Below, piece after piece: positions 1 to 64,000 of a DNA stretch of 64,000 nt (positions are counted from its first letter, which is position 1; each line of letters opens with the position of its first letter). The notes beneath the pieces were generated by a model, which was not told where the DNA came from, made no database searches, and was given only the letters and a program-made list of their open reading frames with translations. Origin of the DNA: Mesostigma viride (lineage: Eukaryota; Streptophyta; Mesostigmatophyceae; Mesostigmatales; Mesostigmataceae); contig RPFO01001848.1 of NCBI GenBank assembly GCA_009746045.1, positions 1 through 64,000 on the forward strand. Direction: 5' to 3'. A program made the position numbers and the translations under genes.

Positions 1-10
1 ATGCATTGGT

Positions 11-46
11 GTTGGATTTGCATGCAATGAGTCTTATTTATTACAA
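11..46 (-). repeat. 3'-end element, inverted copy of 4753-4788
   Basis: About 36 bases here match, as an inverted copy with only two or three differences, the block at 4753-4788. Read in the sense of the neighbouring genes, both copies lie just past the stop codon and contain AATAAGACTC followed by TTGCATGCAAATCCAAC. A shorter AATAAGACTC also occurs after the gene ending at 6343. I infer a conserved 3'-end processing signal (AATAAA-like). The alternative is the two ends of a segmental duplication. Confidence 0.6.
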
Positions 47-147
47 TGTACAATAGGCAAAGTCCTAATCAACCATGTCCTCAACGAGGTGCCTCCAAGG
101 GCACACTCACTACAGGGAGGAATAGCCCCTTCCCCTTTCTAGACCCC

Positions 148-1688
148 CTACTCATCCTCAACCACAATCACCTCCCGGTGCTGAACATCAGCAACCAAGT
201 GTGCGTCCCTCTCAACAATGCGCCTCGCCCCGTCGCGGAAGCGATCCACCAACCGCCTCATGGCCAGCGCGTCCCACCCGACGCCACCGCCGAGTGCCTC
301 AAAGAAGGCCACAGCCAGTGCATTGCCCGCAGACCCGGAGCACTCCAACTGGGGGTGATCCCTGATGTACTGCAGGGCGGACAGGAAACCGTTGACTCCC
401 GCGGGGTAATTCTCATTCCCCCCCACAGCGCGAACAGCGAAAGAAGCGCGAGCAGCAGGAGCAGCAGCAGGAGCAGCAGCACGAGCAGCAGGAGGAGCAG
501 CAGCGGCGGCGGCGGCGGCGATGGCGGCCGGCAGACCACGGAAACCACACTCTGACACGTTGTCCACCACGCGCAGGTGGCGATCCAAGTCCTCGCGGCT
601 GGTGGCCTGGTAGGTGCAGCCCAGGATGGTCACGGTGCCGTTATCACCAGGGAGAGAAAGCTTGTTGGGGCAGGGCCTGACAAGCTTGCGCAGGTGTTGT
701 CGTGAATCGCCTCCTCGCCGAGCACGACCTCGCCGCCGCACCCGCGAGCGCACAGACGCACATTCACAAGGGTGAATGTGAGTCTGTCGACACCCACATT
801 GCGCTTGTACTGGCTGCCAGTGCGCATCAGGAGCTCCTTGCATTCTGGGCAGCGCTTGCCAATCACACGGGCGTTGGGCCTGGTAGAATTATACTCCAGA
901 GCGTGGGCCTCGAGCATATCAGCGCACTTGTTGCAGTGCTGAGGGACGCAGGTGTGGACGCCCTCCACGAGGTAGATGATGGGGTACTTCCCCTCCGTGC
1001 CGAAGGGCTCGGTGCAGATGTCGCAGCACGCCAGCCTCTTCTCGAACCACGTGATCTTGTGGTTCGCCTCCTCGAGAGCCAAGCGCATCTTCTTGAGCTC
1101 TTCGCGAGTGGGATCAGGGGAGAAAGAACGACGCCTGCTGCGGTTCCTCTCGCGCTCCAACTCCTCCTGCGTCTCCCTCAGCTGGCGCTGCAATGCGGCT
1201 AAGTCCCCACCGCTGGGCCCAGCGCCTCCAGAACGAGAACGGGAGCTGGGACCACCACGCAGCAGGCCTGCATGCAAAGGAAAACACACAGACAACTGCA
1301 AAATGTATCAGATAGTGGCCATCACCTGCAACATCCAACAGATAGTGGCCATCACCTGCAAAATCCAGCAGGCAATCGAAAAGGGATGCATAAAACAGCA
1401 GACCACGTACTGGGAGCAGCCGCAGGGCGAGACTGAGCCACCAGGTCGTCGATCGCAGCGTGCGAATTGACTTCCGTGCCTGCGTCGTCCAGGTGGTCGT
1501 AGTCGTTGTGGTCAAAAAGGTCGTCAGAGGGGTTCCAGCCTGCAAAGAATGAATAGAAAATGACCATGGCGTTCCTGTCAGCTGCTGAAAATGCCCAAAA
1601 AACAAACCAAGGAAACACAAAAACAGACATGCATGGGAAAATACGTACGCTCAGGTTCCTGGGCCTCATGTTCTTGGGTCGTCGCCAT
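148..1688 (-). CDS. RING / TRAF-type zinc-finger protein, 3 exons, one apparent 1-base frameshift
   Basis: I reconstruct three exons: 1649-1688 (ATG at 1688), 1411-1539 and 148-1267. Both introns begin GTACGT and end with a pyrimidine tract and CAG, and both are phase 1. The protein starts acidic, then has a coiled coil (heptads around QRQLRETQEELERERNR), then a RING-like domain (CDIC, later CVPQHCNKC, then CPEC). A TRAF-type finger C-x3-C-x11-H-x3-C follows, then an Ala/Pro-rich linker and an acidic C-terminus (VEDE). The family role would be E3 ubiquitin ligase or adaptor. Inside the TRAF region near 690 the frame shifts by one base. Exon lengths sum to 1289, one short of 430 codons, which fits a single missing base, either a mutation or a sequencing indel. 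The 3' end carries the conserved AATAAGACTC element. Confidence 0.72.
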
Positions 1689-2386
1689 AGCTGGCTAGCT
1701 GCTGATAGTGGTATCCTGCTGCTGTTCTGAGTGGTTCGTGAGGGTTTGGCTGCATTTTTGGTCGTGTTTGGGCTTTGGCCTCGTGGGGAGGAGGCGAACG
1801 GCATATTCCCGGCATATTCCGGGAATATTCCCACGAATATGCCGTGGGACGGTCGCTAGAAGGAAACGGTCGCGCCGCGTCGGCAGTTACGTGACAGGGA
1901 TACGGACTGTCATGGCAGACTGACGATCTGACAGGTGTCAGACGGGACAGTGTGCCGACTGTCGTGGCAGATCTTCGTAACCGACGCGCGGCGGAACCGG
2001 CGCGGCGCGGACTGACGTGGCACGCTGTCAGATCTGACGTGGCACGGTACTGACATGGCAGGCCGTCCGAACCGGCAGCTGACGGATACGTCTTGTACGG
2101 ACTGTCATGTCAGACCGTCCAGGTTGCCACGTGGCAGTATGGCACGACACTTGGACGGATTCTAGTGGGAAATCCTACAATACACAAGCAGTTGCGTATT
2201 TGTAGTAATCTGTACTACTGTAGTATCGCTGCATTTCTACTTCTAATATACTCTCTGTACTACGATTCCTAGTGCAATTGTACTATGAGACGCCATGAGA
2301 TAGAGACAAAGTCATGGATTTCCATTAGAATCATAATAAGGCTTAATGCCCATAGGGGACTTTGTCTATTCCAAAGGGGCACTTAG
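1689..2386 (-). promoter_or_regulatory. Promoter of the RING/TRAF gene and 3' region of the F-box-like gene
   Basis: There is no coding frame of note. Bases 1801-1850 hold overlapping palindromes built on GGAATATTCC (for example 1821-1832) and CATATTCC. Bases 1980-2135 contain several ACGTGGCA or ATGGCA repeats and one full GCCACGTGGC with CACGTG at 2128-2133. The same two motifs recur in the 3022-3491 intergenic region, and the G-box recurs upstream of the 5684 gene. From 2160 on the sequence is AT-rich and probably belongs to the 3' UTR and terminator of the gene ending at 2387. Confidence 0.5.
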
Positions 2387-3021
2387 TTAGTGAACCCCCT
2401 CCAGGGCCAGGCGGCGACAGAACTTGTCGTACATCTTGTCGCAGGTGGCATTCATGACCCTCAGTTCCCTCTCGCAGGCAGCGGGGGAAAAGTTGACAGG
2501 CAGATAGGCGTGGTACTCGGCCTTCACGAGGTCCACGAGCACACGGCAATGCTCCTCTGCGGTCTTATCCTTATCCACCTGAGGAATGGATTCAACATAC
2601 TCCTTCATCACATCCCACAGGCGGGGAATCGCGCAAACGCGGTCAGACAGCTTAACCTCTAGGTCGATGGCCAGAGTTGCCACCTCCATACGCCTATCGC
2701 CATACTTGCAGGCGTCCATCCTCTTCTCAAAAGTGGAAAGGGACTGCACACCGCCTTGGCGATGGCGATGGCAAAGTTGCGCAGGGCCCATCCTGTATAG
2801 TGGCAAAACGGCCCTGGCTGCCTGCGCTTAGAGAGGAAGCGCCCCTCAAGCTCAGTGGCAATAGCATCCAACAGCTGCATCATTCGCTGCTCTGTCTTAG
2901 CTTTGACAGCGTCCCACGGCACTTGCAGCTGCTTGCTGACACCACACCCGTGGGGCCATGCCAACTCCACGATTTCGTGCACAATCTCAGCTGGCAGGCT
3001 GTTAAAAGTGGCAGCGGCCAT
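2387..3021 (-). CDS. F-box-like protein, about 211 aa, one apparent 1-base frameshift
   Basis: The ATG is at 3021 and the stop is TAA at 2387. The N-terminus reads MAAATFNSLPAEIVHEIVEL, with the L-P-x-E-I-x-x-x-I pattern of an F-box first helix. The rest is helical, with no known repeat domain. The frame changes near 2745, where the N-terminal frame (ending ..FAIAIAKA) is continued in another frame (QSLSTFEKRMDACKYGDRRM). The length of 635 is one base short of 212 codons, so a single missing base restores the reading. It is a paralog of the gene at 5684-6343 (shared LP-x-EI, EL-x-WP and a following helix). If it is an F-box protein it would recruit substrates to an SCF ligase, but only the N-terminal motif supports this. 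It shares the 3022-3491 promoter region with the divergent gene at 3492. Confidence 0.55.
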
Positions 3022-3491
3022 GTCTTCTTTGTGGTAGTGGTGCTAGTGCTGTTGGGATGCTGGAGCAGGCGAGAAGTGCCCACTTTGACGTGGTGTCGGA
3101 CCTTTGTACCCGCCCCACGGCATCTTCGCGGAATATTCCGTGGCACGACGATCTCCCACGGGACGCCGCCACGTGGCAGAGATCGGACGGTCCACGGCAA
3201 TTCAGATCTCCCATGATAGTACGGCGTATCTCGGATACGGCGCGGCGCCGGTACGGCCGGACCAGTATCATGGATACTGGTCCGAGTACCGTGGCACGGC
3301 ATTCCGCCACGTCACTACCGCGCCGCGCCGCGCCGCGCCATGGAACCTTCTAGAGGATCGATCCCAGCCGTCCGATGAAGATCTCGTGGGAGGGCCAGTT
3401 TCCACAGGTACAAAGGTCGTGCAGGCCTACCAAATGCACCATCACACCACAGAACAGCCATAGCCAGCGCAGAAAACAACAGCAGACCGCC
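3022..3491. promoter_or_regulatory. Divergent promoter region with palindromic boxes
   Basis: This is the intergenic region between two divergent genes. It contains GGAATATTCC at 3130-3139, GCCACGTGGC (CACGTG at 3170-3175), several CCGTGGCAC or CCACGGG half-sites, the inverted TATCATGGATACTGGTCC region near 3268, and a GCCGCGCCGCGCC run near 3322-3340. The first two motifs also occur upstream of the RING/TRAF gene, and the G-box occurs upstream of the gene at 5684. I see no clear TATA box. Confidence 0.5.
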
Positions 3492-4676
3492 ATGTCTCAG
3501 CTTGATGCAGCAGCTGGGCCGGTGTTCAGGCGTCAGACTAGGGCACAGACTAGGGCCTCTATGGGCTCCAGGCTCCCAATCTATGGATTGCCATATCCTC
3601 GCTGCACAAAAACTAGGACTGGTTGTTCCGCCATAGCTCCTGCGCTTGTGCCAGTGCCTGCGCCTGTGCCAGCGCCAGTGCCTGTGATTGTGCCAGTGCC
3701 AGTGCCTGCTGCGCCAGTGCCTGCGCCTGTGTACGTGCCTGCTCCTCTCCCTGGGCTATTCGCCCCTCGGTTTAAGGACTCTGACATTTGGCCTCCAGCA
3801 GGCCATGTGTGGCCAAATGGTAGTGGCGATTCCAAGTTTCCTCTGGTGCATTGCGTCACCTGCAAAAAGGTGCCGGAGAGGGCAGTGTGCAAGAAGGAGA
3901 ACGGGGAGATGCAGTGCCGGGGGTGCGCTCTGGATGAACTGAGCGACAAGGTGGATGCACTAGGTCCCTCTCCTCCCACGGAGCAGGTGCAGGAGACTGT
4001 CAAGAATTTTGACACGGGCTTGCAGATTTACAAGTACGAATATGAGCCCAAGCGTCTCCCACCTCCTCCCACCGGCTACCCTCTGTCCAAGTGCATGTGC
4101 GCTGTGTGCAAGAAGCCTGCTCTCCACGCGCACGAAGTGGTGAAGGAGGTCACCCCTCAGATGCTGGAGACCACTTCCCATTTCCGTGTTGCCAAGCTCG
4201 TGGTTGGCGACGTCGTTTGTGGGATCTGCCGCAACGAGTTCCTGGCCCAGTATGTCGACAACAACGTGGTCATCAGCAAGGCCATGTCTCGCGGCATGCA
4301 GTATTGGGAGTACAAGGGCCATATCGATGAGGTGTTCCAGTACAACGAGGAACTCCACAAGATGGCAGAGCGCGCCCAGGACAACACGCACGACGGCCCC
4401 TCCAGTGACAAGTTTTACTGGCCTCGCAGGCAGTGCCAGAAGTGCATGAAGCGCATCGACATCAACGTGCAGAACCTGTATGTGGCTCCAAGGCCTCGTT
4501 CTTTAGACGTTGACTTGGTCTGCTACGAGTGCGCCAAGTTCTGCAGCCTTGTTTCTGAGGCTGTCGCTTTCCCGGGCTTTAGCCGCCCCAACAACCGTCT
4601 CAAGCGTAATGCAGAGGCCGGGGGCTTCCTTCTGTACGATGTTGTGGGGTCCAACAAGCCCTATTTCTTCGCGTAG
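3492..4676 (+). CDS. Cysteine-rich protein with repeated CxxC pairs, 394 aa
   Basis: The chosen ATG at 3492 has a good context (gaccgccATGtc). The frame stays open upstream to 3375, but that part looks like leader sequence. The protein has a Pro/Val/Ala repeat tract (units like PVPAPVP) at about residues 55-90. Three cysteine modules follow: CVTC..CRGC (about 130-160), CMCAVCKK..CGIC (about 205-255) and CQKC..CYEC (about 320-355). Each has two CxxC pairs, as in treble-clef or zinc-ribbon folds. It ends LLYDVVGSNKPYFFA. I do not recognise the family. Unlike its neighbours it is an intact single frame. It is divergent from the F-box-like gene and has the conserved AATAAGACTC 3' element at 4761. 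Proximity to a RING/TRAF gene and two F-box-like genes suggests a shared ubiquitin-related theme, but that is inference. Confidence 0.68.
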   Translation: MSQLDAAAGPVFRRQTRAQTRASMGSRLPIYGLPYPRCTKTRTGCSAIAPALVPVPAPVPAPVPVIVPVPVPAAPVPAPVYVPAPLPGLFAPRFKDSDIWPPAGHVWPNGSGDSKFPLVHCVTCKKVPERAVCKKENGEMQCRGCALDELSDKVDALGPSPPTEQVQETVKNFDTGLQIYKYEYEPKRLPPPPTGYPLSKCMCAVCKKPALHAHEVVKEVTPQMLETTSHFRVAKLVVGDVVCGICRNEFLAQYVDNNVVISKAMSRGMQYWEYKGHIDEVFQYNEELHKMAERAQDNTHDGPSSDKFYWPRRQCQKCMKRIDINVQNLYVAPRPRSLDVDLVCYECAKFCSLVSEAVAFPGFSRPNNRLKRNAEAGGFLLYDVVGSNKPYFFA

Positions 4677-4752
4677 GGTGTCATCTGGGCACTTGATTGG
4701 CCCATGCAAGCCTATGGAGGCTACTGTTGATAGGGACTTGTGGTATTCTATT

Positions 4753-4788
4753 TTGTAATGAATAAGACTCTTTGCATGCAAATCCAAC
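4753..4788 (+). terminator. Conserved 3'-end element (AATAAGACTC)
   Basis: This is the sense copy of the block whose inverted partner is at 11-46. It lies 77 bases after the stop codon at 4676 and holds AATAAGACTC and TTGCATGCAAATCC, consistent with a polyadenylation region. Confidence 0.5.
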
Positions 4789-4822
4789 ACTCATGCACTA
4801 GGCGTAGGACTTGACTTGTTTG

Positions 4823-5427
4823 CGAAAAGTTCGGGCTATGCGGATAGCCCGAACTTTTGGGGATAGCCCGAACTTTTGGAAACCTTGCTAGGGAAAAGTA
4901 AAAGTTTCCAGTGGGATCCCAGCCATTTGAAAAGTTCGGGCTATGGTTCGGGCTATCAGTTTATAGCCCGAACCGGACCCTTTTTCCCCTTGGACGGTGG
5001 TGTCATGCATTGTACATGGGGTAGGGACTTGGTTATTTGGACAGTGTGCAGTGTATGTGTGTGTTTCTTCCTTAGATTGCTAACACATAAAATATAGGGG
5101 TATTTCCTGTATATACAGATAGGATTGCTAACACATAAAATATAGGGGTATTAGCTATGATTATTTATAGATGACAATTGCTAACACATAAAATTTTATG
5201 TGTTGGGAAACAGAGTAAAAGAAAGAGTAGCATCCACCCATAGCAACACACCGCCCAGAGGGGAAAAAGGGGCGGTTCGGGCTATAAATCGATAGCCCGA
5301 ACCATAGCCCGAACTTTTCAAAATGGCTGGGATCCCCACTGGAAACTTTTACTTTTCCCTAGCAAGGTTTCGAAAAGTTCGGGCTATCCCCAAAAGTTCG
5401 GGCTATCCGCATAGCACGAACTTTTCG
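4823..5427. mobile_element. Foldback-type inverted-repeat element, 605 bp
   Basis: The two arms, about 165-190 bases each (4823-5005 and 5250-5427), are near-perfect inverted copies. Each contains several TAGCCCGAACTTTT units (or the complement), a shared internal block (AAAGTAAAAGTTTCC), and a poly-purine inner end. The outer tips are CGAAAAGTT and AACTTTTCG. The roughly 250-base middle has three direct copies of TTGCTAACACATAAAAT, the third extended into a 22-base palindrome near 5180-5202. There is no ORF. I could not find a convincing target duplication. It looks like a foldback or MITE-like element inserted between the genes ending at 4676 and starting at 5684. Confidence 0.72.
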
Positions 5428-5439
5428 TGGGAGCCTATG

Positions 5440-5683
5440 GCTGGGCGCCACGTGGCACGGTATCCCACGAGAATTACCAGCGCCGCGCCGGCGCGACGCT
5501 CCACGGTATTATCGTGGGACGCCGCGCCGGCGCGACGCTTGCACGGCACTATCGTGGGACGCCGTGGCCGCGAGGGTATAAAAGCGGAGTCACGGGCGTT
5601 TGGGGGTAGGTCTCGCCTCCGACACTGCCAGGCACACAGTCATCCACACGCAGACAGCCATCCTTACAGCTGTAAAATACACA
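5440..5683 (+). promoter_or_regulatory. Promoter with G-box and TATA box
   Basis: GCCACGTGGC (CACGTG at 5449-5454) is followed by two copies of a block containing GCGCCGGCGCGACGCT and ATCGTGGGACGCCG. TATAAAAG lies at 5577-5584, 100 bases before the ATG at 5684. This is the clearest core promoter in the window, and its G-box is identical to those near the other three genes. Confidence 0.65.
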
Positions 5684-6343
5684 ATGGCCCATGCTGGTGC
5701 TACTTTCGAGGATCTGCCAAGCGAAATTTTGTTGTTTTGGCAGAGCTCAGCTGGCCCTACTTGCGTGGTGTGAACAAGGCCTCTCACAAGGAATGGGAGG
5801 CCGTGCTGGCGATAATGGAGGCAAAGGTTCGCGCTGTGCGCAATTTGATTGACGAGGAACTGGAGTTCCGCGATGCCAACCCCTATTGGTGGTTCGTCGA
5901 TATAAAGAAGGTGACACCCCGCCGCCTGTATGAGATGACGCCTGATCAGCTGAGGGCCATTTATGACAAGGTGTCTGTGCCCCGCTTGCGTGAGGCGGAG
6001 GGGTACTTGTACACTACCCGCGCTGATCGTTTGGAGCAGATGGATCACGCGTACACTGATTTTGTGGAGGTGATCAACCGAACTGTCAAGGTCCCCGTGG
6101 CCCCCCACTAAGGCGGCGAGGGACGCCTATTTTGCGTCCATTCCTGATGTGGATCGCGAGAATGTGATGGAGCGTCGCGTTGATGAGTTGGTCACTGTTC
6201 TGTGCGCGGGATTGGTGGCTGACGACACGGAGGCCAACGGGGGCGTGCCAACGGGTTTGGCCGACCTTCTCAGCGACATTTTCGAAGATTACAAGCACCG
6301 GATGATCGTCGTATCTTCACCCATCCCTCGTATAACCGGGTGA
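5684..6343 (+). CDS. F-box-like protein, about 219 aa, paralog of 2387-3021, two compensating frameshifts
   Basis: The ATG at 5684 sits 100 bases after a TATA box. The N-terminus has ATFEDLPSEIL, matching ATFNSLPAEIV of the minus-strand paralog, then ELSWPY (paralog ELAWPH) after a one-base frame change near 5735. The body is helical (RRLYEMTPDQLRAIYDKV). A second frame change lies in a run of six C at about 6100, after which the frame continues through ARDAYFASIPDVDRENV to the stop at 6343. One missing and one extra base cancel, so the total of 660 is divisible by three. Function is uncertain; the F-box call rests on the N-terminal motif only. AATAAGACTC lies near 6426. Confidence 0.5.
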
Positions 6344-6582
6344 TGCCTTAAACAGGCAAATAGGGATCAACTTATATAGCCTATTGGAAAAGGCTATATC
6401 CCATGGACTGTCTTATATAACTTTTAATAAGACTCGATTCCTATTGAAATTTGTCTCACAATGAGTCCCACAATGAGCCCCACTTAAAAAAAAATCTAAA
6501 CCGCATACTATAAATAGCTAATGGAGCTATAGGGGTACCAGATTCCCACGAAGAATAGGGATTTCCCGCCACCCGCGCCTGT
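6344..6582 (+). other. 3' flank of the F-box-like gene, no gene seen
   Basis: AT-rich sequence with AATAAGACTC near 6426, a short inverted pair around TATAGCCTATTGG and AAAGGCTATA (6375-6395), and a run of A at 6486-6494. I see no coding potential. Confidence 0.5.
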
Positions 6583-7066
6583 CACGTGACTTGTCTGCCA
6601 CGTGGCATGACCCGATTGGTCAGCCCAGTCTCATGGGATTCCAGATTCACACGGTGCCACGTGGCAGCCACCCATTCGACAGGATGTCCCATGGGACTCC
6701 AGGGACCCCCATGGGTGCCACGTGGCAGGTCCCATTGGACAGGGTGTATCATGGGACGCCAGGGTCCCTGGGTGCCACGTGGCGGGTCCGATTGGACAGG
6801 GAGTACATGGGAGTACAGGGTCCCACGGAGATTCGGGGTCCCTGGTGCCACGTGGCGGTTACCGATTGGACAGGGAGTCCCATGGGTGCCACGTGGCAGC
6901 GTCCCATTGGACAGGGAGGTCCCATGGGTGGCCAGGGTCCCAGGGGTCCCGGTGCCACGTGGCAGTCGCCGATTGGTCAGAGTCCCATGGGAATCTCAGG
7001 GTGCCACGTGGCAGCCTCCCATTGGCGGCTACTACGCCAGGGTCCCTGGCAGGGTCCCATGATATA
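6583..7066 (+). promoter_or_regulatory. Tandem array of G-box plus inverted CCAAT modules
   Basis: CACGTG occurs at 6583, 6599, 6658, 6719, 6776, 6849, 6890, 6956 and 7005, from 6599 on always inside GCCACGTGGC. Seven of the last eight are followed about 15 bases later by ATTGG (an inverted CCAAT box), usually within (C/G)ATTGGACAGG. Most units also carry CCCATGGG. Spacing is about 41-73 bases. The frames open through it are repeat artefacts. It ends at ATATATTTATCCC just before copia sequence begins. It may be a promoter or enhancer whose gene was displaced by the copia insertion, or a minisatellite derived from the neighbouring promoters. Confidence 0.65.
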
Positions 7067-7067
7067 T

Positions 7068-7571
7068 TTATCCCAACAATTGACGGGTTAGAGGCGCCTT
7101 GTATTTCGTGTACCTGTCCACGCACACCAACAGTTGCATGCCCCTGATGTGTTGGACATCACACTGCAGATCACCAATGCTCTGAGGTAGAGTTTTGGCA
7201 TGTGATTTCCTGGGCTTGTTGGAGGACAACTGGCACTTACACCGTGAGGCAGCTTGCTGACACGCCTTAAGAAGGGGTGCCCTGCCCATACGGAAGGCAA
7301 AGTTGTTTGACAGAGAAGTGGCATGCCCAAACATGTTGTGGATTCGGGCACCCAACTCCTGGTACACAGAGGAAGCAGTCCCTGGCACAGTCAGGACTGT
7401 GCTGTCAGGTTGTCCAGCATCACCATGCTGACTTCCATCCTGTTCTGACTCAGAGCCTGAGTCACCCTGCTCATGCCCAACACCTGGACCGCCAGCAGGG
7501 ACCACATGCATACCACCAGAGGCCTTCACACCCCTCTGTGGTTGTACATTGGTTTCTCTCAAAATGAGAGG
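7068..7571 (-). pseudogene. Cop-B copia integrase fragment (host of nested Cop-A)
   Basis: The frame at 7068-7562 encodes a low-complexity start, then an integrase zinc-binding segment (H-x4-H in ARIHNMFGH, then CKC), then the first catalytic Asp region (IGDLQCDVQHIRGM, LLVCVDRYTKYKA). It stops at the left edge, so the rest of pol is lost. Its gag lies at 13945-15057 on the other side of Cop-A, which split this element. The last five bases, AGAGG (7567-7571), are the target duplication of Cop-A. Confidence 0.7.
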
Positions 7572-7916
7572 AGTTAATGCCCGACCGGCTCAGCTATGGC
7601 GGTCGGTCACGTTGAGCTTGGGATAAGGTGAACACAGAGAACTACTGTCGGAGCTGGCCCACCACTGGTTTATGTCTTAGCCAGCAAACCCTATCCGGTT
7701 AGCCGTAACCGTGGGACAAGCTAGCCGTCCGTACTGACCCGGATAAGGCCCCGGACTGGGGCCTAGGTGGCGCCGGCCCTAGGCGCCGCCCTTAGACCGG
7801 TCGCCCGCATCGGACCGCCGGATTATAGCCGGCGGCTGAGCGGACGCTAGCGGATGGCGTGCGGACGGACATGGGGAACTCAGAGCCAGATCCTAGGGCT
7901 CTAGAGTTACTCAACT
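7572..7916 (-). repeat. Cop-A LTR (3' LTR)
   Basis: 345 bases repeated at 13376-13720. I found no difference by reading both copies. The ends in element sense are AGTTGAGT...ATTAACT, so they lack the usual TG...CA. Both LTRs are flanked outside by AGAGG. Confidence 0.9.
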
Positions 7917-8292
7917 CCGACATACTCTTTTGTTCTTTGATTAATTATCAAAATTTACATCAAATGCAGATCATACAAAACCCTCTAAGGTAGGGAACTC
8001 AAGGGGGCCTCAAGGCCGTCAAAATCACCACGGTATCGACCCGCGCCCTTGTGATCACACATGAATAGTGATGTAATAAGTAGCGAGCAAAAAAACAACT
8101 ATGCCACCAGACAAAAGGTGACCCATTTATTAGGACCAGTGACCCGCCGACGGGCCCAAGGCACCGTCCAACGTGGCTAGGGTATGGTCAGGACAAGCAA
8201 AAAAACTACCACCATGATATTCGTGAATGCTAGCAACACAGGGTGAGTTATGGCTGTATTCATAAAGCGCCCGAGCCGTAACCCTGTGTGGC

Positions 8293-8900
8293 TCACGGGT
8301 GTTGCATCGTCATGCGCTTGCGCAACACTGCGTACTGCGGGGCAGCCTCCCGCGCCTCCTTGGTGAGTGCATCCGCGGGATTGAGTTCATCCGCGATGTG
8401 CTGGAGACGCGTGACGCAGGAGGCCGCCTCAGCGAGTACGAGGTAATCAACGTCCTGTGACCGCGCATAGGGATTGTCAAGGAAGGCCAAACAACTTTGT
8501 GAGTCAGTGTGCACCGTGCTAGTCCAGTGAAGAGTGAACCCACACGAGCCAAATACCCAACCCAGCAAGTACCGCAGCCACATGCCATGTGAGATAGCTG
8601 AAACAATGCCCCGGCATTCAGCCGTGTTGGGGCTAGTGGCAATGCGGCTGTGCAAGCGCGAGTACCAATCTAACAACATGCCAGGCTGCCCTCATTGCTG
8701 ATAAAGAACAGTGCCCCCATGCGGGCCCGCACTTGGCTGACTGTGCGCGTCTCTAGATTAGCATCCGTCACTATCTCGAGGTGCACCGGCTGTGAGCAAT
8801 CGAGCCCACGAAGCACAATGCCGGGCGTCATGGCCAGCTGCCGCCGAACATGAATGGACCCTAGTCCTTCCAGCACATCATCGGGCAGGCGAGCGAGCAC
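8293..8900 (-). CDS. Cop-A RT C-terminus and RNase H, two frames
   Basis: Frame 8670-8900 continues the RT connection region (LPDDVLEGLGS, VTDANLETRT). After a one-base shift near 8685 the frame to 8293 gives the RNase H: NTAECRGIV (Glu), HTDSQSCLAF (Asp) and NPADALTKEA (Asp). These are the copia RNase H residues, so the domain looks catalytically complete. The shifts near 8890 and 8685 break an otherwise fresh element. Confidence 0.82.
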
Positions 8901-10609
8901 GCCAAATCAGGTGCCACCGTGTCCGCCAACCACCCGAGCTTGCCCTTAACCGAGGGCCCATGGGTTGCCAACAGCGGGGACGGGAGGTCGGCCAGCAGGT
9001 CAACCACATAGTTGCGGCTATCCTGCATGTGCATGACCCATTCGCCAGAACGCGAATCCCGCTGCAACGTAGACTGCACGCCGCAAAACACCACGGGTTT
9101 ACCCTCCTCATGATCCACCGCCCTGCCCAGGGGAAACTTAGCCGCCACTGCAGCAAGAAACTGGGTAGCAAAGGTGCGAGGTGCCACCAGCTTGAAGTCA
9201 TCGCCATGCCACACGAAGAGGGCTGGCTCGCCAGGGACGCCGGTGGGGACCACAAAGAAGTTAGGATCCGCGCGATGGTACGTGGCCCCTAAGCTCTGCA
9301 AGACCTCCTCCGCGGAAATGCGGAAGATGATGGGAGAGCTCTGCAGCCCCTCCACCCCTGTCAACAGCTCGATATACTCGCTGCCAATGGTGCCATCCTG
9401 CCAGACCACCGGGACCTTCACCACGTAGCGGGTGCCTTGCCATGTTTGCTGCGCGACCCCAGCGTCGCTGTGGAGGAATGCCCGCTGAAAGTCACCGCAC
9501 CACATCCCGTAGTCCTTGCCCGCGTTCCGCTTGCCCAAGTAGATGACCGTCAGTAGCCGATGCGAAACATGGTTGAGCCCAGGGGTATAAAGATCCTTGG
9601 CATCCAGCGGGGAGGACCCCTTCGTCTCCGTGACCACGGGCCTTACCCGGAACACCACCGAAGAGTTGGTCTCGTCCGGCTTGTAGGTGAGCACGAACTT
9701 CAACCGCAACCGCGTGGCCCCGGCTGGCACACTCTCCAATCCTCGGTAGACCTCGCGCTCTCGCCACTGCTCCTTGGCTCGAATGAACGCGTCGCGCCAC
9801 AAAGCAAACTTGAGAGGATCTTGACAGTCCAGGACAAGTTGCTCCCACGTCACAGGGCTATCCGCCGCCAGTGAGTGTGAGTGGAGGCCGAAGCTGCGCG
9901 GGTGCCAATCCTGAGGCTGAATGATGGACTGGACGAGCGGCGGTGTGGAAAACGCCGCCATCGGTAAGCGCCGCACGACGCCGGGCTGCCCGACCACCAC
10001 CCCCAATGGAGCGTGGTACTCGCGAAGCGGGATGCTGCCCACCCCCGCGACTGACAGCAAGTCAGCGGACACTGAGAACCCCGGGTATGATACGAAAGGT
10101 TCGCCCAGCAAGGCCACATCCTCGTAGCCATCCACGACGTGAAACGGCGTGTCAATGCCCAACACCGGCAGCACCACCATCCCGGTAACTTGATATGCCG
10201 AAGTGCCTGCAAAGTCGGTCACCGATTTGTACGGCGACTCTAGCACTGGATACAGGGTGGCTGCCCGACGAGAGATAATAGACACGGATGCTTGCGTGTC
10301 CACAGCCACCAGCTGCCACGGTCTACACGTAGGAAACAAGGCTGACTTAACCGGCCTGACCCCCTGTGAGAGAGTTTTGACCTGAGCCACCCCTGATGCA
10401 GCTTTCGCTTTAAGCGCCTGAGCACGCCACAAGGCCGTGACCGTTGAAGCCAGGTCCCTAGGTGGGCGAGGCGCATGGGCAGGACCCTGACCCTCCGGCG
10501 AGGCCACGCTAGGCGGGCCTCCCACATTATCCGTGGCTAGCACAGGAGGTGAGTCACTACGTGCACTAGGTCCCGTCAAACCCACCCCATCCTCATCCCA
10601 CCCATCCAC
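8861..10609 (-). CDS. Cop-A aspartic protease plus reverse transcriptase
   Basis: A 582-residue open frame. Residues 100-180 are retropepsin-like: hydrophobic run then VDTQASVSII (103-112), TDFAG, VLPVLGI and ALLGEPFV (166-173, the position of the usual LLGRD). RT follows: LRLKFVLTYK (about 301), DFQRAFLHS (373-381, first Asp), GLQSSPIIF and WHGDDF (467-472, the two catalytic Asp, 9197-9211). Two oddities recur in Cop-C: the protease lies after integrase, and the RT box has H-G in place of Y-V before DD. The protease triad reads DTQA rather than DTGA. Confidence 0.85.
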   Translation of the reverse strand: MDGWDEDGVGLTGPSARSDSPPVLATDNVGGPPSVASPEGQGPAHAPRPPRDLASTVTALWRAQALKAKAASGVAQVKTLSQGVRPVKSALFPTCRPWQLVAVDTQASVSIISRRAATLYPVLESPYKSVTDFAGTSAYQVTGMVVLPVLGIDTPFHVVDGYEDVALLGEPFVSYPGFSVSADLLSVAGVGSIPLREYHAPLGVVVGQPGVVRRLPMAAFSTPPLVQSIIQPQDWHPRSFGLHSHSLAADSPVTWEQLVLDCQDPLKFALWRDAFIRAKEQWREREVYRGLESVPAGATRLRLKFVLTYKPDETNSSVVFRVRPVVTETKGSSPLDAKDLYTPGLNHVSHRLLTVIYLGKRNAGKDYGMWCGDFQRAFLHSDAGVAQQTWQGTRYVVKVPVVWQDGTIGSEYIELLTGVEGLQSSPIIFRISAEEVLQSLGATYHRADPNFFVVPTGVPGEPALFVWHGDDFKLVAPRTFATQFLAAVAAKFPLGRAVDHEEGKPVVFCGVQSTLQRDSRSGEWVMHMQDSRNYVVDLLADLPSPLLATHGPSVKGKLGWLADTVAPDLACSLACPMMCWKD

Positions 10610-11656
10610 GGGGTCATATTGGGGCCCAGGGGAGGGGGGGGTGTAGCTGTGTCTGCCCCTGGGAGCGACCCGTGGGGTACCACCTCAGATGCTACGACAG
10701 GCGCATTATCCTTCACTACCCACCCCAGTGCCCTGTTGGCTGCCAGCTCACTCTCCATGCTATCCCCTTGCTTATAGCCTGCCACCGATGCCCATGGTAC
10801 CCTATACACCCGATCATTCCACTCTATGTCTATGACCCGCAGCGGCCAGTCTAACTTTGTGATGGCCCCAGGCCCCTGCATGGTGCCCCGTTTGCCGCTG
10901 GGCGAGCTCTCCTTGTGGAACATGACCAACTGCCCGACCTCAAAAGCGCTAGACAAATCAGGCAGCGTGGCATCCTTGAGCCGCAGCTTGGCGGCGGTAT
11001 CCTGTAGATGCTGTTGGTATGCCTCTACTACCTCGGGTGAGTAGGTGCCCGCTGACAGCCCCCGAGGCGTGACTAGCCCAAAGCCCTTGACATCAAGCAC
11101 GTGCCTATGGTTGCACACATGCATGAGCTCCTTGCACCACGCCGTCTTGACCGCGTAGGATTTGCCATGTGGGTTATCCTGTCGCTTGGCTGCCACAGTC
11201 TTGACATAGCTTACAGTGCGATCTATCATGCCCATATTGCCGTGATCCTCACGCCCCACGATGACCACGGCCTCCATCCCCGGCAAACCTTGCACACAGC
11301 GGAACTGCTGGTCTAGCATGAGCTCCACTACGGGATGAAAGAAAGCCAGGCTGATCTTGATAGCCCTGTGCAGGTCAGCCTCAACATGTGGGCAGCGGCT
11401 CAATGTAGGTGGCCTTGCTGAACCTATCCTTGACTATGAAATAGGTGTCCCCCCCTTCCATGTGCATGACATCCCCCACAAGGTACCCTCGCTCCAAGGG
11501 TGGAGTCTTGGCATGCCGCCTACGCGACTTCTTCCTGATCTTGATGCAGGCAGGACACTGAGCACGCACATTCTTCAGCTCGTTGTATAAAGGTGCCCCC
11601 AACATGTGTGCCCCCTCTACCTCGGCTTGGGCCTCATGCCCGTATGCACGGTGCAT
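10576..11656 (-). CDS. Cop-A integrase, two frames
   Basis: Frame 11381-11656 has the zinc module H-x4-H (HRAYGH) and CPAC, then GDVMHMEGGDTYFIVKDRF with the first catalytic Asp. A one-base shift near 11395 leads to frame 10576-11403: DQQF region (second Asp), then EDHGNMGMIDRTVSYVK, where the third acidic residue would be Asp; Cop-C has IIERAI with Glu. The C-terminus (FEVGQLVMFHKE..GPGAITKLDWP) resembles the SH3-like GPY/F module known from gypsy integrases. It lies between gag and protease. Confidence 0.78.
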
Positions 11657-11673
11657 CTGGTATGCTAACAGTT

Positions 11674-13356
11674 TCAGGGTGACAGCCTGAGGTGCAGTGG
11701 CATTGTCAGGTTCTCAACAGGTGGGGTGACTACTGGGGTAGTGACATTGGCTAACTGGGCAGCTTCAGAGGCTGCACGAAAGGCCGCCCGTGTGAGCACC
11801 TTGCCAATGTGAAGATCCACACTAGGGTGGTGTGTACCGAGAACATCTGCCCGCCCAGCATTCTCTTGCACTGTCACAACATTCCTCATAGGCCCAACCG
11901 CCCCAGTATCTAGCTGGGGTGCTGCAGTAGTGCTTGGTCGCTCGGCGTTGTACACACCCGACCTAGAAGACACCACATTGCTTAGGTCACGCATTGTAGA
12001 CCCGTGCTCAGGAAGCACGTGATCCTGGCGCGACAGAGCCAGAGCAGCATCAACGGATTGCGTGAGCACATCACGGAATGAGACAGAGGATGCAGTCACG
12101 TTGCTTTTAGGAACGACGTCAGGCTCTACGACGGCCCGGTTCAGCGTGACGCATTGAGCAAAAGAAGGGGTATCGAGCGTGCTCTCACCTGACTTTCGTG
12201 CTGCCCGTCGCTCTGCCCACTCCTCGCGTGTGCCGTGGACGACGATGCGCTTGGCCTTGCACGCCTCCACGCTGTGACCACGCAGAACGTCGTGGCACTT
12301 GCGGCAAAGGTTGTCCTCGAGCTCCAGGTCCGGGCGAACTCGGCAGTCATCCCGGACATGGCGACGTCCGAAGCAGCGCTCACAGCGTTGCTTGCGGTCA
12401 GTAGACGCCCCCTGCTGCCGCTTGGCCGGGGGATTATCACCCTGCTTGGCGTCGCCACCATGCCCGCGCTTGCGCCCTCGCTGGCCCCCGTTGTTGCCGT
12501 GGCCGACGACCTTTTTCAGGATGGCCGTAAGCTCCGACCGCGTAATGGGAGCCTCTGCGCCTGAAGAAGAAGACGCGCCGGCATCCACCTTGCGCAGGGA
12601 TGGCAGAGCAGCCGAGGCAGCCGGCTTGGACTGCGCACTCTTGAAGCATGAAATCAAATACAGCATGCCCTCGTCGAAACTGACGGCACTCTTCTTTTTG
12701 AGTTCCGTCGCTATGGTCAGATGCACATCCGACGAGAGGTCGCATTTCTTGAGAAATCGATTGCACAGGAAAATGGGCTTGAGAGTATCTAGCAGCTTGT
12801 GCTTGTGCACGAAGACCTGGAAATCACGTGCAGCCCCGGGCAAATTTGCCTTATTAACTGCATAGCCCTCGAAGTCGTTGAAGGCTTGCTCGTCGGCCTC
12901 TTCCTTAGACCGCGACAAGTGGGCATCTAGACCGTTGTAAAAAACTTCCCAGGTTTGTTTGTTGTCGTCCGCAATGCGAACTAGATTGGCAATGTTTGGG
13001 TGCTTTGTTGTACTGCAGAATACTGCACGGAACTTGCCAATCAGCTCCGAATCTTTGTCTGCGCGTCCATCGCGCAGACGCTTGAGAGCAGCTAGAAAAT
13101 CTGCTGCGTCGTCCGCCGTATAGTCGGCCGGTAGATCTGCGGGCACCTCCGTTTGCTTGAGAGGGCCGCGATTTAGTGCATCGTCAGCAGCCAGCATGAG
13201 ATGCTTGAACTGCTTGGCCAGTTCCGGTTGCGCCACGAGGGTTTGCATCAACCTCGTGGCCTCGTCCGCACTAAAGCGTGGCAGGACGGACCCTGCGGCC
13301 TCGCCACTTGGCGTATCTGTGTGTTCGCCCGTGCGGCTCCGTGTACCGGAAGCCAT
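11674..13356 (-). CDS. Cop-A Gag, 560 aa, two zinc knuckles
   Basis: The ATG at 13356 is 19 bases inside the 5' LTR. The helical capsid-like part runs to about residue 260. A basic GQRGRKRGHGG tract is followed by two knuckles: CERCFGRRHVRDDC (CX2CX4HX4C) and CRKCHDVLRGHSVEAC (CX2CX6HX4C). About 170 disordered residues follow. An isolated LDTGA near residue 475 lacks flanking protease features. The stop is at 11674; the integrase frame overlaps here in another frame, so translation of pol would need frameshifting. Confidence 0.82.
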   Translation of the reverse strand: MASGTRSRTGEHTDTPSGEAAGSVLPRFSADEATRLMQTLVAQPELAKQFKHLMLAADDALNRGPLKQTEVPADLPADYTADDAADFLAALKRLRDGRADKDSELIGKFRAVFCSTTKHPNIANLVRIADDNKQTWEVFYNGLDAHLSRSKEEADEQAFNDFEGYAVNKANLPGAARDFQVFVHKHKLLDTLKPIFLCNRFLKKCDLSSDVHLTIATELKKKSAVSFDEGMLYLISCFKSAQSKPAASAALPSLRKVDAGASSSSGAEAPITRSELTAILKKVVGHGNNGGQRGRKRGHGGDAKQGDNPPAKRQQGASTDRKQRCERCFGRRHVRDDCRVRPDLELEDNLCRKCHDVLRGHSVEACKAKRIVVHGTREEWAERRAARKSGESTLDTPSFAQCVTLNRAVVEPDVVPKSNVTASSVSFRDVLTQSVDAALALSRQDHVLPEHGSTMRDLSNVVSSRSGVYNAERPSTTAAPQLDTGAVGPMRNVVTVQENAGRADVLGTHHPSVDLHIGKVLTRAAFRAASEAAQLANVTTPVVTPPVENLTMPLHLRLSP

Positions 13357-13375
13357 CGGGATTTTTATGAATACA

Positions 13376-13720
13376 AGTTAATGCCCGACCGGCTCAGCTA
13401 TGGCGGTCGGTCACGTTGAGCTTGGGATAAGGTGAACACAGAGAACTACTGTCGGAGCTGGCCCACCACTGGTTTATGTCTTAGCCAGCAAACCCTATCC
13501 GGTTAGCCGTAACCGTGGGACAAGCTAGCCGTCCGTACTGACCCGGATAAGGCCCCGGACTGGGGCCTAGGTGGCGCCGGCCCTAGGCGCCGCCCTTAGA
13601 CCGGTCGCCCGCATCGGACCGCCGGATTATAGCCGGCGGCTGAGCGGACGCTAGCGGATGGCGTGCGGACGGACATGGGGAACTCAGAGCCAGATCCTAG
13701 GGCTCTAGAGTTACTCAACT
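13376..13720 (-). repeat. Cop-A LTR (5' LTR)
   Basis: Identical partner of 7572-7916. It is followed by the target duplication AGAGG at 13721-13725. Gag starts 19 bases inside it. Confidence 0.9.
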
Positions 13721-13944
13721 AGAGGTCCACCCTCGTGCCCAGCACGAGGATGCATAGGGTCAGACATACTTACAGCTGCATCAGCTGTCAAGGACGTCTT
13801 CATAGGAACCTGTACCTCTCCAGGTGACCTGGGGCCACCCTGAACCTGGAGATCACCCTCTTGTTGCCCAGATATAAAATCTGCATTGGAGCACCTGGCC
13901 TCCCCCCTGGGTGAATTAAGGTGTGTAGGGGTTGCCTCAGACAG

Positions 13945-15057
13945 TCATTGCTCCTTGTTGTCTTCTTGCTGACTGCCCTTTGAAGGCTGGCCCTGGGACT
14001 TGTTGTTGTTCTTCTTGTTGTTGTTGTTATTCTTGTTGCTGCCCTGGCCCTGGGACTTCTTGAAGCTGGGACACTCCTTCTTGATATGCCCCCACCCCTT
14101 GCACAGGTAGCATTGTATCTTTGACTTGCCCTGGCCTCCTCCCCCGTTGTCAGGCGCGTTGCCCTGCTTGGGCTTACCACCCACTCGCCTGAACACCGAC
14201 TTGGAGTGTGACCTCCTGTCAGAGTCGGGTGAATGATCGCCCTTGCGCTTGTTATGGTTGCCCCCTCGTCCTCCCTGGCTTCTGTCAGCCTCAGACGTCT
14301 TGGAGCCCCCTTGGGTACGCCCACCTGCGTGGGTAGCCTTCACTGCTGGCACTCCACCCTCAAACAGCTCCTCTGCCTCGAGTGCTTGTTTGATTATGAC
14401 CTTGTAGGCCTTGAGGGTTGAGTGTGGGGCACACATGACCTTTAAAGAGCCACGTGTAGCCTTATCCAGCCCAGAGACCTTCAACCAGTTGGTCAGGGCT
14501 ATGTTATCTGCCACATTGAAACCGTGGGCCCTGCCTTCCTCAACCATTTTGCAATAGCTAAGGAAATTCTGGATGAGATCTCCCTTGACCTCCCACCCTT
14601 GATACTTGTCTTGCCAATGGATGCCGACCTTCTTTCGCTGGTCTTCAAGCAACTCCTTCAGCTCAGCTACATACACTGCCCAGGCCTTGTTGGCCTTCTT
14701 GCATTCCCTGGTTAGGTCCTTGATCTGATCAGTGCACTTGCCAAACGTGCTGCTGCCTATCCAGATCTGATAGTAGTTGGTACCCCCGTACAAACTAGGA
14801 AACCCTTCCAGCCCTTCTACAAACTCTTCAGCCTGCTTAGGCTTAGAGTCAGATGTCACAGGTTGCAGCTGATTTACAATTAATAATCCCTGAGTGGTAA
14901 GGTCAAAACCATGAACAGCTTGTGCATTATTATTATTGTGATGAATGTTGGTAATCTCTCCGGTAACCCCCACGTCATCTACGTGAGCGGTCCCGCTACC
15001 AGCACCCCCATTATTATTCCCACTGGCTAGGCCCTTGCTACGGCGTCCCTCAGCCAT
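13945..15057 (-). CDS. Cop-B Gag, 370 aa, zinc knuckle and Asn-rich tail
   Basis: The ATG at 15057 gives MAEGRRSKGLASGNNNG. The middle is helical (QIWIGSSTFGKCTDQIKDL; NWLKVSGLDKATRGSLKVM). A basic GGRTQGG/RSQGGRGG linker leads to the knuckle CYLCKGWGHIKKEC, then an Asn/Lys/Gln-rich tail. It is the gag of the copia whose integrase lies at 7068-7562; Cop-A inserted between them (13721-13944 is the intervening non-coding or frame-broken part). A TTTTGTTTTCCAG just upstream (about 15095 in minus sense) resembles a splice acceptor. No LTR is recognisable to the right. Confidence 0.75.
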   Translation of the reverse strand: MAEGRRSKGLASGNNNGGAGSGTAHVDDVGVTGEITNIHHNNNNAQAVHGFDLTTQGLLIVNQLQPVTSDSKPKQAEEFVEGLEGFPSLYGGTNYYQIWIGSSTFGKCTDQIKDLTRECKKANKAWAVYVAELKELLEDQRKKVGIHWQDKYQGWEVKGDLIQNFLSYCKMVEEGRAHGFNVADNIALTNWLKVSGLDKATRGSLKVMCAPHSTLKAYKVIIKQALEAEELFEGGVPAVKATHAGGRTQGGSKTSEADRSQGGRGGNHNKRKGDHSPDSDRRSHSKSVFRRVGGKPKQGNAPDNGGGGQGKSKIQCYLCKGWGHIKKECPSFKKSQGQGSNKNNNNNKKNNNKSQGQPSKGSQQEDNKEQ

Positions 15058-15178
15058 GGTAAACCACACTAGCTGTGTACAGCCCTGAGCTAAGCAGCTG
15101 GAAAACAAAAACAGGTAGATATGTACAATCTGTCAAAAAGCCGCCTGCTCCGGTGCCGACCGCGCCACCATGCCGAAT

Positions 15179-15964
15179 TCAGTCGAGACCACGAAAATCG
15201 CAGTAGTCGTAGTCGTAAATGGGATCGTTGGCGACAGGCGCAGGCCCCTCCTGGCCTTGCCCAACCTCAATCGTCACCGGTGTTTCGATGACGATGGGGT
15301 CCAACCGACGTCCCGTCACCGGATCAATGCGGCGACGACGGCGGCGGGTGACGATGCGGAGCGGGTTGGTAAGAATCGTTAGAAAATCCCACCCGTCCGG
15401 CGCCCACTCTCGCAATGCAGACAAGAATGCGACAAGATTGAGCAGCAATTGCCGCTCACGCGTCCGGAAGCCTCGCAACAGCAACTGCAGAATCGCAAGG
15501 TCTTGAAACAGGTTGGTCGTAATCGTCGGAATGACGCCCGAACGAACCGACAGCCAGTTAGCGAGATTGCGCTGGTAACCTGTAAGCGATGAAACCGCGT
15601 TGTCGATCTCCTCAGAGACCTCGGCAACCGCGCTGGGCGCTTGCAACCCCGCCCGGGTGTGGACCTCGAAGTCCGCGAGCAAAGCGCGAATGGAATCAAG
15701 GTAATCGCGAAACCCCGAAACAATCGAAGGTTGCGGAGGCGGGGGCGGCAGTCGTAGGTTTTGCAGCAGTTCTTGCTGCTGAGCGCGTAGCTCCGCACTG
15801 GACGCTACCGCCTGGTCAACAACACGCTGCCACGCCGCATTAAGAACCGGACGATCTTCACGAACAGGAGTCGTTGAAGGACCAGCCGGAGATTCGGCGA
15901 TGTCCGCTGGACTGCCCAAAATTTCAGAATCCCTCGGAATGCGGAACTCCATTGAGTCCGGCAT
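15179..15964 (-). CDS. Unassigned gag-like ORF, about 261 aa
   Basis: From the ATG at 15964 (MPDSMEFRIP) there is an open frame to 15179. It has a disordered start, a PPPPPQPS linker, a long helical region (ILQLLLRGFRTRERQLLLNL), a basic TRRRRRRIDPVTGRR patch and an acidic/aromatic end (YDYDYCDFRGLD). There is no zinc knuckle or enzyme motif. Its place upstream of element remnants and downstream of an LTR-like stretch (AATAAAGG in minus sense near 16040) suggests a retroelement gag. I do not recognise the family. Confidence 0.4.
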   Translation of the reverse strand: MPDSMEFRIPRDSEILGSPADIAESPAGPSTTPVREDRPVLNAAWQRVVDQAVASSAELRAQQQELLQNLRLPPPPPQPSIVSGFRDYLDSIRALLADFEVHTRAGLQAPSAVAEVSEEIDNAVSSLTGYQRNLANWLSVRSGVIPTITTNLFQDLAILQLLLRGFRTRERQLLLNLVAFLSALREWAPDGWDFLTILTNPLRIVTRRRRRRIDPVTGRRLDPIVIETPVTIEVGQGQEGPAPVANDPIYDYDYCDFRGLD

Positions 15965-16867
15965 TTTTCTTGGTACGAAGATTGTAATACGAGTTGAGTG
16001 AGAATTTACCACCGAGGGAATCCATGGCTCTTGCAGGAAAGTTGCCTTTATTATAATAAGCAAACACGGACGTAAGTCACGTCAAGTCCGAGACTGCACG
16101 TAGCACAGACGACAGGGTCGTTGTGCCAAGAGAGCGTGCACGCAAGAGCTAGCGTCCCGGTGCGACCAAGTCACACATATAGCTTGCTAGGGACGCGTCC
16201 AAGTATTCAGCTGTACTGTCACAGCTGAACTGTCAATCAATTGATTACACGGACTCTGGCACGCCTTTGGCGCGCAGATCTATCAATTGTCCATACGGCT
16301 AGTCCTGTGGACCTATCCGTACACTACTCAGCATCAATTGTCTCATAGGTCCTGGCGCGCTACAGCGCCCCTACCTATCAATTGACCATCAAGTCCTGTA
16401 CAAGTCCTGTCAACGTCCTGCGGACTATCAAAGTGACACTTGTACATCCTGTGTCCGTACGCGCCCACAGTGGCGCGCCGGGTACTGTCGGCACAGCCTA
16501 GGAAACGTCATAACTTTTACGTCCCGTATCCAAATGAGGCGTTTAAGGTGCCGTTGGAAAGAGCGTAACAATCTCTATCCACCTAACGTAAATCCTTTAC
16601 GTTAACTCCTCCTCCTACAATTCGTACAGAAGTTGTTCCTTCTCCATCTCATATCCCTGACATATTTCTTACTCCTTTACCTTCTCCAACCGGCGAACGG
16701 GGTTTTCTTCCTCCTCTATTGAGACCCCTCCTACTGTGGAATTTGGTTCCTTATCAATCACGGTGACTAGGAAGGAGTGAGCTAAATAGTCCTTTCCTTT
16801 TTGCGTGGTTGAAGTTTTTGTTGTCAGTAGACTCTTGTCCTCGTCTTGCCAGATACCTCGAAACTGT
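15965..16867. other. LTR-like non-coding stretch
   Basis: No gene. 16080-16500 has repeated TATCAATTG, GTCCTGT and GGCGCGC motifs. Minus-sense AATAAAGG lies near 16040. From about 16600 the sequence becomes decayed gypsy pol on the plus strand. It may be the LTR of the unassigned gag-like ORF, but no second copy is in the window. Confidence 0.35.
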
Positions 16868-18900
16868 TTGTATTAGCTACTGACTAGTAAGGTAGCCCTT
16901 GGGGGTGTTCTCCTCCAAGACCAAGGTCATGGTTTGCAACACATCGAATACATCTCTAGGACTATGTTACCTGCTGATCGCAACTACCCTGTTCACCAAC
17001 AAGAGTTATTGGTTGTGGTATACTGTTGTCATGCATGGCAACATTTCCTTAAAGGTGCCCAGTTTGATGTCTGTATCAGTGAGCCTTGTGATGTTGACCC
17101 TTCCCGGTTGGTTATTCAAACCGACCATCGTCCTCTGATTCACCTCCTGTCACAACCTAACCTCACTCCTCGGCAAGCGCGGTGGATGGAATTCCGTGCG
17201 CAATTTGCTCCCTTTAAATTGCAATACGTCAAGGGTGTAGATAATATTGTCCCTGATGCTTTATCTCGACGTCTTCACTATTCCTTTTCCGAGGATCTAG
17301 ATGTCCTCACTACCACCCTCGTTACTACTCCTCTTGGTGTTTTCCTCTATAGTGACATCCCTGATGACGGGCAGTATACAGGTCAATACCTTTTCCATAC
17401 CTCAAGGGTGGGTGGGTGGGGAGCAAAGAAAGAGGCCGACAAAACCAGCCAGAGCGGCTTTTAGTCGCAAAACCTCCCTTATCCCTAGCTAACTGACGTC
17501 ATTAAACCCTTATGTTCAGTGATGCTAGTAAGACGCTAACCGTACAGACCGGGGGTAGAATATCCCGAATCTGCACGGCTAGTATTCAATAATGCGTAGG
17601 TTGTTCTTTTCAGGGGCACTGCACCTCACGCCCCGTTCCGCCCGGGTATAATCAACCCAAGCGCGGAACGCACATTTTATTTAATTCATTTTTCAACCAT
17701 GCACTATACTGCATCTACTAATCACAAAAGCTCTAGCCAAACAGCTACGAGAAAACACTACGACCTATAAGCCGCTCATCCAGCGGCCTCTTGTTCCCGC
17801 ATTCACGTATAGAAGAAACTCCGTTCAAAGAACCCCGATTCCATACCTCTGTTCGGTTTCCTGATCTCCTCTCTCATGTGGGCCTTTCTCTTCGGTGTGA
17901 GGGCACACCTGTCCCCTCGGTGGGGGGGGAGGATACTAATAAAATAATTCTTTTCCCCTCCCTCATGTGTCCACTAGGGCTGGGAAGTTGTATGGTAATG
18001 TTGTTCCTTCTAGTCCACCCCTCTTTTTGGTAAAGTTGTGGGTGTCTTGTTAAAACCTTATGTAGATACCTAGAGGTAGCCAATGCTACGTCAGATTTAG
18101 AGCGTCTTATCAGTGTTTACGGCCACTGAGCTGGAAGCTTTAGTCGCAGTATCCTCACACCCTCGGAAATTCGGGAAGTACCCGTGCAAGTTTGTGGGTG
18201 GCTTCTTGTATGTGCTGCTAAAGGATGATCCTCTGCAATGGCGTTTGTGTTTTCCCCTTTTTTGCCGCTCGTCCTTGTTGTTTGAGTTACATGATTTAGC
18301 TGCTCACCAGCGAGGGCGGGAAGCGTGTGGGGGATTTGGTAACCCGTCATACTTCTGGCCCTCCCTCCTCAGCACTTGATGTGGATGAATATGTTGGTAG
18401 GACATGCCAATCATGCCAGGAGATGAAACCTAGTAATGTGGGTCAGATAGCAGATCGAGCCTCGTACCCTCCATGATCCTATTATAATGCCTTGGGATTC
18501 CATTATGATGGATTTTGGGGGGGCCCAAAATAGAATGCCAAAGGCAATTGATGCGCAGATCCTCGTGTTTGTAGACCGCCTTACTAGACGTTGTCACCTT
18601 GTCCCTTGTCCCTTGGAGCTTACTGCTCGAGTGACTGTGCTCAGCTGTACCTTCTAAACGTTTATCGTTACCATGGGTTGAGCCGGCAGTTTATCTCCGA
18701 TAAGGACAAGCTGTTTACCTCGGACTTTTGGATAGAGTTCTTTGCTGTTATTGGTACTAAAGTGACGTTTGGCACTGCGTACCATTCCTCCTCCTCACAC
18801 CTAGTAGAGCGATTAAATAGAGTAGTAGAAGAAGCCCTATGACATTATGTAAATGGACCCGTCTGGTAGTGACTGGGAAGATTACCTATGTTCAAGGTTG
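16868..18900 (+). pseudogene. Gyp-A: decayed Ty3/gypsy RNase H and integrase
   Basis: RNase H: ALGGVLLQD region, then ISRTMLPADRNYPVHQQELL, DHRPLIHLL and PDALSRRLHY (about 16930-17280). The frame is cut at 17403 by a 435-bp insertion and resumes at 17850 (SVRFPDLLSHVGL). The integrase part (18110-18850) has several frameshifts: zinc-finger TCQSCQEMKPSN, FVDRLTRRCHLVPCP, the second Asp block FISDKDKLFTSDFW and the Glu block LVERLNRVVEEAL. It is closely related to Gyp-B on the minus strand. It cannot encode a working polyprotein as read. Confidence 0.8.
17404..17838 (+). mobile_element. 435-bp insertion with 11-bp target duplication, related to SDR A-modules
   Basis: It is flanked by TTCCATACCTC on both sides (17393-17403 and 17839-17849); removing it and one copy restores the gypsy frame (GQYLFHTSVRFP). 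It starts GGGTGGGTGGGGAGCAAAGAAAGAGG and ends with GAAACTCCGTTCAAAGAACCCCGA, very like the start and end of the A2 modules at 42868-43356 and 56211-56622. There is no ORF. It is a solo or non-autonomous relative of the SDR family, although those elements normally leave no target duplication. Confidence 0.65.
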
Positions 18901-19000
18901 AGTGAAAACCTGCACAACCTCTAGTTGTTTTTCTTCCTCGCCTTATGTTATTTCCTCGGGCTGTGGGTCGGTTGGTTGTCCCCCGCCCTCCGCAGCCATC

Positions 19001-19660
19001 ATGTCAGACGACGCCTGATCAGCCAGCCGATGTCGCTCCGTCCGTGGCTCCCTCCGTCGCGTATGCTCAGCCGGCCGCTGTCGCTCCGTCTGTGGCTCCC
19101 TCCGTCGCGCCTGTTCAGCCGGCCGAGCCTCAGCGTGACTCATCCAGATTTGGGCAAGGCGTCGACGGGCAAGTGGTCTTTGACACTACCGATGATACGT
19201 ATGATTCGGCCATGGGTGATTGGCCCTCTGCCCGACAGGCCACAACATTTTTCCCTGTCGCCGCTCTTGCCGCCACCGCTTCTGCCGTCGCGCCCGCCTC
19301 CGCCGTCATCCACCGACCGCGCGTTGCTCCTGTTGCGGCGTCCTCAGCTTCAGTCACGCGTGATAGCGAGAGTTGTGAGATCCGGCACGTGCGTTTGTGG
19401 CCCAGCAACGTGGAGCGTTTCCTGGACTTGTTTTTCACCTCCGTTGCTCGTGGTGAGCTGGTCTTCTATCGGTTCCTCCTGCACGCCCTCCTTCTGCTGT
19501 CGGCAGAGCCCTTCGTGCGATTGTTTCAGTGTGGATTCCTTGACTGGGCTCGTGGACAGACCGCTGGTCCTGACACAGCTACGATACTACTGGGCTTTCC
19601 TCGGCATGTATCTTGATGGCGTCTGGGAGGATGTGTTCCTCCATCCATGTAGACAACCAT
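19001..19660 (+). pseudogene. Gyp-A extra 3' ORF in the env position
   Basis: The ATG at 19001 lies six bases after CCCTCCGCAG, in a block almost identical to that before the Gyp-B extra ORF (GGGTCGGTTGGTTGTCCCCC). After five codons there is a stop, and a shifted frame continues with APSVAPSV repeats and then a C-terminal helical part (VERFLDLFFTSVARGEL). Further frame changes occur near 19600. The function is unknown. The conserved acceptor-like site suggests expression from a spliced RNA. Confidence 0.45.
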
Positions 19661-20102
19661 GACAACCCTACTGATGTTGCTCATCACCGGGCGTACCCGG
19701 CGGTGCTTTTTGCCACCCGTGGTACCTTTCAGGCTACTGGTGTGTAGACAGAGGGCTCTAGGCCCGACCTGAGGGTGTTGTCCCTCCGGTATATAGAGTC
19801 GCCCTCTGGGCTTGGCCAGTTGGTTGGCCGTTCTCTGTCCTCAGTGTGAACATTGTTTCCTACGCGTGTCCTGCCAAGTGCCTTCCCTCCCGGCAAGCCT
19901 CCGTGCAAGGCAGTTAGGGGAGCCTCACACCCGGCGTGGTGCTGGTGATCCCTACACCGTTCGGGGTGGACCCGAGGTTAACATGTTTTTGCTTTGGGCC
20001 TTGGATGGTTAGTCGATTGTGTTAGGCTTTTGTTGGGTGCGTTAGGTTATTCCTACCCCTTTCGTTTCCTCCCTGTACGTAGGGAGAGGGCTCCCTACCT
20101 TT
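19661..20102 (+). other. Gyp-A 3' non-coding region
   Basis: Sequence between the extra ORF and the polypurine tract. It contains GGTATATAGAGTC near 19789 and no convincing ORF. Confidence 0.35.
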
Positions 20103-20595
20103 GTGGGGGGGGAGGTGTTACGTCGCGTAACTTTTGTTGTTGTTACGGACGTAAATTAGGTCCTTTGTTGCCTCAGCCATTCAGGAACAGTTCGCTGACT
20201 TTCCTAGGCTTACGTGTAGTTAGGACCTTTTGGCCGGTCGGTACCGGGCCTTGTGACGTGGCAATTGTACAGTATGGTGGTTCGGTGCAGTCGCGCCGCG
20301 CTGCGTACTTTAGTAGTGGTCCTTTTATCCTCCGTGTGAACCTTGTGGACATGCGTTGGTCCTGTAGGCAAGGGTCGATGTCGGCCCGAGCATACACGAA
20401 GGTCGGCGATCATTTATGCAGCAGTTGCCCTTCGTGAATTGCACCCGGCGTGTGTTATGAATTAACACATATTAGCTAGGGTCATGGCAGTGTAGTATTG
20501 TTTCCTTCGTAGTACCCTGGTTTTATTCGGTGTATGGCGTATTATAATAGATGCATTGAGAACAGAGTCGTCACGTCCCAGGTCTTTCCACAACA
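20103..20595 (+). repeat. Gyp-A polypurine tract and probable 3' LTR
   Basis: A run GTGGGGGGGGAGG at 20103-20115 directly precedes TGTTACGTCGCG (20116), the expected layout of a polypurine tract and LTR start. A candidate end is CCACAACA near 20595 (TGTT..AACA termini). No second copy exists in the window, so the right end is uncertain. Confidence 0.4.
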
Positions 20596-21305
20596 TAGCT
20601 CCTCATCACTAGGTCCCTCACTAGTTTAGGTGAAGTCAGGCTAGGCGTTTGGGATAGAGAGGAGCCAGGGCGTAACACTAACTCATCCATGCGCGAAAAT
20701 CCAAACATTTTCTGCCGAGCAACAAGTACAGCTTGCACTGTCGTCGCCTGGCCGCTCACGCGATTTGCTGCGCCGCCACATAACCTCGAGACATATCTAG
20801 GCATTTGTAAATGTTGCATGGCTACGCATATAGCATTTACAAGACCTAGGGATGATGCCTACAAAGTTTCAGTCGAATACGTCAAGCCATGCTCTCGCCC
20901 CAGTCAGTAATTGTTTGTGCCACCATAGCCGCGGACGTGAATAATCAGTTTTATTCACGTCGTCCTCGTTTGGCCATGGTACCCCCCCTACTTTCCTTGA
21001 CCGTAGGTCCCTGTCCAGGTGTCCAAAAGTAGTAAACCAGGGGTGTACGTGAAAGTACAAATCTAGATCTAAAAGCTGGTCCAGTCAGAATCTTCAAAAG
21101 TTTGCTAGAATCTGAGCCAGTTCTGCCACAAACTCGGTCCGTTAAATAGGACTGAGAAAAACTCAGTCCGTCAAAACGAACTGAGTACGGTTTAAACCTC
21201 CTTGACGTTAATTAATGTGCTCCCGCGGGTTGCCCCAGCGGTAGGACACAGCCGTCCGCCACGGCGCGGCGGCGATCACCTGGTAGCCCGCCCTCTGTCA
21301 GCCGC
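20596..21305. repeat. Non-coding stretch with a dispersed repeat
   Basis: No gene. 20838-20909 (CATTTACAAGACCTAGGGAT..CTCTCGCCCCAGTCAG) is about 80% similar to 25315-25387. 21130-21190 has an ACTCAGTCCGT / ACTGAGTACGG inverted pair. Confidence 0.4.
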
Positions 21306-22950
21306 TCAACGGTCCAAGGCGTATCCGGGCCGGGCCCACAGCGCCACCGTGGCCCACCCCCGAGCCTCCCGGCGCTGGGCCAAGGACTGCACCTGTGCAG
21401 CCGGTAGGTCGGCATACACGATCCCGGCCCCCTCCGTGCTGGCGTCCGTCACCACCACCCGGCCCGCGAGCGGGGCTGCCCGCGGGGCCCGTAGGAAGGG
21501 CGCCGTGGCGACAGCCGCCGTGAGCTCCTCACGCACGCTTTGCCACAACTGCCAGCGGCGGCGCCGCGCGTACCAGTCCCACGGGTCTGCCCGCATGGCG
21601 TGCAGCAAACGGTACGTCTCCCCCCATAGGGAGAGCAGCGGCCGGCACAGCAGCTGGATCCACACCCACTTGCCGACGAGGGACTCGAGTTCCCGCTGGT
21701 AGGTGAACCCGTGCCGCAAGATGGCCTGGCCGGGTGGCAGCAACGACCCCAGCCAGCCGCTCCGCGGTCGGGACAATGCTTCCGTCGCGCAGGTGCACGA
21801 CACCCAAGGCCACCACCACGTCCCGCTGGTCGGGGCTTGCCGGCACCACCTTACTCGCCTTCTGCGGCAGCCCCGCTGCTGCATATGTAGGCCGCCGCGG
21901 CCCGCGCCAGCTGCTGGTTGACACCCGTCGCCGTTGCACAGTGGGAGACGTGCAGGTCGTCAATGGTGATGGCATGGAGGCCCTCCTCGTCGTGCGGTGC
22001 ATGGGTCGAAGATGACGGCGGGGGCCAAGGGGTTGGTCGGGTCCTCCTCCCACCGGAGGCGCACCGTCTGGCCCAGGGGTCCCTGGTCCACCACCAGCAG
22101 GAGCTGGGCCATGTTGATGCTGACGCCCCGACGGGGGTCCAAAGCCCCGGAGCGGTACAGCACCGCCATGTGGATCACCTGGGCGACCACCACGGCGTGC
22201 TTGTTACCCATGGGCCAACAGCGCATCCACGGCCACACCCGCCGGGCGGGCCCGGGCAGCCCGACGTGCCGGGAGTCCACGGCCGGCCAAGCGCAGCACT
22301 TGTGCAGCCAGTCGGGGAGCCGCAGGCGGTTGTAGTAGCCCTCGAGGTCGGAAGTGCCCCCGAACACCGGGCAGCCAGCCCGCACCCACAGCTCGGCTAT
22401 CACCCCAAGGTGGGGGAGAAGGGCCGCGGGGCCGGGGTCTACCAGGAGCCAGTTGCCAGGCCGGTTGTCCACGATGAGTCGCATCGAGCCGTCCGGCTTC
22501 TTGCGCCCCGCCACCCCATTTACTGCTGGGGGTGGCTGCTCATAAAATCCCCCGACGACCCCGGCCTCCAACGCGCGCAGCAACAGCTTGATGTACTCCG
22601 CAGGGGTGCACCCCCGGGTGGCCCGGAACCGCACCCGCCGCTCGCTGGATGTCAGCAGTCGCACCAGCGTCTCCTCGCTGGCATACACGGCCGCCACCGA
22701 GGGCGGCAAGAGCCCCAGCACGTCCACGGTGCCACCCTCCCCCGGCGCGGGGAACGCGACCTTGTCCTCCTGGATTGTTGTGAAAGGTCCACTTGTGTTG
22801 TAGTCATCCCTGACTGGGGCCGGGCCAGCTGCCGCTACAGCAGGCTGCTGGCAGCAATAGGCCCGGCAAGTTTTGAAGATATCCTGTAGAGCCGCCTCCT
22901 GGACCGGCCCCGTCGCCCGGGCCGGCAGGTTTAGCGGGTGTCGGCCCCCG
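21306..22950 (-). pseudogene. DIRS-type RT and RNase H fragment
   Basis: RT on the minus strand: DGSMRLIVDNRPGN, LLPHLGVIAELWV, DLEGYYNRLRLPDWL (first Asp), MGNKHAVVVAQVIHM, then after a frame change near 22010 AITIDDLHVSH (catalytic DD at 21957-21962). RNase H follows after another shift: GRVVVTDASTEGAGIVYADL. Shared with SDR-A and SDR-B are the VWPW/MGN-HAV block, the GALDPRRGV block and a T-I-D-D active site. No tyrosine recombinase follows, and no split direct repeats are seen. It is a third, more diverged and truncated member of the family. Confidence 0.75.
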
Positions 22951-24250
22951 CCCCCACACCAGTTGTCCAGGCCTATATGCCTGCTGCACGCATGCGACCA
23001 TATTTGAACATATCTGTCCAGGCCTGCCAAAACATGACCATGCAAAGATACACGCAAACTAGCGTACAAGCGGCATGCATGTGTGCAAATATAAACGGCT
23101 GTTTGCCCCTCTGCCTGCACTTCATCCTGCCTGTCAGTATGTCTGCCGACACGGGATGCAGGAGGGACGCCGCCTTCCACAGGCTACTCCCACCAAGGAA
23201 ATGAAATAAAGCGCATAAAAGCAAAGCAACCAACAGCAAGAGGCAAAAGGTTACATAGATGAATGCCATATGCAAGACGTATGGACAACATGACACTCAA
23301 GGCACCACATTACCCTGAGCATCCATAACATTGACGCAGTCAGGTGCGGCAATTTATCATCAATGCAGGTGTTTGCGGCCGTCAGATCCACGGCAGCGGT
23401 GCCAGACGGAAGGACAGCACACATCCTAGGTCGATCCCGCGAAGAATTTCTTCAGCGGCCACCGACAGTACCGGAAAATAACCCCCCCCCAAGAAACACA
23501 ACAAAAAATAACAAAACCTGACTAGACCTCCATTTTCAACCACCCTATCACCCTAAACCAGAACTGCGGCTCACCAGATGCTCCGGAGGTCAAGCAGTAT
23601 CCAGTTTTCACTTACGCACGTTTCCGCAGTATTCTCACGGCATTCCCACCGGTAGCCACCTCGGTCCGCCCCAATAATTCTGTACGATGGAGCCCATGGA
23701 TGTATCCCGCATTCGACGCCTTTTCGAAGTGATCGCGTCACGTAGGCAGCTGTAGGCACACGATTCACACGATTCCGGATAGCCCAGTTTTTCATTCTTT
23801 GATCATCGCAATCGGTCGCTATATGCATTGTTGACTCCAACCTCAGCGTGGAGCGCTGCAGACTGACAAACAATTATACACATAAGCACGAGATTGTTCA
23901 CAAATGTCTTTCTAAACCGATTGTTTTCGCAGCAAGAATGGGAAATGCCGTCTCCATAGCTCCACGAGCTGACGACCTCGCCATCATACTAATGAAGTGA
24001 GTTGCATGTACTAAATATTTGCGTCGTTAGTACTTTCGGCTCGGATTTGGTCGGGTACGAGTTGTCACTAATCAGTATATCCGACCAGATTTCTCGGGTA
24101 AACCGTACTAACGAACCAAAAATTGTCACTAAATGAGGTGCCGAAATCACTAAGGAAGCGAGCCGACCCTGTAGGGCCCCCACCGCCGCACAGCAGAGTT
24201 CCATTATACGTAATACGCTGTTATACGCGCGGGGTCCGTATAATGTATAA
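22951..24250. other. Non-coding stretch
   Basis: No gene that I can support. 22950-23300 continues an open frame from the RT fragment without recognisable domains. 23480-23490 is a C8 run. The rest is unique-looking sequence without element signatures. Confidence 0.4.
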
Positions 24251-24340
24251 TACGGTATAATACGGTATAATACGGTATAATACGGTATAATACGGTATAA
24301 TACGGTATAATACGGTATAATACGGTATAATACGGTATAA
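24251..24340. repeat. Nine tandem copies of the decamer TACGGTATAA
   Basis: Nine exact head-to-tail decamers, each containing TATAA. The flanks TTATACGCGCGG (about 24219) and TTATACGCGACC (about 24348) are near-identical and enclose degenerate units. The frame through it is low complexity. Confidence 0.95.
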
Positions 24341-25476
24341 TACGCTATTATACGCGACCACTGGATTTCGTCGTTTTTGGGGTTGTTTCATGCATTTTGA
24401 TATCATTTCAAGCAGTCCACATGTTTCTGACACTATGTAAATTACACATGATACATGGGACGTTGCCACTGCTCAGCAGTGCTTGGAAACACTGGACGTG
24501 TAAACCGGGGTTCACGAGGAGCTAGCTAGATTACCTATGCATTATACCCTAAAAAACAACGCCAAATGAAATGCATATGGAAAGATGAAAAAAGCAAAAG
24601 AAGTAAGATGGCTATGCTTCCATGCAAGCAGGTCCTGGGCATCTCCATGTTTCTTGTATGCATGAGGAGCACACAAGAAGAAGGCTGACTTTGGCGAGCA
24701 AAACAAGAAATAGTGGCTAGATCTGGCCAGAAAACCTCTTGTTTCGAGATGTTTTTAGCAAGAAAAAACATCGCGTTATCAAGCTTATCATATTTATAAA
24801 CAATGCCAAGCACTACGTCACTGCTTTCGATGAAGCATAAGCTAATAGCAGACAAATCTGGTCCAAAATCTGCATGTCGTAGTGGTATTCCCCAACCATC
24901 ACAAGCCAATAATGCGTAGAGGCAGTAAAGCATCCAAAAGACAAGCAGAAAACCTCCATTACAGGTCTACGATTATTTTACAATCCACCCAACAACTTGA
25001 TACAGTACAATGAATACGTGAACAGGATAGCACGTACCAGATCAAAACCGCATATTACCTTTCTTGACGGAGCCAGCATGCCCACCTGATGGACGTAGCT
25101 GCGAGCCTTTCCTGGCCGTCGTCGCTGATAAATCATGTAAGGAATAACGTGAAATATCTATCCGCGTTCAAATGTATAGGGGCATTTCCCGCCTATCAAC
25201 AGTTAGCACATTCACGGTCGCCACCTGGTTGCTGAAACGAGGTTGCCGCATCGAGCAGAAGGTCGAGAGTTATCTGCGCACATCCAAACATTGCCTGGCC
25301 AAGGTTATAAGCTTTTCAAGACCTAAGGATCATGCCTACAAAATTTCAGTTGAAAATGTGACCCGGCCATGCTCTCGTACCAGTCAGTTTTCTGTATGAC
25401 TTTAATGCCATAATAATACCCAGAGGAGGGGGATAGGCCCACTGATACCCACAGTACGTGAAGCACATCTCGTTGA
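24341..25476. other. Non-coding stretch
   Basis: No gene recognised. An open frame at 24535-24933 (minus) has no domain and ordinary AT-rich composition. 25315-25387 is the second copy of the dispersed repeat first seen at 20838-20909. Confidence 0.4.
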
Positions 25477-26320
25477 GTTAAGCAATTAGCCGGGCTAATT
25501 GCTTAACTTAAATTTGACACGCGGGAAGAGGATCGTTCGCTCGCCGCTAGCCCACTGCCAGCCCGCGCACTCACGAATTCCCAGCCTCCGCAGACTAATT
25601 ACGCCGGCCCCCTGGCCTCCGTAATTAAGCCTAATTAATTACGCCTCCGGCCCCTGGGCCGCGCAATTAGCCCTGCATGCGCTCTCTAGGCTCTGGCACC
25701 CGGCACTATACCTTCAAGCCGAGTGATCAGAATATTGACGCCGCAATATTCTAACTCCAACCCTTTCTTAGGAAACCTCAGGCACTTCCTAGAAGCTCGG
25801 CAATTCTGGCACCTGCGCCTGGCGGAATTATTTTCCAAATAATTCGCTCCGGCAGGAACCGAACCCCTGACCTCACGCGTGCGGCAAATTTAAGTTAAGC
25901 AATCAGCCCGGCTAATTGCTTAACTTAAATTTGACACGCGGGAAGAGGATCGTTCGCTCGCTGCTAGCCCACTGCCAGCCTGCGCACTCACGAATTCCCA
26001 GCCTCCGCAGACTAATTACGCCGGCCCCCTGGCCTCTGTAATTAAGCCTAATTACGCCTCCGGCCCCTGGGCCGCGCAATTAGCCATGCGCTCTCTAGGC
26101 TCTGGCACCCGGCACTATTCCTTCAAGAGTGATCAGAATATCGACGCCGCAATATTCTAACTCCAACCCTTTCTTAGGAAACCTCAGGCACTTCCTAGAA
26201 GCTCGGCAATTCTGGCACCTGCGCCTGGCGGAATTATTTTCCAAATAATTCGCTCCGGCAGGAACCGAACCCCTGACCTCACGCGTGCGGCAAATAAGCA
26301 ATTAGCCCGGCTAATTGCTT
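25477..26320 (-). repeat. Head-to-tail dimer of a tRNA-like SINE, period about 417 bp
   Basis: Copy 1 (25477-25893) and copy 2 (25894-26295) are about 95% identical. Each begins with a palindrome AGCAATTAGCCGGGCTAATTGCT; a third palindrome closes the array (26296-26320). On the minus strand each unit holds GAGGTCAGGGGTTCGGTTCC, a good pol III B-box set in a T-arm-like context. That points to a tRNA-derived SINE. Body sequences such as AATATTC palindromes and GCGGAATTATTTT are shared by both. No coding. Confidence 0.65.
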
Positions 26321-26919
26321 TTATACGTCGAAGGTTCACTTCGACTACTTGTGCGCACAGACGGACGGGGGGTACACCGGGGTATACGGCATGTCATGGG
26401 GCCGGCCGGCGCGTCACCCGCAGAAGAGCCGTAGGCAGGAGTGTCCTCCGAGGACTGGTCTGCCAACTCCATGAACTCGACGGCCCGCAGAAGGTCACAC
26501 GGGTCATCATCTAATTCGGCGTCCCCCTCAGCCGGAAGCCACGGGAAAATATCCCGGAGGCGGGTGCGCTCCAGTGGGGTAGAAAGGTAAGAGAAAACCC
26601 GGGGGCCCTGAAGTACAGCGTCGATCTGGCCCAAGGCGGGGCAACGGGGCCCACACACGAGGACGCAGAGCCCAGCATCGTCGAAGCTGTGTACGACCAA
26701 GTGCTGGTCCTGAGGACCGATCCGGACCATACCAGGAGACTCCAAAAAGAGCTGCCCAAACCAGAGCTGCGCGGTCCGCCGGCAGTCTGAGCAGAGTGAA
26801 AGCGGCCATGCACCCGGATAGCTAGCCCGGGAGACCCAGCGACCCGGGAGAATCTCATGAAAGAACTGAGGATCAGGAGCCGTAGGCAGGGGCTCCTCCG
26901 AAGGGGTAGGAGTAGTCAT
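26311..26919 (-). CDS. Gyp-B extra 3' ORF in the env position, about 202 aa
   Basis: The ATG at 26919 (MTTPTPSEEPLP) opens a frame to 26311. It follows a pyrimidine-rich CCCTCCGCAG acceptor-like site by five bases, and the same block precedes the Gyp-A extra ORF. The protein has LCSDCRRTAQLWFGQLF, QHLVVHSFDDAGLC and DIFPWLPAEGDAELDDD, with four Cys, and no transmembrane segment or signal peptide. I do not recognise it. It lies downstream of the chromodomain, where some gypsy elements carry env or accessory genes. The end overlaps the SINE palindrome. Confidence 0.5.
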   Translation of the reverse strand: MTTPTPSEEPLPTAPDPQFFHEILPGRWVSRASYPGAWPLSLCSDCRRTAQLWFGQLFLESPGMVRIGPQDQHLVVHSFDDAGLCVLVCGPRCPALGQIDAVLQGPRVFSYLSTPLERTRLRDIFPWLPAEGDAELDDDPCDLLRAVEFMELADQSSEDTPAYGSSAGDAPAGPMTCRIPRCTPRPSVRTSSRSEPSTYKSN

Positions 26920-27067
26920 GACGGCTGCGGAGGGGGGGGGACAACCAACCGACCCATCGACAGCAATCATAACATAATAAGAAAGGGAAGGCCTACCACT
27001 AGAGCTTATGCAGGGTCTTATACTCCTGCAAGAGGCGACTACACCCATCTAACTCACTCTCTGTATA

Positions 27068-28703
27068 TCACACTCTATCAACCTCACCTCGCGCATACAT
27101 CCATTTGACCTTGTACTGGCGTTGAGTACCGCGACCCCTTTTTAAATTCCTATGGGCCACTATACTCTCTACTTCATCTTCTACCTCGCCAGTGTCAGGG
27201 TTGTGTTCTATAGGGGCAGGGGCTAATTCTCTACCTGCAAAGGTGCTCTGATGGTAGAGCTTTAACTGGCTCCTATGGAGGGTACGGGAATGCGTTTGCC
27301 AAGAGGTAGGAATGTCTACTTCATAGAGAAAATTACCTACTCTAGACAACACACGGAAAGGACCAAGGAAGGCAGGCCTAAAAGCTTTACTTTAAGCTCA
27401 GCCTCGAACTTATGGGCAAAGCGGCCAACACGAGGACTTTATACTAAATCTAGGTCTCCTACATCTATGTCTGGAGCTCGTCTATCTAGGGAGGCACGCA
27501 ACCTAGCAAGATATTTGGCTTGTGCCTTATGATAGCCAGCGATAGCGTTATCATGAGCATTCTTCATCCTATCTAATAGCTCACACACGCCATCGACAGT
27601 ATCACGAGACACATCATCCTTGTCCCGCAAGGGACTAGCCAAAAGAGAGGTAGGGGTGAGGAGTTGTCAACCAGTATCTAAGAAGAAGGGCGCATAACCA
27701 TGGGCGGCCTGAGGACAGTTGTTCAGGGAATACTCTACAAGACATAGATAATCCTCCCAGTCGCTCCCAGAGCCATTCACATAATAGTGTCGCAGAGCTT
27801 CTTCTACTACTCTATTTAATCTTTCTACCAGATGAGAGGAGGAGTGGTAGGCGGTACCAAAGGTGACCTTAGTACCGATAGCAGCAAAGAACTGCTGCCA
27901 AAAATCAGAGGTGAACAACTTATCCTTATCCTAGATAAACTGCCTACTCAAACCATGATACCGATAAACATTATTGAGGTATAGGCGGGCACAATCACGT
28001 GCTGTGAGGTTAAGAGGACAAGGCACTAAATGACACATACGCGTAAGGCGATCTATAAACACCAGAATCTGAGCATTACCCTTATAACTTTTCCTAAAAG
28101 GGCCTACAAAATCCATCATGATAGAATCCCAGGGCATGATGGGGTCGGGGAGGGTTCTGGGTTCTGCTATCTGTCCTACATTACTGGGTTTCATCTCTTG
28201 ACATGATTGGCCGGTCCTAACATAATCATCTATATCCTTTAAGAGGGAGGGCCAGTAATAGGAGCGGGTTACTAAGTCCCGCATGCGCACCCGTTTACCA
28301 CCCTGATGCGCTGCTAAATCATGCAATTCAAATAATAATGAGGAGCGGCAGATAGGAGGGACATACAACCGCCATTGAGGGGGAGAATCCTTTAACTGTA
28401 CATATAAAAACCCACCCACGAACTTACAAGGGTATTTTCCCAACTGTTGAGGATGTGAGGAAATAGCAGCTAAAGCTTCCGGCTCAGTGGCCGTAAACCT
28501 ACTGATAAGGCGTTCTAGATCAGAGGTAGGCGTAGCTACAGAGGTATCTATTGCAGGTTTTAAGAGGTCGCCCACCGCCTTGCCAAAGAGAAGGGGAGGA
28601 CCGAGAGGGACTATACTATCGTATGACTTTCCTGCTCTAGTAGAGATATGGCTAAGCGGTATAGAAATTTTATTTTTCCCCTCCCTCCCCACAGAGACAA
28701 CAG
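27068..28703 (-). pseudogene. Gyp-B: Ty3/gypsy integrase with chromodomain, several stops
   Basis: In order on the minus strand: integrase zinc region (HDLAAHQGG..TGQSCQEMK, where the first Cys of CxxC is Gly; Gyp-A keeps Cys), WDSIMMDFVGPF (first Asp), LVFIDRLTRMCHLVPC, an in-frame TAG at the join FI*DKDKLFTSDFW (Gyp-A has Ser), GTKVTFGTAYHSSSHLVERLNR (Glu). GPY-type linker and a chromodomain follow (VESIVAHRNLKRGRGTQRQY, KVKWMYARGEVDRV). Chromodomains target such elements to marked chromatin. The internal stops make it a pseudogene as read. LTR-D is inserted at its 5' side. Confidence 0.82.
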
Positions 28704-29418
28704 TGTAACGACTAAAAATGATCATCTGCATCATCCATAGTCCAAATATGAAAGATCTTTTACCTGGGTTGCTTTCTTGAGTTACAGATCTTCAAGTATC
28801 CGAGCAACGTTGAGATGGAAATTCCACAGCACGTGATTTAGGGAATCACAACCCCTTGTAGACACAAAGACAAACTCGTGTATAGACGACCTCTGTGGAA
28901 CTGAAGGACGTCTATAGCCAAGGGGCGCTTATGAATGGACAACAAAGACAAGCTTTATTATACCATGATGAATCAAAACCAACGTAGCAACAATGGCGAC
29001 CCCACGTCCTTGATATCGACGTGCTTGTCGAGCATGCCTCAATCTTAGCCTGAAGAGAACCAATCAAAATCATGGAATTCTAAACAAGATCTTCGTATCC
29101 ATCCTAGTCACACAAAACAGAACAACAACACCAACAGCCTGGCAGAATCTGTACATGAGATCCTGAATCTGTAGTAAGCACTAAAGTCCCAAAGGAACAT
29201 TTAAGACTTGGTAGTACCGACCAACAAACTATAACCCCACGTGGATCAGGCCACGACCAATAAGGGCTTCTAACAGTCGGTTGACAAAGTACAAGTTTCA
29301 AGTACCGCCTTCTTGGAAACCTCATAACTTTCCCAATACTGATCCACAAGTCCTCGAATTAAAGTCAAACATTCACAAAACAAAGGATGTAACAACAAAG
29401 TCATTTTTGCTTGTTACA
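28704..29418 (-). repeat. LTR-D left LTR (3' LTR)
   Basis: 715 bases repeated at 36671-37384 with about eight differences (about 99% identity). The termini are TGTAACGA...TGTTACA. The outer flank is the target duplication AACAG (28699-28703). Confidence 0.92.
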
Positions 29419-29770
29419 TATCTCCCCCTCAAGACTGGAACCACCAGTTCCCCAAAATCAACAACTCTTTAAGGAGGAGTGACACTGAACAGAAATCCAC
29501 CATCTCTTGGGAAAAGCAGATGGGTTTTTACATCCCTGAAGCCAGGGCCTCCTATCTCATAAACATCTAGTCACAGAAGACAAGTCACATCCTTATCCAC
29601 TACAAGCCCAGATAAACACAGCAATACTGGAAGTCATCCCGTCATCATTCTGGAATTCTGGAACTCTGGACTGGAACATCAGAACTGGAATGGAGCCCCC
29701 CCATCATCCATCCTGGAACCCCCCCCTCACACCACAATCCAAAGCCCCCTTTCCTTCTCAGCCCTGTTCC

Positions 29771-30474
29771 TCACAGGCTATACCAATCCCCATTCAGGCC
29801 ATCCTTGCCCTTGGGTCCACACATGGGAAACTGCTCCACCATGTGGGCCAATTCTGGCCAGTTCCTGCTGACCGGCAGCACCACGCAAGTCTCAGCAGCC
29901 CCTGCCACCATCTGGGCAGCACTGCGAAGGCATGCCCCTGGATAGGAGAGGAGCACCACAGACTGACTCTCAGGGTCCATCACCCAAGTAGAGGACGTCT
30001 TGTGCCTGCTCACCCATGATCTGTACGCCCACCAGAACTGCAGAAAGGTCTTGACCACAGACCACTTAGCACCTATCAGAGGCACCAGCACCCTTAGTGG
30101 CGTCAGACGCACCTTGGGTTCCACAGTGTACTTGGTCAACCCTGGATTGCAAAAGAGGTTAGAAGTCTCCGAAGGAAAACACCTTCTGGCAGAGCTGGAG
30201 GAAGAAGGAACCAACTCAAAGTCACCCTGCTGGACTGAAAACTCCACAGCTCCATGTAGGAAGCCTCTCCCATACTCACTGGCTGCAACTGAGTAAATGC
30301 CTCCTTCAAGGCCTCAGGTAAGGCTGCCAGCATGTCCTGCCCCTCAGCACGCCTCATGTCAATCTCAGGTCCTGGTGACAATGCATACATCCTATGCAGC
30401 AGATGAGCCACAAAAGGGGAGCCACTCTCATACAGGCTGGTGTGCAGCTGAGATAGGACCTCGATCCTCCACAT
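29771..30474 (-). pseudogene. LTR-D interior ORF pair, unidentified
   Basis: Two overlapping minus frames (30136-30474 and 29771-30247) read as one protein with a one-base shift near 30240. Segments such as VVLLSYPGACLRSAAQMVAG and ETCVVLPVSRNWPELAHMV loosely resemble the C-terminal region after RNase H in some algal retroelement polyproteins. That is a weak impression and I do not assign a function. Confidence 0.3.
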
Positions 30475-32063
30475 AGCTTTCAGAGCTCACCTCCCCCTCC
30501 TCTCTGTTGAGTGCAGCCAACGCCTTGGCCAAAGTCTCACAGTGATCACAGGGGCCCGTGTGTCAGAAACCGGGGCTCGGAGGAAAGATCTTTTGCCTGT
30601 TATGACCCAGATATTGCACAAGTGTATGGAAAAGACTTCTTGTATTAAAATACGTTTACTGAGAGTGGAAAACACGGTGCGGCCAACACTGGGCGCAGTC
30701 TACCATAGCCAACACTGGGCCAGGGCAAATGACAATGCCAACACTGGGCAGGGTCACACGACCAACACTGGGTCGGGGCCACACACGGCTGGGCAAGCAA
30801 ACAACTCTAGGCACACAAAGTAGTGGCGGCTAATGCATTATGCACCGTTGATTTACATCTGACGGCACTGCAGCTTAGCGTCTCTACAACCACGGAAAGA
30901 ACACTAGATAATAACGACTTTGCAGCCTGTAATCTATTGTCCACATCATGGTACATTGTGTGTGTGGTCTGATAGGCTCAAAGTCCTATCGCCTCCAGGG
31001 CGGCACCACAAACTGCGGACCTGATCTGATCCGGAGAGAGCCGATGTAAATTACGGCACCTGTAACGGTGCTGACAGGTAACGCTTGCTGTATTCCGAGC
31101 AACATCATTCGGATTTTAGTACACTCAAACATTGTATATGATATTAAACTAGTCAACGACCTGTGGGTGCAATTAATAGGGATGCAAACCCAACAACAAG
31201 TCGTGTAAATAAACACCTAGCTGACGGCGTCAATTTTCCCCGCATATAATGCGTGATAACATAATGCGTGACAAAAGTAGAGAAACATCGCTAGATATTT
31301 GACACCGTGCACTTCCTATGATCCACATAGGCCACTCAGCAGCACCAAGGTAGAAACCTCCAGTTATATACTATTGGTCTGGTACAAGAAGACGTGCAGG
31401 ACATGTCTGAACCACGTGTCTTAATCATACCAGCAATCAAGCCCTAGGTGAACAACTCCATATGTCGAGGGTACAACACAGAAGTCACTCTCCCTGTGCC
31501 ATCCAGGCTCATATCCCCTCAACCATCCTCAGAAACTGGTCACCGAAATCTGGATGTCATCTCAGCTTAGTCCAACCAAACTCCCACCAGAGTCCATCCC
31601 ACTCAACTCAGATCCCCGTCGGATTCAACGAGTCCACATGTATCCAAGAAGGAGTAAACAGGATCAAGGCACCTAAGCCAAACAAGGCGAGGCCACTCCA
31701 TGTTCTGGGACACCACCCTCCCTCAGCTATGAGTCCACGGGTGAAAGACAAGCCTGACATTCCCAGGGATAACGATTCATCCCCAGGGATCCATGCCACC
31801 AAATACTGACAACTCTCACTGCTTGATCAGGGCAGGAAGCCGAGTGTCATGTAGCAAGGCTAACCCTCTATACAGCCAACCCCACAAACTAAATGGGCTG
31901 CCAGGGTCCAAGGCTCATCAAAGCTAGTCACCACAGCACACCCAAAGATTCCAGCCCTTCTCAAGGGAACAGGTAGTCAGGGACAGATGCTGTATCACCA
32001 CAACAGAGTGGCAGGTAACCGAGCCATAATAAATCCCCAATCCATCCCAACTGGGGACCTCCC

Positions 32064-32679
32064 TCAGATCACCAACAGGTCATAGCAGGCTGGATGGATT
32101 CCAAGAATGCTCAATCCTAACACAGGGGCTGGCGTGAGCTTCTGCTGCAGCAAGTCCAAGGCCTGCTGACACCCGTCAGTCCACGCAAACTGGAACGAGG
32201 AAACGTCAACAGCGCCCCAGGTGGAAGTGCAGTCACCAAGAGGCAGGAGCAATCCAGCAGGAAGACGTCGCCAACAGGGTCGCCTCAGGAAGAGCAAGGG
32301 TATCTCAGAAGTACACCCATGATGAAGAGAGGCCGTGGACAGGGTTGTCACCAGTGGGTACCCGTCAGCAGGTTGGGGAGGTGCCACAAAGCACAGCCAA
32401 AATAGCCCACCGATGGCCAGCGAAACCAGGATACCACATAGTCAGGGATCTATGAGGTGACCCGACAGGATGAACTGAAATCCCAGGGTGAATCCACGCT
32501 ATGATCCTCACAGATCTCCTCCCCACCAGAACAAAATTCCCCCCCTCCAGTCGCACCAAAGGAGTGAGAGTGAGGTAAAGCCACATCTCCTTAGTAGCTA
32601 GTACACTCAAACCCATAGCCAGTGGCCTATGATAATCACAAGGCACACTATTTCTCCATAAGATGCCTGGGAAAACCAT
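32064..32679 (-). pseudogene. LTR-D interior: gypsy-like RT/RNase H connection remnant
   Basis: In two minus frames the order is LTMWYPGFAGHRWAIL (decayed FLGL..YR region), then FQFAWTDGCQQALDLLQQKL and APVLGL, which match the pattern F-x-W-T-x2-C-x2-A-F-x-x-L-K-x2-L-x2-A-P-V-L of the RT to RNase H connection in Ty3/gypsy. Frames are broken. Confidence 0.5.
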
Positions 32680-35600
32680 CCACAGCCTTGAGAGGGATAG
32701 CAGAAGATCAGTAATGCCTCACCAGCATTATGAACGGTATGCCCCAACTTGTAAATCGTAGCACACGCTACCCCCATGCAAGGGTTAGGTGCAGCCCAAT
32801 CCCCTGCACGCCCTGCTCCCCACACAAATCCCCCTCAGCATAACTGGTAAACTGGAGACTACCAGCATGCCTAATAATTCCACCCCTCTGCGTAGAATAA
32901 GCTGTAATAATCCTGGTATCAGCTTCCCAAGATTGACAGCATGACCTAGCAGGAACAAACGCCATGGGATACGCATGAAGACAGAGGCCCAGCCAACCAG
33001 AGAAGGGTGGGGGAGGCAAGTCTCTCAGCCCACTAAACCACTGGTGGCCTGCAGGGTCGCTCTATTAAGACGTCCTATGCACCTCATGACTAAAGATGGG
33101 GTGGGAACTACAGCAAAGTGTCCAAGACAGAGTTGCATACAAGGCAGCTTGAGAGCAGACTGAAAGCAATCACCAATCAGCCAACTGATGTGCCCAAGCT
33201 TGGCAGGGCCCCAGCAACAACATCACTCCCCGCAACCATCCAGGTGGCACTACCATGCAAGGTAATGTGGGCATTAGGATCGAAGGAGCCCAAGACAAGG
33301 TTGCACAAGTAGGGCAGCGTAAGGGTATGCTGGATGAGGCCATCAGTCATCAAACAGATACACCCTCAGCTTGGCAGGGCCCTAGCAAGTAGACTGAACC
33401 ATGTCCCCCTAGTCAAAGCATGGAAAGTAGTATCCATGTCCGTGGACCACGTAGACTGCCAAATGGTATTAATGTCAGTGTACCACGGATACTGATGCAC
33501 ATGAGGCAGGTTGTAAGGGTGGTAGAGGGCTGAATGGGTCCCCCAACTAACCCACACCTCTAAGCTCATGTGAGCCCCCGCCCAGCACCAAGTAGTCCAA
33601 CTCCTCAATTAAGAGTCAACGGAGTGGGCACCATTGTCATCACTGTCATGCCAAAGATTCCAGCCGGCCCCACAGTTGTAGCTCCGTTGATCCCGCCCAT
33701 CATCCAACCCACAAGGACATCCTACCCATGCAAACATGATGCCAGACCCCCCGTGCAAGCAGTCCCATTCATACAACCATCATGCTGTGCAAGCAATCAG
33801 CTCAAGGGCGGATGGTGTACTATCAAGACAACAAGCCATCCTGGCACCATGCAAGCAAGGATAAGTCCATAGCAGGGCAAAGCAAGGGTAGGAGGTTACT
33901 CATCTGCACACGGCTGGCTTGATGTCCACCAGCAGGCAGGACCCAACACAGCGTCAGGAGCAGGCACCAGCATTACAGATACGCGTCACTTGGGCGTCCC
34001 CAAGTCACCAGAGTCGCCAGCGGCCACCATGCAGTGCTTGATGAAGTCTCCACCATTGAGTGCTTGCAGTCGCCACCATGAGTGCTTGCAGTCACCACCA
34101 ACAGCACTAGTCCACCACCAGGATACTCTCCAACGTCGCCCCCATGTGCCATGCCCGCCATAGACAAGTCACCAATCCCCCACTGACCTCAAGCCCCCAA
34201 TAGGCTACTGCCACAACGCCCAATCAGCGTCACCCCCACATGTGGGTATCCAACACAGCTATTGCCTGACTGGACAACCAAGACTAGCTGCTTGCGCCGG
34301 TCACGCTGTGGAAAAGTGACTAAGCTGCTTGAAGGAGGCCTGGAACGGACACCAATGAGCTTGGCTCCGGAAGCTGCTTGGAAGAAGGACCACATGCTGT
34401 CAACTGCCCTGACTGAACGTCAATCAGGCTGCAGGAAGGAGCCAGCACTCTTCACTATGGCACTCAGAAAAACTGCCTAGTAGGCAAGCCACAGACTGCC
34501 AACCTGTTAAGATAGCAGACTCGAACAGGGCTACTACCAAGTGCCAGGTAGCCAGAACTCCTAAGCCGGAGGAGCACAAGGGCCTGAGGTGGTCCAACAG
34601 CCAGCAGAATTGCCCAAAAGTCGAAAAAATGGGCCTAAAAACGCCTTGACCAGTGTCAAAAATTCTGATCTGAGAACTATATCAGATATATTCACAGATA
34701 AGAACTATGACAGCAGCCCTGGTGTCCATACTTGCTGTCCTAGTGCACCTCCTAGGCCCAACAGGGACCATCTGCCAACAAGCAGTGGTAACCATCATGT
34801 CCTGGGAGAAGTAAATGCGTGGTCACAATGGTCTGGCGCAGGTAAGGGCCCCAACTGGCAAGTGACCCACACCCCACTTGTAAAGGGACGTTGTCAAGCA
34901 AGTGGTCCACCCCCTCTGGGAACATGTGTCAAAGGACACCGTCTAGCAAGTGGGCAACCCATGCAAGAGACACCTGGCAACTCATGGGTGCACGTGTGAT
35001 ACCCTCTAGGGGACAACCCACTGCAGGTATCCCGATGTCCCCTGATGTGGTGGCATCTACCATGCCATATGCCTCCATGATAGCATCTGGCAACCCTTTG
35101 GCAGACCTGGGATATCCACTCCCCCGCAGAAATTTTCTCAGGGTAACTAGACACAGCTGTCCAAGTATGATAGTGGAAACCCCGTAAATGCTGTTGTTCT
35201 GCCCTGGCATGTGTGATGCCGTCTGGAAATTACATTGCAGACATCCAGGATGTCCACTCCCCCGCAAAAAATTGCTCAGGGTAACCAGACGTAGCTGCCA
35301 CCAATCTGGACAACTCCTAGGGAGCTCGCCCTACCCATAGTACCATGATGATAGTGGGAACAACACAAATGCCGTTGTTCTCCTCCCCACCAAAACCAAA
35401 CCACCATACACGTGGGAGGAACCAAAGCTCAACCTAGAACGCCTCCACTATCATGATGCCAACAAGAAAATGAAGAGTTTCCCCCACATCTGAAACAAAT
35501 GTTTGGCCACGCGTGAATTAAGGACGTGCCACAGTCCCTAAACAGCAAGGGTAGGCTGCCCATGCACGGAAGAAAAGGATCCTGAAAGATTTTCAAGTGA

Positions 35601-36670
35601 GTGCAAAAGGAACCTTGCATAAAAGGGCAGCCATTAAGCCCTACTGTCCGCTCATCCGGAGCCACCCTCAAAAGACACGAGGTGTAACCTGAGCCACACC
35701 GTAAAAATGTCGTCAAAGAAAAGCAGCACCGGGAAAAAAAACAACCTTAGACGGCGACGTCGTCAGGCGGTCGCGGTGGTGGTCGTGCGTGCAGCCGCAA
35801 CACGGAAACCGGGTGACAGGTGCCGTCGGCAGCAACAGTGCGTCGGCTCAGCCATAACCCGTAGCGCCATGTCAGCCTGGCCGAAAACAGAGCTTGCAGG
35901 GGAAAAAAACAGCTCCTAGCAGGATTCTGGAGCCGGACCTGCTGAGCTACTGGACCAACGCTCCGCATTGCCCCGCTCAAAACGTAGCAACACTTGCGTA
36001 ATGCTAATATATAAAGATGTTTGGAGCTAGGCAGAGACTGCGACGTCAGCAGCCACGACAGATAGGGCGGTGGTCGGACTTCAGCACGATGCGGCCAGCC
36101 AGCCGAAAGCCCGTAAGTAAGGACGCTTGTCAATGAAATATTGCACGAATTTAAAGAAAAGGACGGTGACTTAGTGGTGCGTTAATAATGGCTCATGCAA
36201 CACCCTTTTCTAGGGAGAGGTGAAGGAGAAGTTCGCCCGCACATGGTTCCGTAGGGATGAAGGTGATTGTGTAACCCGCCTCACTTTAGTCATAGAAGTA
36301 CGATTAAAATCATAAGTTGACGCCGTGGAGTATGAGTAGTTGTCTCAGCACCTTCCCTAGCAATGGGTTCAAGAGATGATGACGGATCGCTTGCACCTTG
36401 ATTAGTAGGGGGTAAAGGTGATTGTGTCTTCGAACTACTCATACTACCACATGAAGTCGCGATCGTCTGCCTAGTAGAGACAACGGTTACGGCTGACTTC
36501 CAGTGTTACAGAGCAAGACAGTCACATAAGGATGTGTCTCTCTCTGTATCACCGTAAGTTTTCCGCAACTCCATGAATCTTCTCGGATGACAGACATCTT
36601 TTCAACATTGTACTACCCGGAAGGTTACAACTTCAAGAGAAACACCAAAGTAGAGATCCTCCGATACCAA

Positions 36671-37384
36671 TGTAACGACTAAAAATGATCATCTGCATCA
36701 TCCACAGTCCAATATGAAAGATCTTTTACCTGGGTTGCTTTCTTGAGTTACAGAACTTCAAGTATCCGAGCAACGTTGAGATGGAAATTCCACAGCACGT
36801 GATTTAGGGAATCACAACCCCTTGTAGACACAAAGACAAGCTCGTGTATAGACGACCTCTGTGGAACTGAAGGACGTCTATAGCCAAGGGGCTCTTATGA
36901 ATGGACAACAAAGACAAGCTTTATTATACCATGATGAATCAAAACCAACGTAGCAACAATGGCGACCCCACGTCCTTGATATCGACGTGCTTGTCGAGCA
37001 TGCCTCAACCTTAGCCTGAAGAGAACCAATCAAAATCATGGAATTCTAAACAAGATCTTCGTATCCATCCTAGTCACACAAAACAGAACAACAACACCAA
37101 CAGCCTGGCAGAATCTGTACATGAGATCCTGAATCTGTAGTAAGCACTTAAGTCCCAAAGGAACATTTAAGACTTGGTAGTACCGACCAACAAACTATAA
37201 CCCCACGTGGATCAGGCCACGACCAATAAGGGCTTCTAACAGTCGGTTGACAAAGTACAAGTTTCAAGTACCGCCTTCTTGGAAACCTCATAACTTTCCC
37301 AATACTGATCCACAAGTCCTCGAATAAAAGTCAAACATTCACAAAACAAAGGATGTAACAACAAAGTCATTTTTGCTTGTTACA
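36671..37384 (-). repeat. LTR-D right LTR (5' LTR)
   Basis: Partner of 28704-29418. The primer-site sequence lies immediately to its left. The target duplication AACAG follows at 37385-37389. Confidence 0.92.
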
Positions 37385-37389
37385 AACAG

Positions 37390-37680
37390 GAAGGGCCTCA
37401 CAAGGGAGAGAGAGTCCGGCACGTCAGGGACAAGGACAACGCTGCAGACGCCTTGACCAAGGTGCCATGCACAGGCAGCAGGACAACAGTACCAGGTCTT
37501 GTACGGGTTGATGAACCCCAGTTACAGTCTGAAGTGACTGGCACATTGTACATGTTAGCCCATGACCCCCTGCCAAACACTGCAGCTGAAAGGCTGCAGT
37601 GGCAGCTGGGTAGTTTTCTGACAGTGAGAAGCACTGGACAAGAAAGTTGGGACATGACGAATGTGTTATTTATTGAATAA
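37390..37680 (+). pseudogene. Copia RNase H C-terminal tail
   Basis: The plus frame reads RVRHVRDKDNAADALTKVP, matching RHVEDKHNAADALTKVP of Cop-C RNase H. It continues open to a stop at 37680. TGAATAAAAG follows directly as a possible 3' signal. The rest of the element is missing on the left, where LTR-D is inserted. 37681-38230 may be its LTR (a TATATATG lies near 38194), but no partner is present. Confidence 0.65.
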
Positions 37681-38694
37681 AAGTTTTGAGACACCTGTTT
37701 GGATGACCGTGACATGCTGGGGCACTAAGCACCCATCTCACTCAGACACCATGCTTGAGACATGGGGCCTTTTTAATGCATCTCTTGTACATGTGTGAGG
37801 TGACCTTGGGGTCCTAGTAGGTTATCTGACAGTTTTTCTAAGGCATTGGGAATGGCTGCGTCAATGGCTGTGTGTGATTCTGTTGAAACCCAAAGAAAAC
37901 TTAAAGTGGGAGTTATAGTCTAAGTCTCCCGCCTGTAGCCTAAGTGGACACATGTCAGCACCGCCAGCACCCAATTGGGTACTGGGACGGTACTGGACTA
38001 GAGCAGTCGTGGCATGGACACGTGGCTGTACTCAGTATGTGATGAGCCGGTACCTCAGTACCGGGACTGTAGTTGTCATGTTAGGACTGACCAGATCAGG
38101 TTGTAACTGATAGGCTAGTCCGTCCTGGATCAGTAAGTTAGTGTTAACTTATGCAAAGTCTGGCCAGCCATCGTTGACGGCTGGCCTGCAGCAGTATATA
38201 TGTGCCACTTTATCCTAATGCCAAGGTGTCTCGTCGTCCACACGCAAGCCATTTGGCATTGTCTGCGTTCACTGAGCTTTCCAGTGTCCTGTATGCTCAC
38301 TAACTGTGCCGTGCGGCGTATCCGGGTGCTAGATCAATGTCGCGGGATCATGGTGGATGGCTTCCTCCCGTTGGCGGATGAGGGGGATGAGTTCAGTTGC
38401 AGCTTGGGTGAACCAGGTGGGATCAGTTCGTCTATAGTGGGTCCCAGGACGGTGCGAGCGGTGTTGTATATGCTATTAAGGAAGGTCGTGAGGGGAGAGG
38501 GCGTGGTTTGATGGGCAGGCTGTGGGCCCTGATGTGTGGGGATGTTGGTGGCAAGAGCGGTGGTGAGCGTTTCACGAGTACAGTAGTGGGATTTTGTAAG
38601 TGGTGAAGAGCAAGGCGTCGGGGGCGGGACTGGCGGCGTTCAATGGGAGTCCGTCAGGGCGGGGATCCGTGTAGTGGCGGCCACGAGGCGGTGG
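37681..38694. other. Non-coding, probable LTR remnant
   Basis: No gene supported. 37970-38070 has repeated GTACTGGGAC, GTACC and CAGTAC words. GCAGTATATATGTGCC near 38190 could be a core promoter. The open frame at 38200-38511 shows no domain. Confidence 0.35.
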
Positions 38695-39110
38695 TCAGTG
38701 TTTACCGTAGTGGTGGGTAACACCGTGTGTCAGTACACAGAGGTCGATGTGTGGTTGATAGGAGGATATAGTAGTCAATAGTGTGGACGTCATCGCTATA
38801 ACAGGATCGATGTAAGTCCAGCGTGCGGGTGTAGGTTTGTAGAACATATAGTGTTTAGGATGGTCAGATCGTGGTGGTATGCAAAGTCTAAGAAGCGTGT
38901 ACCTAGCTGCTTCATTACGAGCACCATACATACCCATCATGGGGGCCTATAACGCGCGAGTAGTGGGTGTCAGTGGTTTGTCTCGTTCCCCCCCGGCTGT
39001 TGAAGTCTCCTAAGAGGATGATGATGTCCGGTGTCTGTTAGCTAGTCTCATTGTGTTTGTCAAGGCATGGTAAAAGTCATCGACACGTGCATTTTGGGCG
39101 TCGCGGGGAG
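38695..39110 (-). pseudogene. Non-LTR retrotransposon (LINE) endonuclease fragment
   Basis: Across two frames the minus strand reads an LGDFNSRGG-type motif (about 39010), GARNEAARYTLL, and FYKPTPARWTYIDPVIA. This fits the endonuclease/exonuclease/phosphatase fold of APE-type LINEs (GDFN; the ARNEAGRRLLDF-like block; TW-like block before the catalytic D-Y). Frameshifts and stops disrupt it. Confidence 0.55.
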
Positions 39111-39428
39111 ATGGCTATTAGCGGCTGGGTGATACGCACAGATTATAAGAAACCATATTGGGCGAGGCCGGGGGTGTGGACACCGTGAATTTTAATCGTA
39201 TCCAGCCTTATACGGTTACTTACACGCTTGCATTGGGGACTCTCCTGCCTCCCATATGCTCAGGACCGTGGCGACGGAATACAGACCGACTCCGCGGCTG
39301 TAGTAGCGCTGGCCGCTGGGGGGGAGGTGGGATATTGAGGGGGGTGGTATTCGGGGTCAGCGGGGAGGGCGTTGAGGGGGTGGGGCGCGGAGTGCCACTG
39401 CATTGTAGAATCATTGGTGCTAGTTAAG

Positions 39429-39490
39429 TAATGCGATACGCATTACTTTTGCATACTTGCAAGTATGCAAAAGTAATGTGTATCGCATCA
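39429..39490. repeat. 62-base perfect-type hairpin
   Basis: The arms GATGCGATACRCATTACTTTT and complement surround GCATACTTGCAAGTATGC. Almost every base pairs. It adjoins the tRNA-like repeat to the right. Confidence 0.85.
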
Positions 39491-39800
39491 AATTAGGCAG
39501 CGTGGGAAAATCCGGCATTCCGCACACGTACACCGCTCGTCAGTTACCGAGGTGACTAGATTAATTACGACTCGGCTATTCCCAGCCTCACGCCGTAATG
39601 CCTATTTCGACTTGGCCTACCCGGCCTCCGCCAAACATAGAAATCCACAAATGTTTCGACTCGGCCTCCCAGGCCTACCCGCCGCACATATTTCCGTGCC
39701 TCCGAGAGGAGTTGAACCCGGTACCCCAGGAGCGAACGCCAATCTTAGTTACGTTAACCAATGCGATACACAACACAGTACATGCAAGCGCTCTTCGCTA
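39491..39800 (-). repeat. tRNA-derived SINE-like repeat
   Basis: In minus sense, TTGGTTAACGTAACTAAG (D-loop/A-box-like, about 39750-39770) is followed about 35 bases later by TACCGGGTTCAACTCC (T-loop/B-box, about 39710-39725), the spacing of a tRNA. The body then has repeated GGCCGAGTCGAAA and GGCCAAGTCGAAA units. The element may end at the 39429-39490 hairpin. Confidence 0.55.
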
Positions 39801-39959
39801 TACTCGCCGCCTTGCATGTGGAAGAACTGCACTGCCTCCAGCCTGGTGAGTCCCCTCCTCTGCACCTTGTGCTGGTAGGCTTCATCAAAGCCTTAATTCG
39901 ATTCGGTAAATTTCTGGCCTGCGCTGTGGGACATCCTCGCTCTGTTCCGGATCCCCCTC

Positions 39960-40810
39960 CCCCTTGTTGCTGTCATCCGCAACCTGTATGAAGGGCCGGT
40001 CCACCACCTCGGTGCGCACTTCCTACATACTACGAGTCCATGCCACCATGCCCTCTACAGAAGGGTGTGTGGCAGGGCTGCGTGCTCTCGCCATACCTGT
40101 TCATTATTGTGGTCGAATACGTAATGATTTAGGCGCGCAAGCGGTTTGCTCGCATTGTGGGTCGGGAACCCAGGGTGAAGGTCGCCTACAAATTCTAGCA
40201 TTGCGGGGCGGACACGGAGATTCGGCTAGCGGAAATCATCTATATGCAGACAACACCACCCTCTTTGAGGACACTGAGCACGTGCAGACGTGGCTTGACT
40301 GCCTCACATCGAGGCCCGAGTGGTGCGGCTCGAGGTCAGCACGAAAACAGAGACCCTGCATGGCGGTTGGGCTCACTCAGCCACCGCCCGACCTCTTTCT
40401 CCTTCAATGATGGCTCTAGCGTCCAGTATCGGGACTGCGTCAAATTCCTGGGTAGCTTACTCCCCAGCTGTGAGGCCGACCTGGATCACCGTATCTCCCT
40501 CGCCGGCTGGCATGCTTTACGCCAATACACGGCCCTGTGGCGCAAGCCCGGTTGGGAAAGCTAGAGATGGTTTTGGTCCTCCCCGTGTTCTTACGTATGG
40601 GGCCGAGATGTGGACCCTCACCGCCGACCTTGGCAACTTAAAGCTGGACGGAGCGGTCACCAACATGAAGCGGTCAATTTTGCGTGCATGGGATACACTG
40701 CTTATGCCCGCAAGGAGGACTTGTACCGCTAGGCATGCCACTTATCACCAGCACCATCAATCAGCGGCGCCTGCAGCTAGTAGGGCACTCAGCTTGCACC
40801 AACTACTGAG
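39960..40810 (+). pseudogene. LINE reverse transcriptase fragment 1
   Basis: GVWQGCVLSPYLFIIVVEYV (about 40058-40118) is a clear RT block 4. A catalytic box YADNTTLFED (about 40240, second Asp changed to Asn) follows, then VKFLGSLL and LTYGAEMWTLT, the tail typical of LINE RTs. Several frameshifts. Plus strand, opposite to the endonuclease fragment, so from a different copy. Confidence 0.7.
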
Positions 40811-40984
40811 GTAGATACCTCACGAGGCCCCTCGATCCGCAGGGCTGCGACCAGCTCAGCCTGGCCGGCACCTCCTTACGTGGGCCGGGCCCAGCGTGCA
40901 ATGCTAAACGCCGCAAGGCCCGCACTTTCAAAGAGCAGCTAGTGGAGGACATAGGGGGCCTAATAACAACAAGCAGACTTTACT

Positions 40985-41480
40985 ACTAGCTGACCTCATT
41001 TATGCCGACGACATCATATCACGCTCATCGAGAAGCCGGAGTCTGCCCAACTTTGGCTGGACTGCCGGCCGGCTGGCGCTCGAGAGGCCCGGGCGGTTGG
41101 TCTAGAAATCAGCCCCAAAACGGAGGCCCTGGCTCTCGGCATGGCCGGGCCCCCGCCCACCCTCCGCCTCTTAGACGACACCGAGGTCAAACTACCCTAC
41201 TTCAGGCCGCTTCAAGCTGCTCGACAGTTGGCTTAATTCCCGACTGCGAGGACGACCTGATGACATGGATCGGCATGGCGTGGGTGCAACTCCATGACCG
41301 TACCGCCGCTGGTGGAGCAACCCCGCCAGGTACCCCGGATCGTCAAGCGTGACCTCTTCAAGGTTGTCATTCTGACGATTCTGACCTACGGCGCCGAGAC
41401 CTGAACACTGATGCAGGAGCTGGAGCAACGACTCGACGGCAACGTCACGGCAAGATGCTGCGCAAGGCCCTTATTAACCC
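40985..41480 (+). pseudogene. LINE reverse transcriptase fragment 2
   Basis: LIYADDI (about 40998) keeps the catalytic pair. Further on, ILTYGAETW and LEQRLDGNVT repeat the block seen in fragment 1, so this is a second, tandem LINE remnant. Stops and shifts throughout. Confidence 0.6.
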
Positions 41481-42724
41481 CAGGGGTTAACATCCCCTTT
41501 GGTTTGCACATTTAAGTAATCATTGAGGATTTGTACACCGATCTTCCATATGTTTCCCACATTATTAGGCGCAGGCGCCTGGGCCTAGCCGGGCACCTGG
41601 CCCACACATATCAGGTAGACTAGCTGGCACCAAGCCCCGACGCCCAGCCTGGGCGTTGTATGTCCTCACCTGGCGTGCCCCAGGCCGCGCGCGGCAGGGC
41701 GCCCGCCACCCGTGGACTTTTCGTGATAGACTCGGCATGGACATTTGCTACACTAGACGCGACGGGCTCACAACCGGGCAGCCTCCTGGTTTGTCTGTAA
41801 TATGGATGCAGATGGTGCGCAAGGATAGATGGCAAGTAGTGATGAAGGAGACCACCCCCAAGTCTGTCACTGGGGGCTCCGCGTGTGACCGCGTATGGCA
41901 TTCATAGCGATTCGGGCCGTGGTGCCCACAACCCTGTAACTAGGACAGTAGATAGCTTACATCATCCATTCCATCCCATGTTCCCCTCCCACTGAGGACT
42001 TATGCTCACGTGACGCAGTCACGTGTCTATTAATTAATTAATTAATGGGGGGCCTAGGCCTCTCCGTGATTTGGAAAAAGATGATGGACCAAGTGGGATC
42101 AGGTCATAATAGAGGAGGATGACCCCCCTCCAGTGAGGAAGCCGCGTGTTTGCAAATTAACGCCGGAAGCATGCTGGACAAGACCCCTAGGGTCGTGGGC
42201 ACCATAGATATAGAAGATTGTTTTTGTAGATAGATTTGACCCGTAGAATTGCGTGTACCCATCCAATGGATCGGGGTTACTACTGGAGGGGCGGGGACCT
42301 GATGATCAACCACGAGATGTGGACGCCCCCTGCGGGCTAGAATAGCCCTAGCTTGTATTCATTGGTAGTCACTTCCGCCATGGCAGCCATGCCTAGAATG
42401 TTTGCCTAGCTGACAGTGCCACCATAATACCTAATCACGTGCACCGCTAACGCACGGTACACAACCAGCCATAGCCTGCTCTTAGCCCTTGTACAGCCAT
42501 GCTACGCCCTGGCTATGATCAGATTACTTGCCCACGCTCCTTGTTATATGATATGTTCACATGGGTCTTATTGCAACCACAGAACTTGCCGGATCGTCTA
42601 TCGTGTCCGATTGCAGCTGTGGCATGCCTCTGGCATGAAGGAGAAAGGGGGTCTCTGCCCTTTCTTCCTGTCAAGTGCACCTCGGCGCTCTGTGACCCCC
42701 CAACGGGAGCACAAGTTTAATTTA
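41481..42724. other. Non-coding stretch
   Basis: No gene supported. (TAAT)n near 42030-42045; short open frames have no domains. 42499-42720 is an ORF with no recognisable features just before SDR-A. Confidence 0.35.
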
Positions 42725-43589
42725 TTCTATTAACCGTGGAGCTCCAGGGTAACCAGACTCTTTATTAAAACAATGAGTGGAGCACATACAAAAGGCAGGC
42801 CACATCCGGGCCGCCGATGCTCATGGGAACACTTATTGCTTGGCAAAGGCTATAGATAGCCTTACCCCCAAACACGCACACAGGGAGGGTGGGCGGGAAA
42901 AGAAAAGAGGCCGACCTTAGCTATAGGTGGGTTTGTTTTTGTCCTTTTTTGCGTGTCATGCGGCCTTGGCCCGGACGGCATTTTTTCACCACGCAAAAGT
43001 TGCGTCTGAACAAATGACGCAATGTGGCGTTCTAATTGCCGGCAGCTTACGTAAGGCTGCCGGGGCTATTAGGTCACATATTGCGTGAGAGAAGGAATCT
43101 AGATCTAGTTAATCACTATGCCATCAGCCAAGAAACCTAGACAGTGGCAGGTTAATATCTCAACGTAGCTCCTGCCACCTGGCAAAGAAAAACTGGCCAA
43201 AGTTTTGGCCACGACTGATCCGGATCTGGCCGCACCGGCCTCAAAAGGTATGTCACGTGAACCCAATACAACCTAGCTATAGCGGCTACCTGTAACCTAG
43301 CTATAGCAGCTACCCTTCCATCTCACTATAAAGAAACTATGTTCAGAGAACCGCGATTCTATTAACCGTGGAACTCCAGGGTAACCAGACTCTTTATTAG
43401 AACAATGAGTGGAGCACATACAAAAGGCAGGCCACATCCCGGCCGCCGATGCTCATGGGAACACTTATTGCTTGGCAAAGGCTAGCCTTACCCTTATATC
43501 CCTCCCTGGCGATCCATGCCAGGGGCAAAGAACCTAGCATAATGACATAGAAATAAACAACCAAACTAGGAGGATGGCAATTTCAAAAT

Positions 43590-44619
43590 AGCCCGCCAGG
43601 CCCGAGGGGGGCAGGCGGCCATGGCCCGAAGAAGAACCTCAGGAAACTCCACCTCCAAACTGCGGTGCAAGCCCACATAGTGGGCAACCGTGGAGCTGCT
43701 AAGCTAGCGCCCCCGGCCCTGGATGTCCCCCATGCTGCGACCCTCGAGGAAATCATGAGTGGCACCCCCATGCCGCAGCCCGTGAATGGTGAAAATCTGG
43801 GCGACCCCCAAGGCCTGAGTCGCAGCCTGCCAAATGCGCCTGAATTGCGGGTAGGTGAAAGGGAACACGGCCTCCCAAGCGTGCTTACCCGCGATGCAGT
43901 GACGGAGGATGGTTTCAGACATCACATCTTCTACCACCACTGACTGAGTCTTGCCCTTAGAGGTCTTGGTAGACCTCAACAGCTAGTAGGGCGCCCCGTT
44001 GAGCCGGCCCAAGCCGAACGTCAGGGCGCTGGAGGCGCACATGGCCAACACGGAGGTTCAGCGCCTCCGACATTCGCAGGTAATGGCGGAACATGATGAC
44101 CACCAGCAGGCCCGCAAGGCGCTGACCTTGCATGACCATTGTGCTGGCAAGTGCAAACGCCGCCTCCCATGGAATGGGAGGAGGGGCACGGGGGGGCACA
44201 AGTGTTTTCCACCCAGCGAGGATGCCACGGGCCAAGTCCCACCGCTTCACCATACCGGGATAATAAAGTTGCAACCCCATCAAGGCATTGACACACGTCT
44301 GACGGCTGTATCCCCGAAAATGAGCCCAGGCGACATACGCACAAAATGTCTCCTCAAGGGTGTCAGCTCGTGACGATGACCTGTCCGCCCGCCCACCAGC
44401 CTCCCACCAAGTCAAGAGGGAATCAAGACCACGACGGTAGGCCAGCAAGGTAGCCGGCTTTACTTTCCCCTCTAGCAATGATGGAAGGTAGCTAACAGGT
44501 GCAGGGGGCCCGGCCTGGGTTAGGATGGATGCCTTCCGCGGCCAGGTCGCGCACCCAGCCTGCCAAGAAAGTCGCCATGGATTGGCCGCGAGAAACGCCA
44601 TCGGCTGGTTGAAGTGCAC
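43590..44619 (-). pseudogene. SDR-A tyrosine recombinase, stop at the catalytic Trp
   Basis: R1 block HYLRMSEALNL, then HGLRHGGAT (H-x-x-R), then GRGR followed by TAG where SDR-B has Trp (GRW), then STVAHYVGL with the nucleophile Tyr. The N-terminal SAM-like part (KVKPATLLAYRRGLDSLL) is in the upper frame. One frame change near 43970 and the stop near 43706 inactivate it. Confidence 0.75.
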
Positions 44620-45773
44620 TCGGCGTCCACACCCACTGGGAACGACTCCCAGTGGCGAGGGTCAGCGCGCACAAGCGGCGGCACTGCTTGTTGAGCTTGT
44701 GGAATGAGGACCGCCCCTTAGCCAAGCAGCCCAACGCCGCGGTGGAGTCCACCAACCTCACCACCCGCTTGCCTCGGTTTGCCAAGCTGCGCGCACTCCT
44801 CTCCACGCCCAATTCACTGCAGCCCGCACCTCCTTCTCGTTGATGTGCATCCCCGGATCCCGATAACGACTCCGGACCCCAACCCGCCATTGCTGGCTAG
44901 TGATAATTTGCTTGCATGTTGCGCTCGCGTGCTCAGTGGCCGAGGGCCAGCGTAGGCCACCTCGCTTGGTATGAGCAAAGTCGGGGACCCCCGCACCTCT
45001 CGTGCCCTCGCCAGCTCCGTCACATCGCACGGCTCCATGGTTGCGTACACGACACCTTGCCCGTAGGTGGACGCGTCAGATGCAACCATGCACCTCACGT
45101 GCCAAAGGTGCGCTTCGGACAACCCTTAGCATGGGAGCCAAGGCCAGGGCACACTCTAACTCCTCTCGCACCCCGGCCCACATCACCCAGGATCGCTGCC
45201 CCCACCACTCTTGCAGGCTGATGAATTTGAAACATTGCTGCCAAATGGACAAGCAGCTGCGGCTTAGCATCTGCAGCCACAACCATGCACCGCCCCAAGA
45301 TGGCATGCAGCCAGCCCCTCGGCCGTAGCTCGGCCTCGAGTGAGTATAGCCTGCGTGTGGGCGATCACAAGGTTGAGCTGCTTGACCGTTGGTTCCAGCA
45401 CGCCGTTCCGTCGGTGCACCACCCCTAGGGCTTCTAGCTCGTCCTCTTCCAGGCTCGCCATCTTAGTCTTCTCCTTAGACGGCACAAGGTTGTTAGGGAG
45501 GTAGCCTTCCTCAATAGCGCGCGTGATGAGCTGGTTCACCGCCTCGCAGGTCCGCCCGTTGCTGGCCACCAAGCCATCAATGGTGATGGACAGCATGGGG
45601 GCAGGGGGGTTTTCCAGGTCAATCTGAAGCTCCCCGGCGCGCTCCTCCTTGTACTCGATGGCCAAGCGCAGCGGCTGGCCACACTCATCGCGCACCAAGG
45701 TGAGCTCACCTGCGCTTGAGAGGTAGTTGACCTGGCGCCTCGGATCCAGGGCACCGGTCATGTAGAGCACCAT
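44492..45773 (-). pseudogene. SDR-A RT C-terminus and RNase H
   Basis: RT: MVLYMTGALDPRRQVNYL, LSITIDGLVASNG (second catalytic Asp changed to Gly, near 45573), AVNQLI, ALGVVHRRNG. RNase H: VASDASTYGQGVVYA, HINEKEVRAAV, RLVDSTAALGCLAKG, ADGVSRG, the DEDD-type residues. Frame shifts near 45300, 45020 and 44830. Confidence 0.72.
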
Positions 45774-45845
45774 CTCATGGATGGCCTACCCCAGCGCCAC
45801 CGCATGGGAATGTCCCATGGCCAGCACCTTGAGCACGGGCCACAC

Positions 45846-46322
45846 AGTTGGAAAGCCGAGATAGCGGCGGACAACTCAATGATGATGAGAGTGGAGAGAG
45901 ATTGTATTATGCAAATAATTTTTTTATTTTTTTTTTTTTATTTTTTACAAGGGAAACTCAACGAGCTCAGAATGGAACTTTGCCGTGTGCAATCTCCGTG
46001 CTGTGGCACTCCCCAGTGCTACGCCTATTTGCCTATGGCAGCGCTCACTGCAGCGCCTACCACAACTGTACACTGCAATGCCATGCGACCACGTCACTAG
46101 CATCAACTACACTCGGCCCGTCAGACCCGGATAACCCGGATCTGGCGGGTCGAGCTAGAGCCTAGGAACTGTCAGTCTGGCACTAACTGCACATCAGTCC
46201 ACATGACACCTCAGCAGGACCGTACGACCTGCCGTACAGTACTGAGGTGTCCCGCTCAGCCGCGGTAGGCAATACGCGGCGCGCAGGCCGGAAATCCGTG
46301 TGTCAGCCTAAGCATCTCATCT
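45846..46322 (+). repeat. Repeat shared with 63561-64000
   Basis: Starts AGTTGGAAAGCCGAGATAGC and is about 95% identical to the last 440 bases of the window, same orientation. It differs by a T-rich insertion (45920-45948) and a few small indels. Both copies lie next to an SDR element. Short open frames are shared but have no domain. LTR or non-autonomous element; cannot decide. Confidence 0.75.
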
Positions 46323-47302
46323 AACTCCCATTATGTATGTTTTCCTTTCAGGTTGAAGGCTAGCGACTTCAAGCCTGATCCTGCCCAGCTAGGAGACTGA
46401 CTCCAAGCTGACTGAGGTGCTGAGCAACTGACACCCATACTGCAACATCTGGACTGAAAAAAAAATGGGCCCCAGAACTCGTGCAATACTTCTGGTGGCA
46501 TCAAGTTTAGCTCAACAGACCCGGGGAATTCCTCCTCCTCGTGAGCCCATAAGGGAGATAGCCATGCCTGCTTGCCTGTCCAGGGAGTGCTTCACCAGCA
46601 AAGAGAGCCACTGTCAAAAAAAATGCCAAGGTAAACCGTTTAAGAGGTCCCATGTTGTTCCATCATCATCGCCCACTCAGAAAACAAAGCACCCAGCCAG
46701 GCTGGGGCAACTGAGCTCAGGTCACCTGCAACCTGAGGAGTGACAGTAGCCAGGTTTATTGCACCCTGAACTGTCCACGTTGCACCTGCACAACGTGTGA
46801 GGACCAGCCATCCCTGCCCTGCACAGTGATGGCTGAAGTCCTGGTGACAGGTGACAGGAGTATTACATCCTGTACCTGGGCTGATCACATTGTGCAAAGA
46901 CAACATGACAGCACCCATGCCTTTACTGCCACTGAACAGTGAGGCCAGGTGTCCCAGGAAACCCACAGTGAACTGGGGTCCTGGAAAACCACCTGTCAAG
47001 GGAGGTTTGACCCTCCACTTGAATGGAGGCACCTGAGCCACTGAGCTCAAGGCCTATGTATCCACCAAGGCATACAACCCTAATGGACAATGAGAGTATG
47101 ATACATCCCCTGCCCACCTATGAAGGTGAGCAGCACGAAATTCCATGGTGTGTGAAAACATCAAAAGACTTTATTGGCATAGGGCACGCAGATGCATAAA
47201 AACAGACTCCAACCAACCCCGCTTACTGGAAGCACAACCTGCCCCTTGGACCTGCCCAAGGAGTACTGGGTTACCTAGGTGCCCCTGGTTAACAGGGACC
47301 TG
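46323..47302. other. Non-coding stretch left of Cop-C
   Basis: Contains TTTTCCTTTCAG (acceptor-like) at about 46341-46352, and in minus sense AATAAAG near 47170, a plausible 3' end for Cop-C transcripts. The 46640-47050 minus frame has no known domain. No LTR pair with the right side of Cop-C is evident. Confidence 0.35.
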
Positions 47303-48566
47303 CTAGGCGTCCCCCCGATGGAGCAGGGCTGCCTGCTTGCCATACGGGTTCATCAGGTGGTACAACAGCTGATACTGATCAGCTGCCTGCTGAGGCACTT
47401 TAGTAAGTGCATCAGCAGCGTTGTGCTTGTCCTCCACGTGACGAGTGGACTCCCAGTAGGTGGATTCCTGTTTAAGGACCACCCAATCAAGATCAGTGTG
47501 CACAGCATAGGGGTTAGCAAGGAAGCTGAGGACTGACTGACTGTCAGTGAGCAAATGTGCAACCACCCCAGCGCTGCTGCCTGCTTGCATCTGCAACCAA
47601 ACCAGCACATGATTCAAGTATCTTGCATGAAGCACTGCTGACACCACTGCCCTGCACTCAGCAGCATTGCTGCTGACAGCCTTGCGTCTATGCAACCGGC
47701 TGTACCATGAAATGAGAGACAAGGGTGCATCATCATTCTGTACAAAATACAAGCCTGACTCCCTTGCCTGCAACTTGGTGATCTGCCTGGACTCCATGGA
47801 ACTATCCATCATAGCTTGGATGTGAATTGTTTTGTGGAGATCCAAGGAATGCAAGATAAGGGGAGGGCCTTCCTGGAGAGTTTTGGTGATGGCTTTGTGC
47901 CCTACTTGCATCAAGACATCATCATCAACTCTGCTATGTAACCACAGCCAGGTGAGGTGCACATGTTGAGCACAACCACCCCAGCTTGCCTCTAATGGTG
48001 GGACAGGCACCAGGTTTGATTTTTGTTTGCAGAACCTCCGAGCAGCTATGCATGTAATCAGTGGGAGAGTAAAGTGCACACACCCACTGGCTGTCATGCT
48101 GCTGGAGTTGTAACATTGTGCCACAAAATTTTATGGCAGTGGTGCCCAGCTCTACTTGCTTGCCAATCTCAAAATGCTGTGACACTTGCTGAATAAAATC
48201 ATCTACAGCACGCCTTGGCCCAGCAATCAGCTGATCATCCCCATGCCACACAAATGTGAGCATGCCATGAGGGTGAGGGACCACAAAGAAGCAAGGGTCT
48301 ATGTCATCATATCTAGCCCCTAGCTTTTCAAACACTGCCTGAGCTGACATCCTGAAAATGCGAGGGGCTGATTGCAGCCCTTCAACACCTATGTTAGCTT
48401 TCAGGTACTGCTGAGGGATGTGTTTTGCCCAAACTCTGGGAGTGGAGACTACATACACCTGACCATGCCACACTTGTTGTGCTATCTCAGATGAGCCTTT
48501 CAAGAAAGCCCTTTTAATGTCTGTAGCCTTGCATATATAATCATCCCCATCATTGAGATGACCCAC
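47303..48566 (-). CDS. Cop-C RT palm and RNase H
   Basis: Two frames. 47934-48566: DDYICKATDIKRAFLKG (first Asp), GLQSAPRIFRM, FVWHGDDQLIAG (catalytic pair, 48234-48248). 47303-48124: connection, then NAAECRAVV (Glu), LTDSQSVLSF (Asp), DKHNAADALTKVP (Asp). The RT box is W-H-G-D-D as in Cop-A. The N-terminal RT half is separated by a MITE at 48567-48878. The stop is at 47303. Confidence 0.8.
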
Positions 48567-48878
48567 AGTTACGTTAAATAGTGACGGAACCTTTTGCCGC
48601 CTGAGGCAAATCGGTCCGTAACACTATTTTGCCCGGAATAACCACTTCCGAGCACCCAAGTTAATTCGGCCGAATGAACTTGGGTGCTCGGAAGTGGTTA
48701 TTCCGGGCAAAATAGTGTTACGGACCGATTTGCCTCAGGCGGCAAAAGGTTCCGTCACTATTTAACGTAACTAAAACCTGGCCTCGTGGAGGGGGGACGA
48801 AGAGCCCGAGACATCCGCCTAGGCCGCTGAGCACCCAAGTTCATTCGGCAAAAGGTTCCGTCACTATTTAACGTAACT
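48567..48878. mobile_element. 312-bp MITE with 206-bp internal palindrome, TSD CCCAC
   Basis: Flanked by CCCAC (48562-48566 and 48879-48883). Both ends are AGTTACGTTAAATAGTGACG and its complement. The left 206 bases (48567-48772) are an almost perfect palindrome centred at TTCGGCCGAA (48665-48674). The right 106 bases repeat the outer 34-base end and the GAGCACCCAAGTTCATTCGG block. Precise removal rejoins the RT frame (LLSVFVG to HLNDGDD). Superfamily uncertain; 5-bp duplications are unusual for common DNA transposons. Confidence 0.82.
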
Positions 48879-49300
48879 CCCACAAAGACAGACAGCAAAA
48901 TTTTGAGAGAGGTTTGCTGAATGCCTGGCGTGTACAGCCCTGCTTCTGTCAGATCAGTGGTGCCCTTGAACTCTGTCACACAAGGTCTAGCATGAAAAAT
49001 AACTAACCCATCTGCTGCTGGCTTATGTTTACACACAAACTTCAGGCGCAAGTGCTTGCACCCTGCAGGCTTTTTGTCAATAGGTGTGACAGGTGGAGTG
49101 TGAGAAGGACTAAGGGGATCTGGCACTACCCATTCTTCCCTGGCCTTGTTGAATGCCTCCACCCATTTTAGAAAACCTATGTGTGTGCGACAGTCTTGCT
49201 CTATCTGTTCATAAGAATGAGAAGACATTTTAGCCACATCATGCTTGCCCAATCCAAAGGATGTTGGATGAAGTTTTTGATTATGAACCAAGTCTGCCAC
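48879..49300 (-). CDS. Cop-C RT N-terminal half
   Basis: LRLKFVCKHKPAADG and HARPCVTEFKG match Cop-A (LRLKFVLTYKPDETN; RVRPVVTETKG), followed by LYTPGIQQTSLKILLSVFVG (Cop-A LYTPGLNHVSHRLLTVIYLG). The frame ends where the MITE enters. 49301-49395 links it to the protease frame with a shift. Confidence 0.78.
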
Positions 49301-49395
49301 ACAAGGTTCTTGCCCTGGAGCATACTTGGGGGTAGCAAATTTTACAGAAGCAATGTTGGTTTGAATAAGTTTTTGAAGAGGAGTTTTGAAATGAT

Positions 49396-50406
49396 TCAGA
49401 TCAACACCACCCAGGTCCTGGATGGCCAGTCCGTATCACTGGAGATAATGACACCAGGGTATAAGAGAAAGGGATCACCCAACAAGGCATTACCTTGATA
49501 ACCTTCCAATACCTGGAAAGGGGTTGGGATACCAAGTATAGTCAACATTACCTGACCTTGTACCTTGAGTGATGACTGCCCTGAGAAATCAGCCACATGG
49601 TGCCAGGGTGAAGGTTCCAAAGGCAAATGGGGCACAGCCAGTGCACTAATAATGCTGACCTGGGCTTGTGTGTCCACTGCAACCAAGAATGGGCTATTGT
49701 CATTCTGCCCAACCTTACCCACCTTAGCTGATCCTGCAGCAGTTTGAGCTTTAGCTCTATGAGCTGATTGTAAAATGCGGACAGCTTCTGCTAGGCTGCG
49801 TTTGGAACGTGCAGCTAGTGGCTGAGCGATGTCCACAAGTAAAGAGGTGATAGGTTGCTGATCACCTGTTTTGCCAATGTGACCCTCTGCTGCAGGGGGC
49901 CAAGCCTGCAGTGACTGCTTGCAATCATCAAGGGTGACCTGGGTGTCACAGTGGGTGTGGCTCTCACACTCATCAGTGGGTGTTCCAAACAACCACTCAC
50001 TGGGCAACGCTGGGATGCCAGGCAATTGTACAGGGCTGTCGGCCAACAGCTCTTCCTCCTCTGCCACGTCTGACACAGTTGGAAAATACAATTTCATCCT
50101 GTGAGGTGAACACCTGTGAACCTTACCCGTGTCATTGTGTTTAACCTGCACTGTCCTGCCAGTGGTGTTAAACTTTAGGATGGTGGCTGGCCCATGCCAG
50201 GTACCCACCTTGCCTAGTCCCGACTCCTTGTAGAAGAGGACCTGATCCCCTTCTCTGAAGGTGGGACGTGGATGCTTTGCATCCTTGACAGCTAACCTAG
50301 TAGCTGTATGTGCTCGCTGTGCGTTGTATAGGGCTAATACCTCAGGTGGATAGATGCCTGCATGCAATCCATCTGGTGCAATGACCACCCCTTGTGGGGT
50401 TTTCAT
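49396..50406 (-). CDS. Cop-C integrase C-terminus and aspartic protease
   Basis: A 336-residue frame. Residues 1-110 are the integrase C-terminal part with FREGDQVLFYKE (50-61), GTWHGPATILKF (68-79) and VHRCSPHRMKLY, an SH3/GPF-like module. An acidic linker follows. Residues 240-320 are the protease: LVAVDTQAQVSIIS (241-254), VADFSG, VMLTILGI and ALLGDPFLLYPG (307-318). So protease lies between integrase and RT, exactly as in Cop-A. The triad is DTQA in both. Confidence 0.82.
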   Translation of the reverse strand: MKTPQGVVIAPDGLHAGIYPPEVLALYNAQRAHTATRLAVKDAKHPRPTFREGDQVLFYKESGLGKVGTWHGPATILKFNTTGRTVQVKHNDTGKVHRCSPHRMKLYFPTVSDVAEEEELLADSPVQLPGIPALPSEWLFGTPTDECESHTHCDTQVTLDDCKQSLQAWPPAAEGHIGKTGDQQPITSLLVDIAQPLAARSKRSLAEAVRILQSAHRAKAQTAAGSAKVGKVGQNDNSPFLVAVDTQAQVSIISALAVPHLPLEPSPWHHVADFSGQSSLKVQGQVMLTILGIPTPFQVLEGYQGNALLGDPFLLYPGVIISSDTDWPSRTWVVLI

Positions 50407-50528
50407 GAGTGGCCTCCTGTTGAGGACTTGGCACAGCCTGGTGGACCACAGGGCTCTGTCAGCATATGACCCACTGTCAGCCAGCAGATTACCATCTTCC
50501 TTGCATGGCTACAAGGGTTTTAATGGAC

Positions 50529-50960
50529 CTAACTAATAGCCCGTTCAATGATGCCTTGCCTCTCATGATCTTCTAGCCCTGCCAGATCAATAGCCTCACA
50601 CCCTGGTTCATTGGCAAGACACGTGAGCTGTTGATCCAGTAATAATGCCTCCACAGGGTAGTACCTGGCCTGAGCAATCAAGAGAGCCCTGAGCAACTGT
50701 GTCTTGTCCATTCCAGGTAATGGTTCAATGGTTGTGTACCTTGACCATGCATCTTAAAGTGCCAAGTAAGATTGTCCTTTTATATGAAAGACATCTCCTA
50801 CCACCCTGCCCTTGCACTTAGGTAAGGTAGCTACATGCCACTTAGGGGGTTTGGGTGCATTGAACTGACAATGCTGGCAGTGGGATCTGACCACCTGGCA
50901 AGCACGTCTGAGTGCTGCCCCCCCTATATTACTGCTGCCACCACCTCTGCACTCACCTCA
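50529..50960 (-). pseudogene. Cop-C integrase N-terminal and core, one in-frame stop
   Basis: SHCQHCQFNAPKPPKWH gives the CxxC of the zinc module; VVGDVFHIKGQSYLAL then TAA then DAWSRYTTIEPLPG is the first catalytic segment (stop near 50753). 50529-50711 reads LLLDQQLTCLANEPG (second Asp) and LEDHERQGIIERAIS with the catalytic Glu intact. The H-x4-H half is not clear. Confidence 0.65.
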
Positions 50961-52592
<1,632 letters not shown>

Positions 52593-52618
52593 AGGAGAGA
52601 CAGTTTGAGTGGGAGGTA

Positions 52619-54394
52619 CTACGTGGTGGGCTGAGCAGTAGGGACATGCATGGGCTGAGCAGGAGGGACATGCATGGGCTGAGTATGATGGGTGGGCTGT
52701 GTAGGGTTGTTAGTGTCTGTGCCTTCGTGCCTCCTGCTGCGGGCCTCCTCCCAGTCATGGAAGGTGGGAGAGAGAGACACATCATCGTCAGTAGTGTTAG
52801 TAATGTCATGGTGCAGCCAGGCAGGCAACAACCTACCAGCCCCTGCCAGGATGGCATTGTGCAGGCGCTCCAGGTGTCGCACCAGGCGCGCCCTGTGACC
52901 CTGGACCCTCCTCCCTGCAAGGAGGGCCTGCAGGGCAGGCAGCAGGGAGTCGCACACTGCACGTGTGTGCTCCTGGAGGTTGGGCAAGCCCAGCAAGTGC
53001 GTGATGATCGCACAAACCAGGCTGCCCGCCTCAGCGATGTGCAGCTGCTGAGTCCTGCCAGCCAGCCCGCGAAAGGATGCTGTGGCAGCCTCAATGGCCC
53101 GCCACACGTGCTCATCCCCCAGGGTGATCATGTCATCACCAGCCAGATCACCCTCCATCACCTCAGGCTGCTCCTGCGCCTGGGTGGGACCCGTGGGCCC
53201 GCCTTCCCCGGCCGGGCCCTTGTCCTTGGTGCGCCTGGAGGTGGCCTGCCCACCTGAGCTGCTGGAGGGGCCAGAGACGCCCTCCATGGGAGTTGCCTCC
53301 CCCGCCTGCGCCGTAGGCGCCGGCGTCGCTACCGGGGTCCCTGCAACCCCGGGAGCTGGCGTCGCCACCGGGGTCCCTGCAACCCCGGGAGCTTCGGCAG
53401 TCGCCTGGCCCCCTGCGCTGGGCGGGGGGGCCGGCTGCTGAGTGTGGGCCCTCTGACCTGCCAGAGGGCCCTGGGTGGTCTCACCACCCGGGGGTGTGTT
53501 GGGGGCGCCTGCCGCCCCGCTCCCAGCCGGAGGCGGCATCGCAGCCGCCTGGCTCCTCACGTCGCCCCAGCCAACTGGCGTGACCTGGGGCCACTGAGGC
53601 AACGGGGTGAAAGTCGCGTTCTCACGCTCTGCCACCACCTGAATCGCGTCCCGCTGACGCCGTTCAGACGCCCACTGCGCCACTGGCCCCGCACCCCAAG
53701 CCGCACCAGTGGCGTAACAGCGCATCCAGATCGCCACCTGGATCGGATGGAACTCCATCCGCAGCCGACGCTGGATGTGCCGTCTGAACAAAATGAGCAT
53801 CAAACGCCGACCCCGGTTCCTCAAAATTCAGTTGAAACCGTTGACGGAGATGCCACCCCGTCACCGAAATAAAATCCGGTATCTCCCCGAGGGGTAGATG
53901 GAAGGGCCGAAGCCCGAACTCGACGGGTGGCGGGACATGTTCGCCGAAGCGATCAATATCCATGGTGGCCAGCTGGCGGCCTACCGACAGGTTTCCCGAC
54001 GTAGCGGGAGTATGTGACGACACCTCGAGCGAGGGTCGCGGCCTCGCGGGCAGCACCTCCCCGTCCTCCTCAGAGGAGTCGCTACGCTCACGTCCCCCGC
54101 CACCTGCGACGGGGGCCTGTCACGTGCCCGGGGTTCCTGCACCCCGGGTGCCATTGCGGACGAACCGCCAGCGGCAAGCGTGCGACCTCTCGCCTGCCCC
54201 GGGGCGCCGGCACCCACCTGCGGGGTCCGACGCCTCGGGTTATCAGCAACCACCGTGCTGAAGGTGACATTTGGCGTCACCTGCACGGTGGCGGAGGGCG
54301 AACCCTCCGGTGAGAGCCTTGGGGAAGTGCGCCTGGTCGGCGCACGCCCCTTCTTGTTGGTGTTGGTGTTGCCAGCGTTGTTGTTGGAATCCAT
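52619..54394 (-). CDS. Cop-C N-terminal ORF upstream of gag, three frames
   Basis: The ATG at 54394 (MDSNNNAGNTNTNKKG). One-base shifts near 54060 and 53790 join three open frames into about 590 residues. There is a disordered basic start, LPLGEIPDFISVTGWHL, FHPIQVAIWMRCYA, a Pro/Ala/Thr-rich tract with tandem GVAGTPVATPAP units, and a helical C-terminus (LVCAIITHLLGLPNLQEH). It either continues into gag at 52592 or is a separate first ORF. No known domain recognised. Cop-A lacks such a region. Confidence 0.55.
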
Positions 54395-54780
54395 TGTGAA
54401 TTTTTTCGGTCCAGTGTTTCTGCTAACATGGTACCGGTGATTCTCCGGTAATTACCGGTGCCCCCCCGGCCGACCGGTAAGCCCCCCCCTGCCGACCGGT
54501 ATGCTATATGCCAAGCAGGAAACCCCCCCCGGCCGACCGGTATGCTATATGTCAAGCAGGAACCCCCCCCCGACCGACCGGTATGCTGTGTTCAGAGCAG
54601 GAAACCCCCCCCGGCCGACCGGTAAGCCATGCCCGGGCTGACCTGGTCGACCGGGAAGCAAATAATGCCGGCCGGGGTTCCCCGGTTTCCCCGTCAGACA
54701 AACCCGGTACTTATATACTGACTATTACAAAATATCAATTTCGATTAGTATATGTTACTATTCCCGGCACTTACAAATAG
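54395..54780 (-). repeat. Leader or LTR-like region with G-run minisatellite
   Basis: About five imperfect units of roughly 43 bases hold a C7-C9 run followed by GGCCGACCGGTATGCTATATG. In Cop-C sense the runs are G7-G9. A word CAGTGTTTCTGCT (about 54413) is inverted at 63536-63550. No LTR partner found. Confidence 0.55.
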
Positions 54781-55487
54781 TTTGCACATTGCTGCCATGC
54801 TAACACCTCCACCGAATGTAAATTCCGACAGGGCAGAGCCCTACTGAATGCCCGACGAAAACCAGTGCGCCAGGGCATGGAATCTCGTGACGGTCCTATC
54901 GTAGCTACAAGATACCTTACTGATGAGGTTAAAATAGTAGTGCGTGACCCTCAGATGCAGTATTAAAAAAATAATCATGGGCAACGGCTCGTCAAGGCTA
55001 GGCGAATTTGCACAAACATTGCTCGCTCGCGACTTGAGTTGTCGTTGTTGTTGCCCACTTAATTTAATACCGGTGTGAGCTTGACCAGCACAAATCTCGT
55101 TGTTGTTGATGTTGAGTTGAGTTGAGTTGTTGGACGTGCTAACAACTACTGTTGATCGAGGAGGGGCTAAAGTTTCAACTTCAATTTGTGAGCAAATAGA
55201 TTATCCGTACCCAAGTAACAAAAGGCGTGGCGCGGTGCAGATCTGACCCTATAACGAATGGGTCAGCACTCAGCACTTGGCAGCCGGCAATTCCAGTCTG
55301 TCAAGTGCGTAGACTTGAGCGGGTAACAAATGCGCTGCAGAATGCCTGCAGCAGTAGGTACGCAACACGATGTAAAGGTGCTGATCCGCTAGACGATGCA
55401 TAAAGTTCACGGCAGTCAAGCCAGCTGACTTTGTTTTGCGCGTTTTCTAATCCTACATTTTTCGATAGTGCGCTAGAGAAGTGAATC
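54781..55487. other. Non-coding stretch
   Basis: No gene. GTTGTTGTTG and GTTGAGTTGAG repeats at 55037-55130. Confidence 0.4.
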
Positions 55488-55850
55488 ATGACGAAGAAGA
55501 AAGAGCCCCCGATTCCCCTGGGCTACAAGTTCAAGGACCATTTCACACGAGGTGGTGGCGTTGTGACCTTGGCTGGCAGTACGGGCGGTCGCCGGGCTTT
55601 GGGCACGGTCGTTACACACCAGGCGCAGGCAGGCAACGAGTTAGAAGGGGACGACACTGATAAGACGAATGGGGATGAGGGTGCCGTAGAGCAGGGCGAT
55701 GCAGGTGGCTCAGCGCACCCACAGCGCGAAATTCATGGCGGTGATGTTCCGGAGCAGGCCATGTTGGAGCAGGTTGTTTCGACTCCGGCCTATGGGTGTA
55801 TATGGTGCATGCAAACCCTAAGGCGGCATCGTGTGAGGTCACGCCAATAA
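55488..55850 (+). CDS. Hypothetical small ORF, 120 aa
   Basis: ATG in a good context (gaatcATGACG), MTKKKEPPIPLGYKFKDHF, then a Gly/Asp/Glu-rich disordered body and CIWCMQTLRRHRV near the end. GC content is higher than in the flanks. No domain recognised; it could be a real short gene, one exon, or chance. Confidence 0.3.
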   Translation: MTKKKEPPIPLGYKFKDHFTRGGGVVTLAGSTGGRRALGTVVTHQAQAGNELEGDDTDKTNGDEGAVEQGDAGGSAHPQREIHGGDVPEQAMLEQVVSTPAYGCIWCMQTLRRHRVRSRQ

Positions 55851-56076
55851 TGTATGGGTGAGCTAATGTGAGCTACATAGCCTACAAGTGATGACAACTA
55901 TGTTTTGTAACCTCCTATTGTGACTAGGCATGCTTGTATGCATGCTAAGTTATCATTTTCGTATGTTTTATTAGGGAGCCCTGCGTATGCCAAGGCTATG
56001 TGAATCAGGATTCAGGGCACAAGCAGCCCACTAAGGCAAGGCTTCAAAGTAACTTTAGGATAAATTATATAACTGT

Positions 56077-56210
56077 TTCTATTAACCGTGGAACTCCAAG
56101 GTAACCAGACTCTTTATTAAAACAATAAGTAGAGCACATCGGGAAGTGGCCCTCAACTGGCCATCCTTACCCATGGGAACACTTTATGTCCAAAAAGGCT
56201 AGCCTTACCC
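56077..56210 (-). repeat. SDR-B B2 repeat
   Basis: 134 bases, TTCTATTAACCGTGG to AGCCTTACCC, matching B1 at 56623-56755 with one indel. Outer right end of the element in its own sense. Confidence 0.88.
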
Positions 56211-56243
56211 CCAAACAGGCAACACACAGGGAGGGCGGGTGGG

Positions 56244-56622
56244 AAAACAAAAGAGACCGCCATGAGCTAGGTGAGCAAGCTTTTATCGTGTTTCAAGGCC
56301 AACGGCTCTCTACCAACGGCCAGATCCGGCAACGGCCTCTAAACAGTTTTAGCCGTCAAGTTTTACTTCAGATATTGCTTGTTGCAAACCCGTCCGCAAT
56401 CACAGATCTGCTAGGAGAACCTAGACGCAAAAATCCGTCGTCAAGGTACTCAGCACACCGTCAAGGTATGGGCCGCAACAATTAGGCCATATCATCCGTA
56501 ATACTCGTACACTAGAAGCCTAATCAACCTTATTACGATCACATCACCCAGCTCTATTTCACCTAGCATCAGCGGCTCCCCTTCCGTATCACTATAAAGA
56601 AACTATGTTCAGAGAACCCCGA
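56244..56622 (-). repeat. SDR-B A2 repeat
   Basis: 379 bases matching A1 at 63013-63391; few differences (for example ATGTTC versus ATAGTC near the end). Abuts B1 exactly at 56622/56623. Confidence 0.9.
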
Positions 56623-56755
56623 TTCTATTAACCGTGGAACTCCAGGTAACCAGACTCTTTATTAAAACAATAAGTAGAGCACATCGGGAAGTGGCCCTCA
56701 ACTGGCCATCCTTACCCATGGGAACACTTTATGTCCAAAAAGGCTAGCCTTACCC
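56623..56755 (-). repeat. SDR-B B1 repeat
   Basis: 133 bases matching B2. It lies directly downstream of the recombinase gene in element sense. Confidence 0.88.
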
Positions 56756-56831
56756 TTACATCCCTCCCTGGCGACCCAAGCCAGGGGCAAAACAAAAACC
56801 GGTGGACGCATAAGACAAGAATGAAGGGAAC

Positions 56832-57784
56832 TTAAGAGGAAGGCAGAGAAAAGACGCTCCGCCAAATGCGCGGGGGGCAGGCGGCGATAGCCCGAACCAG
56901 GGCGTCAGGAAGGGTGAGGGCCAAGCTCCGGTGCAATCCCACATAGTGGGCGACAGTTTTGCTGCTGCGCCAGCGACCCCGATGCTGAATATCAGCCATG
57001 CTGCGCTGCCGCAAAAAATCATAGGTAGCCCCCCCATGCCGCAGCCCGTGAATGGTAAACACCGTGTCGACCCCCAAAGCTTGCGTGGCCTGATGCCAAA
57101 CCCGGCTGAACTGGGCATAATCGTAAGGGAACACCCGCTCCCAGGCCGCCTTGCCACGCATACAAGCCCGCAAGAGGGTCTCAGTCATGACATCCTCGAT
57201 CACCACAGACTGCACCTCCCCCTTAGCCGTCTTAGCTGACATCAACAACAAGGCGCCCCGCTGCGAACCCCGCAACCGAACATCAGGCTGCAAGCGCACA
57301 TGGCCGACCAACAGGTTGAGCGCCTCCGATACCCGCAGGTATTGTTGGAAAATAACGATGACCATCATAGCCGCACGAGGCTGCCGCTGGAGCACCATAG
57401 TACAAGCAAGCGCAAACGCAGCCTCCCATGGAATGGGGGGGGGGCACGAGGGGGTGCCAACGTGCGCCAGCCAGCCAAAACACTTCGTGCCAAGGCCCAA
57501 TCCCGCACCTCCCGGGGAAAGTACAAATTCAGGCCCATAAGCGCATTGACACACAACTGGCGGCTGTAACACCGTGAGTGCGCCCAAGCGACATACTCGC
57601 AATAGTATTCCTCTATCGTCAAGCCGCGCAACAAGCTGCCAACCCGACCCCGCCGGCTCGCCCACCATGCGAAAAAGGACCTAAGGCCCCGATGGTAAAC
57701 CATCAAAGTAGCCGGCTTCACCTTGCCCTCAAGAAGGGTCAAGTAGCTAGCGCCAAGCCGAGGCCCGGGATTGGGATGAAACAC
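56832..57784 (-). CDS. SDR-B tyrosine recombinase
   Basis: N-terminal core-binding part (YLTLLEGKVKPATLMVYHRG; YSRQLCVNALMGLNLYF) in frame 57365-57784. A shift at a run of eight G near 57437 leads to the catalytic part: YLRVSEALNLL (Arg I), IHGLRHGGAT (His, Arg II), HRGRWRSS, and TVAHYVGL (Tyr). All residues of the R-H-R-Y set are present. Except for the homopolymer shift it looks functional; the homologous SDR-A gene has a stop at the Trp codon. Confidence 0.82.
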
Positions 57785-58628
57785 CCTCGCGAGTCAAATC
57801 GCGGACCCACCCGGCCACCGAGGCAGCCATGGAAAGCCCCCGCGAAGGCCCATCCGCAGGCTGAAGCTCACTTGGCGTCCAGACCCATTGTGAGCGGCTG
57901 CCGGTGACCAACGTAAGAGCGCACAACCGGCGGCATTGCTTGTTTAACCGGTAAGAAGAGGAACGCCCTTTAGCCAAGCAGCCCAAAGCGGCAGTGGAGT
58001 CCACTAACCTCACCACCCGCTTACCCCATGTTCCGAGGTTCCGGGCCGAGCGCTCCACCCCCTTCACAGCGGCCCGCACTTCCTTCTCGTTGATGTGCAT
58101 GGTCGAATCGCGCCAGCGACTCTTGATCCCTACGCGCCATCGCCCGTGGATGATGGCTCTTTCCGCGGCCTTGGTCAAGGGTCTAGGCCCGGCATACATG
58201 GCCTCACCTGGGGTGAGGAGGGTTGGGTAACCCCGCACCTCCCGGGCCCGAGCTAATTCCGTCACCTCAGCTGGGGCCATCTCAGCGTAGACAACCCCCT
58301 GCCCAAAACTAGACGCATCCGAGGCCACCACCACCGGAGCCAGGGCAGCCCCCCGGTCCACACGGAGCATGGGGGCCAACGCCATGGCACACTCGAGCTC
58401 ATCGCGCACACCTTGCCACAAAGGTCGCGTTCGCTGGCCCCACCCCTTGAGGTTGATGAACTTAAAACTCTGCTGCCATATGGACAAGCAAGTGCGGCTG
58501 AGCATCTGCAGCCACACCCACCGGCCCACGACGGCCGCCAGCGCCTCAGCGGTAGCGCGTCCCCTCTCGAGGAGTACACGAGTGTGCGCAACCACAAGGG
58601 TGAGCTGCTTAGCTGTCGGCTCCAACAC
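57747..58628 (-). CDS. SDR-B RNase H
   Basis: VVVASDASSFGQGVVYAE (Asp), MHINEKEVRAAV (Glu), VVRLVDSTAALGCLAKGRS (Asp) and LQPADGPSRG (Asp): the four acidic residues of DIRS RNase H. The upstream part is the RT thumb (LVVAHTRVLLERGRATAEAL). Frame shift against the RT near 58640. Overlaps the recombinase frame slightly. Confidence 0.82.
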   Translation of the reverse strand: MLEPTAKQLTLVVAHTRVLLERGRATAEALAAVVGRWVWLQMLSRTCLSIWQQSFKFINLKGWGQRTRPLWQGVRDELECAMALAPMLRVDRGAALAPVVVASDASSFGQGVVYAEMAPAEVTELARAREVRGYPTLLTPGEAMYAGPRPLTKAAERAIIHGRWRVGIKSRWRDSTMHINEKEVRAAVKGVERSARNLGTWGKRVVRLVDSTAALGCLAKGRSSSYRLNKQCRRLCALTLVTGSRSQWVWTPSELQPADGPSRGLSMAASVAGWVRDLTREGVSSQSRASAWR

Positions 58629-59253
58629 CCCATCCGCCGGTGAACAACACCCAGAGCTTCTAGCTCGTCCTCCCCCTCCGGGCTAGCCATGATCGTCTTG
58701 TCCTTGGAGGGCACAAGGTTGTTAGGCGCGTACCCGTCTTCAATAGCACTCGTGATTAAGCGATTCACCGCCTCGCACGTGCGCCCATTGCTGACCACCA
58801 GGTCATCAATAGTGATGGATACCATAGGGGCAGGGGGGTCCTCAAGGTCGATTTGCATCTCCCTCGTGCTCTCCTCCTTGTACTCGATGGCTAGGGCGGT
58901 TGGGTTACCCCATGCATTCCGAAGCACGGTCAGCTCCCCTACACTTGTGAGGCGGTTCACCTGCCGTCTAGGATCCAAAGCGCCCGTGGCATAGAGGACC
59001 ATCTCATGGATGGCTTCCCCTAGCGCTACCGCGTGGGAGTGCCCCATGGCCAGCACTTTCAGCACTGGCCACACCCTCCTCCGCCGCCCCGGCAGCCCGA
59101 CATCGGTGGACCACACATCAGGTAGCCCTTGATAATCCCACCACCACTCCGGCACTTGGATGGTATAGTAATACGAGACCAGATCGCTCTTGGCCGTGTA
59201 GCACCGACCCTTGATACAGACCTCCGAGTATATGCCCAGGTGGGGTAACACCG
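58629..59253 (-). CDS. SDR-B reverse transcriptase, main part
   Basis: VLPHLGIYSEVCIKG, AKSDLVSYYYTIQVP (first catalytic Asp), MGHSHAVALGEAIHEM, ATGALDPRRQVNRL and MVSITIDDLVVSNG (catalytic pair at 58802-58807), ALGVVHRR. The N-terminal part lies beyond the insertion at 61177-61818. The active site is T-I-D-D, not Y-x-D-D. Confidence 0.82.
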
Positions 59254-59445
59254 TGTCACGTCTGGCAGGGCGGGCTACTAGCCGCTAGCGATGCAGGAGG
59301 GCCAGGGGACGGGTTGGGGGGGGCTGGCTGCTGTCGCCTGCTGCAGTGCAGGTTGAAAAAACTCCAGGGCCCACGTCTGGTGCTAGCTGGGCCCAGCTGG
59401 CTGCTACCCCTTGTTCCCGGTCCCGGGGGGAGCTGGATAAGACGT

Positions 59446-60318
59446 TTAGAAGCAGAAACCGGGGGGGAGGTCCGGGGCCTCCTGGGAGGGCGCCGGGGTG
59501 TCGGTGGTGTGGTGGACGCCGGTGTTGCCGCGAGTGTTGCGCAGGTGGGGATACTTCCACCAGCAGGTCGGCTCCTGGTGGGAGGTGCGACCGCAATGGG
59601 TGCAGCTGGGCCGCTGGGCCCCGCCATTGTGACCGCCACGCCCCCTGCCACGGCCGGTTCCACGGCCACCGCGTCCAGAGTTTGAGGTATGATACACCCC
59701 GGTGGCCTCCGTGGAATCTTTGTTACCGTGAACGAGGTCCCATGCCTTAAGAAGTGCCGCCTTAGTTTCCTGTAGGGTGATACCGTCCCCGAGGTTTAAT
59801 TGTGCAAGAGACGGAAGCAAATCCTCGGTCACGCCGGCGAGCAGATTCTCGGCCAGATCCTCGGGTGCCATTTTGGCGCCGGTGGCAATCAGGTCGTTAT
59901 AAGTTAATTCCCCGTCGGTTATATATTGCCGCATTGTGACGCCGGGTTCCAGTTTCATTCGATTGAGCTTGCGGCGTAGTGCTCGCCGGTTGCTCATCTG
60001 CAGTTTGAGATGCTCATATTCTTCACAGATGCGCTTGTATGCCACGCTGCCGGTTTTCGTAGCAACACTGTTCGCGACCTTGAGGGCCGGGCCGGTCAGG
60101 CACTGACAGAGTGCCGCAAAAAGAATAATGTCGCGGTCTTCATTGTCTTCCGTGCCCAGCAGGACTTCAAGCATGCCGAAAGCGGCCACCACGGCCAGGA
60201 ACGGAATCTTTGTATTGTCCCACTTAACAGGATCTAGGCCATCAAACGTTGTGAGATTTTTACAGGCCTGGAGTATATTCAGGTCTTTCGTCGCCTTGGC
60301 AGTTGCGACTGCAGCCAT
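59446..60318 (-). CDS. Copia-type Gag, 290 aa, one zinc knuckle
   Basis: ATG at 60318 (MAAVATAKATKDL). Pattern of UBN2-type copia Gag: LTTFDGLDPVKWDNTKIPFL, CQCLTGPALKVANSV, YEHLKLQMSNRRALRRKLN, MRQYITDGELTYNDLIATG, LLAGVTEDLLPSLAQLNL. An RG-rich GRGGRGTGRGRGRGG stretch precedes the knuckle CTHCGRTSHQEPTC (CX2CX4HX4C). An intact single frame, unlike most neighbours, which suggests a recent copy or maintained function. Confidence 0.85.
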   Translation of the reverse strand: MAAVATAKATKDLNILQACKNLTTFDGLDPVKWDNTKIPFLAVVAAFGMLEVLLGTEDNEDRDIILFAALCQCLTGPALKVANSVATKTGSVAYKRICEEYEHLKLQMSNRRALRRKLNRMKLEPGVTMRQYITDGELTYNDLIATGAKMAPEDLAENLLAGVTEDLLPSLAQLNLGDGITLQETKAALLKAWDLVHGNKDSTEATGVYHTSNSGRGGRGTGRGRGRGGHNGGAQRPSCTHCGRTSHQEPTCWWKYPHLRNTRGNTGVHHTTDTPAPSQEAPDLPPGFCF

Positions 60319-60462
60319 GAGGAGCGTAGGGAAACTTGTTAAAATCCGGACACAAACAGGATCCCCAAGGCTGTCAAGCCGGAATGGTGAAGATGAGGAG
60401 TAATACGCGACGATGCCGAACAACTGCGTAGACGAGATATAAAAAGTCGTCCAAATACTCAA

Positions 60463-61176
60463 GCGTGTCGATTTCGATACAGGGGAGCGCGTCTAGAATA
60501 TGCACGACTGGCATAAAGTGCCGACGTCGGATTCAGGGAGTCAATTTGCCCGATAAATGGGACCAGTTGTAGCAATTTAGTTGGCCACCCCGCTCGATAC
60601 CATGTCACAATGTAGGACAGGTGGCAAGGCTTAAAGATCGAATGTATATTGCTTTACTGATTTAATATATTGACTTTGAGTCTGCGTTCAAAAACGGTGC
60701 TGCGACAAAGGAGCATCCGAGGCTAAATGGAAAGCACTTTGCAAGGGCAAAGGTGGCGGCTCAATATTGGCCGTTGATGCACATCATTCACCACGTGATT
60801 CTAGTCTAAGACAGGTACTCTAACATGTATGTCTGTTTTCTTTCCCTGACTTGTAAAGAGACCAGAATTAATAGCTCAACTTTAAGTGTCGCCAGACACT
60901 GCAGGTTATTATCCCACAGCGGTACACAGTATGTCTGACGCATAATTCAGTCCCACATTAATGCTGTCCACTGTGGGCCATAACTACACAAATGGTCATA
61001 TCTTTTCAACCAGTTGTCAGAATGAGAAACTTCCACTTGCAAAGTTGATCAGCTCAACAAGCTTGATCCAACCATGATGTCAAATGTAGCAGAAAGTAGT
61101 CATATAAGTTCCGGTATACCCGAAACTAGCACACTCAATAATAAAACTGTCAGGCATATTGGGGCATATCCTGACA
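60463..61176 (-). other. Upstream (LTR-like) region of the gag-only insertion
   Basis: No ORF. Ends with TGACA at 61176. Plus-strand AATAATAAAAC near 61139 and a short inverted pair GCATATTGGGGCATATC. Could be the single remaining LTR; PBS not recognised. Confidence 0.35.
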
Positions 61177-61818
61177 CACCGTCTTAGGGGGGTCCACCCA
61201 CAGTGCGTTCCCCAACTTCTTATTCACAATGAGCCTTAACTCCCCCACTCCTTTGGCCACCCCAAAACATCCGTCTACCCACTTTGGCCGCGTCTCTCGG
61301 AACTCCACCATCCCCACGTCCGCTGCCCTCCCCATCAACTTGCCCCACTCCGCCATGGTGCACCCTCGGCTGGGGGCAGGTACATTCCAATACCTCGCAC
61401 TGGCAGCCACCTCCGGCTTGATGCAGTTGGCCTCGCTGGCGTACACCTCTCGCCAACTAGGTCGTAGCGCCAGCAAATCCAGCAGCTTCGCCTTTCCTGC
61501 CACCTCGCGCTTCGGCAGACTCACCCGCTCCGCCACAAGTTGTTCATACTTGTTACATTTCCCATAGATTAGATCACTTCCTTTTGCGGGGCCTGTCGCA
61601 ACGCCGGCTACGCGGCGACTGTACCACTCACAGTGCTTCTTGACCCTTTTCAGGGCCTCCGCCGTTCCTCTGGAGCACGCGCCTCCAGATTTAGGCGGAG
61701 GGTCTGCCCCCCGTGCCATAGCCAATTCAACCACGTAATCACCTTGTGTTGTAGAGTGAAGGTCCGGCGGCGGCGAGTTGCACGCTGGCGTCTGCGTGCT
61801 GACCTCACTCTCCCCCAC
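61177..61818 (-). CDS. SDR-B RT N-terminal part
   Basis: Frame with YASEANCIKPEVAASARYWN, MAEWGKLMGRAADVGMVEF and LRLIVNKKLGNALWVDPPK. The last block matches MRLIVDNRPGNWLLVDPGP of the 21.3-23.0-kb RT fragment, placing it directly before the VLPHLG block. No ATG at its edge (GTG at 61818), so translation likely continues from gag or by splicing. Confidence 0.75.
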
Positions 61819-61882
61819 GTAGTGCCTAGAGGCATTGTAGGAAGAGGCAGTGGGAAGGGGGAGCGGTTTACCCTTTCGGTGT

Positions 61883-62941
61883 TTACTTGGTTTGCTGGGC
61901 CTTGCCCAGCTTCTCCATCATCGTGGCGCTTTGCAGGGCCATCTTCATGGCCGGGTTGCTCACCAAGGAGGCATCCTCCTTGAGAGCAAGGAGGTGGCCA
62001 GCCACCTTCCACCCTCCTGACCCCTGGCTCTCCACTAGGAGCATGGCTGCCACCACCCTCATGAGATACTCTACCCCAGCCAACTCCCCGGCTGCCGGCC
62101 CCAACTCCTTGAAGAGTGTGTCCATGGCCAGGGCGATGTTCATGACCACCTTCCTGCTTTCCTGGTTCCTCCACCCCCCTTGGCGAGTAGCCATGATCCA
62201 ACTCTTTATCCCCCCTCCATTGTCGTTGGCATCCTCGAGCACCTCGGGGAGCACTCTCTCTTGCACCCTCCAATTCACCACTTGTGCTCGAGTGGGCAGC
62301 GTCACCCCTTTGGTCTTTTTCGGCTTCCTGGAAGCCCCATCTGCCCCGGCCAGTGCATCCTTCAATTTCGTCAGGAAATCCTCTTCCTCGGACTCCTCCT
62401 CCTCCTCCTCTACTTTGCCCGCCTGCCCCTGCTTGCCAATAATAGCCGCCAGCTCCAAGAGCTGCTCCCTCACATCCCCCGCGGCCTTTCCCTTGCTCGG
62501 GGCTGGGCTTCCGACTTTTTTCGTCCCCTTTTTCGCCCCTTTCGTGGGCCGGCGTGGTGGCTGCATCTCCTCTTCGTCCGAGTCCGCCAAGTCCCGGGCG
62601 CTTTGGAGGGCTGCCACTAGCGCTTCGTTTGGGTCCGCTGCTGCCAGAATTTCAGGCCCGTCCACGTGGTCGACCAGCAGTCCAACGACGGACTCCAGCT
62701 GGGTCGCAGACCACCGGCTGACAGTAGTTACCCAGTCGGTCCCGAGGACCGCCTCAAAGGCAGCGCACACTTCAGGCAGGCCCGAGCAAGTGGAGAGCTC
62801 CTGATGGAGCCTTTTCTTCTGCGTCGGCCAGCCTAGTCGGCCCTTTCCCGTCTGTTTAGTAGCTGTCGGCACCTCGGGATTAGCTTTCGGTAATTGCTTC
62901 CCAGCACCTGTCGAACCTGGCTTCCGCCCGGGCTTCGGCAT
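61883..62941 (-). CDS. SDR-B Gag-like protein, 352 aa
   Basis: ATG at 62941 (MPKPGRKPGSTGAGKQLPKA). Basic N-terminus, helical middle (LPEVCAAFEAVLGTDWV), an acidic Glu run (VEEEEEESEEEDF), and a helical C-terminus (VVMNIALAMDTLFKELGP; LMRVVAAMLLVES). No zinc knuckle. First ORF after A1, the place of gag in DIRS-order elements. Single intact frame. Confidence 0.75.
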   Translation of the reverse strand: MPKPGRKPGSTGAGKQLPKANPEVPTATKQTGKGRLGWPTQKKRLHQELSTCSGLPEVCAAFEAVLGTDWVTTVSRWSATQLESVVGLLVDHVDGPEILAAADPNEALVAALQSARDLADSDEEEMQPPRRPTKGAKKGTKKVGSPAPSKGKAAGDVREQLLELAAIIGKQGQAGKVEEEEEESEEEDFLTKLKDALAGADGASRKPKKTKGVTLPTRAQVVNWRVQERVLPEVLEDANDNGGGIKSWIMATRQGGWRNQESRKVVMNIALAMDTLFKELGPAAGELAGVEYLMRVVAAMLLVESQGSGGWKVAGHLLALKEDASLVSNPAMKMALQSATMMEKLGKAQQTK

Positions 62942-63012
62942 CCCAGCCGCTTTGCAGAAAGGAATTCCGGGCGTCAGCTACGCTGCCCCTGACCCCTGTC
63001 GCCGCCTTCGTT

Positions 63013-63391
63013 AAAACAAAAGAGACCGCCATGAGCTAGGTGAGCAAGCTTTTATCGTGTTTCAAGGCCAACGGCTCTCTACCAACGGCCAGATCCGGCA
63101 ACGGCCTCTAAACAGTTTTAGCCGTCAAGTTTTACTTCAGATATTGCTTGTTGCAAACCCGTCCGCAATCACAGATCTGCTAGGAGAACCTAGACGCAAA
63201 AATCCGTCGTCAAGGTACTCAGCACACCGTCAAGGTATGGGCCGCAACAATTAGGCCATATCATCCGTAATACTCGTACACTAGAAGCCTAATCGACCTT
63301 ATTACGATCACATCACCCAGCTCTATTTCACCTAGCATCAGCGGCTCCCCTTCCGTATCACTATAAAGAAACTATAGTCAGAGAACCCCGA
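63013..63391 (-). repeat. SDR-B A1 repeat
   Basis: 379 bases matching A2 at 56244-56622. Left terminus of the element in its own sense; 72 bases separate it from the gag ATG. Confidence 0.9.
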
Positions 63392-63560
63392 ATAAGAAAT
63401 CCTATTGGGTTTTTATTTTTCTAAAAAAAATTCGCCAACATCCGGGGGGGGCTCCGCCCCGCCCCCGGCCTTGGCCGCTTCGCGGCCTCGGCCGGACCCC
63501 CCCCACTACCGGAGCTGCCGGAACCCCCCCACCCCTTAGCAGAAACACTGTTTCGGTCCA
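63392..63560. other. G/C-run spacer
   Basis: Holds TTTTTATTTTTCTAAAAAAAA, then G8 and C8 runs in a GCCGCTTCGCGGC hairpin context, and TTAGCAGAAACACTG, the inverse of a word at 54413. No ORF. Confidence 0.4.
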
Positions 63561-64000
63561 AGTTGGAAAGCCGAGATAGCGGCGGACAACTCAATGATGA
63601 TGAGAGTGGAGAGAGATTGTATTATGCAAATAATACAAGGGAAACTCAACGAGCTCAGAATGGAACTCTGCCGTGTGCAAACTCCGTGCTGTGACACTCC
63701 CCAGTGCTACGCCTATATGCCTATGGCAGCGCTCACTGCAGCGCCTACCAGTGGACAACTGTACACTGCAATGCCATGCGACCACGTCACTAGCATCAAC
63801 TACACTCGGCCCGTCAGACCCGGATAACCCGGATCTGGCGGGTCGAGCTAGAGCCTAGGAACAGTCTGGCACTAACTGCACATCAGTCCACATGACACCT
63901 CAGGATCGTACGACCTGCCGTACAGTACTGAGGTGTCCCGCTCAGCCGCGGTAGGCAATACGCGGCGCGCAGGCCGGAAATCCGTGTGTCAGCCTAAGCA
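63561..64000 (+). repeat. Second copy of the 45846-46322 repeat, cut by window end
   Basis: Starts AGTTGGAAAGCCGAGATAGC; about 95% identical to 45846-46322, lacking the T-rich insertion and carrying a short AGTGGAC insertion near 63750. Runs off the window. Confidence 0.75.

What the first reader, a model, noticed from the sequence alone, without database searches (positions are those of the whole stretch)
8293..13356. Copia-like lineage with protease between integrase and RT (Gag-INT-PR-RT-RH)
In Cop-A the order on the coding strand is Gag (two knuckles), integrase (zinc module at 11640, GPF-like C-terminus), retropepsin-like block (VDTQASVSII..ALLGEPFV, about 10305-10090), RT, RNase H. Cop-C (47303-52592) has the same order with clearly diverged sequence (VDTQAQVSIIS..ALLGDPFL). 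Known Ty1/copia has protease before integrase, and Ty3/gypsy has integrase last. I know of no described lineage with this order. Two independent copies rule out a rearrangement in one.
Basis: partly seen in the sequence, partly recalled or inferred. Interest (0 to 1): 0.88.

Follow-up and report, generated by a model that had tools for sequence, protein, structure and literature searches.

The report
Copia-type retrotransposons with relocated protease
A genome that appears to be that of the green alga Mesostigma viride carries at least four families of jumping genes whose protease sits after the integrase instead of before it, an arrangement I did not find described, and whose protease lacks the usual glycine of its active site.

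Summary
Confirmed and strengthened. Cop-A is a complete LTR element (7572-13720, minus strand; identical 345-bp LTRs; 5-bp target duplication). Its order Gag-IN-PR-RT-RH is not an artefact of broken frames. Four families, 31-50% identical to each other, share it. Three show it inside one natural open frame: 1826 codons (Gag-IN-PR-RT), 1249 and 1208 codons (IN-PR-RT-RH). In one Cop-A copy an 898-codon frame with most of Gag plus IN overlaps the PR-RT frame by 106 nt.

The disputed block of Cop-A predicts as a retropepsin: all 50 Foldseek rows shown are retropepsin entries. It is under purifying selection in the one pair tested. RT-RH is clearly copia-type; three ordinary copia elements read from the same genome keep the usual order. 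No retropepsin was detected between Gag and integrase.

Beyond the finding: the protease motif is D-T-Q/Q/M/N in the four families, never D-T/S-G; and the protease resembles the gypsy/Ddi1 type more than the local copia type (weak statistics), which suggests replacement.

Not shown: protease activity, processing, occurrence outside this assembly. Nine paper searches found no such order; a reference plant survey states that it removed elements of unexpected order.

The parts
13376..13720 (-). 5' LTR of Cop-A (345 bp)
   Evidence: 345 identical bases with the 3' LTR; flanked by AGAGG
7572..7916 (-). 3' LTR of Cop-A (345 bp); termini AGTT...AACT on the coding strand
13721..13725 (.). target-site duplication AGAGG, 5' side
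7567..7571 (.). target-site duplication AGAGG, 3' side
13364..13375 (-). 12 nt directly after the 5' LTR (primer-binding position)
   Evidence: exactly complementary to 8255-8266
8255..8266 (-). 3'-UTR 12-mer complementary to the primer-binding position
11677..13377 (-). Gag frame (stop to stop), ATG at 13356, two zinc knuckles at 12343-12384 and 12259-12306
11384..11713 (-). integrase N-terminal part: zinc module (H-x4-H, C-x2-C) and first catalytic Asp
   Evidence: aligned in register with three other families
10579..11433 (-). integrase core with second Asp, third acid as D, and C-terminal GPG/GPF-like segment 10852-10881
10579..10684 (-). 106-nt overlap of the integrase frame with the PR-RT frame (-1 relation), containing a C8T run at 10634-10641
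   Evidence: 7 of 7 fetched longer copies show the same overlap; C8T in 30 of 30 loci
10055..10321 (-). retropepsin-like domain, active-site motif D-T-Q
8864..9853 (-). reverse transcriptase (approximate), HGDD within 9194-9217
8296..8906 (-). RNase H (two frames in this copy)
   Evidence: unbroken in P0001
46797..54394 (-). Cop-C copy (broken): order Gag (knuckles 51325-51351, 51222-51266), IN (about 50131-51008), PR (49438-49704), RT (about 47937-49435), RH (about 47306-47947)
13948..15132 (-). Gag of a fourth family (Cop-E) into which Cop-A inserted; ends at TGA, with the Pol frame following in phase
   Evidence: intact relative
7071..7571 (-). integrase N-terminal part of the same Cop-E copy on the other side of Cop-A

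Best explanation
These are LTR retrotransposons of copia ancestry in which the protease has changed place: polyprotein order Gag-IN-PR-RT-RH. SHOWN by sequence: the order, in four diverged families, including single natural open frames; complete LTRs and 5-bp target duplications in Cop-A; copia-type RT-RH; a retropepsin fold prediction for the Cop-A block between IN and RT, to which the blocks of the other families align; no detectable retropepsin elsewhere. INFERRED: the element is transcribed from the LTR, makes Gag-IN and longer precursors, and the relocated retropepsin dimerises and cuts them. How PR is reached differs by family: one unbroken frame in Cop-C, an in-phase TGA after Gag in Cop-E, and in Cop-A a -1 frame change between IN and PR, which would make integrase at Gag level and leave only PR-RT-RH to the rarer product. 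IN then inserts the cDNA with a 5-bp duplication. The likeliest origin is loss of the copia protease upstream of IN and gain of a gypsy/Ddi1-type retropepsin between IN and RT, with change of the catalytic triplet from D-T-G to D-T-[QMN]. I hold that the domain still works as a protease (about 0.65), because D and T do not vary in the four families and it is under purifying selection in the pair tested.
For: Order in natural frames: L040 1826 codons, L038 and L039 1249 codons, L047 1208 codons with rve E 0.039 upstream of RVT_2 E 4e-6 in one protein, L031 898-codon frame with most of Gag plus IN. Frames in the genome tables: 59 of 72 rows with a 797-codon frame, 13 of 71 rows with 1249, 7 of 111 with 1500 or more, 31 of 150 with 1208; only the named loci were read. 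PR fold. Four-family PR profile against gypsy/bacterial-type retropepsins E 0.0003 (probability 40%) over 86 columns in register, against copia PR E 0.34, against five unrelated sets 0.24 to 0.64. RT-RH profile against ordinary copia RT-RH E 1e-14, probability 98%. No D[ST]G in the Cop-D Gag and Pol frames read. dN/dS of PR 0.08 between window Cop-C and L040. Mobility: 5 of 5 Cop-A copies with both LTR starts in hand have matching 5-bp flanks, one of them in a GGGAT array where this proves little. Control: three ordinary copia elements in the same genome have PR before IN (by eye; by Pfam for L042).
Confidence: 0.85

Rival explanations
1. The relocated domain is a pseudoprotease: it keeps the retropepsin fold for assembly or dimerisation but does not cut; a host protease does, or processing is not needed.
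For: Third residue of the motif is Q, Q, M, N in four families, never G; consensus is D-S/T-G-A (passage in PMC6952103).
Against: Asp and Thr are invariant in four families 37-50% identical in PR, as are several flap and LG positions. Two of three ordinary copia elements read from this genome, with long open frames, have D-S-A, so non-glycine residues may be tolerated here.
Confidence: 0.3
2. The copia protease itself was moved by internal rearrangement rather than replaced by another retropepsin.
For: RT-RH is copia-type, so a copia protease probably existed once; profiles are shallow, and copia PR against gypsy PR, which are true relatives, gave only E 0.021, so a missed kinship is possible. 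I raised this rival from 0.25 to 0.3 on that ground.
Against: PR profile matches gypsy/bacterial type at E 0.0003 over 86 of about 97 columns but copia PR only at E 0.34; Pfam's only protease hint is gag-asp_proteas, not Pol_BBD, which lies at the protease of the local copia control.
Confidence: 0.3
3. The order is an artefact of assembly, chimeric copies or broken frames.
For: Both window copies are broken; frame breaks sit at different places in different copies; one assembly only.
Against: Single unbroken natural frames in three families and at many loci; purifying selection across the IN-PR stretch (dN/dS 0.17).
Confidence: 0.02
4. An ordinary protease lies between Gag and IN but is too diverged to see, and the block is a second, accessory retropepsin.
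For: In Cop-A 208 aa lie between the start of the last knuckle and IN and hold one DTG triplet.
Against: In Cop-C only 86 aa lie there, knuckle included, with no D[ST]G; the stretches of Cop-A, Cop-C and Cop-D give no profile signal (Cop-E not tested so); Cop-D has no D[ST]G in the frames read.
Confidence: 0.05

Closest known systems
Ty1/copia LTR retrotransposons (Pseudoviridae), for example the ordinary copia elements L041-L043 of the same genome
   Same: RT-RH type (RVT_2; profile E 1e-14), integrase upstream of RT, Gag with CCHC knuckles, 5-bp target duplication
   Different: PR after IN instead of before it; PR apparently not of the copia (Pol_BBD) type; 29 instead of 35 residues between second and third acid of IN; LTR ends AGTT...AACT in Cop-A
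Ty3/gypsy elements (L044, L045 in the same genome)
   Same: PR resembles their gag-asp type; weak integrase similarity (E 0.0008); GPF-like IN tail by eye
   Different: Order (gypsy: PR-RT-RH-IN); RT does not match gypsy RT (E 0.17)
Gmr1 gypsy elements
   Same: A documented change of integrase position in an LTR lineage (passage in PMC2774666)
   Different: There a gypsy element has the copia-like INT position; the passage seen mentions no change of PR
Ddi1 and retroviral retropepsins
   Same: Predicted fold; flap and LG positions
   Different: D-T-[QMN] instead of D-T/S-G

Membership tests
Ty1/copia | Polyprotein order Gag-PR-IN-RT-RH | tested here: not met
   Gag-IN-PR-RT(-RH) in four families
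Ty1/copia | RVT_2-type RT followed by copia RNase H | tested here: met
   Profile against ordinary copia RT-RH E 1e-14 over 443 columns; RVT_2 E 5e-5 (Cop-C) and 6e-7 (Cop-E), both below the curated cut-off; no RVT_2 match for Cop-A or Cop-D
Ty1/copia | Integrase with HHCC, D,D-35-E | tested here: inconclusive
   H, H, C, C, D, D invariant in the four-family alignment, but spacing is 29, third acid is D in two of four families, and the Cys pair of Cop-E is irregular
Ty1/copia | LTRs beginning TG and ending CA | tested here: not met
   Cop-A LTRs start AGTT and end AACT, fixed by the flanking duplications; other families not tested
Ty1/copia | 5-bp target duplication | tested here: met
   5 of 5 Cop-A copies with both LTR starts found, one in a tandem array
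Ty3/gypsy | Integrase after RT-RH; RVT_1-type RT | tested here: not met
   IN precedes RT; lineage RT against gypsy RT E 0.17
Retropepsins | Retropepsin fold | tested here: met
   By predicted model of the Cop-A domain only: pTM 0.62, all 50 Foldseek rows shown retropepsin entries
Retropepsins | D-S/T-G active-site triplet | tested here: not met
   DTQ, DTQ, DTM, DTN
Retropepsins | Proteolytic activity as a homodimer | not testable with these tools
   needs biochemistry

The most novel reading that the evidence does not exclude
A further gene order of LTR retroelements, made by replacing the copia protease with a foreign retropepsin placed between integrase and RT, whose active site works without the glycine held to be essential (D-T-[QMN]); in Cop-A integrase is made at Gag level because the frame change lies after it, and reverse transcription starts from an element-encoded primer site in the 3' UTR.
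Probability: 0.25. Interest if true: 0.88.

Novelty: new variant of a known kind. Interest (0 to 1): 0.74.

Why it matters
Domain order is how LTR elements are sorted into superfamilies: a reference plant survey reports that elements with unexpected order were in every case removed as likely mispredicted (PMC6317226, passage), so such lineages can be lost by design. Four families with many copies in one genome show that the order can be stable and mobile. It gives a natural test of why protease normally precedes integrase and RT, how processing order and stoichiometry constrain these elements, and whether the glycine of the retropepsin triplet is really required. Pfam barely sees these elements, so annotation pipelines may miss or mislabel them.

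Tried and rejected
Pfam and NCBIfam scans of the Cop-A frames gave nothing useful; only Cop-C and Cop-E RT match RVT_2, below its cut-off. PDB profile searches of the whole alignment, PR, IN and RT-RH gave no relevant match. The first structure job (PR-RT-RH of P0002, six rows) gave mean pLDDT 37 and was not searched further; IN was not modelled, RT only in that poor model.

Relatives outside this genome: three searches of the 5.8-billion protein set returned only P0001 and P0002 (EukProt label Mesvir1, which I recall as Mesostigma viride) and P0003, a 72-aa piece 100% identical to P0002 labelled Prorocentrum lima, which I take for contamination; each scored only about 8,000 candidates, so absence elsewhere is not shown. 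IMG/VR with P0002 gave none.

Programmed frameshift inside IN rejected: the break is absent in some copies and its place varies. RNA structure behind the C8T run: nothing beyond shuffles. A first profile comparison used a global setting by mistake and was repeated. Cop-C LTRs were not defined: no LTR-like repeat pair was found around the window copy. tRNA primer: no tRNA in the window; host tRNAs not searched.

Papers: nine searches on unusual order, INT-PR-RT spellings, Mesostigma retrotransposons and the protease motif; no listed paper was seen to describe a Gag-IN-PR order, but I opened only five. For PMC6317226, PMC2774666, PMC6947507, PMC7027972 and PMC6952103 I saw passages only; the rest as search listings. 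That no other known order puts IN before PR is recall.
Full report
WHAT IS THERE. The window is part of a 440-Mb assembly that I take to be Mesostigma viride, because a protein of a EukProt set labelled Mesvir1 is 98% identical to the Cop-A frame and another, P0002, is 100% identical to frames in the same assembly; the reading of the label is recall. Cop-A is a complete LTR element on the minus strand, 7572-13720, with LTRs of 345 identical bases, a 5-bp duplication AGAGG and LTR ends AGTT...AACT. Of seven longer copies fetched, four show both LTR starts, and these four also have matching 5-bp flanks (GTCCT, GGCCC, CGACT and GGGAT, the last inside a GGGAT array).

THE ORDER. Seven Cop-A copies, chosen by me from 72 rows, were fetched with flanks: in one (L031) most of Gag and all of integrase lie in one 898-codon frame, and in 7 of 7 the integrase frame overlaps the PR-RT frame by 106 nt in the -1 relation. 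In 59 of 72 rows the frame that starts before PR runs 797 codons, in the one read through RT and RH. A second family, Cop-D, has 1249-codon frames (13 of 71 rows); the two read hold IN, PR, RT and RH in that order. The Cop-C family has frames of up to 1826 codons; the one read holds Gag, IN, PR and RT, its RH being cut by an insertion. A fourth family, Cop-E, into which Cop-A has inserted in this window, has 1208-codon frames (31 of 150 rows); the one read holds IN-PR-RT-RH, with Gag in phase before a TGA. The families are 31-48% identical in IN, 37-50% in PR and 32-48% in RT-RH. The row counts are lower bounds, since only the best candidates are scored.

THE MOTIF. The active-site triplet is DTQ (Cop-A: all 30 loci examined carry GACACGCAA; Cop-C), DTM (Cop-D) and DTN (Cop-E). 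The consensus is D-S/T-G-A (PMC6952103, passage). In two of three ordinary copia elements of this genome it is DSA, in the third DTG. PR of window Cop-C against L040 shows dN 0.030, dS 0.363: the domain is kept, but this is one pair.

NO OTHER PROTEASE SEEN. From the start of the last Gag knuckle to integrase there are 86 aa in Cop-C, too short for a usual retropepsin, with no D[ST]G; the corresponding 208 aa of Cop-A and the 117 aa of the Cop-D Pol frame before IN give no profile signal. Cop-E was not tested so; its stretch has one DSG in a low-complexity run. Cop-D has no D[ST]G in the Gag and Pol frames read, though its Gag copy has frame breaks. Other D[ST]G triplets lie inside IN (Cop-C) or in the spacer (Cop-A).

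HOW IT WORKS, AS INFERRED. The cycle is that of an LTR retrotransposon. The families reach PR in different ways: one frame (Cop-C), in-phase TGA (Cop-E), and a -1 change between IN and PR in Cop-A at or near a C8T run (30 of 30 loci; copies are nearly identical, so this is weak evidence, and no RNA structure stands out). If that change is programmed, Cop-A makes integrase at Gag level, unlike any copia or gypsy element I know of (recall). The relocated retropepsin then cuts the precursors; its activity is unproven.

PRIMING. The 12 nt directly after the Cop-A 5' LTR are exactly complementary to a 12-mer in its 3' UTR (8255-8266); only 8 of 5447 positions of the body have such a partner, self-palindromes included. 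In Cop-D, 10 nt at the same place pair with its 3' UTR, and one position has changed on both sides (TGTATTCAT/ATGAATACA against TGTATTCAC/GTGAATACA). This fits an element-encoded primer or a 5'-3' cyclisation signal; two families do not decide it.

KNOWN OR NEW. Three ordinary copia elements of the same genome keep Gag-PR-IN-RT-RH (by eye; by Pfam for one). The reference plant survey classes Ty1/copia by that order and removed elements of unexpected order (PMC6317226, passage). The two Mesostigma genome papers mention LTR elements but, in the passages seen, no such order. Gmr1 is a known change of integrase position in gypsy (PMC2774666, passage). Literature searches listed no Gag-IN-PR order. 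The held library lacks most subscription journals, and Repbase reports were not searchable. I therefore call it a new variant of a known kind: it works like a copia element but fails the order that defines one.

Noticed in passing
13364-13375 and 8255-8266 (Cop-A); L038 1657 and 6715 (Cop-D): Sequence directly after the 5' LTR is complementary to the 3' UTR (12 nt and 10 nt), with a two-sided change between families: candidate self-priming or cyclisation signal.
   Followed up: partly
L040 about 127-148; window about 63615-63640, minus strand: In the Cop-C family a TTGTATTA...TAATACAA-like hairpin lies near the presumed LTR end; whether inside the LTR is unclear.
   Followed up: no
48567-48772: A 206-bp near-perfect palindrome sits in the Cop-C RT; related copies are nested several times in the RH region of L040: a palindromic insertion that looks mobile.
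   Followed up: partly
7071-7571 and 13948-15132: Cop-A has inserted into a Cop-E element of the same lineage (nested insertion).
   Followed up: yes
L047 1911-1913; window 13945-13947: Gag and Pol of Cop-E are in the same frame, separated by one TGA followed by C: possible stop-codon readthrough.
   Followed up: partly
P0003 (72 aa): A protein labelled Prorocentrum lima is 100% identical to P0002 over its 72 aa; contamination or a recent transfer.
   Followed up: no
L041, L043: Ordinary copia elements with long open frames have protease motif DSA, not DSG.
   Followed up: no
51293-51706: Cop-C Gag contains long GK and poly-Asn runs encoded by a microsatellite-like expansion.
   Followed up: no
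56244-63312 and 43295-45738: Another LTR-like pair (282 identical bases) and a related fragment 71-75% identical; element type not identified, Pfam gave nothing for the three frames tested there.
   Followed up: no
L046 (C2011:489300-490300): A retropepsin-like frame (DTG) with an N-terminal hydrophobic stretch, in a 1-kb piece without retroelement parts; possibly a bacterial contaminant.
   Followed up: no
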